A stretch of DNA of 60,771 nucleotides. It comes from Acidobacteriota bacterium (GTDB lineage Bacteria > Acidobacteriota > Terriglobia > Terriglobales > Acidobacteriaceae). The stretch is taken from NCBI GenBank assembly GCA_021781495.1, contig JAJXWS010000008.1, positions 1 through 60,771 on the forward strand. Direction: 5' to 3'. The position numbers were made by a program, and so were the translations under genes. The notes below the pieces were generated by a model. The model did no database searches, was not told the origin of the DNA, and saw only the letters and a program-made list of their open reading frames with translations. Shown piece by piece: positions 1-60,771 of this stretch (the first letter of the stretch is position 1; each line of letters begins with the position of its first letter).

Positions 1-262
1 AAATCGTCGCCCGCCCTCTAACCCACTCAAAACAAAACGAAAATTCCCGCACCCCAACGTGCGAACCATTTCCACCCAATTCGCTAACCTTGAACTATGC
101 CGAACCACGCACACCAACCCGCAGCAAGCCGGAAACCAGGGGGTACCCCCCACCCCCCCCCCTGAAAATTTTGTTTTCCACAGAAAATCGTGCGAAAAAT
201 TACGCACATCAATCCAGACCAATCCAGTCCGCTTCCGCCCCGCTCGCTGACTCGCTGACTCG
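1..262. other. Non-coding stretch at window edge
   Basis: I see no gene here. The stretch holds homopolymeric C-rich sequence around positions 139-168 and lies downstream of the minus-strand glycosyltransferase. A short open frame on the plus strand has no ribosome binding site and no recognisable protein content. Confidence 0.5.
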
Positions 263-1468
263 CTAACCCGCCAGCTCACTGCCTCTTCGCCACGCCGCCG
301 CCAGCAGCCCCTCGTAGCCCGCGTACACGCCCTCAAAGACGGCATCCCAGCTCGCCGTCAGCGCGTAGGCCCGCGCCGCCGTGCGCATCGCCGCATGCTT
401 CGCCGGGTCCCGCAGCACATCGGCCACCGCGCGGGCAAACTCCGCGTCCGGCACAATGCGCCCCGTCTCGTCCTCGCGCACAATGCTGCGCGGCCCGCCG
501 TCCGGCGTCACAATCGCCGGAACGCCGCTTGCCAGCGCCTCCAGCACCACGTTGCCAAACGTGTCCGTATGCGACGGAAAGACGAACAGGTCCATATTCG
601 CGTAGGCCTCTGCCAGCGCCTCGCCGCGCAGCACGCCTGCAAACTCGGCTCGCGGCAGCCGTTCGCGCAGCCACGCCTCTTCCGCGCCGTGCCCCACAAT
701 CAAGAACCGGAAGTTGCCCACGCCCATGCGTTCCAGCTCCTGCTGCACCGTCACCAGCTGGGCCACATTCTTCTCCACGGAGAGCCGCCCCACAAAGCCC
801 AGCACCCGCTCGCCGTCGTCGCCCCGGCGCGTCCGCCTGCCCGGCGCAAACAGCTCCGAATCCACCCCGCGCGGCATCAGCGGGCAGGGCCGTCCCGTCA
901 GCTTCTCCAGCAGCGCGCACAGCTCGCGATTCGGCGCAAACAGCACGCCGGCGCCCGCATAAAAGCGCGCCGTCGCCGCCATCGTCAGGTCCTCAATCTT
1001 CTGTCCCGTCGCCGCCGACTGCCGCGCGGGCAGCAGCCGCAGAAACCACTCCGCCCGCCGCGCCGCATACTCGTGCACATTCGTGTGCCAGCTTGCCGCC
1101 AGCGGCAGGCCCAGATGATGCGCCAGCGCCGCGCCCAGCATGCCCAGCTCGCTCGGCCCCGTAATGTGGATCAGGTCCGGAGAGAACCGCTCCAGCACCT
1201 CGTCAATCAGCGGAACATGGCGCAGAAACGCCGGGTCAAAGCGCAGGTCCTTCTCCAGCGCAAACGACAGCAGGCCGCGCGGCAGCTCCAGCGTCCACAC
1301 ATTGCCGTCTTCGGTGAAAGCCTGGGCGCGGTCGCCTGCGCGCACGCACAGGAACGGCAGATTCCGCCGCCGCGCAAACGCCTCAAAGTGCCGGCTGGTG
1401 TGGGCCACGCCGTTCACTTCATGGAACGAGTCCGGGAAGTAGGCCACTCGCGGAATTCGCGCTGTCAT
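263..1468 (-). CDS. Family 4 glycosyltransferase
   Basis: This 401-residue protein has the GT-B, GT4 layout. The N-terminus (RVAYFPDSFHEVNGVAHT) is the typical acceptor-domain start of GDP-mannose or UDP-sugar dependent transferases of the PimB/MgtA/SqdX type. The middle has the hinge region LGFVGRLSVEKNV, and the C-terminal donor domain has VFPSHTDTFGNVVLEALASG, which contains the E-x7-E-like donor-sugar motif. No signal peptide or membrane segment is seen, so it acts in the cytoplasm or at the inner face of the membrane. It is 54 bases downstream of the PHP-domain gene on the same strand and probably co-transcribed with it. The acceptor (lipid or polysaccharide) cannot be told from sequence. 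Confidence 0.88.
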   Translation of the reverse strand: MTARIPRVAYFPDSFHEVNGVAHTSRHFEAFARRRNLPFLCVRAGDRAQAFTEDGNVWTLELPRGLLSFALEKDLRFDPAFLRHVPLIDEVLERFSPDLIHITGPSELGMLGAALAHHLGLPLAASWHTNVHEYAARRAEWFLRLLPARQSAATGQKIEDLTMAATARFYAGAGVLFAPNRELCALLEKLTGRPCPLMPRGVDSELFAPGRRTRRGDDGERVLGFVGRLSVEKNVAQLVTVQQELERMGVGNFRFLIVGHGAEEAWLRERLPRAEFAGVLRGEALAEAYANMDLFVFPSHTDTFGNVVLEALASGVPAIVTPDGGPRSIVREDETGRIVPDAEFARAVADVLRDPAKHAAMRTAARAYALTASWDAVFEGVYAGYEGLLAAAWRRGSELAG

Positions 1469-1522
1469 ACGTCTGCCTTCGCGCCCGCATGGCCGGTCAT
1501 CGCCGCCCTGCCGGCTGCGCGA

Positions 1523-2683
1523 TTAAGCTTCTCGCTCGCCCAGCGCCAACCGCAACTGCTGCGTGTCGTTCAGCGCCATCCGGATGCCGCCTGCCACCGG
1601 TCCCTTGCCCAGCAGCTGCACCAGGCCAATGGCCCAGCCAAACGCCAGCGGAGCGCGCCCCTTCGGCCACAGCTCGCTCAGCGGCCGAATCACGCCATTC
1701 CGGTCCGGGTGATACACCCGCTCATCCCACGTGCGCGACCCCTGCGGAAACTCCGGATAGCTCCGCACCGCGTCCAGCGTCGACTGCAGAATCCGATGCT
1801 TCCACGGCTCGGCATACTGCGGCATAAACAGCACATTGCTCTTCCGCTCCCGGCGAATCTCGTGCACAAACTCCGTAAACGTCCCGGCGTTCGTCAGATT
1901 GATATTCGCATTCGGCTCCACGCCGTGGCGGTCGCCGCCGGAGATCAGCAGCATATTCCACTTCTCCGCCAGCCGCCGCACCGCGCGATTCTCATCCCAG
2001 TGCCGCAGTCCGTTCAGCTCCAGCGCGTGCAGCCATGCGCCGTTCTTCTGCAGAAACTCATTCACCAGGAACTCGTGCCGCTCCTGCCCAATCAGGTACA
2101 GGTCCCACATCGGGTGGTTGAAGACCACCAGCACGTTCGGTTCCTCATTCAGTGCCACCAGGATCTCGGTCAGCCGCGCGTCGCTGGGGTTCGACGTGAA
2201 CTCCTCCAGCGTCGCCATCCACTCCCGCGCGCGTCCGCTCGGCAGGTTGTGGATGCCCAGGTGAAAGGCCTGCACGCCGCCGTAAGGCGCGCTCCACTCC
2301 ACTGAAACCGGAATCTGCCGCGCGCTGGCAACCGTCCGCAGCAGCATCGGAGCATGGATGTTGTCGTGGTCTGAAATCGACACCAGCGGAGCCACGTCCA
2401 GCTGTTCTATCTGCCGGCTCTCCAGCTCAAACGCCAGAATCGGCGTCATCGGAGGCGTCCAGTAGCTGGCCGCATAATCAATTCGAATCCCGTGCAGATC
2501 CTGCGACCGCCGCTCCATCCGCGACAGCAGCGGCCGAACCACTGGAAACTGGTTGCCAAAGTTGGCCAGAAAATCCAGCGTCTCTTTTGATTGATTCGTA
2601 TGGCTGTGCAGGGAGACGCCCGTGCGGAATCCCTTCGCCGCCTTCTGGTCGCGCCACAAGTACCCGATCGTTGAGCTGGCCAT
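1523..2683 (-). CDS. PHP-domain metal-dependent hydrolase-like protein
   Basis: This 386-residue protein has the metal-binding motifs of the PHP superfamily in order: SLHSHTN near residue 25, SISDHDN near residue 105, FNHPMW near residue 190 and SGGDRHG near residue 245. PHP domains typically hydrolyse phosphoesters with a trinuclear metal centre. The start is supported by a strong AGGGGGAA ribosome binding site. It precedes the glycosyltransferase gene on the same strand, which suggests a shared role in cell-surface glycan or lipid metabolism. The substrate is unknown. Confidence 0.75.
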   Translation of the reverse strand: MASSTIGYLWRDQKAAKGFRTGVSLHSHTNQSKETLDFLANFGNQFPVVRPLLSRMERRSQDLHGIRIDYAASYWTPPMTPILAFELESRQIEQLDVAPLVSISDHDNIHAPMLLRTVASARQIPVSVEWSAPYGGVQAFHLGIHNLPSGRAREWMATLEEFTSNPSDARLTEILVALNEEPNVLVVFNHPMWDLYLIGQERHEFLVNEFLQKNGAWLHALELNGLRHWDENRAVRRLAEKWNMLLISGGDRHGVEPNANINLTNAGTFTEFVHEIRRERKSNVLFMPQYAEPWKHRILQSTLDAVRSYPEFPQGSRTWDERVYHPDRNGVIRPLSELWPKGRAPLAFGWAIGLVQLLGKGPVAGGIRMALNDTQQLRLALGEREA

Positions 2684-2816
2684 GCCGGTTCCCCCTGATC
2701 CTGTCTCCGGAATCTCTGCCTCCAGTCTCTTCAGGCCGTGTCAATGCCCGGTTAACGCAGGAAGAACATGCCTTCAATTGTGAAAGGAATCAACACGGTA
2801 ACCGCATACGTCCGGC

Positions 2817-3932
2817 CTATTTGCTGCCAAACCGGGCAAACTCCGCGCCCAGAAAGTCTTCCAGCGTCGCCCCCGGCATCACTTCCTTGAATGCGTGCTC
2901 GGCCGCCGCCGTCGCCTCCGGCAGCAGATAGTTTTCCGTCAGCCCGTGGCGCAGCATCTCAAAGGCCTGCTCCGGCGTATCGGCAAACTGGAACAGCTCC
3001 AGGTCCTTCGGCGAGATGGCTCCCGTGTCCACCAGCGCCTCCAGGTTGAACACCCGCTTCCAGTACTCCGGCCCGTAGATCACCACCGTGATCTTCTTCG
3101 CCATCTTGCGCGTCTGGGCCAGCGTCAGAATCTCGAACATCTCGTCCAGCGTGCCAAACCCGCCCGGAAACACCACCAGCGCCTTGGCCAGATACGCAAA
3201 CCACAGCTTGCGCATAAAAAAGTAGTGGAACTCAAAGTTCAGCGAGGGCGTGATGTACGGGTTGGGAAACTGCTCGAACGGCAGGCTGATGTTCATCCCG
3301 ATCGTCTTGCCGCCCGCCTCCCGCGCGCCCCGGTTGGCGGCTTCCATAATGCCCGGGCCGCCGCCCGACGTGACCACAAAACGATGCCGCAGCGTGGGAA
3401 TGTTCTTGGCCCAGTTCGTCAGCAGATACGCCAGCCGCCGGGCATCCTCGTAGTAGCGCGCCATCTCCACCGCCGCCACGGCCCGCTTGCGCTGCAACTC
3501 GCTGGCGGTTCCGGCGGCAATCTCCGGCGGTTTTGCCGGTTGCTCCTCGCTCGGCGCCGGCTGGGTCGAGCCCGTATTCTCCAGCAGCTCCAGCGCGTGG
3601 TTCGCCTCCTCGCGGCCGCGGAACCGCGCCGACCCGAAGAACACCACAGTGTCCTGAATTTGCTCCCGCCGGAACCGTGCCAGCGGCTCCATGAACTCTG
3701 ACACAATGCGGATCAGCCGGCCGTCTGCGCTGTTCAAAAAGCCCGGATTCTCGTAGGCCAGCGGCGCTCGGGCCAGCCGGGGTGGCGGGGCGCCGTTCCC
3801 CGGTAAAAACGCCGCGTACTCCTCGTCCTTGTCCGCGCTCGCCGGTGCCGCCTTCAGCCCGCCGGCCTTCGGAGCGGCCAATTCATCGGATGCGCGCTCC
3901 CACTGGGGTGTTCCCTGTCCCTCGTCCGTCAT
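2817..3932 (-). CDS. LOG family protein (lysine decarboxylase-like fold)
   Basis: This 371-residue protein contains the Rossmann-like LOG signature: VFFGSARF, then SGGGPGIMEAANRGA and PGGFGTLDEMFEILTLAQ, which form the nucleotide and phosphoribose binding motif PGGxGTxxE. Family members such as LOG and PpnN cleave nucleoside 5'-monophosphates to base and ribose 5-phosphate. The protein is longer than the minimal family because of an N-terminal extension of about 90 residues and a Pro/Ala/Glu-rich insert near residues 145-165. It follows a small membrane protein gene after three bases and is likely in one operon with it. Confidence 0.85.
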   Translation of the reverse strand: MTDEGQGTPQWERASDELAAPKAGGLKAAPASADKDEEYAAFLPGNGAPPPRLARAPLAYENPGFLNSADGRLIRIVSEFMEPLARFRREQIQDTVVFFGSARFRGREEANHALELLENTGSTQPAPSEEQPAKPPEIAAGTASELQRKRAVAAVEMARYYEDARRLAYLLTNWAKNIPTLRHRFVVTSGGGPGIMEAANRGAREAGGKTIGMNISLPFEQFPNPYITPSLNFEFHYFFMRKLWFAYLAKALVVFPGGFGTLDEMFEILTLAQTRKMAKKITVVIYGPEYWKRVFNLEALVDTGAISPKDLELFQFADTPEQAFEMLRHGLTENYLLPEATAAAEHAFKEVMPGATLEDFLGAEFARFGSK

Positions 3933-3935
3933 GGC

Positions 3936-4292
3936 TTATCGATTCCTGAAGTGGATGGCGTCTTGAAACGCGATCCATAAGTTTAATAACCCGATTCCCG
4001 AAATAATGCCTCGCACGGCGCCGTTGGCGGCAAAGATGGCCAGAGTGGGGAATTGGACGAAGAGCGGATTCTGGTCCCAGAACAGGCTGGACCACGGCGC
4101 GTAGCAGATCGCGATCCCGATATACATGCGCAACAGAACACGCAGAAACAGCTCCGCGCGCACCAGCCAGAGGGGGATACGTTGCGGCGCCGGTCTGGGC
4201 GGCGGCGCTGGCATGGCTTCAGGCGCCGTTCCGGACTCCGGAGCCGGGCTCGCAGGTAACGTAGGCGATATCAATTCCGGCTGTCGGGACAT
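3936..4292 (-). CDS. Small membrane protein of unknown function
   Basis: This is a 118-residue protein beginning MSRQPELIS. It has a Pro/Ala-rich N-terminal part and two or three hydrophobic segments (residues ~44-66 and ~76-105). The upstream frame stays open to 4454, but the earlier residues are Arg/Gly-rich and look like out-of-frame GC-rich sequence, so I chose the internal ATG. It lies three bases upstream of the LOG-family gene on the same strand. I do not recognise the family. Confidence 0.6.
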   Translation of the reverse strand: MSRQPELISPTLPASPAPESGTAPEAMPAPPPRPAPQRIPLWLVRAELFLRVLLRMYIGIAICYAPWSSLFWDQNPLFVQFPTLAIFAANGAVRGIISGIGLLNLWIAFQDAIHFRNR

Positions 4293-4617
4293 TCCGTAAA
4301 CTTTGCCCGGCATCCCCGCGTCTGCCCTGTCAGGCAGCACAAAGACGCCGTATTGCCACGGTAACACAGCCCGCCGTCCGCCTGTTGCCCGCCGCCGCCC
4401 TTCGCCCGCACCGCAACGCTGGGGAGCAGCCTGCCCGCCAACCACCCGCGCCACTCGCCTTTCCGGCCAATCCCCCGTACCAGCCCGCAGGATTACCTTT
4501 GGGGAAGCATCTGCCCGTGCACTATGCCCCTTCGTTTAAGTTGTTGCATCAATGAGACAATACAGGTAGCGTCCCAATGGCTGCTGCAAGCAGCCCGGCG
4601 CGGGAGAAGCCTTCACG

Positions 4618-5439
4618 ATGCTGCGAGTTCTGTCCACACACATGTTCCTGACCAGGCGCCTGCATCCCGGTGTGCTGGAGCACGTGGCGCTAGCGGGCGT
4701 GCAGGCAGTGGAAATCTTCGCCGCGCGCCAGCACTTTGACTACACCAGCCGCGAGCACGTGGCCGAGCTGGCCGGCTGGTTCAGCTCCAACACGCTGGAG
4801 CCGTTCTCCCTCCACGCGCCGCTCTTCCCTGACCGCGAGATGGGCCGCGCCGGCGCGCCGGCCGTCAACGTACTCCACCCGGAAAAGGCTCGCCGCATCG
4901 ACGCCATGGATGAGATCAAGCGCGCCCTGGAGGCCGCCGAGTATATCCCCTTCAAGAACCTCGTCGTGCATCTGGGCGAAAAGGAAGACACCTGGTCTCC
5001 CCGCACCATGGAGTACGCCGAAACCGCCCTTGAGCACCTCGGCGCCTTCGCGCATCCGCTCGGCGTGCGCCTCCTGGTCGAGAACCTCACCAGCGAGCCC
5101 ACCACGCCCATGCACCTGGTGCACATCCTCGAGCTGGGCCACCTGCCCAACATTGGCGTCTGCCTTGACCTGGGCCACGCGCACATGACCGTCGGCGTAG
5201 CCGATGCCATCGCAACGCTGGCCGACCGCATCGGCTCCGTCCACGTGCACGACAACCACGGCCTGAAGGACGAGCACCTCTGGCCCGGCGACGGAACCAT
5301 CGACTGGCCCGCGACCGCCAAAGCGCTGAACAGCCTCGCCGTCCCTCCGGCGGCAGTGCTGGAGATCGCGTACAACCTCGCTCCCACTGAGGCTGATCTC
5401 CCCCAGCGCATCGAACAGGCCTTCGCCCGCCTGGCCTGA
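4618..5439 (+). CDS. Sugar phosphate isomerase/epimerase (xylose isomerase-like TIM barrel)
   Basis: This 273-residue protein has the AP endonuclease 2/xylose-isomerase-like TIM-barrel pattern. GVQAVEIFA is the first strand-loop, VVHLGEKE follows, LLVENLTSEPTTP carries a metal-binding Glu, VCLDLGHAHMT carries Asp and His ligands, VHVHDNHGLKDEHLWPGDG carries His and Asp ligands, and VLEIAYN carries the final Glu. The set of Glu, Asp and His ligands looks intact. It stands alone on the plus strand upstream of the thiamin operon, so context does not give the substrate. Confidence 0.8.
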   Translation: MLRVLSTHMFLTRRLHPGVLEHVALAGVQAVEIFAARQHFDYTSREHVAELAGWFSSNTLEPFSLHAPLFPDREMGRAGAPAVNVLHPEKARRIDAMDEIKRALEAAEYIPFKNLVVHLGEKEDTWSPRTMEYAETALEHLGAFAHPLGVRLLVENLTSEPTTPMHLVHILELGHLPNIGVCLDLGHAHMTVGVADAIATLADRIGSVHVHDNHGLKDEHLWPGDGTIDWPATAKALNSLAVPPAAVLEIAYNLAPTEADLPQRIEQAFARLA

Positions 5440-5547
5440 CCGGAGCCAAGCCGTCCCGCCAGACCCGCCGGCAGCCGTTTCGCCAGGAACTGCTTCCGCT
5501 GCTTTTTGCATTACGAGACCACAGTTTGCAATCCGGTAACGGGAAAT

Positions 5548-5569
5548 GTTTCAATTGTTCTATTGAAAC
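5548..5569 (+). promoter_or_regulatory. Hairpin overlapping the 5' side of the riboswitch
   Basis: GTTTCAAT (5548-5555) and ATTGAAAC (5562-5569) form a perfect 8-bp hairpin with a 6-base loop. The GAAAC strand is also needed for riboswitch stem P1 (with GTTTC near 5638) and can pair with the later CCCCTGTTTC segment, so this stem may compete in the switch. Confidence 0.45.
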
Positions 5570-5645
5570 AGGGGTGCTCCACGGTGTGGGGCTGAGAAAT
5601 ACCCTCGAACCCGATCCGGATAATACCGGCGTGGGAAGTTTCCGA
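5565..5645 (+). ncRNA. TPP riboswitch (THI element)
   Basis: The segment contains the conserved thiamin pyrophosphate aptamer blocks: AGGGGTGCTCC, then GGCTGAGAAATACCC (pyrimidine-sensing helix) and GAACCCGATCCGGATAATACC followed by GGCGTGGGAA (pyrophosphate-sensing helix). P1 can form between GAAAC at 5565-5569 and GTTTC at about 5638-5642. It sits directly upstream of a TonB-dependent receptor gene, so TPP is expected to repress receptor, kinase and permease together. Confidence 0.93.
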
Positions 5646-5682
5646 ACCGTAGCGGCCTTCTCCAATCGACACGAGAGTTTCC

Positions 5683-5711
5683 CCCCTGTTTCTCACAGTG
5701 GAAACAAGGGG
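5683..5711 (+). promoter_or_regulatory. Shine-Dalgarno sequestering hairpin of the TPP riboswitch
   Basis: CCCCTGTTTC (5683-5692) can pair with GGAAACAAGGGG (5700-5711), which contains the AAGGGG ribosome binding site 6 bases upstream of the ATG at 5718. The same CCCCTGTTTC is a perfect 10/10 complement of GAAACAGGGG (5565-5574) at the aptamer's 5' edge. This gives two mutually exclusive states and suggests translational control. Confidence 0.6.
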
Positions 5712-5717
5712 AATTGT

Positions 5718-8060
5718 ATGTCGATCTTTGCCAGAGCCACCCGGACGCAGACTCCAACGCAACCTAGCCCACAAAGGACGCCCGGCCAGGCCGCAGCGCG
5801 CGCAGAGTGCCTCTGCCCTCAGCCTTCCAGAACTCAGCCTTCCTGGAGCGGATGGCTGCTGGCTGCCGTGTTCGCGCTCGGCTCCCTCGCGGCTCCCGGC
5901 CAGGCCTTTGCGCAAAGCCAGTCCCAGCAGCCCGGCAAGCAACCCGGCCAGCAGCAGCGCGTCACCACCACCGTCGTGGTGCATGCCGAGGTCAAGGACG
6001 ACTACCTGGCCGCCGGCGCCACCGCGGGCAGCCTGGACGGCACCCTGCTGCAGGAGACGCCGCTCTCCGTCACCTCCGTCACCCGCGCCGTGCTCAACGA
6101 CCAGGTGTCCCGCCTGCTCTCCGATGTCGTCAAGAACGACGCATCCATCGGCGAGGACTACGCGCCCATCGGCTACTACGGCGACTTTGAGATTCGCGGC
6201 TTCCCCATCGACCTCGCCACCGGCCTCCAGATCAACGGCATGACCATCGCGGGCGAGCAGGATGTTCCGCTCGAAAACAAGGACCGCGTCGAGTTCATCA
6301 AGGGCATCGCCGGCGTCGAGAGCGGCGTGGCCTCCGCCGGCGGCCTCATCAACTACGTCACCAAGGAGCCGCGCCCCGGAATTCGCCCCGCCATCGATGT
6401 CGCCACCGACCATCGCGGCACCGCCTACGGCGCGCTCGACATCAGCCACATCTTCCAGCGCCAGTTCCAGCCCAGTGTGCGCTTCAACGCCACCGGCGAG
6501 GACATCCACACCTATGTGCAGCACGCCGACGGCTGGCGCGGCATGGGCGCGCTCGACAGCGCCTTCCGCCTCAGCCAGAACACCAACCTCTACGCAGACT
6601 TTGAGTATCAGCACAAGGTTGAGCGCTCAGAGGCCGGTTACCAGTTGCTGGGCGGCACCACCGTGCCCACCCAGGTCTATCCCTCCGTCATGCTCGGCTT
6701 CCAAAGCTGGTCCAAGCCGAACACCTTTGACACGTTCAACGCCGGCTCGCGGCTGAGCCACACCTTCAACGCCAACTGGAGCCTGCGCGTCAACGGCTCT
6801 TACAGCCATTCGCTCATCGATGACAACGTCATCTGGCCCTACGGCGCTGCGCTGGACGCCAACGGCAACTCCCTCTGCCCGGACTCGCCGTACTACTTCT
6901 TCTGCCCCGACGGCAGCTATGAGATCTACGACTATCGCAGCCCCGGCGAAATCCGCATCGATGCAGACGGAGACGCTCTGCTGCAGGGCCACTTCACCAC
7001 CGGCAAAATCTCGCACGATGTCATTGGCGGCGGCTCGATCTTCCATCGCGCCGTCGAGCTTTCGCCCACCATCGTCTACACGGCGCTTGGCGTCGAAAAC
7101 ATCTACCAGCCCAACCTGGCCTACGCCCCCGAAAGCCCGTATCAGCAGGCAGGCCCGGCAACCCTGGCCGATTTCAACCGCCAGGCCGCGGGCATCCTGC
7201 AGGATCGCATCCACCTGCCCGGCAACATTGCCCTGCTGGCCAGCGGACGCTTCGTGCAGGTCAAGGACTTCAACTACACCAAGCCGCGCACGCTGTGGCT
7301 GCCCCAGTACGCAGCAACCTACACGCCGCTCAAGCCGCTCACCTTCTACGCCAACTACGGCGTTCTGCTTTCGCTTGGGCCGCAGGCGCCTTGGTGGGTC
7401 GATAACGCAAACGTATTTCTGGATCCCTTCCTCACGCGCCAATCGGAAGTGGGCGTGAAATATGAGCACACCATCCTGCTTACGGCCGCGCTCTTCCGCA
7501 TGCGGCAGCCGTTCTTCTATCCCCGCGTTATTCAGGCGGCAGACAACTTCTGCACCGGCACCGTCTACCCCGGCTACCTGTGCTTTGAGTCCGCGGGCCA
7601 TGAAACGCACGACGGCATCGAGCTGAATGCGCAGGGCAAGGCGGCAAGCTGGCTGCAAGTCACCGCCTCGGCCACCGCCATGCATGCCACAGCCAACAAC
7701 ACCGGCACGCCCTCGTTCGATAACAAGCAGGTCATCAACGTCCCCCGCGTCCGCACCGCCGTCTCCGCGGACATGCTGCTGCCGCGCCTGCGCGGCCTGC
7801 ACCTGACCCCCGGCTGGAGCTACACCAGCCGCAAAGAGGCCACGCGCGACGACACCGTCAGCGTATCCGGCTATAACCTCTTCAACCTCGGAGCGCGCTA
7901 CATGCCCTGGGGCGATCAAGGCCACGTTGCCCTCCGCCTCTACGCCGACAACATCTTCAACAAGCGCTACTGGAAAGACACCGGCGCCAGCTACGGAGAC
8001 ACGTTCATTCACCTTGGCGCACCGGCGACAGTACGCCTCTCAGCCCATTACACTTTCTAG
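5718..8060 (+). CDS. TPP-regulated TonB-dependent outer-membrane receptor (putative thiamin receptor)
   Basis: This 780-residue protein begins MSIFARATR. A charged N-terminal stretch precedes a hydrophobic segment (WLLAAVFALGSLAAPGQAFAQ) that looks like a signal peptide with an AQA/AFA-type cleavage site. A plug domain follows (ETPLSVTSVTRAVL, GDFEIRGFPID, RVEFIKGIAGVESG), then a 22-strand-type barrel ending in a C-terminal Phe (HYTF), as outer-membrane barrels do. It resembles siderophore-type receptors in sequence, but the TPP riboswitch and the downstream kinase and PnuT-like permease point to thiamin or a thiamin derivative. The start was chosen because of AAGGGG at 5706-5711. Confidence 0.88.
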   Translation: MSIFARATRTQTPTQPSPQRTPGQAAARAECLCPQPSRTQPSWSGWLLAAVFALGSLAAPGQAFAQSQSQQPGKQPGQQQRVTTTVVVHAEVKDDYLAAGATAGSLDGTLLQETPLSVTSVTRAVLNDQVSRLLSDVVKNDASIGEDYAPIGYYGDFEIRGFPIDLATGLQINGMTIAGEQDVPLENKDRVEFIKGIAGVESGVASAGGLINYVTKEPRPGIRPAIDVATDHRGTAYGALDISHIFQRQFQPSVRFNATGEDIHTYVQHADGWRGMGALDSAFRLSQNTNLYADFEYQHKVERSEAGYQLLGGTTVPTQVYPSVMLGFQSWSKPNTFDTFNAGSRLSHTFNANWSLRVNGSYSHSLIDDNVIWPYGAALDANGNSLCPDSPYYFFCPDGSYEIYDYRSPGEIRIDADGDALLQGHFTTGKISHDVIGGGSIFHRAVELSPTIVYTALGVENIYQPNLAYAPESPYQQAGPATLADFNRQAAGILQDRIHLPGNIALLASGRFVQVKDFNYTKPRTLWLPQYAATYTPLKPLTFYANYGVLLSLGPQAPWWVDNANVFLDPFLTRQSEVGVKYEHTILLTAALFRMRQPFFYPRVIQAADNFCTGTVYPGYLCFESAGHETHDGIELNAQGKAASWLQVTASATAMHATANNTGTPSFDNKQVINVPRVRTAVSADMLLPRLRGLHLTPGWSYTSRKEATRDDTVSVSGYNLFNLGARYMPWGDQGHVALRLYADNIFNKRYWKDTGASYGDTFIHLGAPATVRLSAHYTF

Positions 8061-8103
8061 TGTTCCGCATGGTTCAGCAGCAAAGGAGCAAGAGCAGCGA
8101 TCG

Positions 8104-9300
8104 ATGAGTACAGTGGCCAAAGCGCATGGCATGGACGGCACGCTGGTGGATCCGGACTGGCCGCCGCTTGCGCCCGAGGAAATTCGTTCGCTGCTCAGCC
8201 AGTTCCCGGGACGCGGGGGTCCGTTTCAGATTCTCACCGTAAGCCCCCGCCCCTTTTCCGCGGCCAGCGTCATCGCAACGCAGAACGCGCGGCTCTTTAT
8301 CAAGCGCCATCACCGCTCTGTCCGCGATGTGGAAGGCCTTGCTGAAGAGCATCGCTTCCTGCGGCACCTGCGCGCCCAAGGCGTCCCAGTGCCGCAGGTC
8401 TTCATCTCCGCCGCCGGACAAACCGCCATCGAGATCAACGACTGGACCTACGAGGTGCATGAAGCTCCAGCGGGCATCGACCTCTACGAGGACGCCATCT
8501 CGTGGACGCCGTTCCGCGCCGCCGCGCACGCTTACTCTGCCGGCCAGGCGCTGGCCCGCCTGCACCTGGCATCGCAAAGCTACCGCGCACCGGCACGCAA
8601 GCCAAGACCGCTTGTCGCCAGCTTCACCATCTTCGGCTCCGACAATCCCGCTGCGGCCATGCGCGCCTATCTCGCTGCCAGGCCGGCGCTCGCGCATCAC
8701 GCAGCCACGCAACGCGATTGCGATCTTGCGCTGGAACTTCTCGCCCCCTTTCATGCGGAGTTGCAACCGCTGCTGCACGCGCTTCCTCCGCTCTGGACGC
8801 ACAACGACCTGCATGCCTCCAACCTCTTCTGGAGCGATACATCCGCAGACGCGCGCGTCACGGCCATCATCGACTTCGGCCTCTCCGATAGCACCAACGC
8901 CGTCTACGATCTGGCGCAGGCCATCGAACGCAACATTGTGGAGTGGCTTACGCTGATGCAGGACCCCGCGCATCCCGAGCGCGTCCATGTGCATTCGGAT
9001 CATCTGCTGGCTCTGCTGCAGGGGTATGAGTCTGTCCGACCACTCTCGCAGGAAGAAGCCGCCGCGCTGGCGCCCATGACCGCCCTCTGCCACGCCGAGT
9101 TCGCACTCACTGAGGCAGACTACTTCCTCGGCGCGCTGCACTCGCCACAGAAAGCAAAGATTGCCACCGACGATTATCTGCAGGGCCACGCGCGATGGTT
9201 TCACAGCCAGGCCGGACGCACGCTGCTCGACACCCTGCGCCGCTGGGCCGATCCGCGCGCGCGGGCCGCAGTGCAAATCGGAGAGGCGGTGCAGCCATGA
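8104..9300 (+). CDS. APH/choline-kinase-fold phosphotransferase (putative thiamin kinase)
   Basis: This 398-residue protein has the small-molecule kinase fold of the APH family. The catalytic loop is WTHNDLHASNLFW (HxDxxxxN type) and the metal-binding DFG-like motif is AIIDFGLSD. It lies between the TonB receptor and the permease, and its stop overlaps the permease start (ATGA at 9297-9300), which indicates translational coupling. Known relatives include bacterial thiamin kinase ThiK and homoserine kinase-like enzymes. The TPP riboswitch context makes thiamin the most likely substrate, trapping imported vitamin as thiamin phosphate. That function is inferred. Confidence 0.8.
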   Translation: MSTVAKAHGMDGTLVDPDWPPLAPEEIRSLLSQFPGRGGPFQILTVSPRPFSAASVIATQNARLFIKRHHRSVRDVEGLAEEHRFLRHLRAQGVPVPQVFISAAGQTAIEINDWTYEVHEAPAGIDLYEDAISWTPFRAAAHAYSAGQALARLHLASQSYRAPARKPRPLVASFTIFGSDNPAAAMRAYLAARPALAHHAATQRDCDLALELLAPFHAELQPLLHALPPLWTHNDLHASNLFWSDTSADARVTAIIDFGLSDSTNAVYDLAQAIERNIVEWLTLMQDPAHPERVHVHSDHLLALLQGYESVRPLSQEEAAALAPMTALCHAEFALTEADYFLGALHSPQKAKIATDDYLQGHARWFHSQAGRTLLDTLRRWADPRARAAVQIGEAVQP

Positions 9301-9902
9301 TCGCGTCCACCATTGCCGCCTATCTGGCCGCGCACTGGCTTGAGGCCGCGGGCTTTCTTGCAACATGGATTGGCATCTGGCTCACCACCCGGCGCACGCT
9401 GCTCTGCTGGCCCGTGGTGCTGGCCGCGGACCTGCTCTACCTCTTCGTCTTCTATCATGCGCGTCTGCTCTCGGACGCGCTGCTGCAGCTCTTCTTCGTT
9501 GCGTTCACACTGTACGGATGGTGGCACTGGTGGCAGGGCGTGCGCGAAGAAGGCGAGGTGCGCGTTGTGCCTTTAGATAAGCGCAGCCTGCTGCTCGCGC
9601 TGCTTGCTGGAGCCGTAGGCAGCTTCCTGCTCGGCCAGCTGGCCCGGCAGTTGCACGCCGCACTGCCCTTTCTGGATGCGACGCTCACCAGCTACAGCCT
9701 GGTTGCCAGCTGGTGGCAGGCACGCAAGCACACCGCCAACTGGTGGCTCTGGATTCTCGTGGACCTCGTTTACATCGGCGAGTATCTCTATAAGGACCTG
9801 TGGCTCACTGCCCTCCTGTACGCCGGGCTCATCGGCCTTGCCGTGCTGGGACTGCGCGACTGGAATCGCGCATCGCAGTCCGCACCCGCCGCAGCAGCCT
9901 AG
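9297..9902 (+). CDS. pnuT: PnuC-family vitamin permease (PnuT-like thiamin transporter)
   Basis: This 201-residue protein begins MIASTIAAYL and has about seven hydrophobic segments. It shows the PnuC-family pattern with aromatic, Trp-rich loops: LYGWWHWW near residue 75 and SWWQARKHTANWWLWILVDLVYIGEY near residues 135-160. PnuC transporters move vitamins by facilitated diffusion and rely on intracellular phosphorylation for retention. This fits the kinase gene directly upstream, with which it overlaps by four bases. TPP-riboswitch-linked members are called PnuT. It is convergent with the following dehydrogenase gene and the two stops overlap. Confidence 0.87.
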   Translation: MIASTIAAYLAAHWLEAAGFLATWIGIWLTTRRTLLCWPVVLAADLLYLFVFYHARLLSDALLQLFFVAFTLYGWWHWWQGVREEGEVRVVPLDKRSLLLALLAGAVGSFLLGQLARQLHAALPFLDATLTSYSLVASWWQARKHTANWWLWILVDLVYIGEYLYKDLWLTALLYAGLIGLAVLGLRDWNRASQSAPAAAA

Positions 9903-10870
9903 ATCGCCGCCTGCACCACATTCCTCAGCGCCTCGCCGCGCAGATAGCGGCGCAACTCATCCGCCGCCGTCTTCAGCGAACGCGGCGCGAACTGCGGACT
10001 CGATCCGCCCACATGCGGCGTTAACAGCAGATTCGGGCAGCTCCACAGCGGATGCCCCACCGGCAGCGGCTCCGGATCCGTCACATCCAGCGCCGCGCGA
10101 ACACGCCCGCTTTGCAGCGCATCCACCAGCGCGTCCGTATGCACCACCGGCCCGCGCGCCGCATTCACCAGCAACGCGCCCTGCCGCATGCGGCTCAACT
10201 GCTGCGCGTCGATCAAATGGTGCGACTCCGCCGTAGAGGGCAGAATCAGCACAACCACATCCGCTTCCGGCAGCAGGCGGTCCAGTTCGCTTACCGGGTG
10301 CACCTCCGGATCTCTGCGCGCGCTGCGCGCTACGCGCAGCATCCTTACATCGAACGGCGCAAGCATGCGCTCAATCTCTTTTCCAATCTCGCCATAGCCA
10401 ACCATCAGAACCGACTTGCCGGTCAGTTCCTCCAGCATTACCGGAGGGTAGATGGCGCGTCTGTCTCCATGCATATCCGCATAGTGCGCGCTTGCTTCAA
10501 ATCGCCGCTTCCACTCGCCCGACCGCTGAATATCCATGTAGAGCGGAAAGTATTTCAGCACAGCCAGAATGGCCGACAGCGTCCACTCTGCCGTGGAGAT
10601 GTTATGCGCGCCGCGGGCGTTGCAGATCGTCACGTGCGGCCCAACTGCATCCGGAATCCACTCCGTCCCCGCCATCAGCGACAGCACAAGGCGAATGCCG
10701 CGCAGATGCGGCAGAACGCGCTTGGCGCGCGCCGGATACGGATCAGGAATCCACACATCGATTTCTACATCATGGTCAAGCTGCTCAGGCAGGGCAACCA
10801 GCTCAACCTCCGTCGGAAACACAGTCAGCAAATCAGCAGGAATGATCGCAGGATATCCAACTCGCAGCAT
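9899..10870 (-). CDS. D-isomer-specific 2-hydroxyacid dehydrogenase
   Basis: This 323-residue NAD(P)-dependent enzyme has the expected set of motifs. VLMVGYGEIGKEIE is the Rossmann glycine-rich motif, NAARGPVVHTDAL carries the catalytic Arg, DVTDPEPLPVGHPLW carries the Glu, and LLLTPHVGGSS carries the catalytic His. The N-terminal part (residues 1-95) is the split substrate-binding domain. The exact hydroxy/keto acid (phosphoglycerate, glyoxylate or other) cannot be assigned. It is convergent with pnuT and divergent from the FUSC gene. Confidence 0.88.
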   Translation of the reverse strand: MLRVGYPAIIPADLLTVFPTEVELVALPEQLDHDVEIDVWIPDPYPARAKRVLPHLRGIRLVLSLMAGTEWIPDAVGPHVTICNARGAHNISTAEWTLSAILAVLKYFPLYMDIQRSGEWKRRFEASAHYADMHGDRRAIYPPVMLEELTGKSVLMVGYGEIGKEIERMLAPFDVRMLRVARSARRDPEVHPVSELDRLLPEADVVVLILPSTAESHHLIDAQQLSRMRQGALLVNAARGPVVHTDALVDALQSGRVRAALDVTDPEPLPVGHPLWSCPNLLLTPHVGGSSPQFAPRSLKTAADELRRYLRGEALRNVVQAAI

Positions 10871-11091
10871 AGGTCCTCATCGCACGATGTGTACGCCTGC
10901 CCATTATGCTATATGCAGACAATGGCGTGCTGTCCCCCATCTGCGCGTTGTGCGTGGATGCAGCAGCCACGACAAGCCGTTCACAACTCGCCGCCGTACC
11001 ACGCAATGCGACCGGTGAGAGCCATCACGGCACATATTCTCTGGGTAGTGGATTCTAAACGCATCACCCTTGGTACAGGTTCATCTGTCAT

Positions 11092-12225
11092 ATGCGATTG
11101 ATGACCAACAAGACGCACTCGCAGCAACAGCTTGCCGCCAAGCTGCATATCGCGCAGGCTGAGAATCGTGGCTGGCTGAACTGGGAGCGGCAGCGGCTGC
11201 TCATCCAGGCCGCAAAAACCGCACTGGCCGCAACGCTGTGCTGGTGGCTGGCGCGGCGCTTTGGACTGCATGACGGCTACTGGGGATCCATCAGCGCCAT
11301 CATCGTTCTGCAATCCAACTTCGGCTCCACGATCAGGGCCTCGCGCGATCGCCTTCTGGGCACGCTGATCGGCGCCATCTTCGGCTTCGCCTCCACGCTG
11401 ATCGGCGCGCTGCCGTGGAACTACTTCGGCGCAGTCGTTGCGGCGATTGTCGTCTGCGGCCTGCTTGGATTCCGCAGCAGTTCACGACTCGCAGGCGTCA
11501 CCATCACCATCGTCATGCTGGTCAAAGCAGAGGGGTCACACTGGGCCATCGCGCTCGATCGCGTAGGGCAGGTCTTTCTCGGCATCGTGGTGGCGCTCGC
11601 CGTTTCCACCTTCGTCTTTCCAGACCGCGCCCGGCTGCACCTGCGCGACGGATTGGCCCAGGAATTCCTCGTGCTCGGCGCTTTCTTTGAGGCTATCTTG
11701 GAGGGCTTCCGCGGCAAGCCGGCCGAGAACCTGGCCGAACTGCGCGAGGACGCCCTTACCGTAATTCGCACCAACAATCAGTTGCTCGATGCCGCGCGTA
11801 ATGAGCCCTCCGGCGGACCAGGCTGGCGTGAAGGACTCACCATGCTTGCGCAGTTTGGCCGGTCGCTGTTTGACGGGCTTATCGCGCTGGACCTCGCCGT
11901 GAAAGACAGCTACCACGACGGCTATGCACAGCAGCTGGAACCCGCGCTCGGGCGGCTCGCGCTCGATATCCGGACCGGCTTCCACTACGTCGCAGGCTGC
12001 ATCCACCACTGGCGTTTTCACGTCCCGCCACCGGGGCTGCACCTGGAAGAGGACATCGCGCAACTGGAGGCGCGCATGGCAGAGGTTCGCCACACCGGAT
12101 TCCAGTTTCCGCAGGCAGAGATTCTGCGCGCCTACGCCGTGCAACTCCACCTGAAGCAGATTGCCCGACTGCTGCGCGCCTCGCGCGTTGAGACCAGCCA
12201 CACCATCGGCGAAGCGCAAAAATAA
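11092..12225 (+). CDS. FUSC-family membrane protein (aromatic-acid exporter-like)
   Basis: This 377-residue protein has a block of about six transmembrane segments from residue ~38 to ~185, including AALAATLCWWLARRFG, YWGSISAIIVLQSNFGSTIRASRDRLLGT and VFLGIVVALAVSTFVFPDR. A mostly helical soluble domain follows. The TxxxSRDRxxGTxxG pattern after the second segment is typical of the FUSC/YccS/AaeB family. Substrates of such proteins are often aromatic carboxylates, but none can be named here. Two in-frame ATGs (11092 and 11101) could serve as start, and neither has a clear ribosome binding site. Confidence 0.8.
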   Translation: MRLMTNKTHSQQQLAAKLHIAQAENRGWLNWERQRLLIQAAKTALAATLCWWLARRFGLHDGYWGSISAIIVLQSNFGSTIRASRDRLLGTLIGAIFGFASTLIGALPWNYFGAVVAAIVVCGLLGFRSSSRLAGVTITIVMLVKAEGSHWAIALDRVGQVFLGIVVALAVSTFVFPDRARLHLRDGLAQEFLVLGAFFEAILEGFRGKPAENLAELREDALTVIRTNNQLLDAARNEPSGGPGWREGLTMLAQFGRSLFDGLIALDLAVKDSYHDGYAQQLEPALGRLALDIRTGFHYVAGCIHHWRFHVPPPGLHLEEDIAQLEARMAEVRHTGFQFPQAEILRAYAVQLHLKQIARLLRASRVETSHTIGEAQK

Positions 12226-12235
12226 CAGTCTTCGC

Positions 12236-13411
12236 TTACGCGAAAAACTTGCGCAGGGCTTCGATGCAGTCCTCGATCTCTTTCACCGGAATGGCATAGC
12301 CAAAGCGCAGATGTCCTTCCCCTTGCGCTCCGAACACCGCGCCGGGAACGGTGGCGATATGCGCCTTCTCCAGCAGGATCTGCGCGGCGGTGCGACTCTT
12401 CTTGTGGATCTTCTCCACGTTCGGGAATGCATAAAATGCCCCGGCTGGCACTTCGCATTCCAGTCCCACTTCGTTCAAAGCGCCCACCAGCAGATCGCGC
12501 CGCTTGCGATACTCTTCGCGCCGCGCGGCAATCTCCGCATCCGGAGTCTTGAGCGCCTCCATCATGGCATATTGCACCGGCGTGGCAAGACCGTTCGTGG
12601 AGTACAGCACGATCTTCCGCAACGCCGTCATAAAGGGCTCCCGGGCTACGGCATATCCTGCACGCCACCCGGTCATGGCATAGGTCTTGGAGAACGTATA
12701 GGACGTAATGGTGCGCTCCAGCATTCCCGGCAGCGATGCAATGGAGATGTGCTCGCCGTCATACACCAGGTCCTCATACGCCTCGTCGGCAATCACAATC
12801 AGGTCGCGCTCCCGGGCAAAGGCAGCTACCTCCTCCGCCTCAGCGCGCGTAAACACCACTCCACTGGGATTCTGCGGCGTGTTGTAGTAGATCACGCGCG
12901 TCTTGCGCGTGGAGAACTGCTCCAGCGTCTTCCGGATTCCATTTCGCCGCGCTGTCGCCGTGGGCACCAGCAAAGGCCGCGCCTGCGCTCCGGTCACCAG
13001 ATCCCCAATGGGCGTCCAGTGCGGCGAAAACACCAGCGCATCATCCCCGGGGTCGAGCACACTTTGAAAAGCAGCATAGAGGCCCTGTGACCCGCCAACC
13101 GTTGTAATCACCTCGTCGGTCGAAACAGCAATGCCGTTCTTTCTCGCCAGCTTTTCCACCAGAGCCTGGCGCAGCGGCAACAGGCCGGACGAAGGCGGAT
13201 AGTGCGTCTGATTTTCCACCAGGGCGGCAATCGCCGCATACTTGATCCGCTGCGGAGTCTCAAAGAAGGGTTCGCCGCCGTGCAGCGCATGCACCTGCGC
13301 CCCGCCGGCGCGCATGCCCATCACCTTGTTGCGAATCTGCACAATGTCGGAAAATCCCACTTCGTCCAGCCGCTTCGCCAAGCGGATTCCGCCATGCTTC
13401 GTCGTCATCAA
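12236..13411 (-). CDS. Class I/II PLP-dependent aminotransferase
   Basis: This 391-residue fold-type I aminotransferase has YYNTPQNPSGVVFT (PLP and substrate binding), VIADEAYEDLVYDG (Asp contacting the pyridine nitrogen) and SYTFSKTYAMTGWRAGY with the Schiff-base Lys, then a C-terminal Arg-containing segment. It is of the aspartate/aromatic aminotransferase group. It lies 119 bases downstream of hisA on the same strand. It is not HisC, since a separate hisC is in the operon, but it might be transcribed by read-through. The amino donor is unknown. Confidence 0.88.
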   Translation of the reverse strand: MMTTKHGGIRLAKRLDEVGFSDIVQIRNKVMGMRAGGAQVHALHGGEPFFETPQRIKYAAIAALVENQTHYPPSSGLLPLRQALVEKLARKNGIAVSTDEVITTVGGSQGLYAAFQSVLDPGDDALVFSPHWTPIGDLVTGAQARPLLVPTATARRNGIRKTLEQFSTRKTRVIYYNTPQNPSGVVFTRAEAEEVAAFARERDLIVIADEAYEDLVYDGEHISIASLPGMLERTITSYTFSKTYAMTGWRAGYAVAREPFMTALRKIVLYSTNGLATPVQYAMMEALKTPDAEIAARREEYRKRRDLLVGALNEVGLECEVPAGAFYAFPNVEKIHKKSRTAAQILLEKAHIATVPGAVFGAQGEGHLRFGYAIPVKEIEDCIEALRKFFA

Positions 13412-13530
13412 CCCGGTTCCTTTCGTTCAAGGCAATTGCGCCACTTCGCATTCAGCATATCGAACGGGAGCCTGAATGCAAGGGAAATTCAAGCATCGAC
13501 TGGAAGCAGAAACGCCGCGCTTCGAGCGCA

Positions 13531-14208
13531 TCAAACCGCAAGCAATTCCGTGTAAACTGCCATGCCGACAACGGCATCGGCGCCCAGCGTGTCCAGCGCG
13601 TCCACCTCCTGCTGGCTACGGATTCCACCAGCCACGATGAGCTGGCGCTGGGTAAGCTTGCGCAAACGCGCCGCCGTGTCCACCGGAAATCCCTGCATCA
13701 GGCCTTCGCCATCCACATGCGTATACAGGAACGCCGCAACGTGCGGATCAAGCTGCGGAATCGCTTCATCAGGTGTGAGCGCCACCTGTGCCTTCCAACC
13801 CTTCACGGCAATGCGCCCATTCTTCGTGTCGATACCGGCAACCACGTGCTCGGCACCAACGCTTGCCGTCAGGCTCGCGGCAAACTCGGCGTTCACGGTG
13901 CCTTGCTCTGAGAAAAGCGCGGAGCCAATAATCACGCGCCTTGCTCCGGCATCCAGAACCTGCCTGGCGCGTTCGGCAGTGCGGATTCCGCCGCCCACCT
14001 GGCATTGCAGGCGTCGCGCAATCTGCGCCACCAGGGCCGCGTTGTCTCCCTGCCGCATCGCCGCGTCCAGATCGATCAGTTGCACCAGTGGAAAGCGCGA
14101 GAACTTCTCAATCCAGTATTCAAAGTCGTCAAAGGCAAGGCGCAGCTTTTCGCCCTGCACAAGCTGGACGATGCGACCACCCAGAAGATCAATCGAAGGA
14201 ATCAGCAT
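13531..14208 (-). CDS. hisA: HisA, phosphoribosylformimino-AICAR-P isomerase
   Basis: This 225-residue TIM-barrel enzyme of histidine synthesis converts ProFAR to [24 protein letters not shown] carries the first catalytic Asp (position 7). [10 protein letters not shown] is the N-terminal-half phosphate-binding loop, and [15 protein letters not shown] is the C-terminal one. THVDGEG contains the second catalytic Asp region. The start overlaps the end of hisF by seven bases, which supports this ATG over upstream in-frame codons. It is the last gene of the his operon. Confidence 0.93.
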
Positions 14209-14981
14209 GGCAGCCTCACAGGTACGCCGGCCTTGGCCAGCTCTTGCTTGAGCGATCGCGCGCTCGAAATGCCAAAGTGAAAGATGCTTGCAGCCAGGGC
14301 CGCATCGGCCTTGCCGCGCGCAAAGACATCCACAAAGTGCGCCACTGTGCCGGCGCCGCCGGAAGCAATTACCGGAATGCTGACCGCCTCGCTCACTGCA
14401 GCGGTCAACTCGCAATCAAAGCCAGCGCGCGTTCCGTCCGCGTCCATGGACGTAAGCAAAATCTCTCCGGCTCCACGAGCCTCTGCCTCGCGCGCCCACT
14501 CCACCACCCTGCGGCCGGCAGGCTTGCGGCCACCCTGCACATACACCTGCGCATCCCTCACCGGATCCGCGGCCACGGGATCGCGACGCGCATCAATCGC
14601 AACCACTACCGCCTGCGCGCCAAAGCTGCGACCAATCGCGTCAATCAAGCCCGGATCCGCAAGCGCCGCGGAGTTGATGCTGACCTTGTCCGCCCCGGCG
14701 TCAAACACCTGCTCGGCATCGCGCGCGCTGCGGATTCCCCCACCCACTGCGAACGGAACAAAGAGCTCGCGCGCAGTGCGGCGCACCGTGTCCAGCAGCG
14801 TCTGCCGCTTTTCGTGCGTAGCGGTAATGTCCAGCAGAACAATCTCATCCGCGCCCTCACGTGCATGACGCGCCGCCAGCGCGGCCGGATCTCCGGCATC
14901 CACCAGGTCCACGAACTGCACGCCCTTCACCACGCGCCCGCCGTGCACATCCAGGCATGCAATGATTCGTTTGGTCAGCAT
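14202..14981 (-). CDS. hisF: HisF, imidazole glycerol phosphate synthase cyclase subunit
   Basis: This 259-residue TIM barrel begins [20 protein letters not shown] with the catalytic Asp in [17 protein letters not shown] and [13 protein letters not shown] are the phosphate-binding loops, and TSMDADGT contains the second catalytic Asp. It receives ammonia from HisH and forms imidazole glycerol phosphate and AICAR. It overlaps both hisH (seven bases) and hisA (seven bases). The ATG at 14981 aligns with the family N-terminus better than the one at 15002. Confidence 0.94.
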
Positions 14982-15592
14982 GCGCTCTCCTTGGGCTTCC
15001 ACTCCAGAAAATTCTGCAGAATCCGCAATCCGGTCGCGCCGGACTTCTCCGGATGAAACTGAACGCCCATCACATTGCGCTCTTCAACAGCCGCGGCAAA
15101 CGGCTCAATATAGTGCGTAACGGCCGCAGTGTTCTCCGTTACCGGCGCCTTGTACGAGTGCGTAAAGTAGACGAACTCACCGCTCTGCACGCCCGCAAGC
15201 AGATGCGATCGCGGGCTCACTTCCAGCGAGTTCCAACCCACGTGCGGAACCTTCTCCGAGCCCTCCGGAAAGCGCGTGCAAACCTCGGCGAACTGCGCCA
15301 GCCCAGGCTGCGCCGGCGCTTCGCTCGATCCCGCAAAGAGCCATTGCATGCCAACACAGATGCCGAGAAATGGAACGCTGCGCGCAATGGCCGCGCGAAT
15401 CGCGGGCGTAAGCCCGTTCGCATCCAGCCGTTCCGTTGCGGCAAAATGTCCCACGCCCGGCAGCACAATCCGCTCGGCGCTCTGCACAGGTCCGGGCCCG
15501 TCAGTCACCTCAGCCTCCGCGCCCAGATGCCGCAGCGCCTTGAGCACAGAGGTCAGATTCCCGGCCTTGTAATCAATCACCGTCACGCGCAT
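14975..15592 (-). CDS. hisH: HisH, imidazole glycerol phosphate synthase glutaminase subunit
   Basis: This 205-residue class I glutamine amidotransferase has the nucleophile Cys in [13 protein letters not shown] and the His-Glu pair in [10 protein letters not shown]. It also has the oxyanion strand region [11 protein letters not shown]. It supplies ammonia to HisF, whose gene follows with a seven-base overlap. It abuts hisB (its start base is the last base of the hisB stop codon). Confidence 0.94.
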
Positions 15593-16209
15593 CAGAGCAG
15601 TCCCTTTGTCGAAGGCAGCATCTCGCCCAGTTGCTGATCGCGCGAGCAGGCCACGCGCAGCGCTCTGGCAAACGCCTTGAAGATCGCCTCAATCTTGTGG
15701 TGATTCGAGCGGCCATACATGGTCTTGACGTGCACATTCGCCCTGGCCCCGCGCGCAAATCCCTCAAAGAAATCCGTGACCAGCTCGGTCTGCAGGTCGC
15801 CCACCAGGCGCGTGCGAACCTTCGTGTCCACGGCAAATGCCGCGCGGCCGCTCAGATCTACAGCTGCGATGGCAAGCGTCTCGTCCATCGGCATCAGAAA
15901 ATATCCCGCGCGCAGAATGCCCCGCTTATCCCCCAGGGCGCGATCGAAGGCCTCGCCCAGCGCAATGCCCACATCCTCCACCGTGTGATGCTGATCCACA
16001 TCCAGATCGCCGTCGCACTTCAGCTCCAGATCAAAGGCTCCGTGGCGCGTGAACAGCTCCAGCATGTGATCAAAAAATCGAATGCCCGTGGACACCTTGT
16101 AGTGGCCGCCGCCCTCGATCGTCAGCCGGATCGCAATCTTCGTCTCTGTCGTGTTGCGCTCAAAGCTCGCCGTGCGCAAGCTCTGGGCATTCCCTTCCGT
16201 CCTTGTCAT
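15592..16209 (-). CDS. hisB: HisB, imidazoleglycerol-phosphate dehydratase
   Basis: This 205-residue protein is the stand-alone dehydratase, without the histidinol-phosphatase domain fused to it in enterics. It has the manganese-binding repeats [13 protein letters not shown] with [11 protein letters not shown], and later [20 protein letters not shown]. The start MTRTEGN overlaps the hisC stop by one base (TAATG arrangement). No histidinol-phosphatase gene is visible in the operon, so that step must be encoded elsewhere. Confidence 0.94.
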
Positions 16210-17303
16210 TACGCCTCGATTCCGGCTCGTAATGCCGCCAGTGTTTCGTTCAGGGCCTGTGCCGCCTGCTGCATCTGCTGCCGGGTTCCAATGGTGATGC
16301 GCACGCGCCCATCGCAACCGGGATCGCTCGACCGGTCGCGTACCAGCACGCCGGCTGCGTGCATCTTCGCTGTAAACTCCTTGTGCTGCGGGCCAATCTC
16401 CACAAGCACAAAATTCGCGCGACTCGGCCAGCGGCGCACTCCTGCCGCATCCAGAGCCGATTCAAACTCAGTGCGTGCGGCCAGCACCTCCGCCACGTAC
16501 CAGTCCAGATAGCTCTGATCCTCAAGCGCTGCCGGCAGGCACGCAAGCGCCAGCGAGTTCACGCTGTAGGGCGAAAGCACACGACGAATCCAGCGCACCA
16601 CGCCAGCGTCTGCCGCAAGCAATCCCAGGCGCAGACCCGCAAGGCCATACGCCTTGGAAAACGTGCGCGCTACCACCAGGTTTGGAACCGTGCCGACAAG
16701 ATCCAGTACCGTCTCACCATAAAAATGGAAGTAGGCCTCATCGATCAACAACACTGCATTCGGCGCGCGTTTCGCAATCTCCAGTATCTGTTCCCGCGTG
16801 GCCACCGATCCGGCTGGGCTGTTCGGATTGGCAATCGCAATGATCTTCGTGCACTCTGTGATGGCCGCCAGAAGGCGCTCGAAGGGAAACTGCAGATCGT
16901 CCGCAGCCTGCACCGCAATCACCCGCGCATCCGTGGCAGACGCATACACCTCGTACATCGTGTACGTCGGCACGGGCAACAGCAGTTCATCCCCCTCGTC
17001 TAAAAATGCTTCGAACAGGACGTGAATCGCCTCATCCACTCCATTCGTCAAAACCACCTGTAGCGGCTGCACGCCCAGATGTGCCGCCACCATGGCCTCA
17101 ACAGGTTCCCGCTCCGGATAACGCGTCAAATGGCCCGTAGACACGCAGCCCAGAACCTCGCGCACCCTGGGCGAGCAGGCCAGCGTATTTTCATTGAAGT
17201 CCAGTCGCAGCGCATCGCGGCTGCCAAGCGGAGGGTGATACTCCTTCATCGCCTGCACGCGTGCGCGGGGCGCCGGATACAAAGCATTCGCGTCGTTAAC
17301 CAC
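16209..17303 (-). CDS. hisC: HisC, histidinol-phosphate aminotransferase
   Basis: This fold-type I aminotransferase of 364 residues has [12 protein letters not shown] at the N-terminus (typical of HisC), [30 protein letters not shown] and [18 protein letters not shown] with the PLP Lys. I chose the GTG at 17303 because GAGGAGG lies at 17308-17314 and it overlaps the hisD stop by eight bases. The alternative ATG at 17249 (MKEYHPPLG) would shorten the product by 18 residues. Confidence 0.9.
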
Positions 17304-18585
17304 GAGGCCTCCTCTGCACCTTCGCTCTGCGCAGGCGCGTTCGAATCGCCTCGGCATGGCCCACAAGACCCTCCGCCTCCGCCAGCAACGCGGCCTTCGG
17401 CCCCAGTGCGCGCATGCCATCGGCAGAGTACTCCTGCACGGTAATCAGCTTGACGAAGTCGTTCACGCTCAAGCCGCCGCGCACGCGAGCCATGCCCCCG
17501 GTCGGCAGCGTGTGATTGGGCCCGGAGATGTAATCGCCCATCGGCTGTGCCGACCAACGGCCTACAAACACAGAGCCTGCATTGTGAACCCAGTCCAGGT
17601 CGCTGGCCGCATCCACCGTAAGATGCTCAGGCGCCAGACGATTCGTTATCTCCCGCGCCTCTGCAATATTCTTCGCAACAACGACCACTCCATTGCGTTC
17701 CAGAGCCTTTCGTGCCACCGCATTGTCTTGGCTGCGCGCGTGCGTTTCCGCAATCACCTCTTTCGCCAGTTCCATCTGCGTGGTGATGAACACGGCCAGC
17801 GCCTCCGGATCATGCTCAGCCTGCGCAACCAGGTCCGACGCAATGCCCGCTGCGGTGCCGCGCTCACTGGTGACCACAATCTCTGTAGGCCCTGCGAGCA
17901 TGTCGATCGCGCAATCAAAGGCCACCATGCGCTTGGCCGCAGTCACAAACAGGTTGCCGGGGCCAACAATCTTGTCCACACGCGGCAGGCTCTCTGTGCC
18001 ATAGGCCAGAGCAGCCACGCCGTGCGCGCCGCCCACCCGATAAAACTCGCGGATTCCCAGCAGGTGCGCGGCCGCCAGCGTCTCCTGTGCAGGCCTGGGT
18101 GAAATTGCAACAATGCGCTCCACACCCGCAACCTGCGCGGGAATCGCGGTCATCAGCAGAGTGGAAGGCAGCGGATGGCGACCGCTGGGAACATAGCATC
18201 CAACCGACGCAATGGGCCGCACCAACTGGCCGGTGATAAGACCATTCCCCGCCGTCTTGCTCCACGAGCCGGGCATCTGCCGCTGCGCAAATTTGCGAAT
18301 CTGCGCGGCAGCCTTTGCAAGCGCATCCCGCAGCAGCGGATCCGTCGCATCCCATGCGGCGCGCATCTCGTCCTGCGAAATACGAAACTGAGCCGGCCCC
18401 GCAAGCCCATCGAATTGCCGTGCAAAGCGGAAGAGTGCACGATCTCCCTGCCGGCGCACTGCGGTCACAATGCGACGGACGGCAGGCTGCACCGACTCAA
18501 GCGAGGTGCCGCCGCGCCGCTCAAGCGTCGCGAGCACCTGCGCCGATGCCTGCGCGCCTTTCCCACTGGTCCGAATCAGCTTCAT
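17296..18585 (-). CDS. hisD: HisD, histidinol dehydrogenase
   Basis: This 429-residue enzyme carries out the last two oxidations of histidine synthesis. Conserved stretches include SVGCYVPSGRHPLPSTLLM, KIVGPGNLFVTAAKR, DMLAGPTEIVV, LAQAEHDPEA-type sequence, EHLTVDA and PNHTLPTGG with Zn and substrate ligands. The start MKLIRTSG was chosen over an ATG 87 bases upstream because the upstream residues do not look coding. A 120-base gap separates it from hisG. Confidence 0.94.
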   Translation of the reverse strand: MKLIRTSGKGAQASAQVLATLERRGGTSLESVQPAVRRIVTAVRRQGDRALFRFARQFDGLAGPAQFRISQDEMRAAWDATDPLLRDALAKAAAQIRKFAQRQMPGSWSKTAGNGLITGQLVRPIASVGCYVPSGRHPLPSTLLMTAIPAQVAGVERIVAISPRPAQETLAAAHLLGIREFYRVGGAHGVAALAYGTESLPRVDKIVGPGNLFVTAAKRMVAFDCAIDMLAGPTEIVVTSERGTAAGIASDLVAQAEHDPEALAVFITTQMELAKEVIAETHARSQDNAVARKALERNGVVVVAKNIAEAREITNRLAPEHLTVDAASDLDWVHNAGSVFVGRWSAQPMGDYISGPNHTLPTGGMARVRGGLSVNDFVKLITVQEYSADGMRALGPKAALLAEAEGLVGHAEAIRTRLRRAKVQRRPRG

Positions 18586-18637
18586 TGCCTGCTCCTGATA
18601 GAACCCGCATTCCCCATGATCAATCTCAAGCCTCTGT

Positions 18638-18667
18638 GAGCGGCTCCATGCTGCATAAGAGCCGCTC
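18638..18667 (-). promoter_or_regulatory. Intra-operon hairpin between hisG and hisD
   Basis: GAGCGGCTC (18638-18646) and GAGCCGCTC (18659-18667) form a perfect 9-bp stem with a 12-base loop in the only sizeable gap of the his operon. No T-run follows on the minus strand, so it is not an obvious terminator. mRNA processing, stabilisation or partial attenuation are possible roles. Confidence 0.45.
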
Positions 18668-18705
18668 CACATGATCAGCGCTTCTCTGCGCTTGAATAAG
18701 CCGCC

Positions 18706-19581
18706 CTACAGCACGACCTTGTTCAGCGGGTACTCCACAATGCCCGTTGCCCCGGCGGCCTTCAGGCGCGGAATCACATCGCGAGCAACACGCTCCTCCA
18801 CAATCGTGTTCACTGCAACCCACTCCGAGTTGCTCAGGTGCGACACGGTGGGCGAGTTCAGCGCAGGCAATACGGCAAGCACGCCGTCCAGCTGCTCCAC
18901 TCGGACATTCAGCATCAGCCCGACCTGCGACTGTGCATCAATCGCTCCGCGCAGCATCATCGCAATCTGATCAATCTTCGTTCGTTTCCACTCATCGGCA
19001 AGCGCCGCCTTGCCAGCGATCAGGTGCGTCTCGCTCTCCATCACCGTGTCGATAATCTTCAGATGATTTGCCTTCAGCGAGCTGCCAGTCTCCGTCACTT
19101 CGACAATGGCATCGGCCAGCGTGGGCGGCTTCACTTCCGTGGCTCCCCAGCTGAACTCCACTCTCACGTTGACACCCTTGTCAGCGAAGTAGCGCTTGGT
19201 CACTTCGACAAGCTCGGTGGCGATGATCTTGCCTTCCAGGTCCTCAGCCTTCTCGTACCCGCTTCCTTCCGGCACGGCCAGCACCCAGCGAACCTTGCGG
19301 CGGCTCTGCTTGGCATAGGTTAGCGACGTCACGCTGGTGACATCCAGACCGCTCTCAACCACCCAATCAATTCCAGTGAGCCCGGCATCCAGTACGCCGT
19401 GATCGACATAGCGCGCCATCTCCTGCGCGCGAATCAGCATGCACTCCAGCTCGCTGTCGTCAACAGAAGGAAAGTAAGAACGGCCGTCGGCATAGATGTT
19501 CCAGCCCGCGCGCTTGAACAAAGCAATCGTAGCGTCCTGCAGGCTGCCCTTGGGCAGTCCAAGACGAAGTTTATTAGCCAC
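18706..19581 (-). CDS. hisG: HisG, ATP phosphoribosyltransferase (long form)
   Basis: This 291-residue protein catalyses the committed step of histidine synthesis. It is the long form: the catalytic domain ([41 protein letters not shown]) is followed by a C-terminal regulatory domain of about 75 residues ending in [13 protein letters not shown], so no HisZ is needed and histidine feedback is expected. The GTG start at 19581 has GGAGG seven bases upstream and overlaps the hisI stop by eight bases. Confidence 0.93.
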
Positions 19582-19933
19582 GGTTCGCCTCCATTTCTTC
19601 TTTTGCAATGGGCCGGGTAAAGCAGCTTACGGTGCCCTCGTGGCACACCAGGCCGTCGCCTTCCACCTCAACGCGGAAGAGCAGCGTGTCGTTGTCGCAG
19701 TCTGTAGATGCGGAGACAATGCGCAGGCGGTTGCCACTGCTCTCGCCCTTCATCCACAGCTTCTGGCGGGTGCGGCTCCAGAACGTGACATAGCCGCTCT
19801 CCAACGTCTTCGCATAACTGATCGGGTTCAGAAATCCCAGCATCAGTACCTCGCCTGTGCGGGCGTCCTGCACAATGCCCGGCACCAGGCCGTCCATCTT
19901 TTCAAAATCAATCTTCGGGGTCTCGTTGCTCAT
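19574..19933 (-). CDS. hisI: HisI, phosphoribosyl-AMP cyclohydrolase
   Basis: This 119-residue protein is the cyclohydrolase domain alone, with [38 protein letters not shown] and the metal site [16 protein letters not shown] plus [12 protein letters not shown] (Cys ligands). No phosphoribosyl-ATP pyrophosphatase (HisE) domain is fused or adjacent, so hisE must lie outside this window. It is the first structural gene of the operon, 60-odd bases after the leader terminator. Confidence 0.94.
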
Positions 19934-19995
19934 CTTCTTCCTGGCTTCCTGGTCCTTTTTTCGTTGTTTGTATGGGACAACACATGCCGCGCATG

Positions 19996-20028
19996 AAAAA
20001 GCCCGTCGGCAGGGTTGCCGGCGGGCTT
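19996..20028 (-). terminator. his leader intrinsic terminator (attenuator)
   Basis: On the minus strand AAGCCCGCCGGCA and TGCCGACGGGCTT form a 13-bp stem with one G-U pair around an ACCC loop, followed by a run of T. It lies between the His-rich leader ORF and hisI. Confidence 0.9.
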
Positions 20029-20081
20029 GGTAGTTCTGAATCTCTCTGGCCGTTTAGCTCAGGCCACAGCAGTCCGCCGAC
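20017..20081 (-). promoter_or_regulatory. his antiterminator pairing segments
   Basis: On the minus strand GTCGGCGG (20074-20081), lying just after the His codons, can pair over 8 bp (one G-U) with CCGCCGGC (20017-20024), the 5' arm of the terminator. Ribosome stalling at His codons would leave the first segment free and prevent the terminator. CCGCC in leader codons 4-6 could in turn mask GGCGG when translation is fast or absent. Confidence 0.7.
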
Positions 20082-20131
20082 ATGGTATGTCCATGATGGT
20101 GATGGTGACCGTGATGGCGGTGGCTCTGCAT
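20054..20131 (-). CDS. hisL: his operon leader peptide (nine His codons)
   Basis: This 25-codon ORF begins MQSHRHHG and ends CCGLS. It contains nine His codons among codons 4-15, including a run of five. It lies directly upstream of the terminator and hisI, so its translation should sense charged tRNA-His. There is no clear Shine-Dalgarno, and a promoter placed just upstream would give an almost leaderless message. A His-rich metal-binding peptide is the alternative, but the RNA architecture favours attenuation. Confidence 0.85.
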   Translation of the reverse strand: MQSHRHHGHHHHHGHTMSADCCGLS

Positions 20132-20140
20132 CTACAAAAC

Positions 20141-20170
20141 AGCGTAAATGCAGCACTCTGCTCCTGTCAA
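20141..20170 (-). promoter_or_regulatory. Putative his operon promoter
   Basis: On the minus strand TTGACA (20165-20170) is a perfect -35 box, followed after 18 bases by TACGCT (20141-20146) as a weak -10. The predicted start of transcription is only a few bases upstream of the leader peptide ATG at 20131. Confidence 0.5.
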
Positions 20171-20192
20171 CACGCCCGCAGACGCGGTCGTC

Positions 20193-22055
20193 CTATTGCG
20201 CCACGGCTGGCCTTGCGCTTACAGCTTGCTGCAAATCCACCATCCGCTGATACAGCCGGTTGCGCATTTCAAATCGTCCTGAGGCTCGGGTAACGTACCG
20301 CACCTCCACTTCCGTCGCGCCACCGCCTGAGGGACGCAGATTCACCACCGGCGCCGCGCTGAATCGGCTAAGGCTGTCTCCGTGCGCGCCGCGCTTCCAC
20401 TCCTGCTCGGCCGCATGCACATTCTCTGCCGTCTCTTCCTCCACCATCTTGTGCATGTTCTCGGCCACGGCGTGAATATCACTGCCCGCAGGCATGGTTG
20501 TGCTGATCTCATCCCACATCCATTGCCCCGCCGTTGAGAAGTTGAAGAACTGCCCGCGAATTGCAAAGCTGTTGATGAACGCGATGCGGCGACCGGTCGG
20601 CAGTCCCTTGTCGGCCAGCGTGCCTGTCTCCAGCAGTGTTGTGCTGAACAGCCCCACCTCAATCACCTCGCCGCCCACGCCATTGATCTCCACCCAGTCG
20701 CCGACGTGAATGCCATTCTTGCCCATCAGGACAAACCACCCCAGAAATGCGAGGATGAAGTCCTGCAGCGCGATGGTGAGCGCTGCCGTGGCCAGGCCCA
20801 GAATGGTAGGCGTCTGCTGCGGCGATCCGAAGATGACAAGCAGAATGAGCAGCGCTCCCAGCACCTGGATGCTCACCTCGAAGATCGTGCGCAGCGTATG
20901 CATCTGCCGCCGGTCCAGATTGGGGCGCGCCATCAGCAGGCGCACCAGGGCATCGGCCAGCAGCATGCTGATCAGAATCACCAGGATTAACGCAAGCGAC
21001 TGCAGAATCAGATGCAGCACAATGCGATGCTGCAGCAGCACCTGATCGGACCACCTGCCGTAAACCGCGGCCAGTTGCTGCTCGGTCTGAATGCGATCAT
21101 CGTAGATGCTCAGGACCTGTCGCTCTGATGCCCTGTCCTTGATGTCCGCCAGCGTATTCGTACCATTCGCAGCGCCGCCTGACCCTGCTGCATTCACCTG
21201 CGCTTCCAGAGTGTTGTACTGCGAAGTCAGCGTGGCAATATTCGCCTGCGTCTGCTTCAACGCCTGCTGCAGCAGCTGAAAACGGCTTCGCTGGTCGAAC
21301 CATGCCTTGATCCGCCTGGCCAGCGTGCCCTGCTGCCGCACCGCAATCACCGCAATCTGTCCGCCAGCCTGCGCCTGCTTGTCATACTCCTGCATGGACG
21401 CTTCGTGGGCAGCCAACTCCTGCTGAATGCGACTGCTCTCATCGCCGGAGGCTCGCGCAAACTCCCGTCGCGCATCTTCAAGCTCATCCGTATCCAGCCC
21501 AAGTTGCGCCTTGGCGACATCGAGATCATCTCCGTCGCCCGCTTGCTGTGCATCTGCTTTCGAACCCGCGGCAGCGGGACCGGCTTTCCCGCCCAGGCTC
21601 TCTACCAGAGCCTGATCCTGCTTGATCATCCCCTCAAGCTGGGTGATCTTCTGTGATATCTCAAGAGCCTTGCCGGTGAGCGTGCGATGCTCTTCCTTCA
21701 GGCTGGCGAGACGCAGGGCCGAGGCGAAGGCCTGATCCACGTCGTGATCGGCCAGCCGTTCCGCATCGCGCGCAAATTCGGCTTCCTCGGCCGTCACGGC
21801 CAATGGCGCCAGAGCCTGCGCAGTCTGCCATGAACTCAGATCAACTAGGGGCTTTTCGCCGTTGACCAGTCTGCCCTTTCCGGTCTGGCTCATCAGAAAC
21901 GGAAGATTCGCCATGGCATCGCGCGTTGACCATGCGAACAGTGCGCACAGGCTGAAGAGCACAAGTAGCGCGACCAGGCTCAGCATCCGGGCCTTGCCAA
22001 AGATGCGGAAGGCGGTACGATGTTGCGGAGGTGGAGCAATCGGGGAAATTGCCAT
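20193..22055 (-). CDS. MscS-type mechanosensitive channel with long periplasmic coiled coil
   Basis: This 620-residue protein begins MAISPIAPPPQ with one N-terminal membrane segment (ML SLVALLVLFSLCALFAW). A long Glu/Gln/Ala-rich helical region follows (residues ~80-330), then four or more membrane segments, and the MscS core: GLATAALTIALQDFILAFLGWF is the pore helix, GIHVGDWVEINGVGGEVIEVGLFSTTL is the beta domain, and INSFAIRGQFFNFS follows. It probably releases osmolytes on hypo-osmotic shock. The 3' end lies just upstream of the his promoter on the same strand. Confidence 0.85.
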   Translation of the reverse strand: MAISPIAPPPQHRTAFRIFGKARMLSLVALLVLFSLCALFAWSTRDAMANLPFLMSQTGKGRLVNGEKPLVDLSSWQTAQALAPLAVTAEEAEFARDAERLADHDVDQAFASALRLASLKEEHRTLTGKALEISQKITQLEGMIKQDQALVESLGGKAGPAAAGSKADAQQAGDGDDLDVAKAQLGLDTDELEDARREFARASGDESSRIQQELAAHEASMQEYDKQAQAGGQIAVIAVRQQGTLARRIKAWFDQRSRFQLLQQALKQTQANIATLTSQYNTLEAQVNAAGSGGAANGTNTLADIKDRASERQVLSIYDDRIQTEQQLAAVYGRWSDQVLLQHRIVLHLILQSLALILVILISMLLADALVRLLMARPNLDRRQMHTLRTIFEVSIQVLGALLILLVIFGSPQQTPTILGLATAALTIALQDFILAFLGWFVLMGKNGIHVGDWVEINGVGGEVIEVGLFSTTLLETGTLADKGLPTGRRIAFINSFAIRGQFFNFSTAGQWMWDEISTTMPAGSDIHAVAENMHKMVEEETAENVHAAEQEWKRGAHGDSLSRFSAAPVVNLRPSGGGATEVEVRYVTRASGRFEMRNRLYQRMVDLQQAVSARPAVAQ

Positions 22056-22098
22056 ACCCGTATTCTTACAAAAAACTCCGCCCCGCTGACTGTAAAAA

Positions 22099-22494
22099 AT
22101 GTCAGCGCGCCAGAATCCCTTCGTATTGCTTCCACTTGCAGCCCGCTTCGCGCAGGCAGACAATGGTGCCGTGCAGGTTCGCGCGTCTATCGCCGCCGTG
22201 TCCGTATTGCTGCTCTGCATCGCGGCGCCAGCGCATCCTGTGCCCGCGCATCGCCCACCAGGCACCGCGCAGGCGGCGCACGCGGTCCCCCCGCCGGAAG
22301 AGCGAATCGACATCAATCACGCATCCCTGCAGGAGTTGATGACCGTCCCTGGCATGACACACAGCTGGGCCGGGCGCATTGTGCGCTTCCGGCCCTATCG
22401 CGCGAAGAACGAACTTTTCGACCGCGGCATTCTGCCCGGCGATGTCTATCTGCGCATTAAGGACTTCGTGATCGCTCACCGGCAGAAGCCGTGA
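22099..22494 (+). CDS. Helix-hairpin-helix protein, ComEA-like
   Basis: This 131-residue protein has a hydrophobic segment ASIAAVSVLLLCIAAPAHP that can serve as signal or anchor, a Pro-rich linker, and a C-terminal helix-hairpin-helix unit (RIDINHASLQELMTVPGMTHSWAGRIVRF). DINxAxxxEL...PG is the standard ComEA/competence DNA-binding pattern. It may bind DNA on the cell exterior or be an unrelated HhH protein. It is divergent from the channel gene and convergent with the RND gene. Confidence 0.65.
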   Translation: MSARQNPFVLLPLAARFAQADNGAVQVRASIAAVSVLLLCIAAPAHPVPAHRPPGTAQAAHAVPPPEERIDINHASLQELMTVPGMTHSWAGRIVRFRPYRAKNELFDRGILPGDVYLRIKDFVIAHRQKP

Positions 22495-22505
22495 GCCACC
22501 ACGGT

Positions 22506-25500
22506 TCAGGCCTCCATCGGCTCTTCCGCCACATCCCCGCGCTTCAGCAGGCGGCTCAGCAGCACATACAGCACGGGGATAAAGATCAGGTTCAGCACGG
22601 TGGACAACAGCATGCCGCCCACGATCGTGGTTCCCACCGAGCGCCGTCCCAGCGCGCCAGCGCCAGTGGCAAACACCAGCGGCAGCACGCCAAGAATAAA
22701 GGCGAACGAGGTCATCAGAATCGGTCGCAGGCGCAGCTCCGCCGCTTCAATCGCAGCCTCGGCAATGGTCCTGCCCTTGCGCCGCAACTGCTCCGCGAAC
22801 TCCACAATCAGGATGGCGTTCTTCGCGGAAAGACCGATCAACATCACCAGGCCTATCTGGCAGTAGACGTCGTTTGACAGGCCGCGCAACGCCACTAGGC
22901 CCAACGCGCCCAGTACCGCCATGGGCACCGCGAGCAGAATGATGAACGGCAGCGCGAAGCTCTCATACTGTGCCGAGAGCGTCAGATACACCACCAGGAT
23001 TCCCAGCCCGAAGATGATCAGCGCTCTGCCGCTCGACTCAATCTCATCCAGCGTCAGACCGGTCCACTCGTAGCGCATGCCCGGCATCATCATCTTCTTT
23101 GCCAGGTCCTCCATGCCGGTAATGCCCTGTCCCGAGCTGTAGCCCGGCGCAGGCGAACCATCAATCTCCACAGCGCGGAAGAGGTTGTAGTGCGTAATCA
23201 CAGGCGGTCCGGCGCTCTCCGTCACATTCGCAAGATTGTCGAGCGAAATCATCTGGCCCGAATCCGAGCGCACATAAAACTTGTGCAGATCAGACTCGCG
23301 CATGCGGAAAGGCTGATCCGCCTGCGCATACACGCGATACGTGCGGTTGTTGAAGTCGAAGTCATTCACATACTGCGATCCCATGAATACGCCGAGCGTC
23401 GTCGTAATCTGCGAGAGCGGCACGCCCAGCGCCTTGGCCTTCTCGCGATCGATCGTCACCAGCACCTGCGGATCATTCGCGGAGAATGTTGTCAGCAAGC
23501 CCGTAATGTCCTTGCGCGCACGGGCAGCGCCCACAATCTGGTGAGCCACGCGATCCAGATCCGCCAGCGTGTTCGTGCCCGTATCCTGCAACATGAACTG
23601 GAACCCGCCATAGCTGCCCACGCCCTGCACTGCGGGCGGCTGAATAATGGCCACGATGCCGCCGTTCGGCGCAAACATCAGCTGGCTCAGCTTGGGAGAA
23701 AGCTGCGCCACAATGTCTGCCGCCGAGTGCCCCTTGCCCCTGCGCTCGCTGGCGGGCTTCGTGCTCACAAACATCATGCCCGCATTCGACGCGCCACCTG
23801 AAAAGCTGAAGCCCATCACAGAGAACGCGCCCGAAATATCGGGATTGGAATAAAGAATTGCCTGCGCGCGATCTGCCAGCGCCGAGGTATACGACAGCGA
23901 GGAGCCTGGAGGCGCCTGCACAATCACCATCAGGTAGCCCTGGTCTTCCTGCGGAATGAAGCCTGTCGGCACGGACCTATACATCCATACCGTTGCTCCA
24001 AGCCCCACGAAGAAGACCAGCAACAGTGCATAGCGCGCCTGCAGTGCTAGATGAATCACCCGCGCATACGTCCTGGCCAGCCAGCTGATGAATTCATCCG
24101 CGCCATGCACGAATGCAGCAAACGCGCGCGAGAGCGGACGAATATGCAGAAAGTCCAGCTGGCGCGGACGCGCTTCTTCGCCGCGCAGAAACAGCGCGGA
24201 CAGTGCCGGCGACAGCGTCAAGGCATTAAACGCTGAGATGGCAATGGAAAACGCAATCGTCATCGAGAACTGGCGATACAAAATGCCCGTGGTGCCAGGG
24301 AAAAACGAAACCGGAATGAACACCGCAATCAGCACAAGCGATGTGGCAATAACAGCGCTCGTAACCTCGCCCATGGCGCGCGATGTCGCTTCGCGCGGCT
24401 TGGAGTGCTCCATGGCTATGTGCCGCTGCACATTCTCAATCACCACAATCGCGTCATCCACCACCAGCCCTGTGGCCAGGGTGATGCCGAAGAGCGTGAG
24501 CGAGTTGATGGAGAAGCCGAAGACCTTGATAAACGCGAACGCTCCAATCAACGAAACCGGAATGGTCACAGCCGGAATAATGGTTGCGCGCCAGTCCAGC
24601 AGGAACAGGAAGATGACCACGATTACAATGCTGATCGCTTCCGCCAGCGTAACAAGCACCTCGCGGATGGAGTCTCCTACAACGGTTGTTGAGTCGAATG
24701 CGATGGCATACTCAAGTCCCGGCGGAAACGACTTGGAAAGCTCCTGCAGAACCGCCTTGGCCTTTGCGTCCACGTCCAGCGCGTTCGCGTTGGAAAGCTG
24801 CTGCACGCCGATGCCCTGCGCGGCGTGTCCGTTGTATTGCAGAATGGAGCTGTAGTCCTCCGCGCCAATCTGAGCGTGGCCCACATCCTTCAGCAGAACC
24901 AGTCCGTTGGCATTGTTCTTGACAACAATTTTTTCAAACTCCATGGGGCTGCTGAGGCGCCCCACCACGCGCACCGGAATCTGAAATGCCTGCGACTTGT
25001 CCGAAGGCGGCTGCCCCAGCTGGCCCGCTGGAATCTCAACGTTCTGCTCGGAGAGTGCACTCACCACATCCGCCGCCGTCAGGCCGCGGGCTGCAAGCTT
25101 CAGCGGATCCAGCCACACCCGCATGGCATACTTGCGCTCTCCAAAGATGTTCACATCGCCCACGCCCGGCACGCGCTTCAGGGCGTCTTTCACATACACG
25201 TCAAGATAGTTGGAGATGAACTCGTTGGAGTACCGGCCATCGCGGGTAAAAAAGCCCGCGCCGAACACAAAGTTGCTGTTGGCCTTGCTGATGCTGATGC
25301 CCGTCGCGTTCACCGCTGCGGGCAGGCGGCCTGTCACGCTGGCTACGCGATTCTGCACGTCCACGGCGCCAATGTCCAGGTTGTAGCCCGTGTTGAACGT
25401 CACCGTGATGGAGCTGGCGCCGTTGTTCGTGCTCGAGGAGCTGATGTAGCGCATTCCCTCCACGCCGTTGATGGACTCTTCCAGCGGAATCGTAACTGCC

Positions 25501-25715
25501 TTCTCCACGGTATCCGCGTTTGCGCCAACATAATCGCAGCTCACATCCACCTGGGGCGGCGCCAGCGTCGGATACATGGCAATCGGCAGAAGCGGAATGC
25601 AAATCGCCCCCGACAAGATAATCATCAGCGCGCAGACAGTCGCGAATACAGGTCGGTGAATAAAGAAATCAACAAACAAGGAGGTCTTCCTTTCAGCTTC
25701 CGGCGTGCGCGCCAT
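22506..25715 (-). CDS. RND efflux pump inner-membrane transporter (HAE1/AcrB type)
   Basis: This ~1069-residue protein has AcrB architecture: FFIHRPVFATVCALMIILSGAI is TM1, followed by porter domains, and GITLATGLVVDDAIVVIENVQRH is in TM4, with the proton-relay Asp-Asp pair. VPTGFIPQEDQGYLMV starts the second half, and GLVMLIGLSAKNAILIVEFAEQLR is in TM10 with the conserved Lys. It exports hydrophobic compounds with the adaptor encoded just upstream. No TolC-like gene is adjacent. I chose the ATG at 25715; a GTG at 25727 is in frame. Confidence 0.93.
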   Translation of the reverse strand: MARTPEAERKTSLFVDFFIHRPVFATVCALMIILSGAICIPLLPIAMYPTLAPPQVDVSCDYVGANADTVEKAVTIPLEESINGVEGMRYISSSSTNNGASSITVTFNTGYNLDIGAVDVQNRVASVTGRLPAAVNATGISISKANSNFVFGAGFFTRDGRYSNEFISNYLDVYVKDALKRVPGVGDVNIFGERKYAMRVWLDPLKLAARGLTAADVVSALSEQNVEIPAGQLGQPPSDKSQAFQIPVRVVGRLSSPMEFEKIVVKNNANGLVLLKDVGHAQIGAEDYSSILQYNGHAAQGIGVQQLSNANALDVDAKAKAVLQELSKSFPPGLEYAIAFDSTTVVGDSIREVLVTLAEAISIVIVVIFLFLLDWRATIIPAVTIPVSLIGAFAFIKVFGFSINSLTLFGITLATGLVVDDAIVVIENVQRHIAMEHSKPREATSRAMGEVTSAVIATSLVLIAVFIPVSFFPGTTGILYRQFSMTIAFSIAISAFNALTLSPALSALFLRGEEARPRQLDFLHIRPLSRAFAAFVHGADEFISWLARTYARVIHLALQARYALLLVFFVGLGATVWMYRSVPTGFIPQEDQGYLMVIVQAPPGSSLSYTSALADRAQAILYSNPDISGAFSVMGFSFSGGASNAGMMFVSTKPASERRGKGHSAADIVAQLSPKLSQLMFAPNGGIVAIIQPPAVQGVGSYGGFQFMLQDTGTNTLADLDRVAHQIVGAARARKDITGLLTTFSANDPQVLVTIDREKAKALGVPLSQITTTLGVFMGSQYVNDFDFNNRTYRVYAQADQPFRMRESDLHKFYVRSDSGQMISLDNLANVTESAGPPVITHYNLFRAVEIDGSPAPGYSSGQGITGMEDLAKKMMMPGMRYEWTGLTLDEIESSGRALIIFGLGILVVYLTLSAQYESFALPFIILLAVPMAVLGALGLVALRGLSNDVYCQIGLVMLIGLSAKNAILIVEFAEQLRRKGRTIAEAAIEAAELRLRPILMTSFAFILGVLPLVFATGAGALGRRSVGTTIVGGMLLSTVLNLIFIPVLYVLLSRLLKRGDVAEEPMEA

Positions 25716-25766
25716 CGCATCGCGCACCGCATAATCCCGTTGGGTTACTCACGCAGGCCTTCGCGA

Positions 25767-26864
25767 TCACGCGCCCAGAGGAAGAATCGGCATGCCATTC
25801 ACAAGGAATTGCGTGCTCGTGACAATCACCTTGTCGCCCGCGTTCAGGCCCGAGGTAATGGAATACGTATTGCCCACCGTTTCTCCCAGCGTGACCGGCG
25901 TCTCCGTGGCCACAGCGTGCCCATTTTGCTCGCGCACCACAAACACAAAGGTCTGTCCGCCCAGTCGCGTAACTGCCAGCACCGGCACCACGACCATCGG
26001 CTTCATGCTCCAGATCACCCGCGCCTTTACCAACTGCGCATTCCGCACCATCTCCGGCGTCGCGTGAACCGGGGCCTTCACCAGAATCCCCTGCAGTGTC
26101 GAGTCCACCTGCGGCGACAGAAAGTCGATCTTTGTCTTCTCCAGCGGCTTGCCGTTCGTATCGGACAGCTCAACATCCAGCCCCACGCGAACATCGGTGG
26201 AGTGCTCCGTCGGAACATAAATGTAGGCTTCCAGATCCTTGTTCTCATCCACGGTCGTCAACACCGTGCTCGACGACACGTAGTCGCCCACGTGCACCGG
26301 AATGTCTCCCACAATGCCGTCAAACGGAGCCCGGATGGTGTAGTAGGCAAGCTGCTGTTCCTGTGTCTTCCGCAGCGCCACGGCCGCCTCGTAATCCGCC
26401 TTGGAGTTGCCGTAGGACTGCTCCGCCTGGTCCAGCGCATCGCGGCTTGTCACGCCCGCCGCAAACAGCTTGCGCTGCCGCTCCACCTCAATCGTGTTGT
26501 AGTCAAACAAGGCCTTCTTCTGTTGCTCGGTGGCCTTCTGCGCCTGCACCGTCGCAATCTGCGGCTGCGCGTCAATCTCCATCAGCGGCTGCCCGGCCCG
26601 CACGTGGTCGCCCGACCGCGCCCGAATCTGCGTTAGGCGCCCGCTCACCTGGGGCTGCAGCGTGGCCGACCGGCGCGACTTCACAGTCGCCACATATTCG
26701 CTGCTCTGCGCCACCGGCGTCACATTTGCCACCACCGTCTTCACCGGCATCGCCTGCATGGCCTGGGCCGGCGCTGCCGTCTTGCCATGGCAACCACTCA
26801 CCGCCAAACCTGCCAAAATGGCACAACCCATACCCAGAAAGCTCTTCAAGGCAGTATTTCTCAC
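25767..26864 (-). CDS. RND pump periplasmic adaptor lipoprotein
   Basis: This 365-residue membrane-fusion protein begins with a lipoprotein signal (LAGLAVSGC, lipobox Cys near residue 24). It has the lipoyl/barrel-sandwich motifs SGRLTQIRARSGDHVRAGQPLMEID and TIRAPFDGIVGDIPVHVGDYV, a short helical hairpin between them, and beta-barrel and membrane-proximal domains. Its gene is 51 bases upstream of the transporter and both are read from the same promoter. Confidence 0.93.
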   Translation of the reverse strand: MRNTALKSFLGMGCAILAGLAVSGCHGKTAAPAQAMQAMPVKTVVANVTPVAQSSEYVATVKSRRSATLQPQVSGRLTQIRARSGDHVRAGQPLMEIDAQPQIATVQAQKATEQQKKALFDYNTIEVERQRKLFAAGVTSRDALDQAEQSYGNSKADYEAAVALRKTQEQQLAYYTIRAPFDGIVGDIPVHVGDYVSSSTVLTTVDENKDLEAYIYVPTEHSTDVRVGLDVELSDTNGKPLEKTKIDFLSPQVDSTLQGILVKAPVHATPEMVRNAQLVKARVIWSMKPMVVVPVLAVTRLGGQTFVFVVREQNGHAVATETPVTLGETVGNTYSITSGLNAGDKVIVTSTQFLVNGMPILPLGA

Positions 26865-27439
26865 TCAGTCCTTCTTTCCTCTTCTGTCCGCTGTTGGCCG
26901 AACGCGACCCATCGCAAACGGGCTCGCTTTGATTGGCACACGCCGACCCGGCGATCTGGCCTGAAAAAGCAGATAAGTAAATTACTCGTTTATCTGACGC
27001 TTGGTTCCCCGCAAGTGACGCAAAAAATTGCGCCTGTCCCGGAAACCCACAATGTGTGACGCCGCCACGCTTCGCCTTGGAGCAGGCGCACTATAGACGA
27101 TTCCGAATCAACCGGCACGGAGTCTCTCCGTATCGTAAATGCATGGTTTCAAACAGCACGAATGCGGCCGGCATCCCATCGCTCGCACCATGCACCCGGG
27201 CTGCTACTCCGGGTCCCCGCAAGCAATGGCCCTGGCAGCCACTGCTTCAGCTAGCGAAGCCGCTGGCCGGCTCCCGGCAATTCCTGCCGCCCGCCATGCG
27301 ACAAATGACCAGTCGGCACGCCGCCGGGGATACGCCCGTACACGTACCCGCCGTTTTTTTGACATGACAGGCGCAAGTTGATAGCCTTCTTAAGGGCAAT
27401 CCCGTCCAACTTTTGCCCAAGCTGATCCCTCAGCTTAGC
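26865..27439. other. Intergenic region upstream of efflux operon and tRNA
   Basis: This 575-base stretch has no convincing gene. Its left part holds the promoter region of the efflux operon with an AT-rich palindrome at 26970-26996. Its right part must contain the tRNA-Glu promoter. Confidence 0.5.
26970..26996 (-). promoter_or_regulatory. Candidate repressor operator for the RND efflux operon
   Basis: CAGATAA (26970-26976) and TTATCTG (26990-26996) form an inverted repeat about 106 bases upstream of the adaptor start. AGTAAATTACT (26976-26986) is nested inside as a second palindrome. The arrangement resembles TetR-family operators of efflux pumps, but no TetR gene is in the window. Confidence 0.4.
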
Positions 27440-27517
27440 GTCCCCGTCGTCTAGCCCGGCCTAGGACACCGCCCTTTCACGGCGATAACACGGGTTCAAA
27501 TCCCGTCGGGGACGCCA
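27440..27517 (+). tRNA. tRNA-Glu (UUC), with encoded CCA
   Basis: The 78-base gene has acceptor stem GTCCCCG/CGGGGAC, a 7-base anticodon loop CTTTCAC with anticodon TTC at 27476-27478, the GGTTCAAATCC T-loop and a templated CCA. It is close to the E. coli tRNA-Glu sequence. Pair 27-43 is a C-A mismatch at the end of the anticodon stem. The gene is the integration site of the element that follows. Confidence 0.95.
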
Positions 27518-27518
27518 A
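27474..27518 (+). repeat. attL: left 45-bp direct repeat
   Basis: This copy runs from the anticodon loop of tRNA-Glu (tRNA position 32) through its 3' end and CCAA. An identical copy is at 41918-41962. The pair defines an integrated element with a 14,444-base circle on excision. Confidence 0.93.
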
Positions 27519-28752
27519 TAGATTGCGCTACTTGCAAATCCCGTCCAGAAATTTGTAGGTCCGTTATGGTCCGATAAGGGAAAGTGCCCTCGCTGGGCTG
27601 CGCTTTGCGCAGACGGTTGTCGTCGAGCACCATGGTCACAATGCGACTTTGGGCGTCGCGTTTGTTCTGGGTGATTGCCTGTGCGTATAGGTTCATCGTC
27701 ACCAGACTGTTTGCATGGCGCAGCAGTTCTTGCACCGTCTTGACATCCTCACCGTTGGCTTTGAGGAACGTCGCATAGGTGCGGCGGAAGGTATGCCAGC
27801 CGATTCCCTCGATTCCCATTTTCTTGGCTGCTGGCAGGATGTGCGCCCGGTAAAATGCGCCAGGCCAGTACGGCAATTTTCCGCTCGAATGCGGACTCGC
27901 AAAGACCCAATCCCCGGTTTGGGGATAGGGGCTTGCTAGCTGCCAGTTGTAGAGCGATTCCGCGAGCCGGGGATCGAGCGGCACGGGTTTGCGGCTGGCT
28001 TCAGTCTTGCACTCGCCAAGATGCTGCATGACGATGGAGCGGGTGACAGAGATTTGCAGCTTTTCAAAATCGATGTCACTCCACTTCAGGGCCAGCAGCT
28101 CTCCCACACGCAGGCCAGTGAGCACGTCGAGGAAAACGGCAGTCCGCGCCGGCTCACGTAACAAGTCGAGCAACGCTGCGGTTTCTTCGATGGTCAGGAC
28201 CAAAGGAATCCTGGCCCGTTTCGCACTCTGGCGCACGTGCGTGATGGGATTCTTGTCGTGCCATTCCCATCGGATCGCGTGATTGAAGACAGCGTGCATG
28301 ATGTTTCGCATTTTCGCTTTGCTGCCGTTCGACAGCTTGAGCGAACGCAACCACTCTTCAACAACGACTGCCCGAACATCCTTCACGCGGTATTCGCCCC
28401 AACGGGGCAAGATCCATTTGCGAAAGTAGCCTTCATACGTTCTGCAAGTCGCGTAGGTTTTGTTCGAGTCCTCGCCGAGTTCCTTTTGCCGGTAGTGATC
28501 GACGAGCATTTGGACACTGATCGGGGCCAGGCTCGCGCGCGGACTCTCAACGTTAATGTCAACCCGAAGCGCGACCACCGCTTTTTGTGCGGCGGTTTCG
28601 TTCGGATACTGTTCAAGGGTTCCCAGCACCAGGTTGCGTCGGCGACGTGTACCGTCTGGCTGGGCTTCGTACCATCGGTACTCCCACGCCTTCCGGCTTC
28701 CGGCGCGCTCCACAAGTCGGAGGCTGCCTTGCTGAAATCGTGAACGTCTCAT
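27496..28752 (-). CDS. int: Tyrosine recombinase (site-specific integrase)
   Basis: This 418-residue integrase has a SAM-like core-binding domain (residues ~75-175) and a catalytic domain with the full active site. The Arg is in VLTGLRVGELLAL, the beta-hairpin Lys in GECKTEASRKP, HTFRRTYAT gives His-x-x-Arg, LLRHANSLVTM gives the second His, and NLYAQ gives the nucleophile Tyr. The stop codon lies inside tRNA-Glu, so the last residues (GVPDGI) are read from the antisense strand of attL. Confidence 0.95.
   Translation of the reverse strand: MRRSRFQQGSLRLVERAGSRKAWEYRWYEAQPDGTRRRRNLVLGTLEQYPNETAAQKAVVALRVDINVESPRASLAPISVQMLVDHYRQKELGEDSNKTYATCRTYEGYFRKWILPRWGEYRVKDVRAVVVEEWLRSLKLSNGSKAKMRNIMHAVFNHAIRWEWHDKNPITHVRQSAKRARIPLVLTIEETAALLDLLREPARTAVFLDVLTGLRVGELLALKWSDIDFEKLQISVTRSIVMQHLGECKTEASRKPVPLDPRLAESLYNWQLASPYPQTGDWVFASPHSSGKLPYWPGAFYRAHILPAAKKMGIEGIGWHTFRRTYATFLKANGEDVKTVQELLRHANSLVTMNLYAQAITQNKRDAQSRIVTMVLDDNRLRKAQPSEGTFPYRTITDLQISGRDLQVAQSIGVPDGI
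27558..27577 (+). repeat. Left tandem GGTCCG repeats (candidate integrase arm sites)
   Basis: GGTCCGTTAT and GGTCCGATAA occur in tandem with a 10-base period, 40 bases inside attL and within the 3' end of the integrase gene. Nearly identical tandem repeats occur inside the right end at 41817-41837. Confidence 0.55.
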
Positions 28753-28802
28753 TTCCTCTCCAAGTCAAGGGTGGTGAGACGGCACGGATAGCTGCTTTCA
28801 GC

Positions 28803-29024
28803 CTACTGTGCCTGGTCGTCGTCGTCGAGTGTTTCGATCCTCGTGCCGGATCGATACAGGTCGGACGCCCGGAAGCGCCACAGCTTGCCTACCCTGACTC
28901 CGTGAACAATTCCATTTCGTGCGTAACGCTGAAGTGTTTTCGGGTGAACTTGAATGATTGCTGCTGCCCGATCACTGTCCAGTAGCGGTTCGAATGAAAT
29001 GGGAGAATGAGGGGAATCGAACAT
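28803..29024 (-). CDS. Excisionase-like helix-turn-helix protein
   Basis: This 73-residue protein begins MFDSPHSPISF. A winged HTH of MerR/excisionase type spans residues ~13-60 (LLDSDRAAAIIQVHPKTLQRYARNGIV followed by GKLWRFRASDLYR). It lies just upstream of the integrase gene on the same strand, the usual place for a recombination directionality factor. An AAGGAG site precedes the chosen ATG; an upstream in-frame start at 29063 is less likely. Confidence 0.75.
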   Translation of the reverse strand: MFDSPHSPISFEPLLDSDRAAAIIQVHPKTLQRYARNGIVHGVRVGKLWRFRASDLYRSGTRIETLDDDDQAQ

Positions 29025-29501
29025 GGTTCGCACACTCCTTAGCACCACAATGTGTGGGGTCAAGGAGCACTGTCAACCCACCGATTGGGTCGCAATTTCA
29101 TCCTCATGGATGTGGCGTACGAAGCAAAAGCGAACGGTTGGGCACAGTAAGTGCATGGAGGTGCACCATTGTCCTTCTTTGGCACTCATTGTCCTCGTGG
29201 ATTTTCGATCTCACAAAAACGAAATTAGTTTCGGACCTCTATTCCACTGGACAAATCCCACTGACATTCCCCGGATAGCAGCAGCGTAGCCGAGGCGCGG
29301 GCGGCGTCAAGGGCGGCTGCGCCGCCGCGAAGCGGTCAAGACCCTTGACACCGCCCTCTCCGCCTCGGCGAACAATCCTAATATCCGGGGAATGTCAGTA
29401 TTTCTCTCTGCGCAAAGCATTCCACACTTCAGCGGTGTGCAGGCTGATGCAGTGTCATGCAGACGGATAAAGGGATTCGTCACCCAGTTCGATCTGGAGA
29501 C
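29025..29501. other. Non-coding region of the element with a large palindrome
   Basis: No convincing gene is seen. The right half is a 140-base imperfect palindrome (annotated separately). A small CGAAA-TTAG-TTTCG inverted repeat lies near 29219-29232. Confidence 0.5.
29260..29399. repeat. 140-base interrupted palindrome (MITE-like or structural DNA)
   Basis: Perfect 18-base terminal inverted repeats ACTGACATTCCCCGGATA (29260-29277) and its complement (29382-29399) enclose further paired blocks: CCGAGGCG with CGCCTCGG, and GGCGGCGTCAAGGG with CCCTTGACACCGCC. The inner part is extremely GC-rich. No target-site duplication is obvious. A non-autonomous transposable element or an origin-like hairpin are both possible. 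Confidence 0.7.
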
Positions 29502-30269
29502 TCAGGAAACCGTGGAGCCTGCGCGCGAAGCAAGATATGAACGAAGAAGAGAAATACCGTTGTTTCCGATGTTGGCAATCAAACTCTTCTCGGGGCCATG
29601 TTCATTGGGAGCCGGCAAGAAGACGAGCATTCTCGACCTATTGCCGACGCGGCACTCAGCCAGTTTTTCAGGCAAGTGCCAAGTGATCAGTTGAGAACCG
29701 TATCGACGATCAATCGCACCTTTCGCGGGTTTACCGTAGACGATCAGAACGTGCGCGACCGAGATGGGAAGGACACTGTCCAGGAAGCGATCGCAGCAAA
29801 ACTCAAGTGCCTCTCGAACCCCTTCTTGATAGCGCGACTTGCAATGCACTACTTATGTAAGCACAAAGTCAATTCCCGGTTTGGGCTTGTCCAATATTTC
29901 GCTCGCCCGAGCGCGGGCCGCAGCCCAGTACCTCACCCACTGGGTTCGAGTGCCATCTCTTTTCAGCGCGCATAGGTTGCTGTCCACCCAACCGGAAGGA
30001 GAACTAAAGCGATTCTGAAAGAAGTCTGTGATTTGCTCGTCTGCCCAGGACGCGTTGGGATACATTTCCTCTTCGCTGATCGAGGGGTTCGAACTGAGAA
30101 ACAATATCGGCGCAGTGGTGATCTGTCCAGACCAGGGCTCAGGCGAATGGAATGTCGTGCCCGTCTGAGACAGAACAATCGTCTGGCAGGGACCGGGTTG
30201 CCCATTGCGAATGGAAGTCGCAACCGGACAGTTGTGGATTTCCTGCAAGAGCTGTTGGATGTCAGCCAT
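29502..30269 (-). pseudogene. Hypothetical gene interrupted by one in-frame TAA
   Basis: The frame starting at MADIQQLLQEI (30269) reads coherently to FVLT, hits TAA at 29853-29855, then continues in the same frame as VVHCKSRYQEGV to 29502. Reading through would give about 255 residues, with ILFLSSNPSIS, FVLT-x-VVHCKS and VLIVYGKPAKG blocks that recall uracil-DNA-glycosylase-like folds, although I do not recognise the family firmly. A single G-to-T change of a GAA codon would explain the stop. Sequencing error is possible. Confidence 0.65.
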
Positions 30270-30326
30270 GGGGATGTCCTCACATAATTCTACGAGGAGG
30301 CGAAGCGCCACTATTTGACGATCTGC

Positions 30327-33056
30327 TTACAAGCCGAGGCCCAAGTCATGACCGATGCTGATTTCGTGGCGAGGGACAGGTGGTTCGATTTGTTGGGCGG
30401 GAGCTTGCTGAGTCTTGTGCTCGGGCTGTTGTAGATGAGCCTGTTCCCGCGCCAACTCCATCGCCGACGGACGCGCGGAGGAAATACCCAGCGATTCGCA
30501 CAATTGTTCACGGTCGCTGGTGACGATTGCGATTTCACTGCGGCCACGGGAAGCGCCGACGTAGAACAATTCCTGCTTCATGGCGTCGGCTGACAGGATT
30601 ACCCCGTCAACCGTTTTCCCCTGGCTACGATGGGCGGTAATGGCGTAGCCGTGATCGAACTGGTGATAGTTCGCCGGCAGTGCGCGACCATCCTCAAGTT
30701 GAATGCGTCCCCTCTCGATGCCGCGTACCGTCACCAGCTCGCCATTCGTAGCGCGGAAACCGTCATCTCGGCGATTGGCCGTAAGCATGAGGCGGTCACC
30801 CGGAGCCACGTCGATGGATTGCCGCTCATGGACGGAAAAGGAGCGCGTCTGTGCTGGTGTAAAGCTCCTCTCTTCGCCGCGTACATTGCGAGCGATCACC
30901 GTGCCAGAGTCAACACGGCCCACCGTCAGCGCTTCATGTTTCTCCATACCCCTTGCTGCCCGATGCACTACCAGCACCTGCCCCTCATGGTAGTTCGCCA
31001 GATCACGTTTCTGCGCCTCCGTCCATTGCAATGGGACGTATCGATCCATCGTGACGCTTTGGCCGAGTTGACCGCGCTCAGAAAGGTCATTGCGAATCGC
31101 GCGAGTGACATGGCCAATCTCTTCATGCGTGGGTGCAACAACCAAGACGCGCCGTGACGGATCGACGGTCATCTCCCGGTAGAGACCAGCAACCGTACGG
31201 GCACGCTCGCCAAAGGGAACCTCGTGCACAGCGCCGAGCCGCTCCAGCTTTTCAAAGCCCTGTTCGGGAGCCTGGCGCAGGGTTTGAATTGCTTCTTTAT
31301 ACTGCGCGTGCGTCTGACGCTGTACGCCGGTCAGGGAAACGCTCTTCATTTGCGATTCGCGCTCCAGAATGCGCAGTGCGTCGGAGGCCTCGACACTCTG
31401 AATCTGGCGTGTGTCACCCGAAAACACGATGCGGGAGAGATGCTGATCCGCAAGTCGGAGTATGCCTTCCATCTGCCGCCCCGAGATCATGCCGGCTTCA
31501 TCGACGACGAGGACCCTACCTCGGAGCGCAGATTGCGCCGTCTCGTCTTGGAGAAGGCGTGAGACTGTCACGGCCTCCCGAAAGCCCACCTTTTGCAGCT
31601 CCTCCACCGCACCGCGCGTGGGCGCAATTGCTGTGACTTCGCGGCCAGACTCACGCAGGCCGCTATCAATTTCTTGCAACGTGGCCGTTTTGCCTGTCCC
31701 GGCAGCGCCGCGTAAGTTGATGGCAAAGTCGCGAGAATCGAGAACTTGCTGCACCGCGCGCCGTTGCTCATCACGCAGGCGTTCGGATGGATGAAACTCA
31801 TGTGTGCCGCCAAGCCGCGCGTATCGGTCGATGCCATGGTTCACCATGGCAACCATGCGCTGCTCACGATCCAGACTCTCGTGCGTTGCCAACCGATCCC
31901 CTGCATGAATAACGGTTCCCTGGGATTTTTCGATTTCCAATGCGCCGCGTAGCTCGGCCAGATTAACCTGGCCGCGGCCATGCCGCAGAGCTTCGGTCAG
32001 CAATTCGTGATCGTAGACGACGGAGCGCCTCTCGAAAAGATGGCTCTTTGCGTGTTGCAGCGAATCCACCGCCAGTGAGGGTTGATGCGGACCGCTGCGG
32101 CTTTGCTCCAAGGACGCACCCCGCAGGCGATCCAGGCCCAGGGATTCTTCCGGGGACAGGCGAGCCTGTTGCCGGTGGCGTACCTGTTCGGTAGCAATCT
32201 CTGTGAGCTTATCAGCGCGCGATTCGCGGACCAGGACAGCCACCTCGTTATCGGTTGGCTTCCGACCATGTTCATTCGTGAACTCGGTGATCGCGGCGTC
32301 ACGCTGTGCGCTTCGCTGACTATATCGTTCCAGCAGTTCGTCCGACACGCCGCGGATTTCAAAACCGAGATCCTTGCCGCGCGGATCGCGGCGCTGCTCG
32401 ATTTCATAGCCGAGCCCGCGCACCTCTTGCGCCAGGGCATTCCGATAGACCTCCGTGAGATATGCGCGGCGCTCGTACAGGCCAGACGCCTGCAATGCCT
32501 TCCACCGGCCCTCTCCCCCGTCGTAGGTGAGATTTGCGGCCACGGCATGTGTGTGAAGCTGCGGATCAAGTTCCCGGCTTGTGTCGTGCCGATACGTCGC
32601 GACAATCCAGTTTGCCGTTGTGCGATTCTCATTTGCACCGTTGAGGCGCACGCGAGAGCCAGCATAGTTTTCGGCCTCCGCCAGGGCTTCGCAGACGGCT
32701 TTGTCGTGAGCGGCGATTAAATGCCCGTCACCGCCGACCATTGCCTGAATCGAAACCGACTTGGGTGCCGAAAACGTCAGATCGTAGAGAGACCGCGCCT
32801 TGCTCTGTTCGCTACCATCCCCGTTTGTCCGGTCCGCGCTATGGCGTGGGCGCAGGAACTCGCCGGTTTCGGGATGCAGCCCCTCCCGTACCGCCTCAAA
32901 CTGTTCGGAGGTGACGCTGCCACGCAGCCCAAGCAGTTCTGCGCCCCGGCCCTGCCACTCGCCCTGTACGCGGCGGTGTTCATCGTAGTAGTCGCTGTGT
33001 TGCAGATGCCGCTGTGCATAGCCAGCGCCGCCGGTCATGGCTCGTATAGTCAGCAC
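30327..33056 (-). CDS. MobF-family relaxase with C-terminal helicase (TrwC/TraI-like)
   Basis: This 909-residue protein has an N-terminal relaxase domain with a catalytic Tyr pair (Y23-Y24 in SDYYDE) and the metal-binding His triad in ELDPQLHTHAVAANL (~residue 165). A superfamily 1 helicase follows: GAAGTGKTATL is Walker A, RVLVVDEAGM is Walker B, and GYAITAHRSQGKTVDGVIL and YVGASRGR are late motifs. It nicks and unwinds the element for transfer. GTG at 33056 gives the typical MobF start (MLTIRAMTGG); ATG at 33038 is the alternative. No coupling protein or T4SS gene is nearby. Confidence 0.92.
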   Translation of the reverse strand: MLTIRAMTGGAGYAQRHLQHSDYYDEHRRVQGEWQGRGAELLGLRGSVTSEQFEAVREGLHPETGEFLRPRHSADRTNGDGSEQSKARSLYDLTFSAPKSVSIQAMVGGDGHLIAAHDKAVCEALAEAENYAGSRVRLNGANENRTTANWIVATYRHDTSRELDPQLHTHAVAANLTYDGGEGRWKALQASGLYERRAYLTEVYRNALAQEVRGLGYEIEQRRDPRGKDLGFEIRGVSDELLERYSQRSAQRDAAITEFTNEHGRKPTDNEVAVLVRESRADKLTEIATEQVRHRQQARLSPEESLGLDRLRGASLEQSRSGPHQPSLAVDSLQHAKSHLFERRSVVYDHELLTEALRHGRGQVNLAELRGALEIEKSQGTVIHAGDRLATHESLDREQRMVAMVNHGIDRYARLGGTHEFHPSERLRDEQRRAVQQVLDSRDFAINLRGAAGTGKTATLQEIDSGLRESGREVTAIAPTRGAVEELQKVGFREAVTVSRLLQDETAQSALRGRVLVVDEAGMISGRQMEGILRLADQHLSRIVFSGDTRQIQSVEASDALRILERESQMKSVSLTGVQRQTHAQYKEAIQTLRQAPEQGFEKLERLGAVHEVPFGERARTVAGLYREMTVDPSRRVLVVAPTHEEIGHVTRAIRNDLSERGQLGQSVTMDRYVPLQWTEAQKRDLANYHEGQVLVVHRAARGMEKHEALTVGRVDSGTVIARNVRGEERSFTPAQTRSFSVHERQSIDVAPGDRLMLTANRRDDGFRATNGELVTVRGIERGRIQLEDGRALPANYHQFDHGYAITAHRSQGKTVDGVILSADAMKQELFYVGASRGRSEIAIVTSDREQLCESLGISSARPSAMELAREQAHLQQPEHKTQQAPAQQIEPPVPRHEISIGHDLGLGL

Positions 33057-33393
33057 AGCCCGACCGTAACGCTGTTCGAAATCCGAATGCAATATCTTGT
33101 GTCTGAGAAGCACCGTAAGCGACCGCCGCTCCCAGCGACCGGCCCGTATGCATCAATGCCAGCGCGGCCTAATCCCGCAAGCGTCGATTTTGCCCCATCG
33201 CGCGGCATCGCCGTCTCACTGCGCTCGTTCTGGAGGAAGACACCATCCCTAAGCCTCACGGCTTAGGGAAACAAACTGAGAGCCCCCGCGGCGAACACAG
33301 GCCGAACAATCTCGAATGCTGATCGATAATTGTCGGAGTACTATTTTCGATCTGCGTTCGATGTGCAATTTCTGTCCTACAATTTCCGTTCCC
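33057..33393. other. Intergenic region upstream of the relaxase (oriT candidate region)
   Basis: This 337-base gap has no supported gene. It carries the perfect hairpin at 33246-33269 and is the most likely place for the origin of transfer because it directly precedes the relaxase gene. Confidence 0.5.
33246..33269 (-). other. Perfect 10-bp hairpin, candidate oriT structure
   Basis: TCCCTAAGCC and GGCTTAGGGA form a perfect 10-bp stem with a 4-base loop, about 190 bases upstream of the relaxase start. On the minus strand it is followed by TGGTGTCTTCC. No T-run is present on either strand, so it is unlikely to be a terminator. MobF nic sites commonly lie next to such inverted repeats. Confidence 0.45.
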
Positions 33394-35547
33394 CTACTGC
33401 ACGGTCAATGTGATTTTTGCGGAATGCCTCAGACCGCCGCCGGAAGGCGACGTGGCACTCACCATCACGCTGTAGGTGCCGGGCGGCGTTCCTCCTGTTG
33501 GAAAGTTCGGTGCCATGGTGCCATTGCCGCAGGACGATATTCCGGCAGATATCAGAAGAACCAAGGCGAGTGCTCGTAGAGGTAGTAATTTGCTGTAAGG
33601 TGATCGTTTCAAAAAGCAAAACGGCACGCCAATCATCGCGGCGAACACGGGCAAAGGCAACTTCCCGTACGGACCGGACTGCCCAGATGAGGACGTAGAC
33701 GAAGTCGCATAGGATGGCGCAGTAGTGGTGATCGTGATCGTGTATTGAAAGTTCTCGAGCGGAAGCATCATTTGCGGGATCACGGCCGGCGGAACCGCAG
33801 GGTTGAACGTGCATGTAGCTCCGGTCGGGAGGCCGGTACAGGTCTCGCCCGTAATTTCGCCGTAAAACCCATATTGCGAGGAAATTGCAATATTGTCGGT
33901 TATGCTTCCACCCGCCTTAACAGCCAGAGAAGTGTTTTGTGCGGAGACCGTAAAATTAGGCGGGGTCGACCAACTGGGATTGGGGACTTGCACCAGAGAG
34001 GATAACGCCTCCGGGCCAACCAGCGCCGCAATTCCCTGTCTCCCGCTGCTATCAAAGTCTCCACTGGTCAAAGCGGTGGGAAACGGGTTCAGCAGCACAG
34101 AATAGTCGGTGGGCGTGAACGTCCCATCACCCTGGTTCAACAGTATTTGAACGAAATCCGCCGGCTGGGAAATCGACTGCTCCTCGGATAGAATGGCCAC
34201 ATCGGGCCTTCCGTCGCCATTGAAATCTGCGACTGTCATATAGAAGTTTCGAGTCGAATTGCCGTCTCCAAAGCCGCAGCAGTCCTTCACCGCTGTGAAG
34301 CTCCCGTCACCGTTTCCGAGCAGTACATTCATCGCATGTAGATCGCCCGCATACGCAGAACCGACGCCGGTGACCACAAGATCCAGTTTGCCATCGCCGT
34401 TGAAGTCTCCAGCAGCGATTCCTCCGTTGTAAAACATCTGAGTCGATATCGGATCAACTGCAGTGTTTCTGAACGTGCCGTCGCCGTTACCTAATAAAAT
34501 CCAAATAGAACCCGGCCCGCCATCGGCAATCGCGAGGTCCAGGGTGCCATCTCCATCAAAATCGCCGATCGCAATATTGGTGGGGGAGTCATACAACGAG
34601 GGCTTCGCAATTGGGCTGCCAGGAGCTTGTGTGAAAGTCCCATCCCCATTGCCGAGCAGAATCGTAACGGACCCATTCGGCGATCCGCTCTTCTTCACAT
34701 CGGAATTCAGGACTGCTAGATCCAGATTCCCATCGTGATTGAAATCTCCAACACCGAGGGCAATCGGAGCCGGCCCCACCGGGATTGGAGAGCCCGCTTG
34801 GGAAAAGGTTCCGTCGCCATTACCGAGCATGATCGTAACCGTGTTGTCATCCCAGTTCGTGACGGCTAAATCCTGCTTGCCATCACCATTAAAATCGCCT
34901 CGTTGCACTCCATAAAGCCCGACCTGATGTGGACCTTGTAATGGCGAACTGGTGAACGTACCGTCGCCGTTACCTACGACAAGGGATACGCCATAGCCAC
35001 TCGCATCGGTTCCGGCGCCACCCACGAACGCGAGATCCGGCTTTCCGTTACCGAGGAAGTCTCCCGCAACGACGGTCATGCCGACTCCTGCTGGCGCTCC
35101 CGGAGTTCCGACCCCGGCTGGATATCCCGGCGCCTCTTTGAAATACACCATGGATTCCGGAGCGGTGACCTGAAAAGAGACATCGTTCGAAACGACGTTG
35201 CTTCCGGGATTCGTTACCGTAATCGACGCCGTGGATGCGACTGCGATATCGGCCGCCGGAACTGCCGCAGTTAATTGAGATTGGGATATGAACGTTGTGG
35301 TAAGGGGCTGGCCGTTCCAGTTCACAGTTGCCCCGGAAACAAACATGCTGCCATTAACTGTTAGCGTGAATCCCGGGCCGCCAGGAACCGCGGCCCCCGG
35401 CACCAGCGGGTTATTGATAAATGGCACCGGATTTGCGGTCAGCGCTACAACCTGAAATGCACACAAGAATGAAAAGACAATTGCAATCCGTGTCACAGAT
35501 CCCCCAAAGCTGCGTATCGAGCGCTGCGATTGCTGGTGTGCGAACAT
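33394..35547 (-). CDS. Exported FG-GAP/VCBS repeat protein
   Basis: This ~717-residue protein begins MFAHQQSQRS with a signal-like segment (IVFSFLCAFQVVALTANP). An IPT/TIG-like Ig domain follows (GFTLTVNGSMFVSGATVNWNG). Six or more FG-GAP repeats with the LGNGDGTF and DFNGDGKLDL calcium-binding pattern span residues ~150-500, then Ig-like sequence and, unusually, hydrophobic segments near the C-terminus (LPLPVFAAMIGVPFCFL). Such proteins in Acidobacteria are probably surface adhesins or beta-propellers. GC is clearly lower than in the chromosomal flanks. The start is uncertain because no good ribosome binding site is seen. Confidence 0.78.
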   Translation of the reverse strand: MFAHQQSQRSIRSFGGSVTRIAIVFSFLCAFQVVALTANPVPFINNPLVPGAAVPGGPGFTLTVNGSMFVSGATVNWNGQPLTTTFISQSQLTAAVPAADIAVASTASITVTNPGSNVVSNDVSFQVTAPESMVYFKEAPGYPAGVGTPGAPAGVGMTVVAGDFLGNGKPDLAFVGGAGTDASGYGVSLVVGNGDGTFTSSPLQGPHQVGLYGVQRGDFNGDGKQDLAVTNWDDNTVTIMLGNGDGTFSQAGSPIPVGPAPIALGVGDFNHDGNLDLAVLNSDVKKSGSPNGSVTILLGNGDGTFTQAPGSPIAKPSLYDSPTNIAIGDFDGDGTLDLAIADGGPGSIWILLGNGDGTFRNTAVDPISTQMFYNGGIAAGDFNGDGKLDLVVTGVGSAYAGDLHAMNVLLGNGDGSFTAVKDCCGFGDGNSTRNFYMTVADFNGDGRPDVAILSEEQSISQPADFVQILLNQGDGTFTPTDYSVLLNPFPTALTSGDFDSSGRQGIAALVGPEALSSLVQVPNPSWSTPPNFTVSAQNTSLAVKAGGSITDNIAISSQYGFYGEITGETCTGLPTGATCTFNPAVPPAVIPQMMLPLENFQYTITITTTAPSYATSSTSSSGQSGPYGKLPLPVFAAMIGVPFCFLKRSPYSKLLPLRALALVLLISAGISSCGNGTMAPNFPTGGTPPGTYSVMVSATSPSGGGLRHSAKITLTVQ

Positions 35548-35575
35548 AACCGTCCACACACCAGCAACGCTGCTG

Positions 35576-37264
35576 TTACTGCAGCGGCCAAAACATAAAG
35601 GTACCGAACTTATTGTCCTGATATACATTGAAGCTAGCCGGTCCCGCGTACGATGGCGAGCAGGGGCTGCCTCCCGAATTACACGGCGGACCTACGATCG
35701 TGAAAGTTCCGTAATTCGATGTGGAGTTGGTAAAATCGGTCTTGCTGGAATAGTCGGACGTGACCGAATTCGAGGTGCTGACTTCAGAGTCGAAATTGGC
35801 GAGCCAGAGTGATCCACTAAACGAATTGTCGACACCGTACGTCTGAGTCACTTGGTAATCTTGCGACGTTCCGATATCGGAAGTGGCGGTGTATGTGGCT
35901 CCAAATGCTTCGCTCGGCGGGCTGCACCCTACGCAACCCGCTTGGACAAATGGGAAATTCGTGTTCTGCTGATTTTGAGTAACCTGACCGGTTGCCACAT
36001 CGATAAAGGCACTGGCCCGCGTATACCGACCATCACCAGTAGTTATGTAGCTGGGGCTCTGCAGATTCAATGCATAACTCTGGTTACGCACAGGATCCGC
36101 AGTAAGGATATTGGCGTAGTCTGTTGTGCTTAGCGCGGGAGAATCGCCAGATGCGAATGTCTGACCATCGCAGTCTGACGGTATTTGCCCCGAACTGATG
36201 TATGTCTGGGGGTTCGTTGCCCACCCTCGACCGAGCTCTTGCAGGTCTGCGCTGTTAAGCCCTCGGATGCCCGCTGAGGGTACGCCTCCTCCCCCGTTCT
36301 CCAGGTACCCGTTCATTACCTCGTATATATCCATGCCTACTACCGGATCGCAGGCGTCCCATGCATATCCGTACCAAACGTTGCTCGAGATGGTTGGAGC
36401 CTCAAAAGGCAAAACGGCATTCAACCAGAGCCATGGCCAGTCATAGTCGTGCGGGTTAAAACCCGACGCCCACCAACCGGTCCACGTAGGTGGCATACCT
36501 GGCGTCTGGAAGCTGCTGGTTGTCTTCAGGTCCGTCGTGAACGTCGAGGAGTTGCCTTGGCTTTCGCTCGATTGTTGAGTTGCAGTATTCGTCTGCTTGC
36601 CGCCGAGACCGAGTTTGCCGCCATGGAACGGAGTCGCAATATTGATGGCTGAGGTAAAGGTCTCGGTTGTTGTTACGGTGGATTTCCAGGATGAACTAGT
36701 AGATGTTGTGTTGCCTGTCTCCAAAGAGCTTCCATAAGTTGCTGTACTCGAAAGCCCCGGGGGCGCATACGCCAGCGTCGCAACTATATACTTCGGACTT
36801 ACGTACCCCGCTGGCACATCCGTCAGGGTAGCCGAGCATGTCGTGTTTCCGCAGATGTCGAATTGAATACTGAAGCCGTACCCACCGGTAAGGGTAATCG
36901 AACTGCTCGGAAATGTGCCGGGGGTGGGACAATAAGATCCGCCTGGCGATTGAACGTATTCTCCAGAACCTCCAAGGGGGAAACTTGCTCCCGCAGCATG
37001 CCCCGTCGTCTCAGTAAACTGGAAGGTCTCGTAGTTCATTGTCACCCAACTCCCGTAAGCTGGCGGGTAGCCGCTAGACGTGGGACAGGTACCCGAGGTT
37101 TCGTTAACGGTGTACTGAAGCGTGCCGATGACGCTGCCACTTGAGTCTTGGACCTGCTGTGACTCGCTGTACGTCTGCGCCGCGAGATCTCTCCCGACCA
37201 GCCCAAGCGCAATCATTAGACAGAAATACACGCTGTAATGCCGCAACTTGTTTGAATGCGTCAT
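35576..37264 (-). CDS. Secreted protein of unknown function
   Basis: This 562-residue protein begins MTHSNKLRHYS, with a signal peptide ending near DLAAQTYS and a strong GGAGGA ribosome binding site. The mature part is rich in Ser, Thr, Gly and Tyr. It has several Cys pairs (GTCPTSSG, DICGNTTC, CVGCSPP, PPCNSGGSPC) and a Trp-rich middle (PTWTGWWASGFNPHDYDWPWLWLNAVLPFEAP). I do not recognise a domain. It lies just upstream of the FG-GAP gene on the same strand (28-base gap), so the two exported proteins may act together at the cell surface. Confidence 0.7.
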   Translation of the reverse strand: MTHSNKLRHYSVYFCLMIALGLVGRDLAAQTYSESQQVQDSSGSVIGTLQYTVNETSGTCPTSSGYPPAYGSWVTMNYETFQFTETTGHAAGASFPLGGSGEYVQSPGGSYCPTPGTFPSSSITLTGGYGFSIQFDICGNTTCSATLTDVPAGYVSPKYIVATLAYAPPGLSSTATYGSSLETGNTTSTSSSWKSTVTTTETFTSAINIATPFHGGKLGLGGKQTNTATQQSSESQGNSSTFTTDLKTTSSFQTPGMPPTWTGWWASGFNPHDYDWPWLWLNAVLPFEAPTISSNVWYGYAWDACDPVVGMDIYEVMNGYLENGGGGVPSAGIRGLNSADLQELGRGWATNPQTYISSGQIPSDCDGQTFASGDSPALSTTDYANILTADPVRNQSYALNLQSPSYITTGDGRYTRASAFIDVATGQVTQNQQNTNFPFVQAGCVGCSPPSEAFGATYTATSDIGTSQDYQVTQTYGVDNSFSGSLWLANFDSEVSTSNSVTSDYSSKTDFTNSTSNYGTFTIVGPPCNSGGSPCSPSYAGPASFNVYQDNKFGTFMFWPLQ

Positions 37265-38068
37265 TGCATCCTCCTTGCCCGATCTAACCGAGGCATCTGC
37301 GGTTTCCGTACTCTGGAATCGGCATCGCGCCGCCCAGAACGAAAGTTCGAGTGCATTGGCAGATCGGGAATAGGGGGTCGAACGGCCGTCAATTCTTACA
37401 GGACGTGGGTCTTGTATGTTTGTGGACCAGCAATACGGATACAGAGATCGGAGAGATTTTGTCAAGACAATTCTGTGATGGCAATCTATGACCTAGTAGA
37501 ATAAGTAACTTCGCGTGTTAAGGCGTTATTTAATCGGAACGGAAACGAGCTATGCTGGGGTGCAGCCCGCGGGCCGAGCGACGCCAACTCACTACGGCTT
37601 TTTACTTTTTACTCCGCCCCAGTGGCTCCCTTTCACTCCGCCCTTGACACCGGCCACCATGGGAATCCATATTCGCATCAGATCGCTCTTCCACTCATGC
37701 GGGAGCGCATCCATTCTTTTTGCCCGGCTCTCCAGTGAATACTCAATCCGATTATTGGCGCGCTCCACTTGCGCAACCACACCGCCATGCGAATCCGGAG
37801 AGCGCATACATAGCGGTCAACTCGTTATTAAGCACTAGTAAGTCGGACAACAATGACTGTTCGCCTCCATCTTAATTGCGTTGCTATGATCAGCCGGGCA
37901 CCTCAGGTCCCGAAACGAGATATAACCGTTCCGCCCATTCAACAGCAAGTTGTTTCGGTTCGCGAGAGGAGCATCTTACGTCAAAAGAATCTAACTCCCA
38001 TTGTTCCGACAGCGAACCTCGGGCAGGCTGGCAATCTCCGTTGAACAGGCGCCTGAGAGCATGGCAGA
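37265..38068. other. Gene-poor stretch of the element with a truncated duplicate
   Basis: The stretch of 804 bases holds the promoter region of the exported-protein genes, a gene fragment at about 37653-37805 and otherwise no convincing coding sequence. GC is low near 37430-37520. Confidence 0.5.
37592..37807 (-). pseudogene. Truncated copy of the stb-like operon's third gene
   Basis: The minus strand encodes SHGGVVAQVERANNRIEYSL, then MDAL-HEWKSDL-RIWIPMVAG, matching residues ~170-230 of the 277-residue protein at 39854-40687 almost residue for residue. Both ends of the gene are missing and the frame then runs into unrelated Gly/Lys-rich sequence. This is a partial duplication within the element. 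Confidence 0.8.
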
Positions 38069-39445
38069 TCAGGGCTTTTTCCGTCGCGAACTTGATCGAC
38101 TACCAAGCAAGGGAGAACGTCCGGCCGCTGATCGCCGTGATTCAAGCCGCGGCACATCGGAGATTCCCTCGAAGACTTTGCCGGCCGGCCAGTCTCCAAC
38201 GGAATAAACGCGGCGATCACGCAGGCCGTTTACACCCTCTTGCCAAGCAAGCAGCATCCGTTTGCCCGTTTCCTTGAACTCCGGAAGATCTGACATTTTG
38301 CTTCGGACCAGAGGAACAATATCCGCGACTGAATCGCTGATGCGCTCGACCATTTCGGATTGTTCGCGAAGGGGTATGCCGAAGGTTGCGGCGATGAACT
38401 TCGACAGGTTCTTTCCCGGCGTCCACGTCTTTTTGCCGCCGAAGGAAATCCCCGGAGGATTGTTTTGGTAGCCCGCGTACACGCTCGTAGTGAGAAAGTC
38501 GTAGGCAGGCGAGAGGTGTACATCCGTTCGGGCTGTGTACAGCAGAGCGATATTCTTCGCGTGACAGTCCGCATTGCGCAGTGCATACGTTAGCAACAGG
38601 ATTGCCGCCAGGTGCTGGAAGGTTTCGTACTGACGATTGCCGGGGACGTGATCGCGAACGGCACGCGCTATTCGCTCCCATGTGGTCTCATACTTCTGCG
38701 CAGGACGCAGGCCCAGCAGAGCGCAGAAGTCTTCCATCCCCCACAGCGGCTGCCCTTCGTCGTTCACATCAAAGCGATGGACGACGAGAGCATTGCCGTC
38801 CCGCGACAACTCTGTTTTTGCACTGGGGAGCACTTTGGCCAACACCTCCATGCAGAGATGCTCATTCAGTGCGGCGAACGGTAGCCTGCCGGAAGAACCT
38901 TTAATGATGTGCCGGCGAGTCAGCAGAGTTGCTTTCTGATGCGGGCCAAGCCGCCTCCCAGTGGCCGGGGCTTCTTTTTGGGTCTCTTCCTGCGCATCCA
39001 GAAACTTCGGAAGCACGCCGGAGACACCGCTGGTTGCGTGCTGTCTGACCAATTCTGCAAATGCCTCTTCCGAGTTATCACCCTGCAGCAGGTCTGCAAC
39101 TTCAACGGGCTTTGCTGGCTCCTCCAATTGCGCACCGTGGGCGGCTACCTGGATGCGACCCACCATGTTTCTGCCCACGACCGATAAGAGCGCCAGTGGG
39201 CTGGCGCCGATGTGAGGGCCAAACTGCTCCTGCAGCACTTGCAGCAGATAGCCCTCCGGCAGGTTCATCTGGAATATGGGAGGAAGCTGATCATCCCAGA
39301 CCCATGACTCCGTGCGGACAGGCATCGTCAGTGAGACGAAGTCCTCGACGGCTGTGTTCGGCAAATAGGTGAGGACGCATTTGAAGTCGCCGGCCGATTC
39401 CAGAACGGCAACTTCACGACCGAGCACGTAGACCGAGAGCTTCAT
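38069..39445 (-). CDS. hipA: HipA-like serine/threonine kinase toxin
   Basis: This 458-residue protein has the HipA fold. The N-terminal subdomain (residues 1-100) contains PPIFQMNLPEGYLLQVL, and the kinase core has HIIKGSSG (activation/P-loop-like), VHRFDV, NADCHAKNIALLY (catalytic Asp and Asn) and LSPAYDFLTT (metal-binding Asp). Known HipA proteins phosphorylate glutamyl-tRNA synthetase and cause growth arrest. It overlaps hipB by four bases. The C-terminal ~40 residues form a basic Ser/Arg tail not typical of the family. That the element sits in a tRNA-Glu gene is notable. Confidence 0.9.
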   Translation of the reverse strand: MKLSVYVLGREVAVLESAGDFKCVLTYLPNTAVEDFVSLTMPVRTESWVWDDQLPPIFQMNLPEGYLLQVLQEQFGPHIGASPLALLSVVGRNMVGRIQVAAHGAQLEEPAKPVEVADLLQGDNSEEAFAELVRQHATSGVSGVLPKFLDAQEETQKEAPATGRRLGPHQKATLLTRRHIIKGSSGRLPFAALNEHLCMEVLAKVLPSAKTELSRDGNALVVHRFDVNDEGQPLWGMEDFCALLGLRPAQKYETTWERIARAVRDHVPGNRQYETFQHLAAILLLTYALRNADCHAKNIALLYTARTDVHLSPAYDFLTTSVYAGYQNNPPGISFGGKKTWTPGKNLSKFIAATFGIPLREQSEMVERISDSVADIVPLVRSKMSDLPEFKETGKRMLLAWQEGVNGLRDRRVYSVGDWPAGKVFEGISDVPRLESRRSAAGRSPLLGSRSSSRRKKP

Positions 39446-39696
39446 GCGCCACCGCGCTCCCGCCGGAGTTCATCGAGCGAGCCAGACATGCCGGTTTTCA
39501 CAAATGTGACTTCCATGCCGAGCACGGCGAGCACAGCAAGGAGCTTCCGGGAGCCGAATTCTGAGACTTGCCCGCGCTCAAAGCGCAGAAGCGATTCCGG
39601 CGTGATACCGGCCTGCTCGGCCACGGCCTTCTGTTTCAACCGAAGTTCCCGCCTCACGGATGCCACCGCTTCTCCGAGTTCTTGAAGTGTCTTCAT
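39442..39696 (-). CDS. hipB: HipB-like antitoxin (XRE-family repressor)
   Basis: This 84-residue protein has an HTH_XRE domain (RRELRLKQKAVAEQAGITPESLLRFERGQVSEFGSRKLLAVLAVLGMEV). It neutralises HipA and autorepresses the operon. The ATGA overlap with hipA indicates coupled translation. No Shine-Dalgarno precedes its ATG: an operator palindrome ends only three bases upstream, so the mRNA may be leaderless. Confidence 0.88.
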   Translation of the reverse strand: MKTLQELGEAVASVRRELRLKQKAVAEQAGITPESLLRFERGQVSEFGSRKLLAVLAVLGMEVTFVKTGMSGSLDELRRERGGA

Positions 39697-39699
39697 GAA

Positions 39700-39755
39700 T
39701 TGATATATACATCAATAAATCGTATTTTACAAGCATATATTGATATTTACATCAA
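39700..39755 (-). promoter_or_regulatory. Paired hipBA operators
   Basis: Two near-identical palindromes, TTGATATATACATCAA (39700-39715) and TTGATATTTACATCAA (39740-39755), lie exactly 40 bases apart (about four helical turns) just upstream of hipB. This is the arrangement expected for cooperative HipB dimers. Confidence 0.8.
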
Positions 39756-39789
39756 TTTTTGTAAGCTTGGACACCTCTAAGTTGTCAAC

Positions 39790-39825
39790 TCATGAGATGT
39801 CCACTCATGAGCTGACATCTCATGA
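39790..39825. repeat. CTCATGAG palindrome cluster
   Basis: TCATGAGATGTC (39790-39801) and GACATCTCATGA (39814-39825) form a perfect 12-bp inverted repeat whose loop contains another CTCATGAG palindrome. It lies between the end of the stb-like operon and the hipBA promoter. It could be a terminator-like hairpin or a protein-binding site. Confidence 0.55.
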
Positions 39826-39853
39826 ACAGTGAATGCGATGGAGGTTAACCTAT

Positions 39854-40687
39854 TCATTTTTGCTGCCTTACCTTTGCCCCCTGGCGTGTCTGGGAATCTT
39901 TAGCCGGAGCTTGAGAAGTCACAGGCGAAGCTGCTGGCACCGCCGTTGTAGTCGATGGTGTAACCGCAGGCGCGTCGCGGCAGCCCTGAATCTCCATGCC
40001 ACCGAACAGCCCGATCAGCATACAAGCTCCGGCAACCATGGGAATCCAAATGCGCAACAGATCGCTCTTCCACTCGTGCAGGAGCGCATCCATTGTTCTT
40101 GCCCGACCCTCCAGTGAATACTCAATGCGATTGTTGGCACGCTCGACTTGCGCAACCACACCGCCATGCGAATCTGACAATGCGCGCAGAGCGGCGGAGA
40201 GTTCCTTCTGTGCGCCGGTCATGGCCGCACTCGTGGTTTGCAGCGCGCTAACAGTGTCCTGCACGCCGAAGCGGAGAAAATGCTGGCGCAGGCTTTCACC
40301 GAGCATCTTGGAAATCTGCTTTGGATCGAGGCCAGCTTCAATCTCGCTGGGCAGATCGGCGAGCCGTGATTCCAGTTCGTGAACATAGCCCAGCATGTTC
40401 TGCTGGGCCTGCTGTGAGTGTTGCTGATGGGCCTCAAGCAACCCCTGCAACCGTTCCCGTTCGTCCGCAATATCCTTCGGGGTATGGCGCGTGAGCAGCG
40501 CCAGAATACCCATCGCTTCGAGGATGCGCAGCATTTCATCATCCGGACTGAGAGTCCGGGTATGGGCGAGGACGCGATAGTAGGCGGTCTGGAGTTCGTC
40601 AGGCACAAGCCGAGCGAGAGAGTCGAACATCGTCGGCTCTCCCACCAAATCGATTTCGAGGTTCTGTGGGGGTGACGCGGTGCTCAT
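39854..40687 (-). CDS. Coiled-coil membrane protein, third gene of stb-like operon
   Basis: This 277-residue protein has a soluble N-terminal helical part, a coiled-coil middle (residues ~75-200), one transmembrane segment near residues 215-232 (LRIWIPMVAGACMLIGLFGG) and a Pro/Thr/Ala-rich tail. It overlaps the ParA-like gene by four bases. Its place in the operon matches StbC of plasmid R388, but similarity by position is not proof of homology. A fragment copy exists at 37592-37807. Confidence 0.65.
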   Translation of the reverse strand: MSTASPPQNLEIDLVGEPTMFDSLARLVPDELQTAYYRVLAHTRTLSPDDEMLRILEAMGILALLTRHTPKDIADERERLQGLLEAHQQHSQQAQQNMLGYVHELESRLADLPSEIEAGLDPKQISKMLGESLRQHFLRFGVQDTVSALQTTSAAMTGAQKELSAALRALSDSHGGVVAQVERANNRIEYSLEGRARTMDALLHEWKSDLLRIWIPMVAGACMLIGLFGGMEIQGCRDAPAVTPSTTTAVPAASPVTSQAPAKDSQTRQGAKVRQQK

Positions 40688-41409
40688 GGCAGGAACGCCT
40701 CCTTTGCACGGTCGAATTCGGAAAAAAGCCGCCGTCGGTAGCTCTGCGCGCGCATCACGAGCGATGCTCTTTTGAGTTCATCGACCATCGTCTTGCGGTC
40801 TGCGACCTGACCGAGTTGAATGCCGTGCTGCCGGAGAGGATTTTCGAGTTCGGCCAGACGAAACTCCATCTGCAGAATGGCTGGCGCGAAGGCTTGACGG
40901 AACTGATTGGCCTGTTTCGTTGAACGCCAGTATGTGAAATCCGCCAGCGCACTCGTCGCGTTCTCGACGACGACATACTCCACCCGATCCTGCAGTCGAT
41001 TCGCCCACGCCAGCACACTCTCGACGCTGGCAGGGTCCGGCGTTACGATGCCTACCGCCGTAAATCGGACGCCGGTCGCCGCGACATCCTCATACATCGA
41101 GTCGAACCAGCCTGCGGCAACTTGGCCGGCACCAGCTCCCATATCGGCGAGGATGATCGGAGTGCCGCCGTCGAGGCGATCGACAAAGGCATCCAAACCC
41201 GCTGGGGTATGAACATCGACCTTGGTGACGGTCCCGTTGAAAAAGTGCTTCAGAGATCCACGCGCCTTGTTCTCGGTATCGAGATCGAGAAGGGTGACGG
41301 GAATCTCGTTGGCCTGAAACCATTCGGCGAGGGCGACCACAACGCCGGTTTTGCCGACGCCACCTTTGCCGCCCATGGTAAAGACGACGCGCTTTGAAAA
41401 CTCCGTCAT
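40684..41409 (-). CDS. ParA/MinD-like ATPase (StbB-like)
   Basis: This 241-residue P-loop ATPase has the deviant Walker A motif MGGKGGVGKTG (residues ~12-22), a second motif region LLDLDTENKARG and ILADMGAGAGQ as Walker B. It may position or stabilise the element, or recruit it for transfer. It lies in a three-gene overlapping operon between an HTH protein and a membrane protein, as stbB does next to the MobF genes of plasmid R388. No separate parB or centromere gene is visible. Confidence 0.82.
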   Translation of the reverse strand: MTEFSKRVVFTMGGKGGVGKTGVVVALAEWFQANEIPVTLLDLDTENKARGSLKHFFNGTVTKVDVHTPAGLDAFVDRLDGGTPIILADMGAGAGQVAAGWFDSMYEDVAATGVRFTAVGIVTPDPASVESVLAWANRLQDRVEYVVVENATSALADFTYWRSTKQANQFRQAFAPAILQMEFRLAELENPLRQHGIQLGQVADRKTMVDELKRASLVMRAQSYRRRLFSEFDRAKEAFLP

Positions 41410-41786
41410 TGTTCACCCCCAGTGGCGGTCAAGGTTAGTGGCTCATTTTCCCGGAAGACGAAGCGCGCCGATTTCGGCTTCTGAAGAAGCGGTTTTGTCT
41501 TGAGAGCAGCGATGGAGGCGAATCCTGCCGATTGCGCATTCACTGATTCGAGCGGTGGCAACTCGAACTGCGTGCGCTTACGATGCTTCGCGCGCACCTT
41601 CACGAACGAATGGAGCGTGCTGGGCGCGACATACAACCCCAGGCGCTCACGGAATAGCTGGGCGACTTCGCGGTAGGTCCGCCCCTTGCGGCGCAGTTCC
41701 CGGATCAGTTCGCGGTGCGGCTCGAGCTTCGAGCGCGGGGATTTTGGTGGAAGCGATTCGAGGATAGATTGAAGCACTGGTTCCAT
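41406..41786 (-). CDS. Helix-turn-helix protein, first gene of stb-like operon (StbA-like)
   Basis: This 126-residue protein begins MEPVLQSILESLPPKS. A DNA-binding region at residues ~20-65 (ELIRELRRKGRTYREVAQLFRERLGLYVAPSTLHSFVKVRAK) looks like a resolvase/transposase-type HTH. The C-terminal half is basic and disordered-looking. It overlaps the ParA-like gene by four bases. Tandem GGTCCG repeats 31-51 bases upstream may be its own operator or integrase sites. Confidence 0.65.
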   Translation of the reverse strand: MEPVLQSILESLPPKSPRSKLEPHRELIRELRRKGRTYREVAQLFRERLGLYVAPSTLHSFVKVRAKHRKRTQFELPPLESVNAQSAGFASIAALKTKPLLQKPKSARFVFRENEPLTLTATGGEQ

Positions 41787-41816
41787 GTTCGATGGCTCCA
41801 GAGCACTTTCGATCAT

Positions 41817-41837
41817 GGTCCGATAATGGTCCGATTA
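41817..41837 (+). repeat. Right tandem GGTCCG repeats
   Basis: GGTCCGATAAT and GGTCCGATTA lie in tandem about 80-100 bases inside attR and upstream of the stb-like operon. They match the left-end repeats at 27558-27577 in sequence and orientation. Confidence 0.55.
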
Positions 41838-41917
41838 CCCGCTCCAACTGTGCCTGAAAGTGTCTTACTGTGCCATCCGTGCCGTCTAGTTTCAATAAGT
41901 TACCAGACAGGCGACCA

Positions 41918-41962
41918 CTTTCACGGCGATAACACGGGTTCAAATCCCGTCGGGGACGCCAA
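41918..41962 (+). repeat. attR: right 45-bp direct repeat (tRNA-Glu 3' fragment)
   Basis: This is a perfect copy of the 3' half of tRNA-Glu including the anticodon loop, without the 5' half. It is the displaced chromosomal 3' end that marks the right boundary of the element. Confidence 0.93.
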
Positions 41963-42561
41963 ATAGAATCAAGTAGTTAAATCGAATCGACCTTCTCTCA
42001 ATTCCTAATCTGGTAACGCTACGGTAACGACAGTACGCGCCCCAGCCCCATTTTCGGGCTTTCCTGACGACTCCGCGAAGACCCCATCCAGGAGTTTCTA
42101 TGCATTTGAGCGAATGACCCGACTCAGATGCTGATACCAGGCGCGTGCAGGGGCACCATCTGCCCCTGTACACACCGAAGCAAAAGTAGACCCCGTTACA
42201 CTGCCGGAGCGTCGTAACGGGGCGCAGTAAAAGTAGTCCACCCCGCCACAGTCTGGTTTCATAGACAACAGAGGGCCTTCGGGCGTAACGAACCAGGTTC
42301 GCTTCCGCTTCCGTGCGCCTGGTCGCGAACAAGACGCATCCCAGCAGATTCAGCGCATTGTCACAGCGCGCATCTTCACGCAGCACCGGCAAACACCGTT
42401 CCTCCGCTGCCTTCCAATTTCCTGCATCCAATAGCCTTCGCGCATCCGCCGCGATGCGGAGCAATCCCGGCCCGCAAGCCAATTTGATATCTGGTTCTTT
42501 TGCACTTGCCAATTTCAGCAGCAATGCGTTCCCAGAATGTAAATCCCGAATGAGAGAAACC
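41963..42561. other. Intergenic stretch next to attR with remnants
   Basis: No intact gene is visible in these 599 bases. A minus-strand frame ending in attR has a plausible coding start at 42524 (ARRLLDAGNWKAAEERCLPV, tetratricopeptide-like) for about 80 residues, then dissolves at 42236-42180. That zone holds AAAAGTAG direct repeats and a CCCCGTTAC/GTAACGGGG inverted repeat. It looks like gene debris beside an old transposon end. Confidence 0.45.
42148..42236. repeat. Inverted and direct repeats, possible insertion-sequence end remnant
   Basis: CAGGGGCA/TGCCCCTG (42148-42155/42161-42168) and CCCCGTTAC/GTAACGGGG (42191-42199/42214-42222) are perfect stems. AAAAGTAG occurs twice in direct orientation (42182-42189 and 42229-42236). 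Repeated AAAAGTAGxCC blocks recall the multiple terminal repeats of IS21-type elements, but no transposase is present. Confidence 0.35.
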
Positions 42562-44634
42562 TCATTGCGCCGACGCCGCGGGAACTGCGCTCACCAGCTC
42601 TTCCAGTGGATCGAGAATCGCAAACCGCACCAGGCTCTTCTCTTTCTTCGCCGCGGCTATCTTCTGCAGCGCCGCAGTCCGCCAGCCGTTCGGCGTCTCG
42701 TTCGGAGCATCCAGATAGTGCAGCGCTTCAGTACCCAGTGCGCCAAACTCCGCCAGCTCTGCGGCCTGCTCCGCGTAAGGTGCAAGCTGCGGTTTCTCCT
42801 TCATTCGCAGGGCCGACTCCGGGGAAGTCTGCTCCCAACTCTTGAATCTGCGCTCAAGGCGAGCGCGGCCGCGCTCGAAATGCGGCGCATCCTTCAACAG
42901 CGCCTGCACCTCATCGGCCATCTCATGCCGCACCGGAGGATCCGGAATCACCGCGTCCACCAGGCCGTCCAGCGGAGTCAATTGGTCAGTATGCTGCAGG
43001 TTGTAGCGTTCCCCGAAGCTCACCGGCTCGATCACGGAGGTGAATACCTTGAACGCCGTAGTATTCTGCCGCCCTGTCAACTGCCGCTGCATTCGCTCTG
43101 GCCCGGAGATCTGCTCCATTCCCAGCGCATCCAGCCGCACGTTCTCCACCGCGAGTCTACGATACATATCCGGCACGTCGCGCACCGTCGCCGCCGACCA
43201 GAGTCGCTCCGCGATCGCCGCCGTCCGCGGCCAGATGCGCGAATCAATCGTCTTCGGCGAAATCTGCTCACCCCACATGCACACCTCGCCGCCAAGAATC
43301 AATTCTTGTTGCTCTGGTGTCAGCTCAGTGCCCGCCGGAATCGGATCGGCCAGATAGTGCCATGCCGCCGTATGCATCGCGTCCAGATAATACGGCGCCG
43401 AAAGAATTCCCTGATAGCCCTCCATCGCACCCTTCGCCAGTGACTCCGCTCCGCGCCACGACTGCACCACCACGTCCTTCGGCAGTCCCGGCGTCATAAT
43501 TTCATCCCAGCCCACCATGTGCTTGTGATACTTCGTCAGAATCTTCAGCATGCGCTGGTTGAAATAGACCTGCAGCGCGGCTGCATCTTTGATTCCGTGC
43601 GCCTGCATGAACTCTCGAATCTGCGGATTCGCCAGCCACTGCTTCCCTTTATTTTCATCGCCTCCAATATGCATGTAAGCGTCGGGAAATAACCCGGTCA
43701 TCTCGCCCAGAAACTCGTCTAGAAACTTGAACGTGCTCTCCCGCGTCGGGTCCATCGCCGCATCGTGAATCCCAAAGACCCGCTCAACGTGGTACGGCCC
43801 CGGCGCGCTCGCCAGTTCCGGATAACCCACGAGCCAGCTTGTCGCGTGCCCCGGAATATCGAACTCCGGAACTACGCGTATTCCACGTGCATGCGCGTAC
43901 GCAACAATCTCCCGTATCTGATCCTGCGTGTAGTAAAGACCGTCCGAACCCATCTCCTGCAACTTGGGGAATCGCTTGCTCTCCACGCGAAATCCCTGAT
44001 CCTCGCTCAGGTGCAGGTGAAGCACGTTCAGTTTCACTGCCTCCATCGCATCCAGCGTGCGCAGCAGCACCGGCACCGGCTCAAAATGCCTTCCGCAGTC
44101 AATCATCAATCCGCGCCATTTGAACCTTGGCTTGTCGCTAATCGTCACGTCCGGCAAGAAATATCCATCCGGCCCGTACTGAACCAGTTGCAAAAGTGTT
44201 TGCAAACCATGCAGGGCACCCAAATCATTCGGAGCCGTCAGGGACACGGATCCCCGCTGCACAACCAGTTGATAGGACTCATCCTCGTCAAGTGTCTGCA
44301 CTGCTTCGGCCGGATGCGCTACGTTGATCTCCACCAGCGCCTGTCCGCCTCCAGTCACAACGTTCTTGCTCAGCTCAACGCCTGTCATCGCTTCCAGCCG
44401 CGTAATCGCGCGCAACAGGGCGTCTTGCAGCAGTGTGTCGCTGGTGGCCGATAATCCAAAGGTCGTCGCGGGAGTCAGCGCGAACGTCCCCGGCTGCGCA
44501 GTGAAAGATGCCGGCTCAGGCATCAGCGTATTGCGAAACTCTGTTACGCCGCCATGCACCGCCTGTGCCGCGGCCGCCTGCACCGCACACATCATCGCCA
44601 CACATGCGGCTCCATGCCAAAGAAGAAGTTTCAT
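42562..44634 (-). CDS. GH20 beta-N-acetylhexosaminidase, exported
   Basis: This 690-residue protein begins MKLLLWHGAACVAMMCAVQAAAAQ, a signal peptide. A GH20b-type N-terminal domain (residues ~30-150) is followed by the catalytic TIM barrel: RFKWRGLMIDCGRHFEPV, LNVLHLHLSEDQGFRVESKRFPKL, VPEFDIPGHATSWL and YMHIGGDENKGKQWL with the catalytic Asp-Glu pair. It removes terminal GlcNAc or GalNAc from glycans by substrate-assisted catalysis. The ATG at 44634 was chosen over one five codons upstream because the signal peptide then starts properly. Confidence 0.92.
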   Translation of the reverse strand: MKLLLWHGAACVAMMCAVQAAAAQAVHGGVTEFRNTLMPEPASFTAQPGTFALTPATTFGLSATSDTLLQDALLRAITRLEAMTGVELSKNVVTGGGQALVEINVAHPAEAVQTLDEDESYQLVVQRGSVSLTAPNDLGALHGLQTLLQLVQYGPDGYFLPDVTISDKPRFKWRGLMIDCGRHFEPVPVLLRTLDAMEAVKLNVLHLHLSEDQGFRVESKRFPKLQEMGSDGLYYTQDQIREIVAYAHARGIRVVPEFDIPGHATSWLVGYPELASAPGPYHVERVFGIHDAAMDPTRESTFKFLDEFLGEMTGLFPDAYMHIGGDENKGKQWLANPQIREFMQAHGIKDAAALQVYFNQRMLKILTKYHKHMVGWDEIMTPGLPKDVVVQSWRGAESLAKGAMEGYQGILSAPYYLDAMHTAAWHYLADPIPAGTELTPEQQELILGGEVCMWGEQISPKTIDSRIWPRTAAIAERLWSAATVRDVPDMYRRLAVENVRLDALGMEQISGPERMQRQLTGRQNTTAFKVFTSVIEPVSFGERYNLQHTDQLTPLDGLVDAVIPDPPVRHEMADEVQALLKDAPHFERGRARLERRFKSWEQTSPESALRMKEKPQLAPYAEQAAELAEFGALGTEALHYLDAPNETPNGWRTAALQKIAAAKKEKSLVRFAILDPLEELVSAVPAASAQ

Positions 44635-45101
44635 CCGCTGCCGGACCATGCCCGCCCCTTTTGTTCAGAAAGATAGTGAGTCCAGGCAAAGGTACGCGCC
44701 CGCTCCACTTGACGGACCCATTGTAATCAGGCTGGCTCGCGCTTGGCCTTGCGTCCTTCAGCGTCTGTTCATATTCGGCAATCTGCTTCAGCGTCTCGCC
44801 GCGCATCGCCTTGCCGTTCCGCAACGCACGATACCATCGCACAGGCCACTCGACCGCCATACATTTCTGGCCCCATTTCCGTTTCCACGGAACGAGGCGA
44901 CGAAACCTGCAAAGCTCCGTCCTGAAATTACCCGCCATGTGGTCCGGAGAAGGATTCGCACGCCACTGCATCCAGCACGGCGTCGAGTGATCCAAACTCC
45001 CGCTGAGCGCCTATAAGTCCACCGGCCGCCAAACACCCTCGAAGCTGTCCCGCATTTCGGGGTTGCAATTCCGTAAATCGGAATTTACCCTGTTCGCCGT
45101 G
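44635..45101. other. Divergent promoter region between GH20 and regulator genes
   Basis: No supported gene is seen in 467 bases. A minus-strand frame overlaps the GH20 start but lacks recognisable content. The right end holds the regulator's operator palindrome. Confidence 0.5.
45067..45085 (+). promoter_or_regulatory. Operator palindrome 1 (regulator promoter)
   Basis: AATTCCG-TAAAT-CGGAATT is a perfect 7-5-7 palindrome, 16 bases upstream of the regulator ATG at 45102. The position suggests autorepression. Related palindromes precede three other operons of the island. Confidence 0.75.
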
Positions 45102-46337
45102 ATGAGTCCGAACCGCCTTTCCGCAAACCGCCCCTTACCCGACGAACGGCCCGACGACCTGCCCGACGAGCCCGCATCCACCGAAGGCCGCCGCAACTCT
45201 GACCGCAACGAGTCGCAAACCGTGTTGCGCGCCTGCCAGATACTCAAGGCCTTTCGCTACCTGGACGAGGAACTCGCGCTGACAGAGGTGATGGAGCGGA
45301 CCGGCCTGCCCAAGACAACCACCTTCCGCCTGCTCCGCACGCTCATCCACGGCGGACTTATTCAGCGCGCCGGCGCGGGCATCTACCGCAACAGCTTCGG
45401 CCCCATCGCAGAGCGTCCCTTCCGCATCGGCTTCGCTTCGCAGGGAGACAACGAATTTGCGCGCGAAGTCACGCGCGGCGTTGAGGCGGTAGCCGCGCGC
45501 GAGCACATCCAGCTCATCACGCTGAACAACCGCTACAGCGCCCGCGAAGCGCTTCGCAACGCCGACTTGCTCATCCGCGAGCAAGTCGACCTGGTGCTGG
45601 AATTTCAAACCTACGAGCGGGTGGCTTCGGTCATCGCGTCTAAGTTTCTCGCAGCCAACACGCCGGTCATCGCCATCGAGGTCCCGCATCCCGGCGCCAC
45701 CTTCTTCGGCGCGGATAACTACAAAGCCGGGCAAATCGGCGGCCGCGCGCTCGGCCGCTGGGCGCGCGAGCACTGGAATGGCGACGTGCAGCAGCTCGTA
45801 CTGATGGAGCTGCCCATTGCCGGATCGCTGCTTGAACTGCGCCTGGCCGGCTTCATCGACGGGCTGCGCCAGGAGCTCCCGCACATCCTGCAGCTACCCC
45901 TGGCCCGCCTCAACGGCCGCGGCTCATTTGAGCAGGTGCTGGACGTGATGCGTAAATATCTCCGCCGCCGCGGTTCGCGACGCACGCTGGTCGGCACGGT
46001 GAATGACGTTTGCGCTCTGGCCGCGCTGCGCGCCTTTGAGGAGGCCGGCGCTGCGCAGGAGTGCGCCGTCATGGGGCAGAACGCCCTGCGCGAGGCACGC
46101 GCCGAGCTGCGCCGTCCGGGCACCCGGCTCATCGGTTCCGTGGCCTACTTCCCCGAGCGCTACGGCGAAGAGCTGATCCCGCTGGCCTTGAACATCCTGC
46201 GCAAAAAGCCTGCACCCGCCACCGTCTTTGTGAAGCACCAGCTCCTTACCCCGCGCAACGTCGATCTGATTTACCCGCTGGATGAGCGAAGCACCGCAAC
46301 AGCCGAGACCGGAAAGCGCGGACGTGCCGATGCCTGA
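45102..46337 (+). CDS. Transcription regulator: IclR-type HTH fused to LacI-type sugar-binding domain
   Basis: This 411-residue protein begins MSPNRLSANR. After a Pro/Asp-rich tail, residues ~38-105 form a winged HTH of IclR type (VLRACQILKAFRYLDEELALTEVMERTGLPKTTTFRLLRTLIHGGLI). Residues ~107-390 form a periplasmic-binding-protein type 1 sugar domain as in LacI/RbsB (VDLVLEFQTYERVASVI, TPVIAIEVPHPGATFFGADNYKAGQIGGRALG, GTVNDVCALAALRAFEEAG, GSVAYFPERYGEELIPLAL). It should sense a sugar or sugar acid and bind the nearby ATTCCG palindromes. The domain pairing is uncommon. Confidence 0.82.
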   Translation: MSPNRLSANRPLPDERPDDLPDEPASTEGRRNSDRNESQTVLRACQILKAFRYLDEELALTEVMERTGLPKTTTFRLLRTLIHGGLIQRAGAGIYRNSFGPIAERPFRIGFASQGDNEFAREVTRGVEAVAAREHIQLITLNNRYSAREALRNADLLIREQVDLVLEFQTYERVASVIASKFLAANTPVIAIEVPHPGATFFGADNYKAGQIGGRALGRWAREHWNGDVQQLVLMELPIAGSLLELRLAGFIDGLRQELPHILQLPLARLNGRGSFEQVLDVMRKYLRRRGSRRTLVGTVNDVCALAALRAFEEAGAAQECAVMGQNALREARAELRRPGTRLIGSVAYFPERYGEELIPLALNILRKKPAPATVFVKHQLLTPRNVDLIYPLDERSTATAETGKRGRADA

Positions 46338-46348
46338 CCGCCAAACCC

Positions 46349-46365
46349 ATTCCGCAATTTGGAAT
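46349..46365 (+). promoter_or_regulatory. Operator palindrome 2 (RuBisCO-like operon)
   Basis: ATTCC-GCAATTT-GGAAT, with G at the inner edge of the left arm, matches the same consensus as operator 1. It lies about 110 bases upstream of the RuBisCO-like protein ATG at 46475. A lone CGGAAT half-site follows near 46379. Confidence 0.65.
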
Positions 46366-46474
46366 CGAGCGGCAGAAACGGAATAGTGTGCGCGGCAACG
46401 TCCATTGGGCTTAACGTCAAGCAGTACCGAGCGCGAGAAGAGTATCCCCAGGCAAACGTAAGGATGATCAGGAC

Positions 46475-47776
46475 ATGAGCGACACGCTTCCCACTCAGCC
46501 CGGAGCCGCAAGCCGAATCAAAGCCCGCTATTGGATTGAAACTGCGTTTCCGCTTGCCGATGCTGCGTTCATCATGGCCGGCGAGCAATCCACGGGCACC
46601 TTCGTGCGGACTCCCGGCGAAACCGACGAGTTGCGCGCCCGCTATGCTGCGCGTGTGGAGAAGATTGTCGAGCTCGGCGCCGTCGATGCGCCTTCGCTCA
46701 GCGGTTCCGGTCTGCCCCGAAAGCACACCGGGCCCGTCATCCGGCGCGCGGCTGAGGTTACCCTCTCCTGGCCGCTTGAAAACATGGGCCCATCGCTGCC
46801 GAATCTGCTGGCCACCGTCGCGGGCAATCTCTTTGAGCTCAAGCCCTTCTCTGGTCTCAAGCTGCTCGACATCGAGTTACCCACCGAGTTTCTCAGCGTC
46901 TATCAGGGCCCGCAGTTCGCAGTGGAGGGCACTCGCCAGCTCACCGGCGTTTACGGCAGGCCACTCATCGGCACCATCCTCAAGCCCAGTGTCGGCATGT
47001 CGCCCGAGCAGACGGCCGCCCAGGTGCGCATGCTGGCCGAGGCCGGGGTGGACTTTATCAAGGACGATGAGTTGCAGGCCGACGGCCCGCATTGCCCCTT
47101 CGATCAGCGCATTCCCCAGGTGCTGCGCGTCCTCAACGAATATGCCGACCACACCGGCAAGAGGCCCATGTATGCCGCCAACATCACCGGCGAGATCGAT
47201 CAAATGCAGCGCCGTCACGACCTGGTGGCAGCCGCGGGCGGAACCTGCGTCATGGTCAGCCTGAACAGCGTGGGCCTGCCCGGCATGGTTGCGCTTCGGC
47301 GTCATGCCAGCCTGGCCATTCACGGCCATCGCAATGGATGGGGAATCTTCGGCCGCTCCCACGCCATCGGCATGAGCTTTATTGCGTATCAAAAACTCTG
47401 GCGTCTCGCCGGCATCGATCATGTCCACGTCAACGGCCTGCGCAACAAATTCTGCGAGGAGGATGCCTCGGTCATCGCCTCTGCGCGAGAATGCCTCACG
47501 CCCATGTTCGCGCCTCCCTACAAGGGCTGCACCATCATGCCGGTGTTCTCCTCAGGCCAGTCAGCGCGGCAGGCGCCAGATACCTACAAGGCGCTCGGCA
47601 GCCTGGACCTCATCTACGCCTGTGGCGGCGGCATTCTCGCCCATCCCGCGGGACCGGCAGCCGGCGTGCGCAGCCTTCACCAGGCGTGGCAGGCCGCAGT
47701 CGACGGCATTCCACTCGCGCAGTATGCAAGCACGCACACAGAATTGCGCGGCGCTCTGGAGGCCTTTCCCGATTGA
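46475..47776 (+). CDS. RuBisCO-like protein (form IV), likely sugar-acid phosphate decarboxylase/transcarboxylase
   Basis: This 433-residue protein has the RuBisCO large-subunit fold with key residues kept: K170 in GTILKPSVG (proton-abstracting Lys175 equivalent), K196-D198-E199 in DFIKDDE (carbamylated Lys and Mg ligands), H283/H285-R286 in IHGHRNGWG, loop-6 Lys K325 in NGLRNKF, and the phosphate-binding FSSGQSA and ACGGGILAHP. It does not look like a CO2-fixing enzyme: context is catabolic and no small subunit or phosphoribulokinase is present. RuBisCO-like proteins paired with DUF1537 kinases act on 3-oxo-isoapionate 4-phosphate (OiaC, OiaX) in D-apiose catabolism, which is the best inference. 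Confidence 0.88.
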   Translation: MSDTLPTQPGAASRIKARYWIETAFPLADAAFIMAGEQSTGTFVRTPGETDELRARYAARVEKIVELGAVDAPSLSGSGLPRKHTGPVIRRAAEVTLSWPLENMGPSLPNLLATVAGNLFELKPFSGLKLLDIELPTEFLSVYQGPQFAVEGTRQLTGVYGRPLIGTILKPSVGMSPEQTAAQVRMLAEAGVDFIKDDELQADGPHCPFDQRIPQVLRVLNEYADHTGKRPMYAANITGEIDQMQRRHDLVAAAGGTCVMVSLNSVGLPGMVALRRHASLAIHGHRNGWGIFGRSHAIGMSFIAYQKLWRLAGIDHVHVNGLRNKFCEEDASVIASARECLTPMFAPPYKGCTIMPVFSSGQSARQAPDTYKALGSLDLIYACGGGILAHPAGPAAGVRSLHQAWQAAVDGIPLAQYASTHTELRGALEAFPD

Positions 47777-49068
47777 GCACCTCAACGCAATCCAGCATCC
47801 TTTACGCGTACTACGGCGATGACTTCACCGGCTCCACTGATGTGCTGGAGGCGCTGGCACTGCATGGCATGCCCGCCGTTCTCTTTACGAATCTGCCCAG
47901 CGAGGCCGACCTGGCCGCATTTCCGCATTGCCGCGCAATCGGCATTGCCGGCGAAAGCCGCAGCCACAGCCCCCGCTGGATGGATCGGCATCTGCCCGAA
48001 GTCTTCCGCAGAATGCGTTCCCTGGGCGCCGCGATCAACCACTACAAGGTCTGCTCCACGTTTGACAGCTCCCCGCGCGTGGGCAGCATCGGGCGAGCCA
48101 TCGAGTTGGGCCGCAAAGCATTCCAGGCAAAGTTCGTGCCCGTCGTTGTCGGTACTCCGCATCTCGGTCGAGCCGTTGCCTTCGGCAACCTGTTTGCCGC
48201 GGCCAGCAACGCCATGCACCGCATTGACCGCCACCCCACCATGCGACGACACCCCGTCACGCCCATGTACGAGGCCGATCTGCGGCTCCATCTCGCCCAG
48301 CAGACCTCGCTGGCGATGGGCCTCGTGGACTTGCGCGCATTCGAGCAGGGCACGGCAGCCCGACAGTTGCAGACGGAGATTGCTGCCGGCGCAAAGGCTG
48401 TCATCTTCGATGGCATCCACGATGCCATGCTCAAACAGACAGCCGCGATCCTCTGCAATCTCGCAACAGACCGCCAGATTCTTGCCGTTGGCAGCTCCGG
48501 ATTTACCTACGGCCTGTTGCGCCATTGGCAGCGTTCCGGCCGTCTGGCGCATCAAGCACGGCCCGCTGCGCCCAGGCCCGTCGATCAGATACTCGTGCTC
48601 AGCGGCAGTTGCTCGCCAGTCACCGCCGTACAGATTCGTCACGCTCGCGCGCAGGGTTTCGCCGCATGGCGGCTCGGCGATCCTGATTCCTGGCCCCTGC
48701 GCAAGCGACAGGCGCTCAAGGCCCTCGCCGCAGGCCGCAGCGTCATTCTTTACACCGCCATGGGTCCGCTCTCTGCAAAGCAGCAATCCGGCAAAGAGTG
48801 GACGGCGTGGCTGGGCAAACTTCTTCGCGAGATTGTGTCGCTCTGCGGCGTGCGCAGAGTTGTCATCGCCGGCGGCGACACGGCCACGCACGCCGTCCAG
48901 CAACTCGGCCTGCGCGCCCTCACCTTCGTTGCGCCGCTCACCCCGGGAGCCCCGCTCTGCCGCGGCTACGCTCCGGAATCACCGCTCAACGGCCTTGAGC
49001 TTGTGCTGAAAGGCGGCCAGATTGGCCCCGAGGATTTCTTCTCCAACGTGCTGCACGACAGTTGTTAA
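47773..49068 (+). CDS. DUF1537 four-carbon/branched acid sugar kinase (OiaK-like)
   Basis: This ~431-residue kinase has the N-terminal substrate-binding motif ILYAYYGDDFTGSTDVLEAL, YKVCSTFDSSPRVGSIGRA and GTPHLGR, and the C-terminal nucleotide-binding parts VLSGSCSPVT and RRVVIAGGDTATHAV. DUF1537 enzymes phosphorylate acid sugars such as threonate, erythronate and 3-oxo-isoapionate. I chose the TTG at 47773 because it overlaps the RuBisCO-like stop (TTGA) and no ATG or GTG suits. The pair probably makes and then cleaves one phosphorylated acid. Confidence 0.85.
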   Translation: MSTSTQSSILYAYYGDDFTGSTDVLEALALHGMPAVLFTNLPSEADLAAFPHCRAIGIAGESRSHSPRWMDRHLPEVFRRMRSLGAAINHYKVCSTFDSSPRVGSIGRAIELGRKAFQAKFVPVVVGTPHLGRAVAFGNLFAAASNAMHRIDRHPTMRRHPVTPMYEADLRLHLAQQTSLAMGLVDLRAFEQGTAARQLQTEIAAGAKAVIFDGIHDAMLKQTAAILCNLATDRQILAVGSSGFTYGLLRHWQRSGRLAHQARPAAPRPVDQILVLSGSCSPVTAVQIRHARAQGFAAWRLGDPDSWPLRKRQALKALAAGRSVILYTAMGPLSAKQQSGKEWTAWLGKLLREIVSLCGVRRVVIAGGDTATHAVQQLGLRALTFVAPLTPGAPLCRGYAPESPLNGLELVLKGGQIGPEDFFSNVLHDSC

Positions 49069-49083
49069 CGCAGCACGGCACCT

Positions 49084-50331
49084 TCAGCAGGCAGCGAGGT
49101 CCGCATCGATTCGCTGCGTGCAGTCGATACTCGCAAAAATCGCCGCGCTCGTCACAACCATTCCAGCGATAAGCCAAAGCGGCAAGTTGTAGTTGCCGGT
49201 CAACTGCACAATGTAGCCAAACAGAATCGTGCAGAAGAATCCTCCCGCCTGGCCTGCGGTGTTCATCATGCCTGTCGCGGTGCCGCTGGCGCGGCCTCCA
49301 ATCGCCACGCACATCGCCCACGCAGAAGGCAGCATCAGGTCCATCGCGCCAAAGCCGACACTTGAGAGCACCAGCACGCAGAGAACGCCGTGGCACAACG
49401 TCATCGCAACAATCACCACCGCGGTGCCGGTCAGGCACACGCCCGGAATCAGGCGCAGCGCCCGCTTGGCGCCCCAGCGCGCCGCAAGCCGGTCGCTCAG
49501 CACGCCGCCCGCCAGGTTGCCTGCAATTCCCAATGCAAACGGCAGCGATGTCAGCAGCATGCCCTCCAGCGGAAGTCCCGTCTTATGCAGAAACCACGCC
49601 GGAAACCAGGAGAAGTAAAACCAGCTGCAGCATCCATAGCATCCATAGGCCAGCACCACCATCCACAGCGCGCGCGAACGCAGAGCACGCTGAAACGGAA
49701 CGGCCCCCGCACGCTCCCGCACGCCGCCGTCCTCGATCTCCGCCCGCTCCTCTGCTGAAAGACCGGGGTCCTCTTCCGGCCGGTCGCGATACAGCCTGTG
49801 CCACACTACTGCCCACACAAAACCCAGCACGCCCAGCAGGAAAAACACCGCGCGCCACCCGAAGAGATACTGCAGCGGAACAATCAGCAGCGGCGCCAGC
49901 ACGCCCCCCAGGCGACTGGCCGCCCACAGCGTTCCCTGGCTGCGCGCGCGCTCCCGTGCCGGGAACCAGCGGGAGATCGCCCCCGCGGCATTGGGATACG
50001 CTCCGGCCGAACCCATCCCGAAGAAAAACCGCGCCGCGGCCAGTTGCCAGAATCGATGGCACCACGCCGTCAGCGTCGTAAAGGCTGACCACCACGTAAC
50101 AATCCGCGTAAGCTCAACCCGCTGCCCGTGCCGGTCTCCCATCACGCCGGAAGGAATCTCGAACAGGCCATTGGCGAGCACGTATCCGCTCAGCACCCAG
50201 CCCCATTCCACGGTCGAGATATGCAGATCCGATTGAATGGCAGGACCGGTCACGGCAATCGCCATGCGGTCAAGAAATGTAAGGATGGACAGTGCGCTCA
50301 GCAGGCCGAGCACTCTGTGGCGCCGTTTCAA
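49084..50331 (-). CDS. MFS transporter, anion:cation symporter (hexuronate/sugar-acid type)
   Basis: This 415-residue protein has 12 predicted membrane segments. The N-terminus (LGLLSALSILTFLDRMAIAVTGPAIQ), GVMGDRHGQRVELTRIVTWWS (MFS loop 2-3 motif), ARFFFGMGSAGAYPNAAGAISRWFPARERARSQG and GGVLSDRLAARWGAKRAL are typical of the ACS family (ExuT, GarP, tartrate carriers). It likely imports a sugar acid for the kinases of the island. It overlaps the upstream racemase-family gene by four bases and is convergent with the kinase gene. Confidence 0.88.
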   Translation of the reverse strand: MKRRHRVLGLLSALSILTFLDRMAIAVTGPAIQSDLHISTVEWGWVLSGYVLANGLFEIPSGVMGDRHGQRVELTRIVTWWSAFTTLTAWCHRFWQLAAARFFFGMGSAGAYPNAAGAISRWFPARERARSQGTLWAASRLGGVLAPLLIVPLQYLFGWRAVFFLLGVLGFVWAVVWHRLYRDRPEEDPGLSAEERAEIEDGGVRERAGAVPFQRALRSRALWMVVLAYGCYGCCSWFYFSWFPAWFLHKTGLPLEGMLLTSLPFALGIAGNLAGGVLSDRLAARWGAKRALRLIPGVCLTGTAVVIVAMTLCHGVLCVLVLSSVGFGAMDLMLPSAWAMCVAIGGRASGTATGMMNTAGQAGGFFCTILFGYIVQLTGNYNLPLWLIAGMVVTSAAIFASIDCTQRIDADLAAC

Positions 50332-51029
50332 ACGCTGTCCCTCTCCGCGGCCTGTGCGCCAACCAGCACCCGGCGTGCCTGCAGCACGGCAAGCTCAGGG
50401 CTTGAAAGCACCGGCATCGCCAGTGCTCCGGGCTCCAGCGTCGCCACAACACGCGCCATCGATGCCTGTGCCAGCACGATCAGGTCCACTCCCTTCAAGT
50501 CCTCCAAGAGCGCCTTTCGCAGCAGCCTGTCATGTGTCTCTGTATCGCCGGCCAGCACTGCGGGAAATGCGCCTTCACACAGGCACTCTACCAGTTCGAC
50601 ACTGCGGTTCGCATCTGCCGCCTTCTGGCGCAGCAGCTCCGTGGTGGGGTCCAGCGTGGTGCGCAGGGTGGCCAGCACGCCAATCCGATGCCCCTCGCGC
50701 ACCGCCACCTCTGCCATCGCTTCATCGATGCGCAACACCGGCAGGTCAAAGAGTTGCTGTGCCAGCGCAACTCCCGGGCCAATCGAGGAGCACGTCACAA
50801 GCACCGCATCTGCGCCCGCCGCAGCAGCCGATGCCACCTGCTCCACAACGCGGCGCATCGTCATCTTCCGCAGCCTGCCCGCGCGTATCGTGTCCTGGAT
50901 CAGGCTCTCATCCACCATGTGAAAGAAGTCGGCCTCCGGCAGATGCTGACGGCAAAGTGCGGTAAAGACCGGCGTCAATGTTGGGCTGGTATGGATCAGT
51001 GCTAGCGTTGGACGAGCCGTTGTGACCAC
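50328..51029 (-). CDS. Asp/Glu/hydantoin racemase-superfamily protein
   Basis: This 233-residue protein has the two Cys-centred half-sites of the racemase superfamily: DAVLVTCSSIGPGVALA (first Cys) and VELVECLCEGAF. The second catalytic position in DLIVLAQASMARV has Ala-Gln where Cys is usual in racemases. Loss of one Cys suggests an isomerase or decarboxylase-like role rather than amino acid racemisation. The GTG start at 51029 has GAGAGGA upstream. It is translated with the MFS gene and is divergent from the hydrolase operon. Confidence 0.75.
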   Translation of the reverse strand: MVTTARPTLALIHTSPTLTPVFTALCRQHLPEADFFHMVDESLIQDTIRAGRLRKMTMRRVVEQVASAAAAGADAVLVTCSSIGPGVALAQQLFDLPVLRIDEAMAEVAVREGHRIGVLATLRTTLDPTTELLRQKAADANRSVELVECLCEGAFPAVLAGDTETHDRLLRKALLEDLKGVDLIVLAQASMARVVATLEPGALAMPVLSSPELAVLQARRVLVGAQAAERDSV

Positions 51030-51453
51030 GATAGTTCCTCTCAGACAAGCGGATTGCGCTGGGCAAGTGCAAAGCCCCTGTTTTGCGCAGCCGAACAGAG
51101 CCGCTTGATTCCGGTCAAGAGCATCCCGCGGAAATCCTCCGTCGGCCAGTCTCGACACTCAACATCGACAGCATTCCGTGCGCTGGAATGATGCAACGGA
51201 AAGCGCCGAGCCGTACTCGCCCCGTGCTCGCCCGGCCGCGTGCCTGCCGCAAATGGCCTGCAGGCGCAGCAGCGGCCACGGAATCTACACTGCCCGTCCA
51301 TGAATGCACATCCACCTGGCTTGCCAACACGACGCACATCGCGCCAACCGCGCAAACACGCAGGCCACACTCAAATTCCGGTCCGCGGAATCTCGAGAAC
51401 TGTCTAAATGCGGGGACCTGCCCTTTGCCGCAGCGTGTATAAGAGAGGTTGCC
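51030..51453. other. Divergent promoter region with operator 3
   Basis: This 424-base gap separates the racemase/MFS operon from the hydrolase operon. It has no supported gene. The palindrome at 51374-51392 could control one or both directions. Confidence 0.55.
51374..51392 (+). promoter_or_regulatory. Operator palindrome 3 (hydrolase operon)
   Basis: AATTCCG-GTCCG-CGGAATC has the same 7-5-7 layout as operator 1 (six of seven outer pairs). It lies 61 bases upstream of the GH78-like gene's ATG. Confidence 0.72.
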
Positions 51454-53847
51454 ATGCATCCGTCTCTCCACTCGCTCAGCGCCTTCCTTCTGGCCGCCGC
51501 GTGCAGTGCCGCTTTCGCGCAGCCTGCGAACGCCGCGATGACGACGCCCGGGGAAGCGCCGGAAGCGATGTGCGGCGCCTCTCCCAGCCAGACAATCGGC
51601 AGCTTTCACGCGCCGCTGGCCGAGCAATATATCTGGACCGCGGACGACGCAGCGGTCATCACCCATCCGCAGGAACTCAGCCGGCTGAAGCGCGATGACT
51701 TCAAGGTCGAGCCGCATTTCTTCCGCACGTCGTTCACGCTCGCCCAGCCTCCGCCCAAAGCCACACTCTATGTTGCCGGCCCGCGCATCGCTCACGTATG
51801 GATCAACGGCAACCTCGTAACAACGCTTCACTACAACGGCAGTCATCACATCGGCTTTGCCGCCATGGCGATACACGTCGCGCCCTTCCTTCGCACAGGA
51901 GACAACACCCTCGCACTCGAGGTTGTGCGCGGCTACGGAAGCCATCACCACACCAACTCGCTGCAGACCAGCTGGCTCAACTCCGGCGAAGTCCTCGCGG
52001 TCAAAATTCTGCCTGCGGATCAGGGCGTGCCCGCATCCCCGCTGCTCCAGAGTGACGCTACGTGGAAGAGCACAACCACGCCATCGAGCGGATGGCAGTC
52101 GCCTCACTTCAACGACGCCGCGTGGAAGCCCGTCGCAACCCTCGGCGGCATTGAAAGCAACATCGACTTCTTCCAGTGGAACGCCGATGCAGGCATGTAT
52201 GCATGGCCTGGTTATCTCGGAGAAGCTCCCTACCTGGCGAATTGCCTTCTGCCACCGGCAACGACCACCGCAACCACCGATGGTCTGCTGCTCGACTTTG
52301 GACACGAGCTGAACGGACGCCTGCTCATCACGGCGCGCACCCATGCGGTCCATGCCACCATCCGCTACGGAGAGTCCCTTGGCGAGCTGCTCCATCAGCC
52401 CTTCCTCGGCGACATTTCGCTGGATGCCCCCGCAGGTCACATCGCGCACGGCCCCAAAACCGGCTTCCGTTATGCCCTCGTGCGCTATGCCGATCCAAAG
52501 CCGAAAGCCAACGTCGCAGCAGAAGCAATCGCCTATCCCGCTTCCCAAGTAGCCAGCTTCGAATCGAGCGATCCAACACTGAATCGCATCTGGAACACCG
52601 CAGTCGATACAGCGCATCTGTCCATGCAGGACTCGATCCTCGACGGCATCAAGCGAGACCGCGGCCGCTGGGCTGGCGACAACGAGGTCATCGATCGCGT
52701 CATCGCCGACGTGTATGGCGACGCGCGTCTGGTGCGGGCAGGCCTGGAGGACAGCATTGGCAATGCTCCCGTCACGGGCCCGGTCAACGGCCTGCCGGGC
52801 TACTCGGCCTGGTGGGTCATCAGCGAGTCTGAGTACGTCATGCGCTGGGGTGATCTTCCTCAATTAGGCAACGTGCACAGCCGCATGCTGCAGCTCCTTG
52901 CCCTCATGCAGCGCGATCTTGATGCCCACAATATTTACGCTGCCAAAGGTGGCGGCAAGCCCTTCGTCGACTGGGCTCCGGAGTTCAGTAGTGATTCCCC
53001 TGAAGCGCGACGCGCCGTTCACTTCGAGTACCTTCTCGCCTTTCGCCGCGCAGCATGGCTCCTTCGTCTCGTGGGCGACAACGCCCATTCGCAGCAATAT
53101 GACGCTCTCGCGGACGCCATGACTACAGCCGCGCAGCAGTTCCTCACAAATGCGCAAGGCGCATTCGGCGATCGCTGGCAGACCAACGCCATCGCCGTGC
53201 TCGCGGGAGCCGTGCAAACTCCGGCCCAGCGTCGCGCCGTATGGAGCGTCCTTGCCAGAACCGTTGCAGAGCGCAAATCCTACGACGTCATCACGCCCTA
53301 CTACGGCAGTTATCTGCTCGCAGCCATGGCAGAGCTGGGGCACAGGCAGCAGGCTCTTGCATGGATGCGCGCCTACTGGGGCAGCATGCTCAACGCCGGC
53401 GCAACAAGCTTCTGGGAGGCGTGGGACCCGCAATGGGCCGCCTCCGATCCGCACGCGCGGCTGCAGGCCGACGATAAAGTTGGCTATTACACTAGCCTCA
53501 GCCACGGCTGGTCCAGCAGTCCCGCCGCATGGCTCCTCGAGCAGATTATCGGCGTTACATCGCGCCAGCCCGGCGATCAACGCGTGCAGGTGCGTCCCGA
53601 TCTCGCGGGTCTCCAATGGATCAAAGGAGCAGTCGCAACACCGCTCGGCGCCTTGCGTGTTGAGGCAGCCCCTGCGCGGATCGCAGTCACCACTCCCTCC
53701 GGCATGACGGCTGAAGTTCTTTTGCCCGCAGGCCGATGGCAGTGCAACGGCCGCTCCATCGGAACTACTGCTGCCACCGGCGATCCAGGAGTCAGCACCA
53801 TCTGGAATCAGGCTGGACAACTTTTATGTATAAGGCAATCGCAATGA
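51454..53847 (+). CDS. GH78-like alpha-L-rhamnosidase, exported
   Basis: This 797-residue protein begins MHPSLHSLSAFLLAAACSAAFAQP, a signal peptide. Beta-sandwich domains (residues ~60-330; ATLYVAGPRIAHVWINGNLV) precede an (alpha/alpha)6 barrel with DSILDGIKRDRGRWAGDNEVI, the GH78 general-acid region (usual form DCPQRERxGWxGD), then VDWAPEF and TSFWEAWD. It should cleave terminal rhamnose from rhamnogalacturonan or related side chains. GAGAGG precedes the start. Its stop overlaps the next gene (ATGA). Confidence 0.85.
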   Translation: MHPSLHSLSAFLLAAACSAAFAQPANAAMTTPGEAPEAMCGASPSQTIGSFHAPLAEQYIWTADDAAVITHPQELSRLKRDDFKVEPHFFRTSFTLAQPPPKATLYVAGPRIAHVWINGNLVTTLHYNGSHHIGFAAMAIHVAPFLRTGDNTLALEVVRGYGSHHHTNSLQTSWLNSGEVLAVKILPADQGVPASPLLQSDATWKSTTTPSSGWQSPHFNDAAWKPVATLGGIESNIDFFQWNADAGMYAWPGYLGEAPYLANCLLPPATTTATTDGLLLDFGHELNGRLLITARTHAVHATIRYGESLGELLHQPFLGDISLDAPAGHIAHGPKTGFRYALVRYADPKPKANVAAEAIAYPASQVASFESSDPTLNRIWNTAVDTAHLSMQDSILDGIKRDRGRWAGDNEVIDRVIADVYGDARLVRAGLEDSIGNAPVTGPVNGLPGYSAWWVISESEYVMRWGDLPQLGNVHSRMLQLLALMQRDLDAHNIYAAKGGGKPFVDWAPEFSSDSPEARRAVHFEYLLAFRRAAWLLRLVGDNAHSQQYDALADAMTTAAQQFLTNAQGAFGDRWQTNAIAVLAGAVQTPAQRRAVWSVLARTVAERKSYDVITPYYGSYLLAAMAELGHRQQALAWMRAYWGSMLNAGATSFWEAWDPQWAASDPHARLQADDKVGYYTSLSHGWSSSPAAWLLEQIIGVTSRQPGDQRVQVRPDLAGLQWIKGAVATPLGALRVEAAPARIAVTTPSGMTAEVLLPAGRWQCNGRSIGTTAATGDPGVSTIWNQAGQLLCIRQSQ

Positions 53848-54986
53848 AACTCCTTGTGCGCGTGTTCGCTTGGATCTGCTGTGTTGGATTCGTTTGTGCC
53901 TACGGTCAGGACAGCGGAACCGGCTTCCTCTTTCCGCCCCTCTCCAGCGGCAACGCTCTGCCGGGCACGCAGCGCGATAATCATGCCTCCACACTGGTTG
54001 AGCTGAAGAACGGCGACATCCTCGTCGCATGGTTTGCCGGAACCAAAGAGGGCGCGCCAGACGTCGCCATCTATGGCGCTCGCCTGCATTACGGTACGTG
54101 GAGCGCTCCCATCGAGTTGGCGCGGGCCGCGGGGGTCGCATGCTGGAATCCCGTCCTCTTCCACACGCGCGATGGCAGGCTCTGGCTCTACTACAAGTTC
54201 GGCACGCATCCCAGCACATGGCTCGGCGCGCGCAAATGGAGCAGCGACGAAGGCGTCACCTGGAGCGCCTCCGAACCGCTTCCCTCCGGCATTCTGGGGC
54301 CAATCAAGGATAAGCCGCTCGTGCTCCCCAACGGCGACATCGTCAGCGGATCGTCCGTCGAGAACGGCAAGTGGACAGCCTGGATTGAGCGCTCCGCAGA
54401 CAATGGCGCCACCTGGACGCACTTCGGCCCCATCACCGTGCCGGATAACCTCGACGTGCCCGGCGCTGCCGCGCTTGCTGCCGCCGCGCACCCTGCAGCG
54501 CCTGCAGGTAATCCTGCGCAGAGTGTACACACCAAGGTATATCCGGCGGCGAAATCCACCATCGGCATCATTCAGCCTGCGGTCGTTTCGCTCGGCGGCC
54601 ACCATCTGCGCTTCTATGCGCGCAGCCACACGCGATCCGCGCGCATCGCCGTTGCAGACTCCCACGACGACGGCGCCACATGGACGCAGGCTCGCTTCCT
54701 CAACCTGCCCAATCCCAACTCCGGCATCGATGCAGTGCGGCTACGCGATGGATGCATCCTTCTCGTCTTCAACAACAGCTATAACCAGCGCACGCCTCTC
54801 AACCTGGCTGTCAGCCGCGATGGAGAGCACTTCCACATTTTCAAAACCCTTGAGGACGGCCCCGGCCAATACTCGTATCCGGCCATTGTGCAGGCCGCCA
54901 ATGGAGACGTTCTCATCACCTACTCCTGGCGGCGCGAGACCATCAAGTTCGTTCGCCTGCCTTTGCGCGATGTACCTCAGCACTAA
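53844..54986 (+). CDS. Sialidase-superfamily (BNR/Asp-box) six-bladed propeller, exported
   Basis: This 380-residue protein begins MKLLVRVFAWICCVGFVCAYGQ, a signal peptide. Asp-boxes SSDEGVTW, SADNGATW and SHDDGATW and an N-terminal RDNHASTLVELKNGDILVAWFAGTKEG block are typical of GH33-like or related sialidase-fold enzymes. In a pectin-directed operon the substrate could be a 2-keto-3-deoxy sugar (Kdo/Dha of rhamnogalacturonan II) or another uronate instead of sialic acid. The start is four bases before the end of the GH78-like gene. Confidence 0.82.
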   Translation: MKLLVRVFAWICCVGFVCAYGQDSGTGFLFPPLSSGNALPGTQRDNHASTLVELKNGDILVAWFAGTKEGAPDVAIYGARLHYGTWSAPIELARAAGVACWNPVLFHTRDGRLWLYYKFGTHPSTWLGARKWSSDEGVTWSASEPLPSGILGPIKDKPLVLPNGDIVSGSSVENGKWTAWIERSADNGATWTHFGPITVPDNLDVPGAAALAAAAHPAAPAGNPAQSVHTKVYPAAKSTIGIIQPAVVSLGGHHLRFYARSHTRSARIAVADSHDDGATWTQARFLNLPNPNSGIDAVRLRDGCILLVFNNSYNQRTPLNLAVSRDGEHFHIFKTLEDGPGQYSYPAIVQAANGDVLITYSWRRETIKFVRLPLRDVPQH

Positions 54987-55083
54987 GTTCGCTCGGCATT
55001 CGTCCGCTGCGCCTCAGCAATCGCCGCCGTACCAGCGACGCATCCGTAAACAACGTTCGATACCGCTGCCTCAAAGGAGATTC

Positions 55084-56376
55084 ATGCAACAACAATCCCA
55101 TCGTGCAAACCTGTGGTGCATCCGCGGCGTCTGCGCGGCGCTGCTCTTGCTTGCGTCGGTCCTGCTCAGCGGCATCGCCGCTTCCGCCGCACCCGTCTGC
55201 GATGTCCGCGCATACGGCGCAAAAGGCGACGGCACAACCAAGGACACGCGCGCCATCCAGAGCGCCATCGACGCCTGCGCCGGCACAGGCGGCATCGTTC
55301 GCCTCTCCAGCGGAACCTTCCTCACCGGCCCGCTCGTTCTCAAGAGCCGCATCACGCTTGAGGTACAAGCCGGCGCCACACTGCTCGGCAGCCAGGATAG
55401 GCACGACTATCCCCCAACCGAGGAGTTGCGCGAGCCGGCCGTGCAGCCTCTCATCAGCGCATCGCACGCCAGCCACATCACGCTGCGCGGCGGCGGCGTC
55501 ATCGACGGCGCAGGTCAGCCCTGGTGGGCAGACGTCTACAGCCACCGGCACATGCCCGACTTCACGCCCGCTCTGCGTCCACGCCTCATCCTCTTCGATC
55601 ACTGCAGCCACATCCGCATCGAAAATATCACCGCGCAGAACTCGCCCTCCTGGCAAATCGTTCTCTACTACACCAGCAACGTTCTCATCCGGAACGGAAA
55701 GATCCTCGCCCCCGCGCGCTCGCCAAACACCGATGGCATCGATCCCTTCTCCGCGCACCACGTCCGCATCGAGCACATGACCATCGACGTCGGCGACGAC
55801 AACGTCGCCATCAAATCCGGCCAGCCCGGCTCACCGGGTCCAGACGATCCCAGCACGGACATCACCATCCACGACTGCACCTTTCTGCACGGCCACGGCC
55901 TCTCCATCGGCAGTGAGATTGCCGGCGGCGTGCAAAACGTGCGCGCGGCTCACGTCACCTTCACCGGCACCACCAACGGAGTCCGCATCAAATCCGGCCG
56001 CGACCGCGGCGGCGACATCGGCCACTTCCAGTTCAGCCACCTCAACATGACCAATGTCGTCACGCCAATTGTGGTCACCGATTACTACGGAGAGGCCCGC
56101 AACGCCCCGGCGCAGCAGCCCGTCACCCGCCTCACGCCTCGCATGCACGACATTCGCATCGAACACCTCAGCGCCACCGGCGCCCGGCAGGCAGGCCTCG
56201 TTGCCGGACTGTCCGAGAGCCCCATCACCGGCCTCACGCTAAAGGACGTCAATATCCGCGCGCAGCGAGGCATGACCGTGCGTTACGCCACAATCCGTGC
56301 GCATCGCCTCCAGATCACAGCAGATGACGGCAAGCCCATCACTCTGCTTGAGGCCGCCCAAATCCAACCGAAATAG
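55084..56376 (+). CDS. GH28 polygalacturonase-family hydrolase, exported
   Basis: This 430-residue right-handed beta-helix has a signal segment (AALLLLASVLLSGIAASAAP). VCDVRAYGAKGDGTTKDTRAI is the pectinase N-terminal signature. The catalytic set is SPNTDGIDP, VGDDNVAIKSG, GHGLSIGSE and NGVRIKSGRDRGG. It hydrolyses galacturonan or rhamnogalacturonan chains. An AAAGGAG site precedes the ATG. It ends the hydrolase operon after a 97-base gap from the BNR gene. Confidence 0.92.
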   Translation: MQQQSHRANLWCIRGVCAALLLLASVLLSGIAASAAPVCDVRAYGAKGDGTTKDTRAIQSAIDACAGTGGIVRLSSGTFLTGPLVLKSRITLEVQAGATLLGSQDRHDYPPTEELREPAVQPLISASHASHITLRGGGVIDGAGQPWWADVYSHRHMPDFTPALRPRLILFDHCSHIRIENITAQNSPSWQIVLYYTSNVLIRNGKILAPARSPNTDGIDPFSAHHVRIEHMTIDVGDDNVAIKSGQPGSPGPDDPSTDITIHDCTFLHGHGLSIGSEIAGGVQNVRAAHVTFTGTTNGVRIKSGRDRGGDIGHFQFSHLNMTNVVTPIVVTDYYGEARNAPAQQPVTRLTPRMHDIRIEHLSATGARQAGLVAGLSESPITGLTLKDVNIRAQRGMTVRYATIRAHRLQITADDGKPITLLEAAQIQPK

Positions 56377-56517
56377 CTCCACAACACCGAAGGGTAGCCC
56401 TTGCCTTACGTCCGCTCTCCATATCAGTTCGGCAGGCTACCCTCCTCATTCATCTGGACTTTCTTTCCCATATCGCCATGCCTCCAGCGCGGCCTCAGCC
56501 CTCCGGCTAGACATGCC

Positions 56518-56534
56518 ATTCCGCTTGCCGGAAT
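56518..56534 (+). promoter_or_regulatory. Operator palindrome 4 (kinase/PdxA2 operon)
   Basis: ATTCCG-CTTGC-CGGAAT is a perfect 6-5-6 palindrome, 122 bases upstream of the second DUF1537 kinase gene. It is the fourth copy of the island's operator consensus. Confidence 0.75.
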
Positions 56535-56656
56535 AATGCCGATCTGCATCGGCACACAAAAAAGAAAGTAAATGTATACTCTCGAAAATAAACGAGACTT
56601 CGTTCATGCACACCTCTGCCGTACACGCGCTCCAGGAACAAAACCGGAAGACGGCT

Positions 56657-57721
56657 ATGCCTGCATCTCGAATCCTGCTGCTCGCCGACGACCTCAGCGG
56701 CGCATGTGACGCCGCGGCGGCCTTCCTCCGCGCTGGCCACCGGGTGCGTGTCTGGATCGACCCCGCCTCCTCCGCGAGCAGGGATGCGGAGGAGAGCGTG
56801 CAGGCCTTCCACACGGCATCGCGCAACCAGGACGCAGAGACTGCCGCAAGAGCCGTCGCGCAAGCCGTCCGCCGGCTGCCGCTCACACCCGGAACGCGCA
56901 TCTTCAAGAAAATCGACTCCACGCTCCGCGGCCCCATCGCGGCTGAGCTCGCTGCAATCCAAAGCGCGCTCGGTGCGCCCGCAGTTCTCTTTGCACCGGC
57001 ATTCCCCGCAGCCGGCCGCGTCATCCGCAACGGCATTCTTGAGGTACATGCCGCAACCGGCACGCTCGAGCACCATAACGTGCGCAACCTGTTCAGTGCC
57101 GCGCTTCAACCTGTCATCGCCATCATTCGCCACCCAGAGGACCTCTCCACCGCGCTCGCCGCAGGCAAGTCACTGTTGCTGTGCGATGCCGTCACGCAGC
57201 AGGACCTGGAGGCGCTGGCCCGTGCCGCACAATCCCTTCCCGGCCTGCTCCTGGCCGGCTCCGCTGGCCTTGCCGCCGCGCTCGCCAGCCTCGCGGAGCA
57301 CGTGCAACCCGCAGCCCCTCTGCCGCACGCCGCGCGCACCTTGCTCGTGCTGGGCACAACGCACGCCGTTACTCTCCGGCAACTCGAGCCGCTCGCGGCC
57401 AGTCATCCCTCGGGCTTCCATCCCAACGCCCGCCTGCTCCGCATCGAGCATCAGGCCGGCGATGACGAATGCATCCGTCGCGAGTTCGAGCAATATCAGC
57501 CCCACGCCATCCTGCTATCCGGCGGCGACACGGCCCTGCTTGCCGCGCGTGCCCTCGGCGCTGCATCCTTCACCTTGCGCGGCGAATTCGCTCCCGGCGT
57601 TCCGTGGGGCATCGCGCACGGCGGCCTCATGGACCAACGCATCGTCATTACAAAATCCGGCGGTTTCGGCTCGCCCGAACTCCTCTGCAGCATACTCAAA
57701 GCACTGGCGGCTTCTTCATGA
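56657..57721 (+). CDS. DUF1537 four-carbon acid sugar kinase (threonate/erythronate type)
   Basis: This 354-residue kinase begins MPASRILLLADDLSGACDAAAAFLRAG. It also has FKKIDSTLRGPIAAEL, LLLAGSAGLAAAL, AILLSGGDTALLAARAL and VITKSGGFGSPELL, the DUF1537 domains I and II. It is shorter than the first kinase and resembles DtnK-type enzymes, which phosphorylate D-threonate or erythronate at O4. GGAAG precedes the chosen ATG; an ATG at 56606 lacks a site. The stop overlaps the pdxA2 start (ATGA). Confidence 0.87.
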   Translation: MPASRILLLADDLSGACDAAAAFLRAGHRVRVWIDPASSASRDAEESVQAFHTASRNQDAETAARAVAQAVRRLPLTPGTRIFKKIDSTLRGPIAAELAAIQSALGAPAVLFAPAFPAAGRVIRNGILEVHAATGTLEHHNVRNLFSAALQPVIAIIRHPEDLSTALAAGKSLLLCDAVTQQDLEALARAAQSLPGLLLAGSAGLAAALASLAEHVQPAAPLPHAARTLLVLGTTHAVTLRQLEPLAASHPSGFHPNARLLRIEHQAGDDECIRREFEQYQPHAILLSGGDTALLAARALGAASFTLRGEFAPGVPWGIAHGGLMDQRIVITKSGGFGSPELLCSILKALAASS

Positions 57722-58719
57722 ACTCTCTTCCCCGTATCGCCATCAGCATCGGAGATCCAGCCGGCGTCGGTGCCGAAATCGCGCTCAAGGCGCTCAGCGA
57801 CCCGGCCACGGCCAACCTTGCGCACTGGCTGCTCATCGGCGATCAGGCCGCGCTCGCAGCGGCTGCGCGGCTCAGCCGGATTCCGTTGCACAGCCTGCCC
57901 TGTGAACTCGTCCCCATGCATGCGCTGCCAGCGGATCACGCTCTTGCCTTCGGCCAGCTCCGTGCGGAGTACGGTCTCGCCGCCGTCGAATACGTGCGCC
58001 GCGCCACCGAGCTCTGCCTGCAGGGCAAGGCGGGAGCCATGGTCACCGCGCCCCTGAACAAAGAGGCCGTTACGCTGTCGGGCCGCTCCTTCTCCGGCCA
58101 CACGGAGTACATCGCCGAGCTGACCGGCGCCACTGAGTCCCGCATGCTCCTCGTTTCAGACAAGCTCGCCACCGTGCACGTCAGCACCCATATACCGCTC
58201 GAGCAGGCCTGCCGGCTCAACACTCATCGCATCCTCCGCACCATCCAGCTCGGTGACGAGGCGCTGCGCCTCATGCGCCAGCAGCCTCCGCGCATCGCCG
58301 TCTGCGGCCTCAACCCCCACGCCGGCGAGCATGGCCTCTTCGGCACGCAGGATGCCGAGTTCATCGCGCCTGCCATCGCGCAGGCAAGCCAGATGGGCAT
58401 CTCGTGCTCCGGCCCGCACTCGCCAGACACCATCTTCATTCGCGCCCTCCGCGGCGAGTTCGATCTCATCGTGGCCATGTATCACGACCAGGGCCACATT
58501 CCCATGAAGCTCATCGACTTTGAAGCAACCGTGAACGTCTCGCTCGGCATTCCCATCCTGCGCACCTCCGTCGATCACGGCACGGCCTTCGACATTGCCG
58601 GCCGCAACCAGGCTGATCCCACGAACATGAAAGCGGCCATGCGCCTGGCTGCCCGCATGGCCATCGGCAAGCGCGTCCGCCAGGGCAGGCTGACCAGCCA
58701 GGAACAGGGGAACGGCTGA
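57718..58719 (+). CDS. pdxA2: PdxA2, 4-hydroxythreonine-4-phosphate dehydrogenase family
   Basis: This 333-residue protein of the PdxA fold has ISIGDPAGVGAEIALKAL, VTAPLNKEAV, GHTEYIAELTG (metal His), CGLNPHAGEHGLFGTQD and VAMYHDQGHIPMKLIDF (metal Asp/His). Next to a DUF1537 kinase it is expected to be PdxA2: it oxidises and decarboxylates threonate or erythronate 4-phosphate to dihydroxyacetone phosphate and CO2. It would not serve vitamin B6 synthesis. One base separates its stop from the symporter ATG. Confidence 0.9.
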   Translation: MNSLPRIAISIGDPAGVGAEIALKALSDPATANLAHWLLIGDQAALAAAARLSRIPLHSLPCELVPMHALPADHALAFGQLRAEYGLAAVEYVRRATELCLQGKAGAMVTAPLNKEAVTLSGRSFSGHTEYIAELTGATESRMLLVSDKLATVHVSTHIPLEQACRLNTHRILRTIQLGDEALRLMRQQPPRIAVCGLNPHAGEHGLFGTQDAEFIAPAIAQASQMGISCSGPHSPDTIFIRALRGEFDLIVAMYHDQGHIPMKLIDFEATVNVSLGIPILRTSVDHGTAFDIAGRNQADPTNMKAAMRLAARMAIGKRVRQGRLTSQEQGNG

Positions 58720-58720
58720 C

Positions 58721-60280
58721 ATGCATCGTGTCGATCTCCTGCTCGTCGCCGCTTACCTGCTCATGCTGCTGGGCGTGGGCCTGCGCTTCCGTCGCGGTCA
58801 AACCACAACCGACTCCTACTTCGTTGCCAACCGCTCCATGCCCGGATGGGCCGCAGGCATCTCGCTCCTCACCACCATCATCACCAGCGTCACCTTCATC
58901 GCATATCCCGGTGCTGCCTATGCAGGCGACTGGAACCTGCTCGTTCCCGGCATCATGCTGCTGCTGGTTCTGGCCACCATCGGGCCGTTCATCGTGCCTT
59001 TCTTCCGCCATGTCGTCTCCATGTCGGCCTATGAGTACTTCGGCAAGCGCTTCGGGGCCGGCGTCCGCATGTATGCATCCTTCGCATTTGCCGCGGGCCA
59101 CTTCGCCAAGATGGGCTTCGTCTTCTATCTGCTCGCGCTGTCGCTTACCAGCATCACCGGATGGCCCGTCGCTCCCGTGATCACCGCGCTTGGCGCCGTC
59201 GCCATTGCATATACCTTCATCGGTGGCCTGCGCGCCGTAATCTGGACCGACGTCGTTCAGGGCGTGCTGCTGTGGACAGGCATCACCATTACACTTGCCA
59301 TGCTGCTGCTCTCGCCGCACTCCGCGCCCGCCGCCATGCTGCATCTTGTCGCGATCCATCACAAGACCAGCCTCGGCAGCTTCAGCTTTCATCTTGACAA
59401 GCCCACATTCTGGACACTTGCCTTCTACGGCATCTTCTTTTATCTGCAGAAGTACACCGCCGATCAAACTGTCGTGCAGCGCTATCTCGCCGCGCGCGCT
59501 GACCGTTCCGCCCTGCGCGGAGCAGTTCTCGGCGGCGTCCTCTGTCTTCCGGTCTGGACAGCCTTCATGCTCATCGGATCGCTCCTCTGGGCCTTCTATC
59601 AGCTCCCCGGCAACACGCTGCCCTCCACCATCACGCGTGCTGACCAGGTCTTCCCGTACTTCATGGTCACGCAACTTCCAGCCGGAGCAGGCGGGCTCAT
59701 TCTTGCGGCGCTCTGCGGCGCGGCCATGTCCATGCTGGCCTCTGATCTCAACTGCCTTGCCCTCGTGCTCGTCCAGGATTTCTACGCCCACTTCTTCCCA
59801 CGCCACTCAGACGCGCAGCGACTCCGCTTCGGCAAGGCATCGGTGGTTCTCTGCGGACTGCTCGCCATCGCGGTCGCACTCATCCTTACCCACTCACGTG
59901 GTCCGGCTCTCGCGCTCTACTACACGGCCACGGCCATCGTCGCCGGTGGGCTCGCAGGCCTTTTCCTGCTTGCCTTTCTCGCGCGCCGCGCAGGCACCTC
60001 CGCAGCCGTCGCCGGCATCGTCGCCAACCTCATCTTCACCGCGTACGCTTCGCTCACGCTGGACCACGGCAAGATCCTCAACCTGGGCCGCTACAACTAC
60101 CCCTGGCACGAGTACACCATCGGCGCTGTCGGCAACCTTCTGCTGCTCGGTGTCGGCCTCGCTGCCGCTTGCATTCTTCCCGCGCACAAGGCCTCGCCCG
60201 CCGCGCACACACTTTGGGACTGGCTGCTGCAACGCAGGCAGTCCCGTTTATCCGCAATCCACCTTGGAGAAGCTCCATGA
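58721..60280 (+). CDS. Sodium:solute symporter family transporter
   Basis: This 519-residue protein has about 13 membrane segments. The SSS pattern is clear: DSYFVANRSMPGWAAGISLLTTIITSVTFIAYPG, GLRAVIWTDVVQGVLLWTG and AAMSMLASDLNCLALVLVQDFY with the Na+-site Ser/Thr region. It probably imports the acid sugar used by the neighbouring kinase and PdxA2. It starts one base after pdxA2 and overlaps the aldolase gene by four bases. Confidence 0.9.
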   Translation: MHRVDLLLVAAYLLMLLGVGLRFRRGQTTTDSYFVANRSMPGWAAGISLLTTIITSVTFIAYPGAAYAGDWNLLVPGIMLLLVLATIGPFIVPFFRHVVSMSAYEYFGKRFGAGVRMYASFAFAAGHFAKMGFVFYLLALSLTSITGWPVAPVITALGAVAIAYTFIGGLRAVIWTDVVQGVLLWTGITITLAMLLLSPHSAPAAMLHLVAIHHKTSLGSFSFHLDKPTFWTLAFYGIFFYLQKYTADQTVVQRYLAARADRSALRGAVLGGVLCLPVWTAFMLIGSLLWAFYQLPGNTLPSTITRADQVFPYFMVTQLPAGAGGLILAALCGAAMSMLASDLNCLALVLVQDFYAHFFPRHSDAQRLRFGKASVVLCGLLAIAVALILTHSRGPALALYYTATAIVAGGLAGLFLLAFLARRAGTSAAVAGIVANLIFTAYASLTLDHGKILNLGRYNYPWHEYTIGAVGNLLLLGVGLAAACILPAHKASPAAHTLWDWLLQRRQSRLSAIHLGEAP

Positions 60281-60771
60281 ATCGTCTTCGGCAAGCCGTC
60301 GCTGCAAACGGCGGCAAAACCCTGCTCGGCGCCGCATGCTATTTCTATGACCCCATCTTCCTGGAGGTCTGCGCGCATCTTGGCTACCAGGCCATCTGGA
60401 TTGAGATGGAGCACGGCCACATCACCTTCGCAGAGGCAGCGGATCTCTGTCGCATGGCCGCAGGCTCCGGCATGCTCACCATGATTCGCATTCCCGACGT
60501 GCGCCGCGAAAGCGTCCTCAAGGGCGCCGAGTGCGGGCCAGACATCCTCGACGTCCCCATGGTGGAGCAGCCCGAGCAGATGCACGATCTCCGCAAGTAC
60601 GCCCGCTTTGCGCCCGAGGGCAGTCGCGGCATCTTCTCCGTCTCACGCGCCGTGGATTACGGCGTCACCGACGACATCCTCGCCCGGCAGAGCCAGGTCA
60701 ACGCCGACCTGTGCCTCATGGCGCAGATTGAAACGCAGGCCGCCTTCGCGCGCATTGACGAACTGGCCGCA
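60277..60771 (+). CDS. HpcH/HpaI-family aldolase (partial, cut by window end)
   Basis: The first 165 residues are present. GAACYFYDPIFLEVCAHLGYQAIWIEMEHGHITF is the family's N-terminal core (usual form WIDxEHG with the catalytic His). MLTMIRIPDV, DVPMVEQPEQ and LMAQIETQAAF (metal-binding Glu) follow. These class II aldolases split 2-keto-3-deoxy acids to pyruvate plus an aldehyde. The ATG overlaps the symporter stop, so it belongs to the kinase/PdxA2 operon. Confidence 0.85.
   Translation, partial: MNRLRQAVAANGGKTLLGAACYFYDPIFLEVCAHLGYQAIWIEMEHGHITFAEAADLCRMAAGSGMLTMIRIPDVRRESVLKGAECGPDILDVPMVEQPEQMHDLRKYARFAPEGSRGIFSVSRAVDYGVTDDILARQSQVNADLCLMAQIETQAAFARIDELAA

Follow-up and report, generated by a model that had tools for sequence, protein, structure and literature searches.

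Palindromic putative operators of a sugar-catabolic gene set in an acidobacterium and their probable reader, a hybrid IclR-head regulator

The window considered here is the whole 60,771-nucleotide stretch of an Acidobacteriota bacterium contig, and its right-hand part holds a regulator gene, a RuBisCO-like protein (RLP) gene, kinase, transporter and glycoside hydrolase genes, and five copies of a 17-base palindrome (positions in the window; palindromes carry no strand):

45068..45084, no strand, putative operator 1 (exact), regulator promoter; kept in orthologues
45102..46337, + strand, regulator, HTH_IclR (residues 40–89) and Peripla_BP_4 (114–369); Pfam, AlphaFold2, PDB fold match
46349..46365, no strand, putative operator 2 (one mismatch), RuBisCO-like operon
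46475..47776, + strand, RLP, OiaX-like; Pfam, NCBIfam OiaX 444 bits, PDB 3nwr E 5.6e-122
47782..49068, + strand, DUF1537-type kinase (SBD_N/NBD_C), OiaK-like; Pfam, NCBIfam; start uncertain
49084..50331, − strand, MFS transporter; closest NCBIfam model is a D-galactonate transporter, with a score under its cut-off
50328..51158, − strand, Asp/Glu/hydantoin-racemase-family protein; Pfam; homologues suggest a true start nearer 51035
51173..51189, no strand, putative operator 3 (one mismatch), racemase/MFS operon
51375..51391, no strand, putative operator 4 (exact), hydrolase operon
51454..53847, + strand, GH78-type alpha-L-rhamnosidase; Pfam
53823..54986, + strand, BNR_2 (sialidase-like) protein; Pfam
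55039..56376, + strand, GH28 polygalacturonase-type protein; Pfam; start uncertain
56518..56534, no strand, putative operator 5 (exact), kinase/PdxA operon
56606..57721, + strand, second DUF1537-type kinase; Pfam, NCBIfam
57718..58719, + strand, PdxA-family dehydrogenase; Pfam, NCBIfam
58721..60280, + strand, sodium/solute symporter

A preliminary description of this DNA had named four of these palindromes, and all four are present where it placed them, three as exact copies of ATTCCG-N5-CGGAAT and the one at 46349–46365 with one mismatch. Its statement that the window holds no comparable copy elsewhere was mistaken: it overlooked ATTCCGTGCGCTGGAAT at 51173–51189, which also has one mismatch (i.e., is equal in quality to the 46349 site) and precedes the divergent racemase and MFS genes. 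At up to two mismatches the window contains eight matches, against a mean of 2.5 and a largest value of 7 in 100 dinucleotide shuffles, and the three exact copies in an 11.5-kb stretch compare with 0.0024 expected from the window's hexamer counts. The scan for random matches elsewhere in the genome (3,597,074 bases) found no further exact copy, so that perfect copies are confined to the regulator locus; sites with at most one mismatch number 14, vs. 1 for a backwards control pattern. On the shuffle, genome-wide and hexamer-expectation counts, we reject a chance origin of the window copies. Among the open reading frames in our crude listings, none of seven other one-mismatch genome sites was recognised as the promoter of a regulon gene. 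Two one-mismatch sites, one inside a rhamnosidase-like frame (judged by eye) and one inside an apiosidase-type gene, were treated as chance, and calling background matches coding or intergenic by the longest open frame gave no discrimination in this GC-rich DNA.

Conservation in relatives follows the regulator. Upstream of its orthologues (≥57% identity), the palindrome occurs in 24/34 cases at ≤1 mismatch and in 29/34 at ≤2, the remaining five counting against an operator reading, while upstream of paralogues it occurs in 0/45 at ≤1 mismatch and 4/45 at two. The orthologue sites keep the palindrome while their spacer letters change. Among cultured relatives, Terriglobus albidus DSM 26559 has an orthologue with a clear site, and Bryocella elongata DSM 22489 has an orthologue but lacks a clear one. 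A de novo search upstream of the 34 orthologues (clade A) returned the ATTCCG motif again (log-likelihood 279.9 vs. 23.5–31.2 for five shuffles), and the paralogue clades yielded other 17-bp palindromes, that of clade B reaching 219.3 vs. 24.7–32.7 for shuffles with one locus (L093) left out. Exact genomic copies are less tidy: 5/16 relatives with an orthologue have none, and 3 of 23 exact copies lie elsewhere, with 2 of the 23 unplaced, all of which we count against the reading.

Across the regulator family, the palindromes vary with recognition-helix residues 72–73. Among the 57 of 76 regulators that passed the threshold (L093 again left out), residues TT accompany TC at half-site positions 3–4 on both arms in 28/32, TM accompanies TT in 11/11 and AT accompanies CT in 3/4; of the four TT regulators from outside clade A, two have TC in each arm, which counts against the pattern. 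By our reading of the helix, these residues would correspond to Ser48 and Thr49 of TtgV, which contact DNA (PMC8222616).

The genes behind the palindromes are also shared. In the loci of relatives, the site stands before genes that open a transcription unit and not before internal ones: at ≤1 mismatch it precedes GH127 in 12/13 cases, the regulator in 19/29, the racemase in 10/17, and the second kinase and GH78 in 2/2 each, vs. 0/12 for the first kinase, 0/12 for MFS, 0/4 for PdxA and 0/3 for the symporter, counts drawn from partly interrelated loci that include five fragments chosen for holding sites. RLP genes have it in 5/5 loci in which no GH127 gene lies directly upstream and in 0/11 loci in which one does. 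Some relatives add GH29 and GH42 to the targets, and 0/30 background loci encode a regulon gene at E 1e-20. The preliminary description's term "local regulon" is too restrictive, since some targets are found on other contigs. In the source genome, one-mismatch copies precede two unlinked targets, a GH127 gene and a further kinase/PdxA pair, and in one relative (G204) the RLP and racemase operons are unlinked, each with its own site. GH127 genes carry the site in 16/21 genomes with the regulator and in 2/9 without (Fisher p 0.013, kinship ignored). Both kinds of exception, the 5/21 genomes with a regulator and no site at ≤1 mismatch and the two (G380 and G334) in which GH127 keeps a one-mismatch site with no regulator match at E 1e-80, count against the association. 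The preliminary suggestion that the protein encoded at 45102 binds these sites thus gains support, with exceptions, from this co-occurrence and from the covariation of motif and recognition helix. Neither of the two outcomes that the preliminary description had named as fatal, numerous random matches and loss of the palindromes in relatives, was observed.

That protein combines an HTH_IclR head (PF09339, 2.2e-14) with a Peripla_BP_4 domain (PF13407), an architecture found in 51/51 aligned members including itself. No IclR effector domain is among the 14 families listed for these members, and no LacI HTH model is listed for the regulator or for them. In the AlphaFold2 model, residues 105–397 have ribose/sugar periplasmic proteins as their best fold matches (top five PDB rows Z 31.1–31.5, rmsd 2.0–2.5 over 270–282 residues, aligned to model residues about 105–394); the fold match spans the sensor, and the HTH assignment rests on Pfam. 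One regulator with an IclR-type head and a ribose-binding-protein-type sensor very probably binds the 17-base palindromes.

The named operons do have their sites upstream, as first described, and to this we add evidence that the promoters of the targets are laid out differently from that of the regulator gene. Predicted promoter elements, from resemblance to consensus, are:

45063..45068, + strand, predicted −35 of the regulator gene (TTGCAA); shares one base, the first of the operator
45086..45091, + strand, predicted −10 of the regulator gene (TACCCT)
46412..46417, + strand, predicted −10 (TAACGT), 46 bp past operator 2
51438..51443, + strand, possible −10 (TATAAG), 46 bp past operator 4; by eye, no TAnnnT match
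56575..56580, + strand, possible −10 (TATACT), 40 bp past operator 5

In orthologue promoters, TTGnnn stands immediately before the operator in 15/27 (1 bp closer in the window copy) and TAnnnT at offset +1 in 16/27. The operator would then fill the −35/−10 spacer of the regulator promoter, and binding should therefore block polymerase (i.e., autorepression). At target promoters, it lies 46–48 bp upstream of a TAnnnT element before RLP (5/5) and GH127 (12/14), an offset that recurs in 7/9 held-out GH127 promoters with a site and that suggests activation. Racemase promoters (4/10 only), second-kinase promoters (0/3; offset 39–42) and GH78 promoters (0/2) count against its generality.

Motif, conservation, target genes, domain make-up and helix/motif covariation are established by comparison of sequences; from these we infer binding, a dimer, a ligand and the sign of regulation. 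The regulator would probably be dimeric, setting one IclR-type winged-helix head on each ATTCCG half-site. Bound between −35 and −10 at its own promoter, it would shut out polymerase; bound upstream of −35 at RLP and GH127 promoters, it would activate once a sugar-type ligand fills the sensor. The operator centre would then lie near −22 at regulator promoters of the spacer type and near −68 at those of GH127 and RLP. Its targets would be enzymes debranching pectin-type side chains (GH127, GH78, GH28, BNR_2) with their uptake systems, and a sugar-acid route comprising the RLP, two kinases and PdxA. We give a probability of about 0.85 to the reading in which the regulator encoded at 45102 uses the palindromes as its operators, with this head and sensor, geometry and targets.

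The rival we take most seriously, though we find it doubtful, has the regulator act as a plain, sugar-released, LacI-style repressor at every site, with no activation. LacI and AraR repressors have a PBP-type sensor, which the sensor here resembles, and both the operator within the regulator's own −35/−10 spacer and the lack of a fixed 46–48 bp offset at second-kinase and GH78 promoters fit simple repression. The IclR family, moreover, holds repressors besides activators and dual regulators (PMC8222616). Against it stand the RLP and GH127 operators, placed beyond −35 at a nearly constant distance from the −10-like element and again so in the held-out GH127 promoters.

That the sites serve another, co-occurring transcription factor is improbable: the two genomes that keep a GH127 site with no detected clade-A regulator would be explained, but the motif shifts with the recognition helix of this very family, follows the regulator's presence across genomes and is of published IclR type (PMC8222616). 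Still less credible is an origin by chance or as a feature of the RNA, such as a terminator or attenuator. Single copies do arise by chance, as at least one exact copy occurs in 111/300 family genomes; five good copies at five promoters, exact copies restricted to one locus of the genome, conservation despite changing spacer letters and background loci devoid of regulon genes all speak against this origin.

Among known systems, the operator layout is already published. The sites share the common 17-bp palindrome layout of IclR group-1 operators (WTT-11-AAW), of which one subgroup has the consensus WTTYCRYW3RYGRAAW (PMC8222616). Published IclR regulators, however, are described as having about 250 residues and, in place of the ribose-binding-type sensor, their own type of effector-binding domain at the C-terminus, and the hybrid is not described in the available text of PMC8222616 or PMC5882156. 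Among the literature matches listed, none concerned an IclR-head/Peripla_BP_4 regulator or its regulon. LacI/GalR and AraR regulators are alike in joining an HTH head to a sugar-binding-protein-type sensor and in governing carbohydrate operons, but the head here is HTH_IclR, neither of LacI nor of GntR type. AraR of B. subtilis joins a GntR head to a LacI-type sensor. For catabolism, the nearest NCBIfam models are OiaX and OiaK (3-oxo-isoapionate-4-phosphate decarboxylase and kinase; NF042437 and NF042436), best for the RLP and the adjacent first kinase, respectively. Both score below their cut-offs of 700 (444 bits for the RLP, with relatives at 437 and 537, and 444.7 for the kinase), and the substrate may therefore differ. 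Apiose was considered as a candidate substrate; the genome's sole apiosidase (PF13204) match lies on another contig, where, by eye, it adjoins another IclR-head gene.

More tentatively, we propose an Acidobacteriota family of IclR-head/ribose-binding-protein hybrid sensors in which residues 72–73 set a 17-bp operator for each clade. Clade A may be dual, repressing itself and activating debranching of pectin (possibly rhamnogalacturonan-II) together with breakdown of an uncommon sugar acid, perhaps a branched one, via the RLP. Table 2 of PMC8222616 has no Acidobacteria row and "Acidobacteri" is absent from its main text, so these operators would give a DNA handle on regulation in a phylum missing from that motif survey's taxonomic table. 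They also supply defined promoters and proteins for probing the role of the OiaX-like RLP, which seems to be under common control with kinases, transporters and debranching enzymes. The operator differences between clades amount to a natural experiment on a recognition code of two residues.

The preliminary description had noted four copies of a 17-bp palindrome, ATTCCG-N5-CGGAAT, and all four were confirmed in the sequence, three as exact copies and one with a single mismatch. Its claim that the window holds no comparable copy elsewhere failed, as a fifth precedes the divergent racemase/MFS genes. The sites and the genes they precede are:

45068, exact; regulator gene, 45102-46337
46349, one mismatch; RuBisCO-like protein (RLP) gene, 46475-47776
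51173-51189, one mismatch; racemase/MFS operon, 49084-51158, minus strand
51375, exact; GH78/BNR/GH28 hydrolase operon, 51454-56376
56518, exact; second DUF1537-type kinase gene, 56606-57721, before PdxA

At ≤2 mismatches the window holds eight matches (mean 2.5, largest 7 in 100 shuffles), and hexamer counts of the window predict ~0.0024 exact copies in 11.5 kb. Genome-wide (3,597,074 bases, 197 contigs), all three exact copies fall in this stretch, and copies at ≤1 mismatch number 14, against one for a backwards control pattern. The reading of these palindromes as marking a regulon of the 45102-46337 protein, their predicted binder, is well supported by comparison; the original observation stands, with the copy at 51173 added.

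Regulators were collected from 300 family genomes and a contig search of relatives (80 of 122 relatives kept) and divided by identity to the window protein into clades A (orthologues, ≥57%, 34 loci), B (41–57%, 38 loci, 37 counted) and C (<41%, 8 loci), with clade A forming a single branch in the regulator tree. Conservation in orthologues, a check proposed in the preliminary description, was examined in the 360 bp that precede the HTH-coding part, after removal of near-duplicates and of loci offering <200 bp: the palindrome is kept at ≤1 mismatch in 24/34 clade-A, 0/37 clade-B and 0/8 clade-C loci, and at ≤2 mismatches in 29/34, 4/37 and 0/8. Five clade-A members (L026, L027, L056, L066, L070) have no upstream site even at ≤2 mismatches, and lone matches in three B/C loci (L072, L080, L113) sit at positions other than upstream of the regulator. 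A motif-free inverted-repeat count in clade A ranked ATTCCG with spacer 5 first (13/34; runner-up 4). Palindromic EM searches returned ATTCCG-N5-CGGAAT for clade A (log-likelihood 279.9 vs. 23.5–31.2 in five letter shuffles), a TTTCG-type palindrome for clade B (37 loci; 219.3 vs. 24.7–32.7) and TGTTCA-N5-TGAACA for clade C (56.3 vs. 21.3–27.1), each 17 bp with a 5-bp spacer.

Two further observations concern these promoters. In clades B and C, the paralogous IclR-head/Peripla_BP_4 regulators (e.g., L034, L105, L110) have 17-bp palindromes of their own, of TTTCG, GTCTC and TGTTCA types, and regulator promoters of a Terriglobus-like group (L028, L029, L030, L031, L059, L060, L085) have a pair of operators at a distance of 76 or 84 bp.

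Target genes were surveyed in 35 loci (30 clade-A loci, partly dependent, plus five fragments chosen for holding sites), with crude gene calls; each gene was searched at ≤1 mismatch over a stretch running from 300 bp before it to 20 bp into it, and the counts omit genes truncated at a locus edge or preceded by little DNA. Sites precede GH127 in 12/13 cases, the regulator in 19/29 (where some starts were called ahead of the operator), the racemase in 10/17, RLP in 5/16, the second kinase in 2/2, GH78 of ≥55% identity in 2/2 (distant GH78, 0/11) and BNR in 1/7. Internal genes lack them (first kinase 0/12, MFS 0/12, PdxA 0/4, sodium/solute symporter 0/3), and other genes have them in 19/205 cases, several being divergent partners on a shared intergenic region. 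Since the site-less RLP genes all directly follow GH127 (11/11) and the site-bearing ones never do (0/5), the predicted operator keeps to the head of the transcription unit. Sites also adjoin genes for GH42 (L048), GH29 (L050, L179) and a DUF5060/Collagen_bind_2 protein (L063).

Membership extends to unlinked genes. The window genome's GH127 orthologue lies outside this locus, on contig 31, where a one-mismatch site of its own stands 83 bp ahead of the called start; contig 120 carries a second kinase/PdxA pair whose one-mismatch site precedes it, behind a pectinesterase gene. Genome G204 has the regulator on contig 31 and both the RLP/kinase operon and the racemase/MFS operon on contig 37, where exact sites precede the called starts of RLP and the racemase by 150 bp and ~320 bp, respectively. 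Separately, the window genome's only apiosidase-family (PF13204) match (contig 144:7455-8357; L226, L011) has a one-mismatch operator match inside the gene, which we take as a chance hit, and by eye another IclR-head gene adjoins it.

At least one exact copy occurs in 111/300 family genomes, so chance does produce single copies. Among the 16 relatives that carry a clade-A orthologue, 23 exact copies were counted, 18 at regulon genes, three elsewhere (G268 contig 82, G196 contig 19, G174) and two (G148, G256) without assigned position; five of the 16 lack an exact copy. No regulon gene was found at E 1e-20 in 30 background loci. Across GH127 orthologues of 30 genomes, a ≤1-mismatch site is present in 16/21 with a clade-A regulator vs. 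2/9 without (Fisher p 0.013, kinship ignored), the two exceptions being G380 (92% complete) and G334 (96% complete).

The regulator (411 residues) combines HTH_IclR (40-89) with Peripla_BP_4 (114-369). Its AlphaFold2 model (51-member alignment; mean pLDDT 86.3, pTM 0.71) resembles ribose- and other sugar-binding proteins over sensor residues 105-397 (best five fold matches: Z 31.1–31.5, rmsd 2.0–2.5 over 270–282 residues). As both domains occur in 51/51 aligned members, window protein included, and the 14 families listed for them include no IclR effector domain, the regulator couples an IclR head to a sugar-sensor body rather than being a classical IclR protein: it shares the HTH_IclR head with that family but differs in its Peripla_BP_4 sensor. 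When half-site positions 3 and 4 were allowed to vary, 57/76 regulators passed the palindrome threshold, and residues 72-73 covary with those positions: TT with TC on both arms (28/32), TM with TT (11/11) and AT with CT (3/4); TT vs. TM gives Fisher p 2.4e-7, kinship ignored. The TT regulators are mostly clade A; of four passing from outside it, TC occupies both arms in L082 and L120, one arm in L084 and neither in L087. Residues 72 and 73 are taken as the counterparts of TtgV Ser48 and Thr49, as placed by reading the L-P-K/R turn rather than by a computed alignment; PMC8222616 reports the two TtgV residues in direct DNA contact and gives a subgroup motif, WTTYCRYW3RYGRAAW, of the same layout as the palindromes found here.

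Promoter geometry differs between regulator and targets. In 27 clade-A regulator promoters with an operator at ≤2 mismatches, a −10-like TAnnnT stands at offset +1 after the operator in 16 and a −35-like TTGnnn immediately before it in 15 (best 3-bp windows 17 and 17; maxima 5 and 6 in 200 shuffles); in these promoters the operator therefore fills the predicted spacer. At target promoters TAnnnT lies 46–48 bp after the operator in 21/34 (shuffle maximum 6): RLP 5/5, GH127 12/14, racemase 4/10, GH78 0/2 and second kinase 0/3, the last having it at 39–42. Because this pattern was first spotted by eye in the same sequences, held-out GH127 loci were tested; 9/20 have a ≤1-mismatch site, and 7/9 of these have TAnnnT at 46–48 (shuffle mean 0.35, maximum 3), the seven coming, by our reading, from roughly four lineages. 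Were TAnnnT the −10 element, the operator would be centred at about −22 for the regulator and at about −68 for GH127 and RLP, a difference that suggests autorepression together with activation of the GH127/RLP targets.

In the window (45086-45102) the predicted regulator transcription start is only a few bases before the ATG, which may leave the mRNA almost without a leader; by eye, L045 and L064 have the same spacing. Downstream of the operator, second-kinase promoters (window 56563-56594; L170; L179) have a further conserved block in common, AAATAAATGTATACTCTCGAAAATAAA, which may be the promoter itself or a site for a different factor.

The regulon locus may adjoin a mobile element: by eye, the stretch 27496-41409 has an integrase-like ORF (27496-28752), a second that looks like a conjugative relaxase/TraI-type protein (30327-33113) and a third that looks like a ParA-type ATPase (40684-41409). 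Against NCBIfam models, RLP is nearest OiaX (444 bits) and the first kinase nearest OiaK (444.7 bits), both well under the cut-off of 700; the PdxA protein passes the general pdxA cut-off (341 vs. 290), and the single match of GH127 is aceric acid hydrolase (93 bits vs. 950). We infer that the pathway would act on a pectic side chain, yielding an unusual sugar acid.
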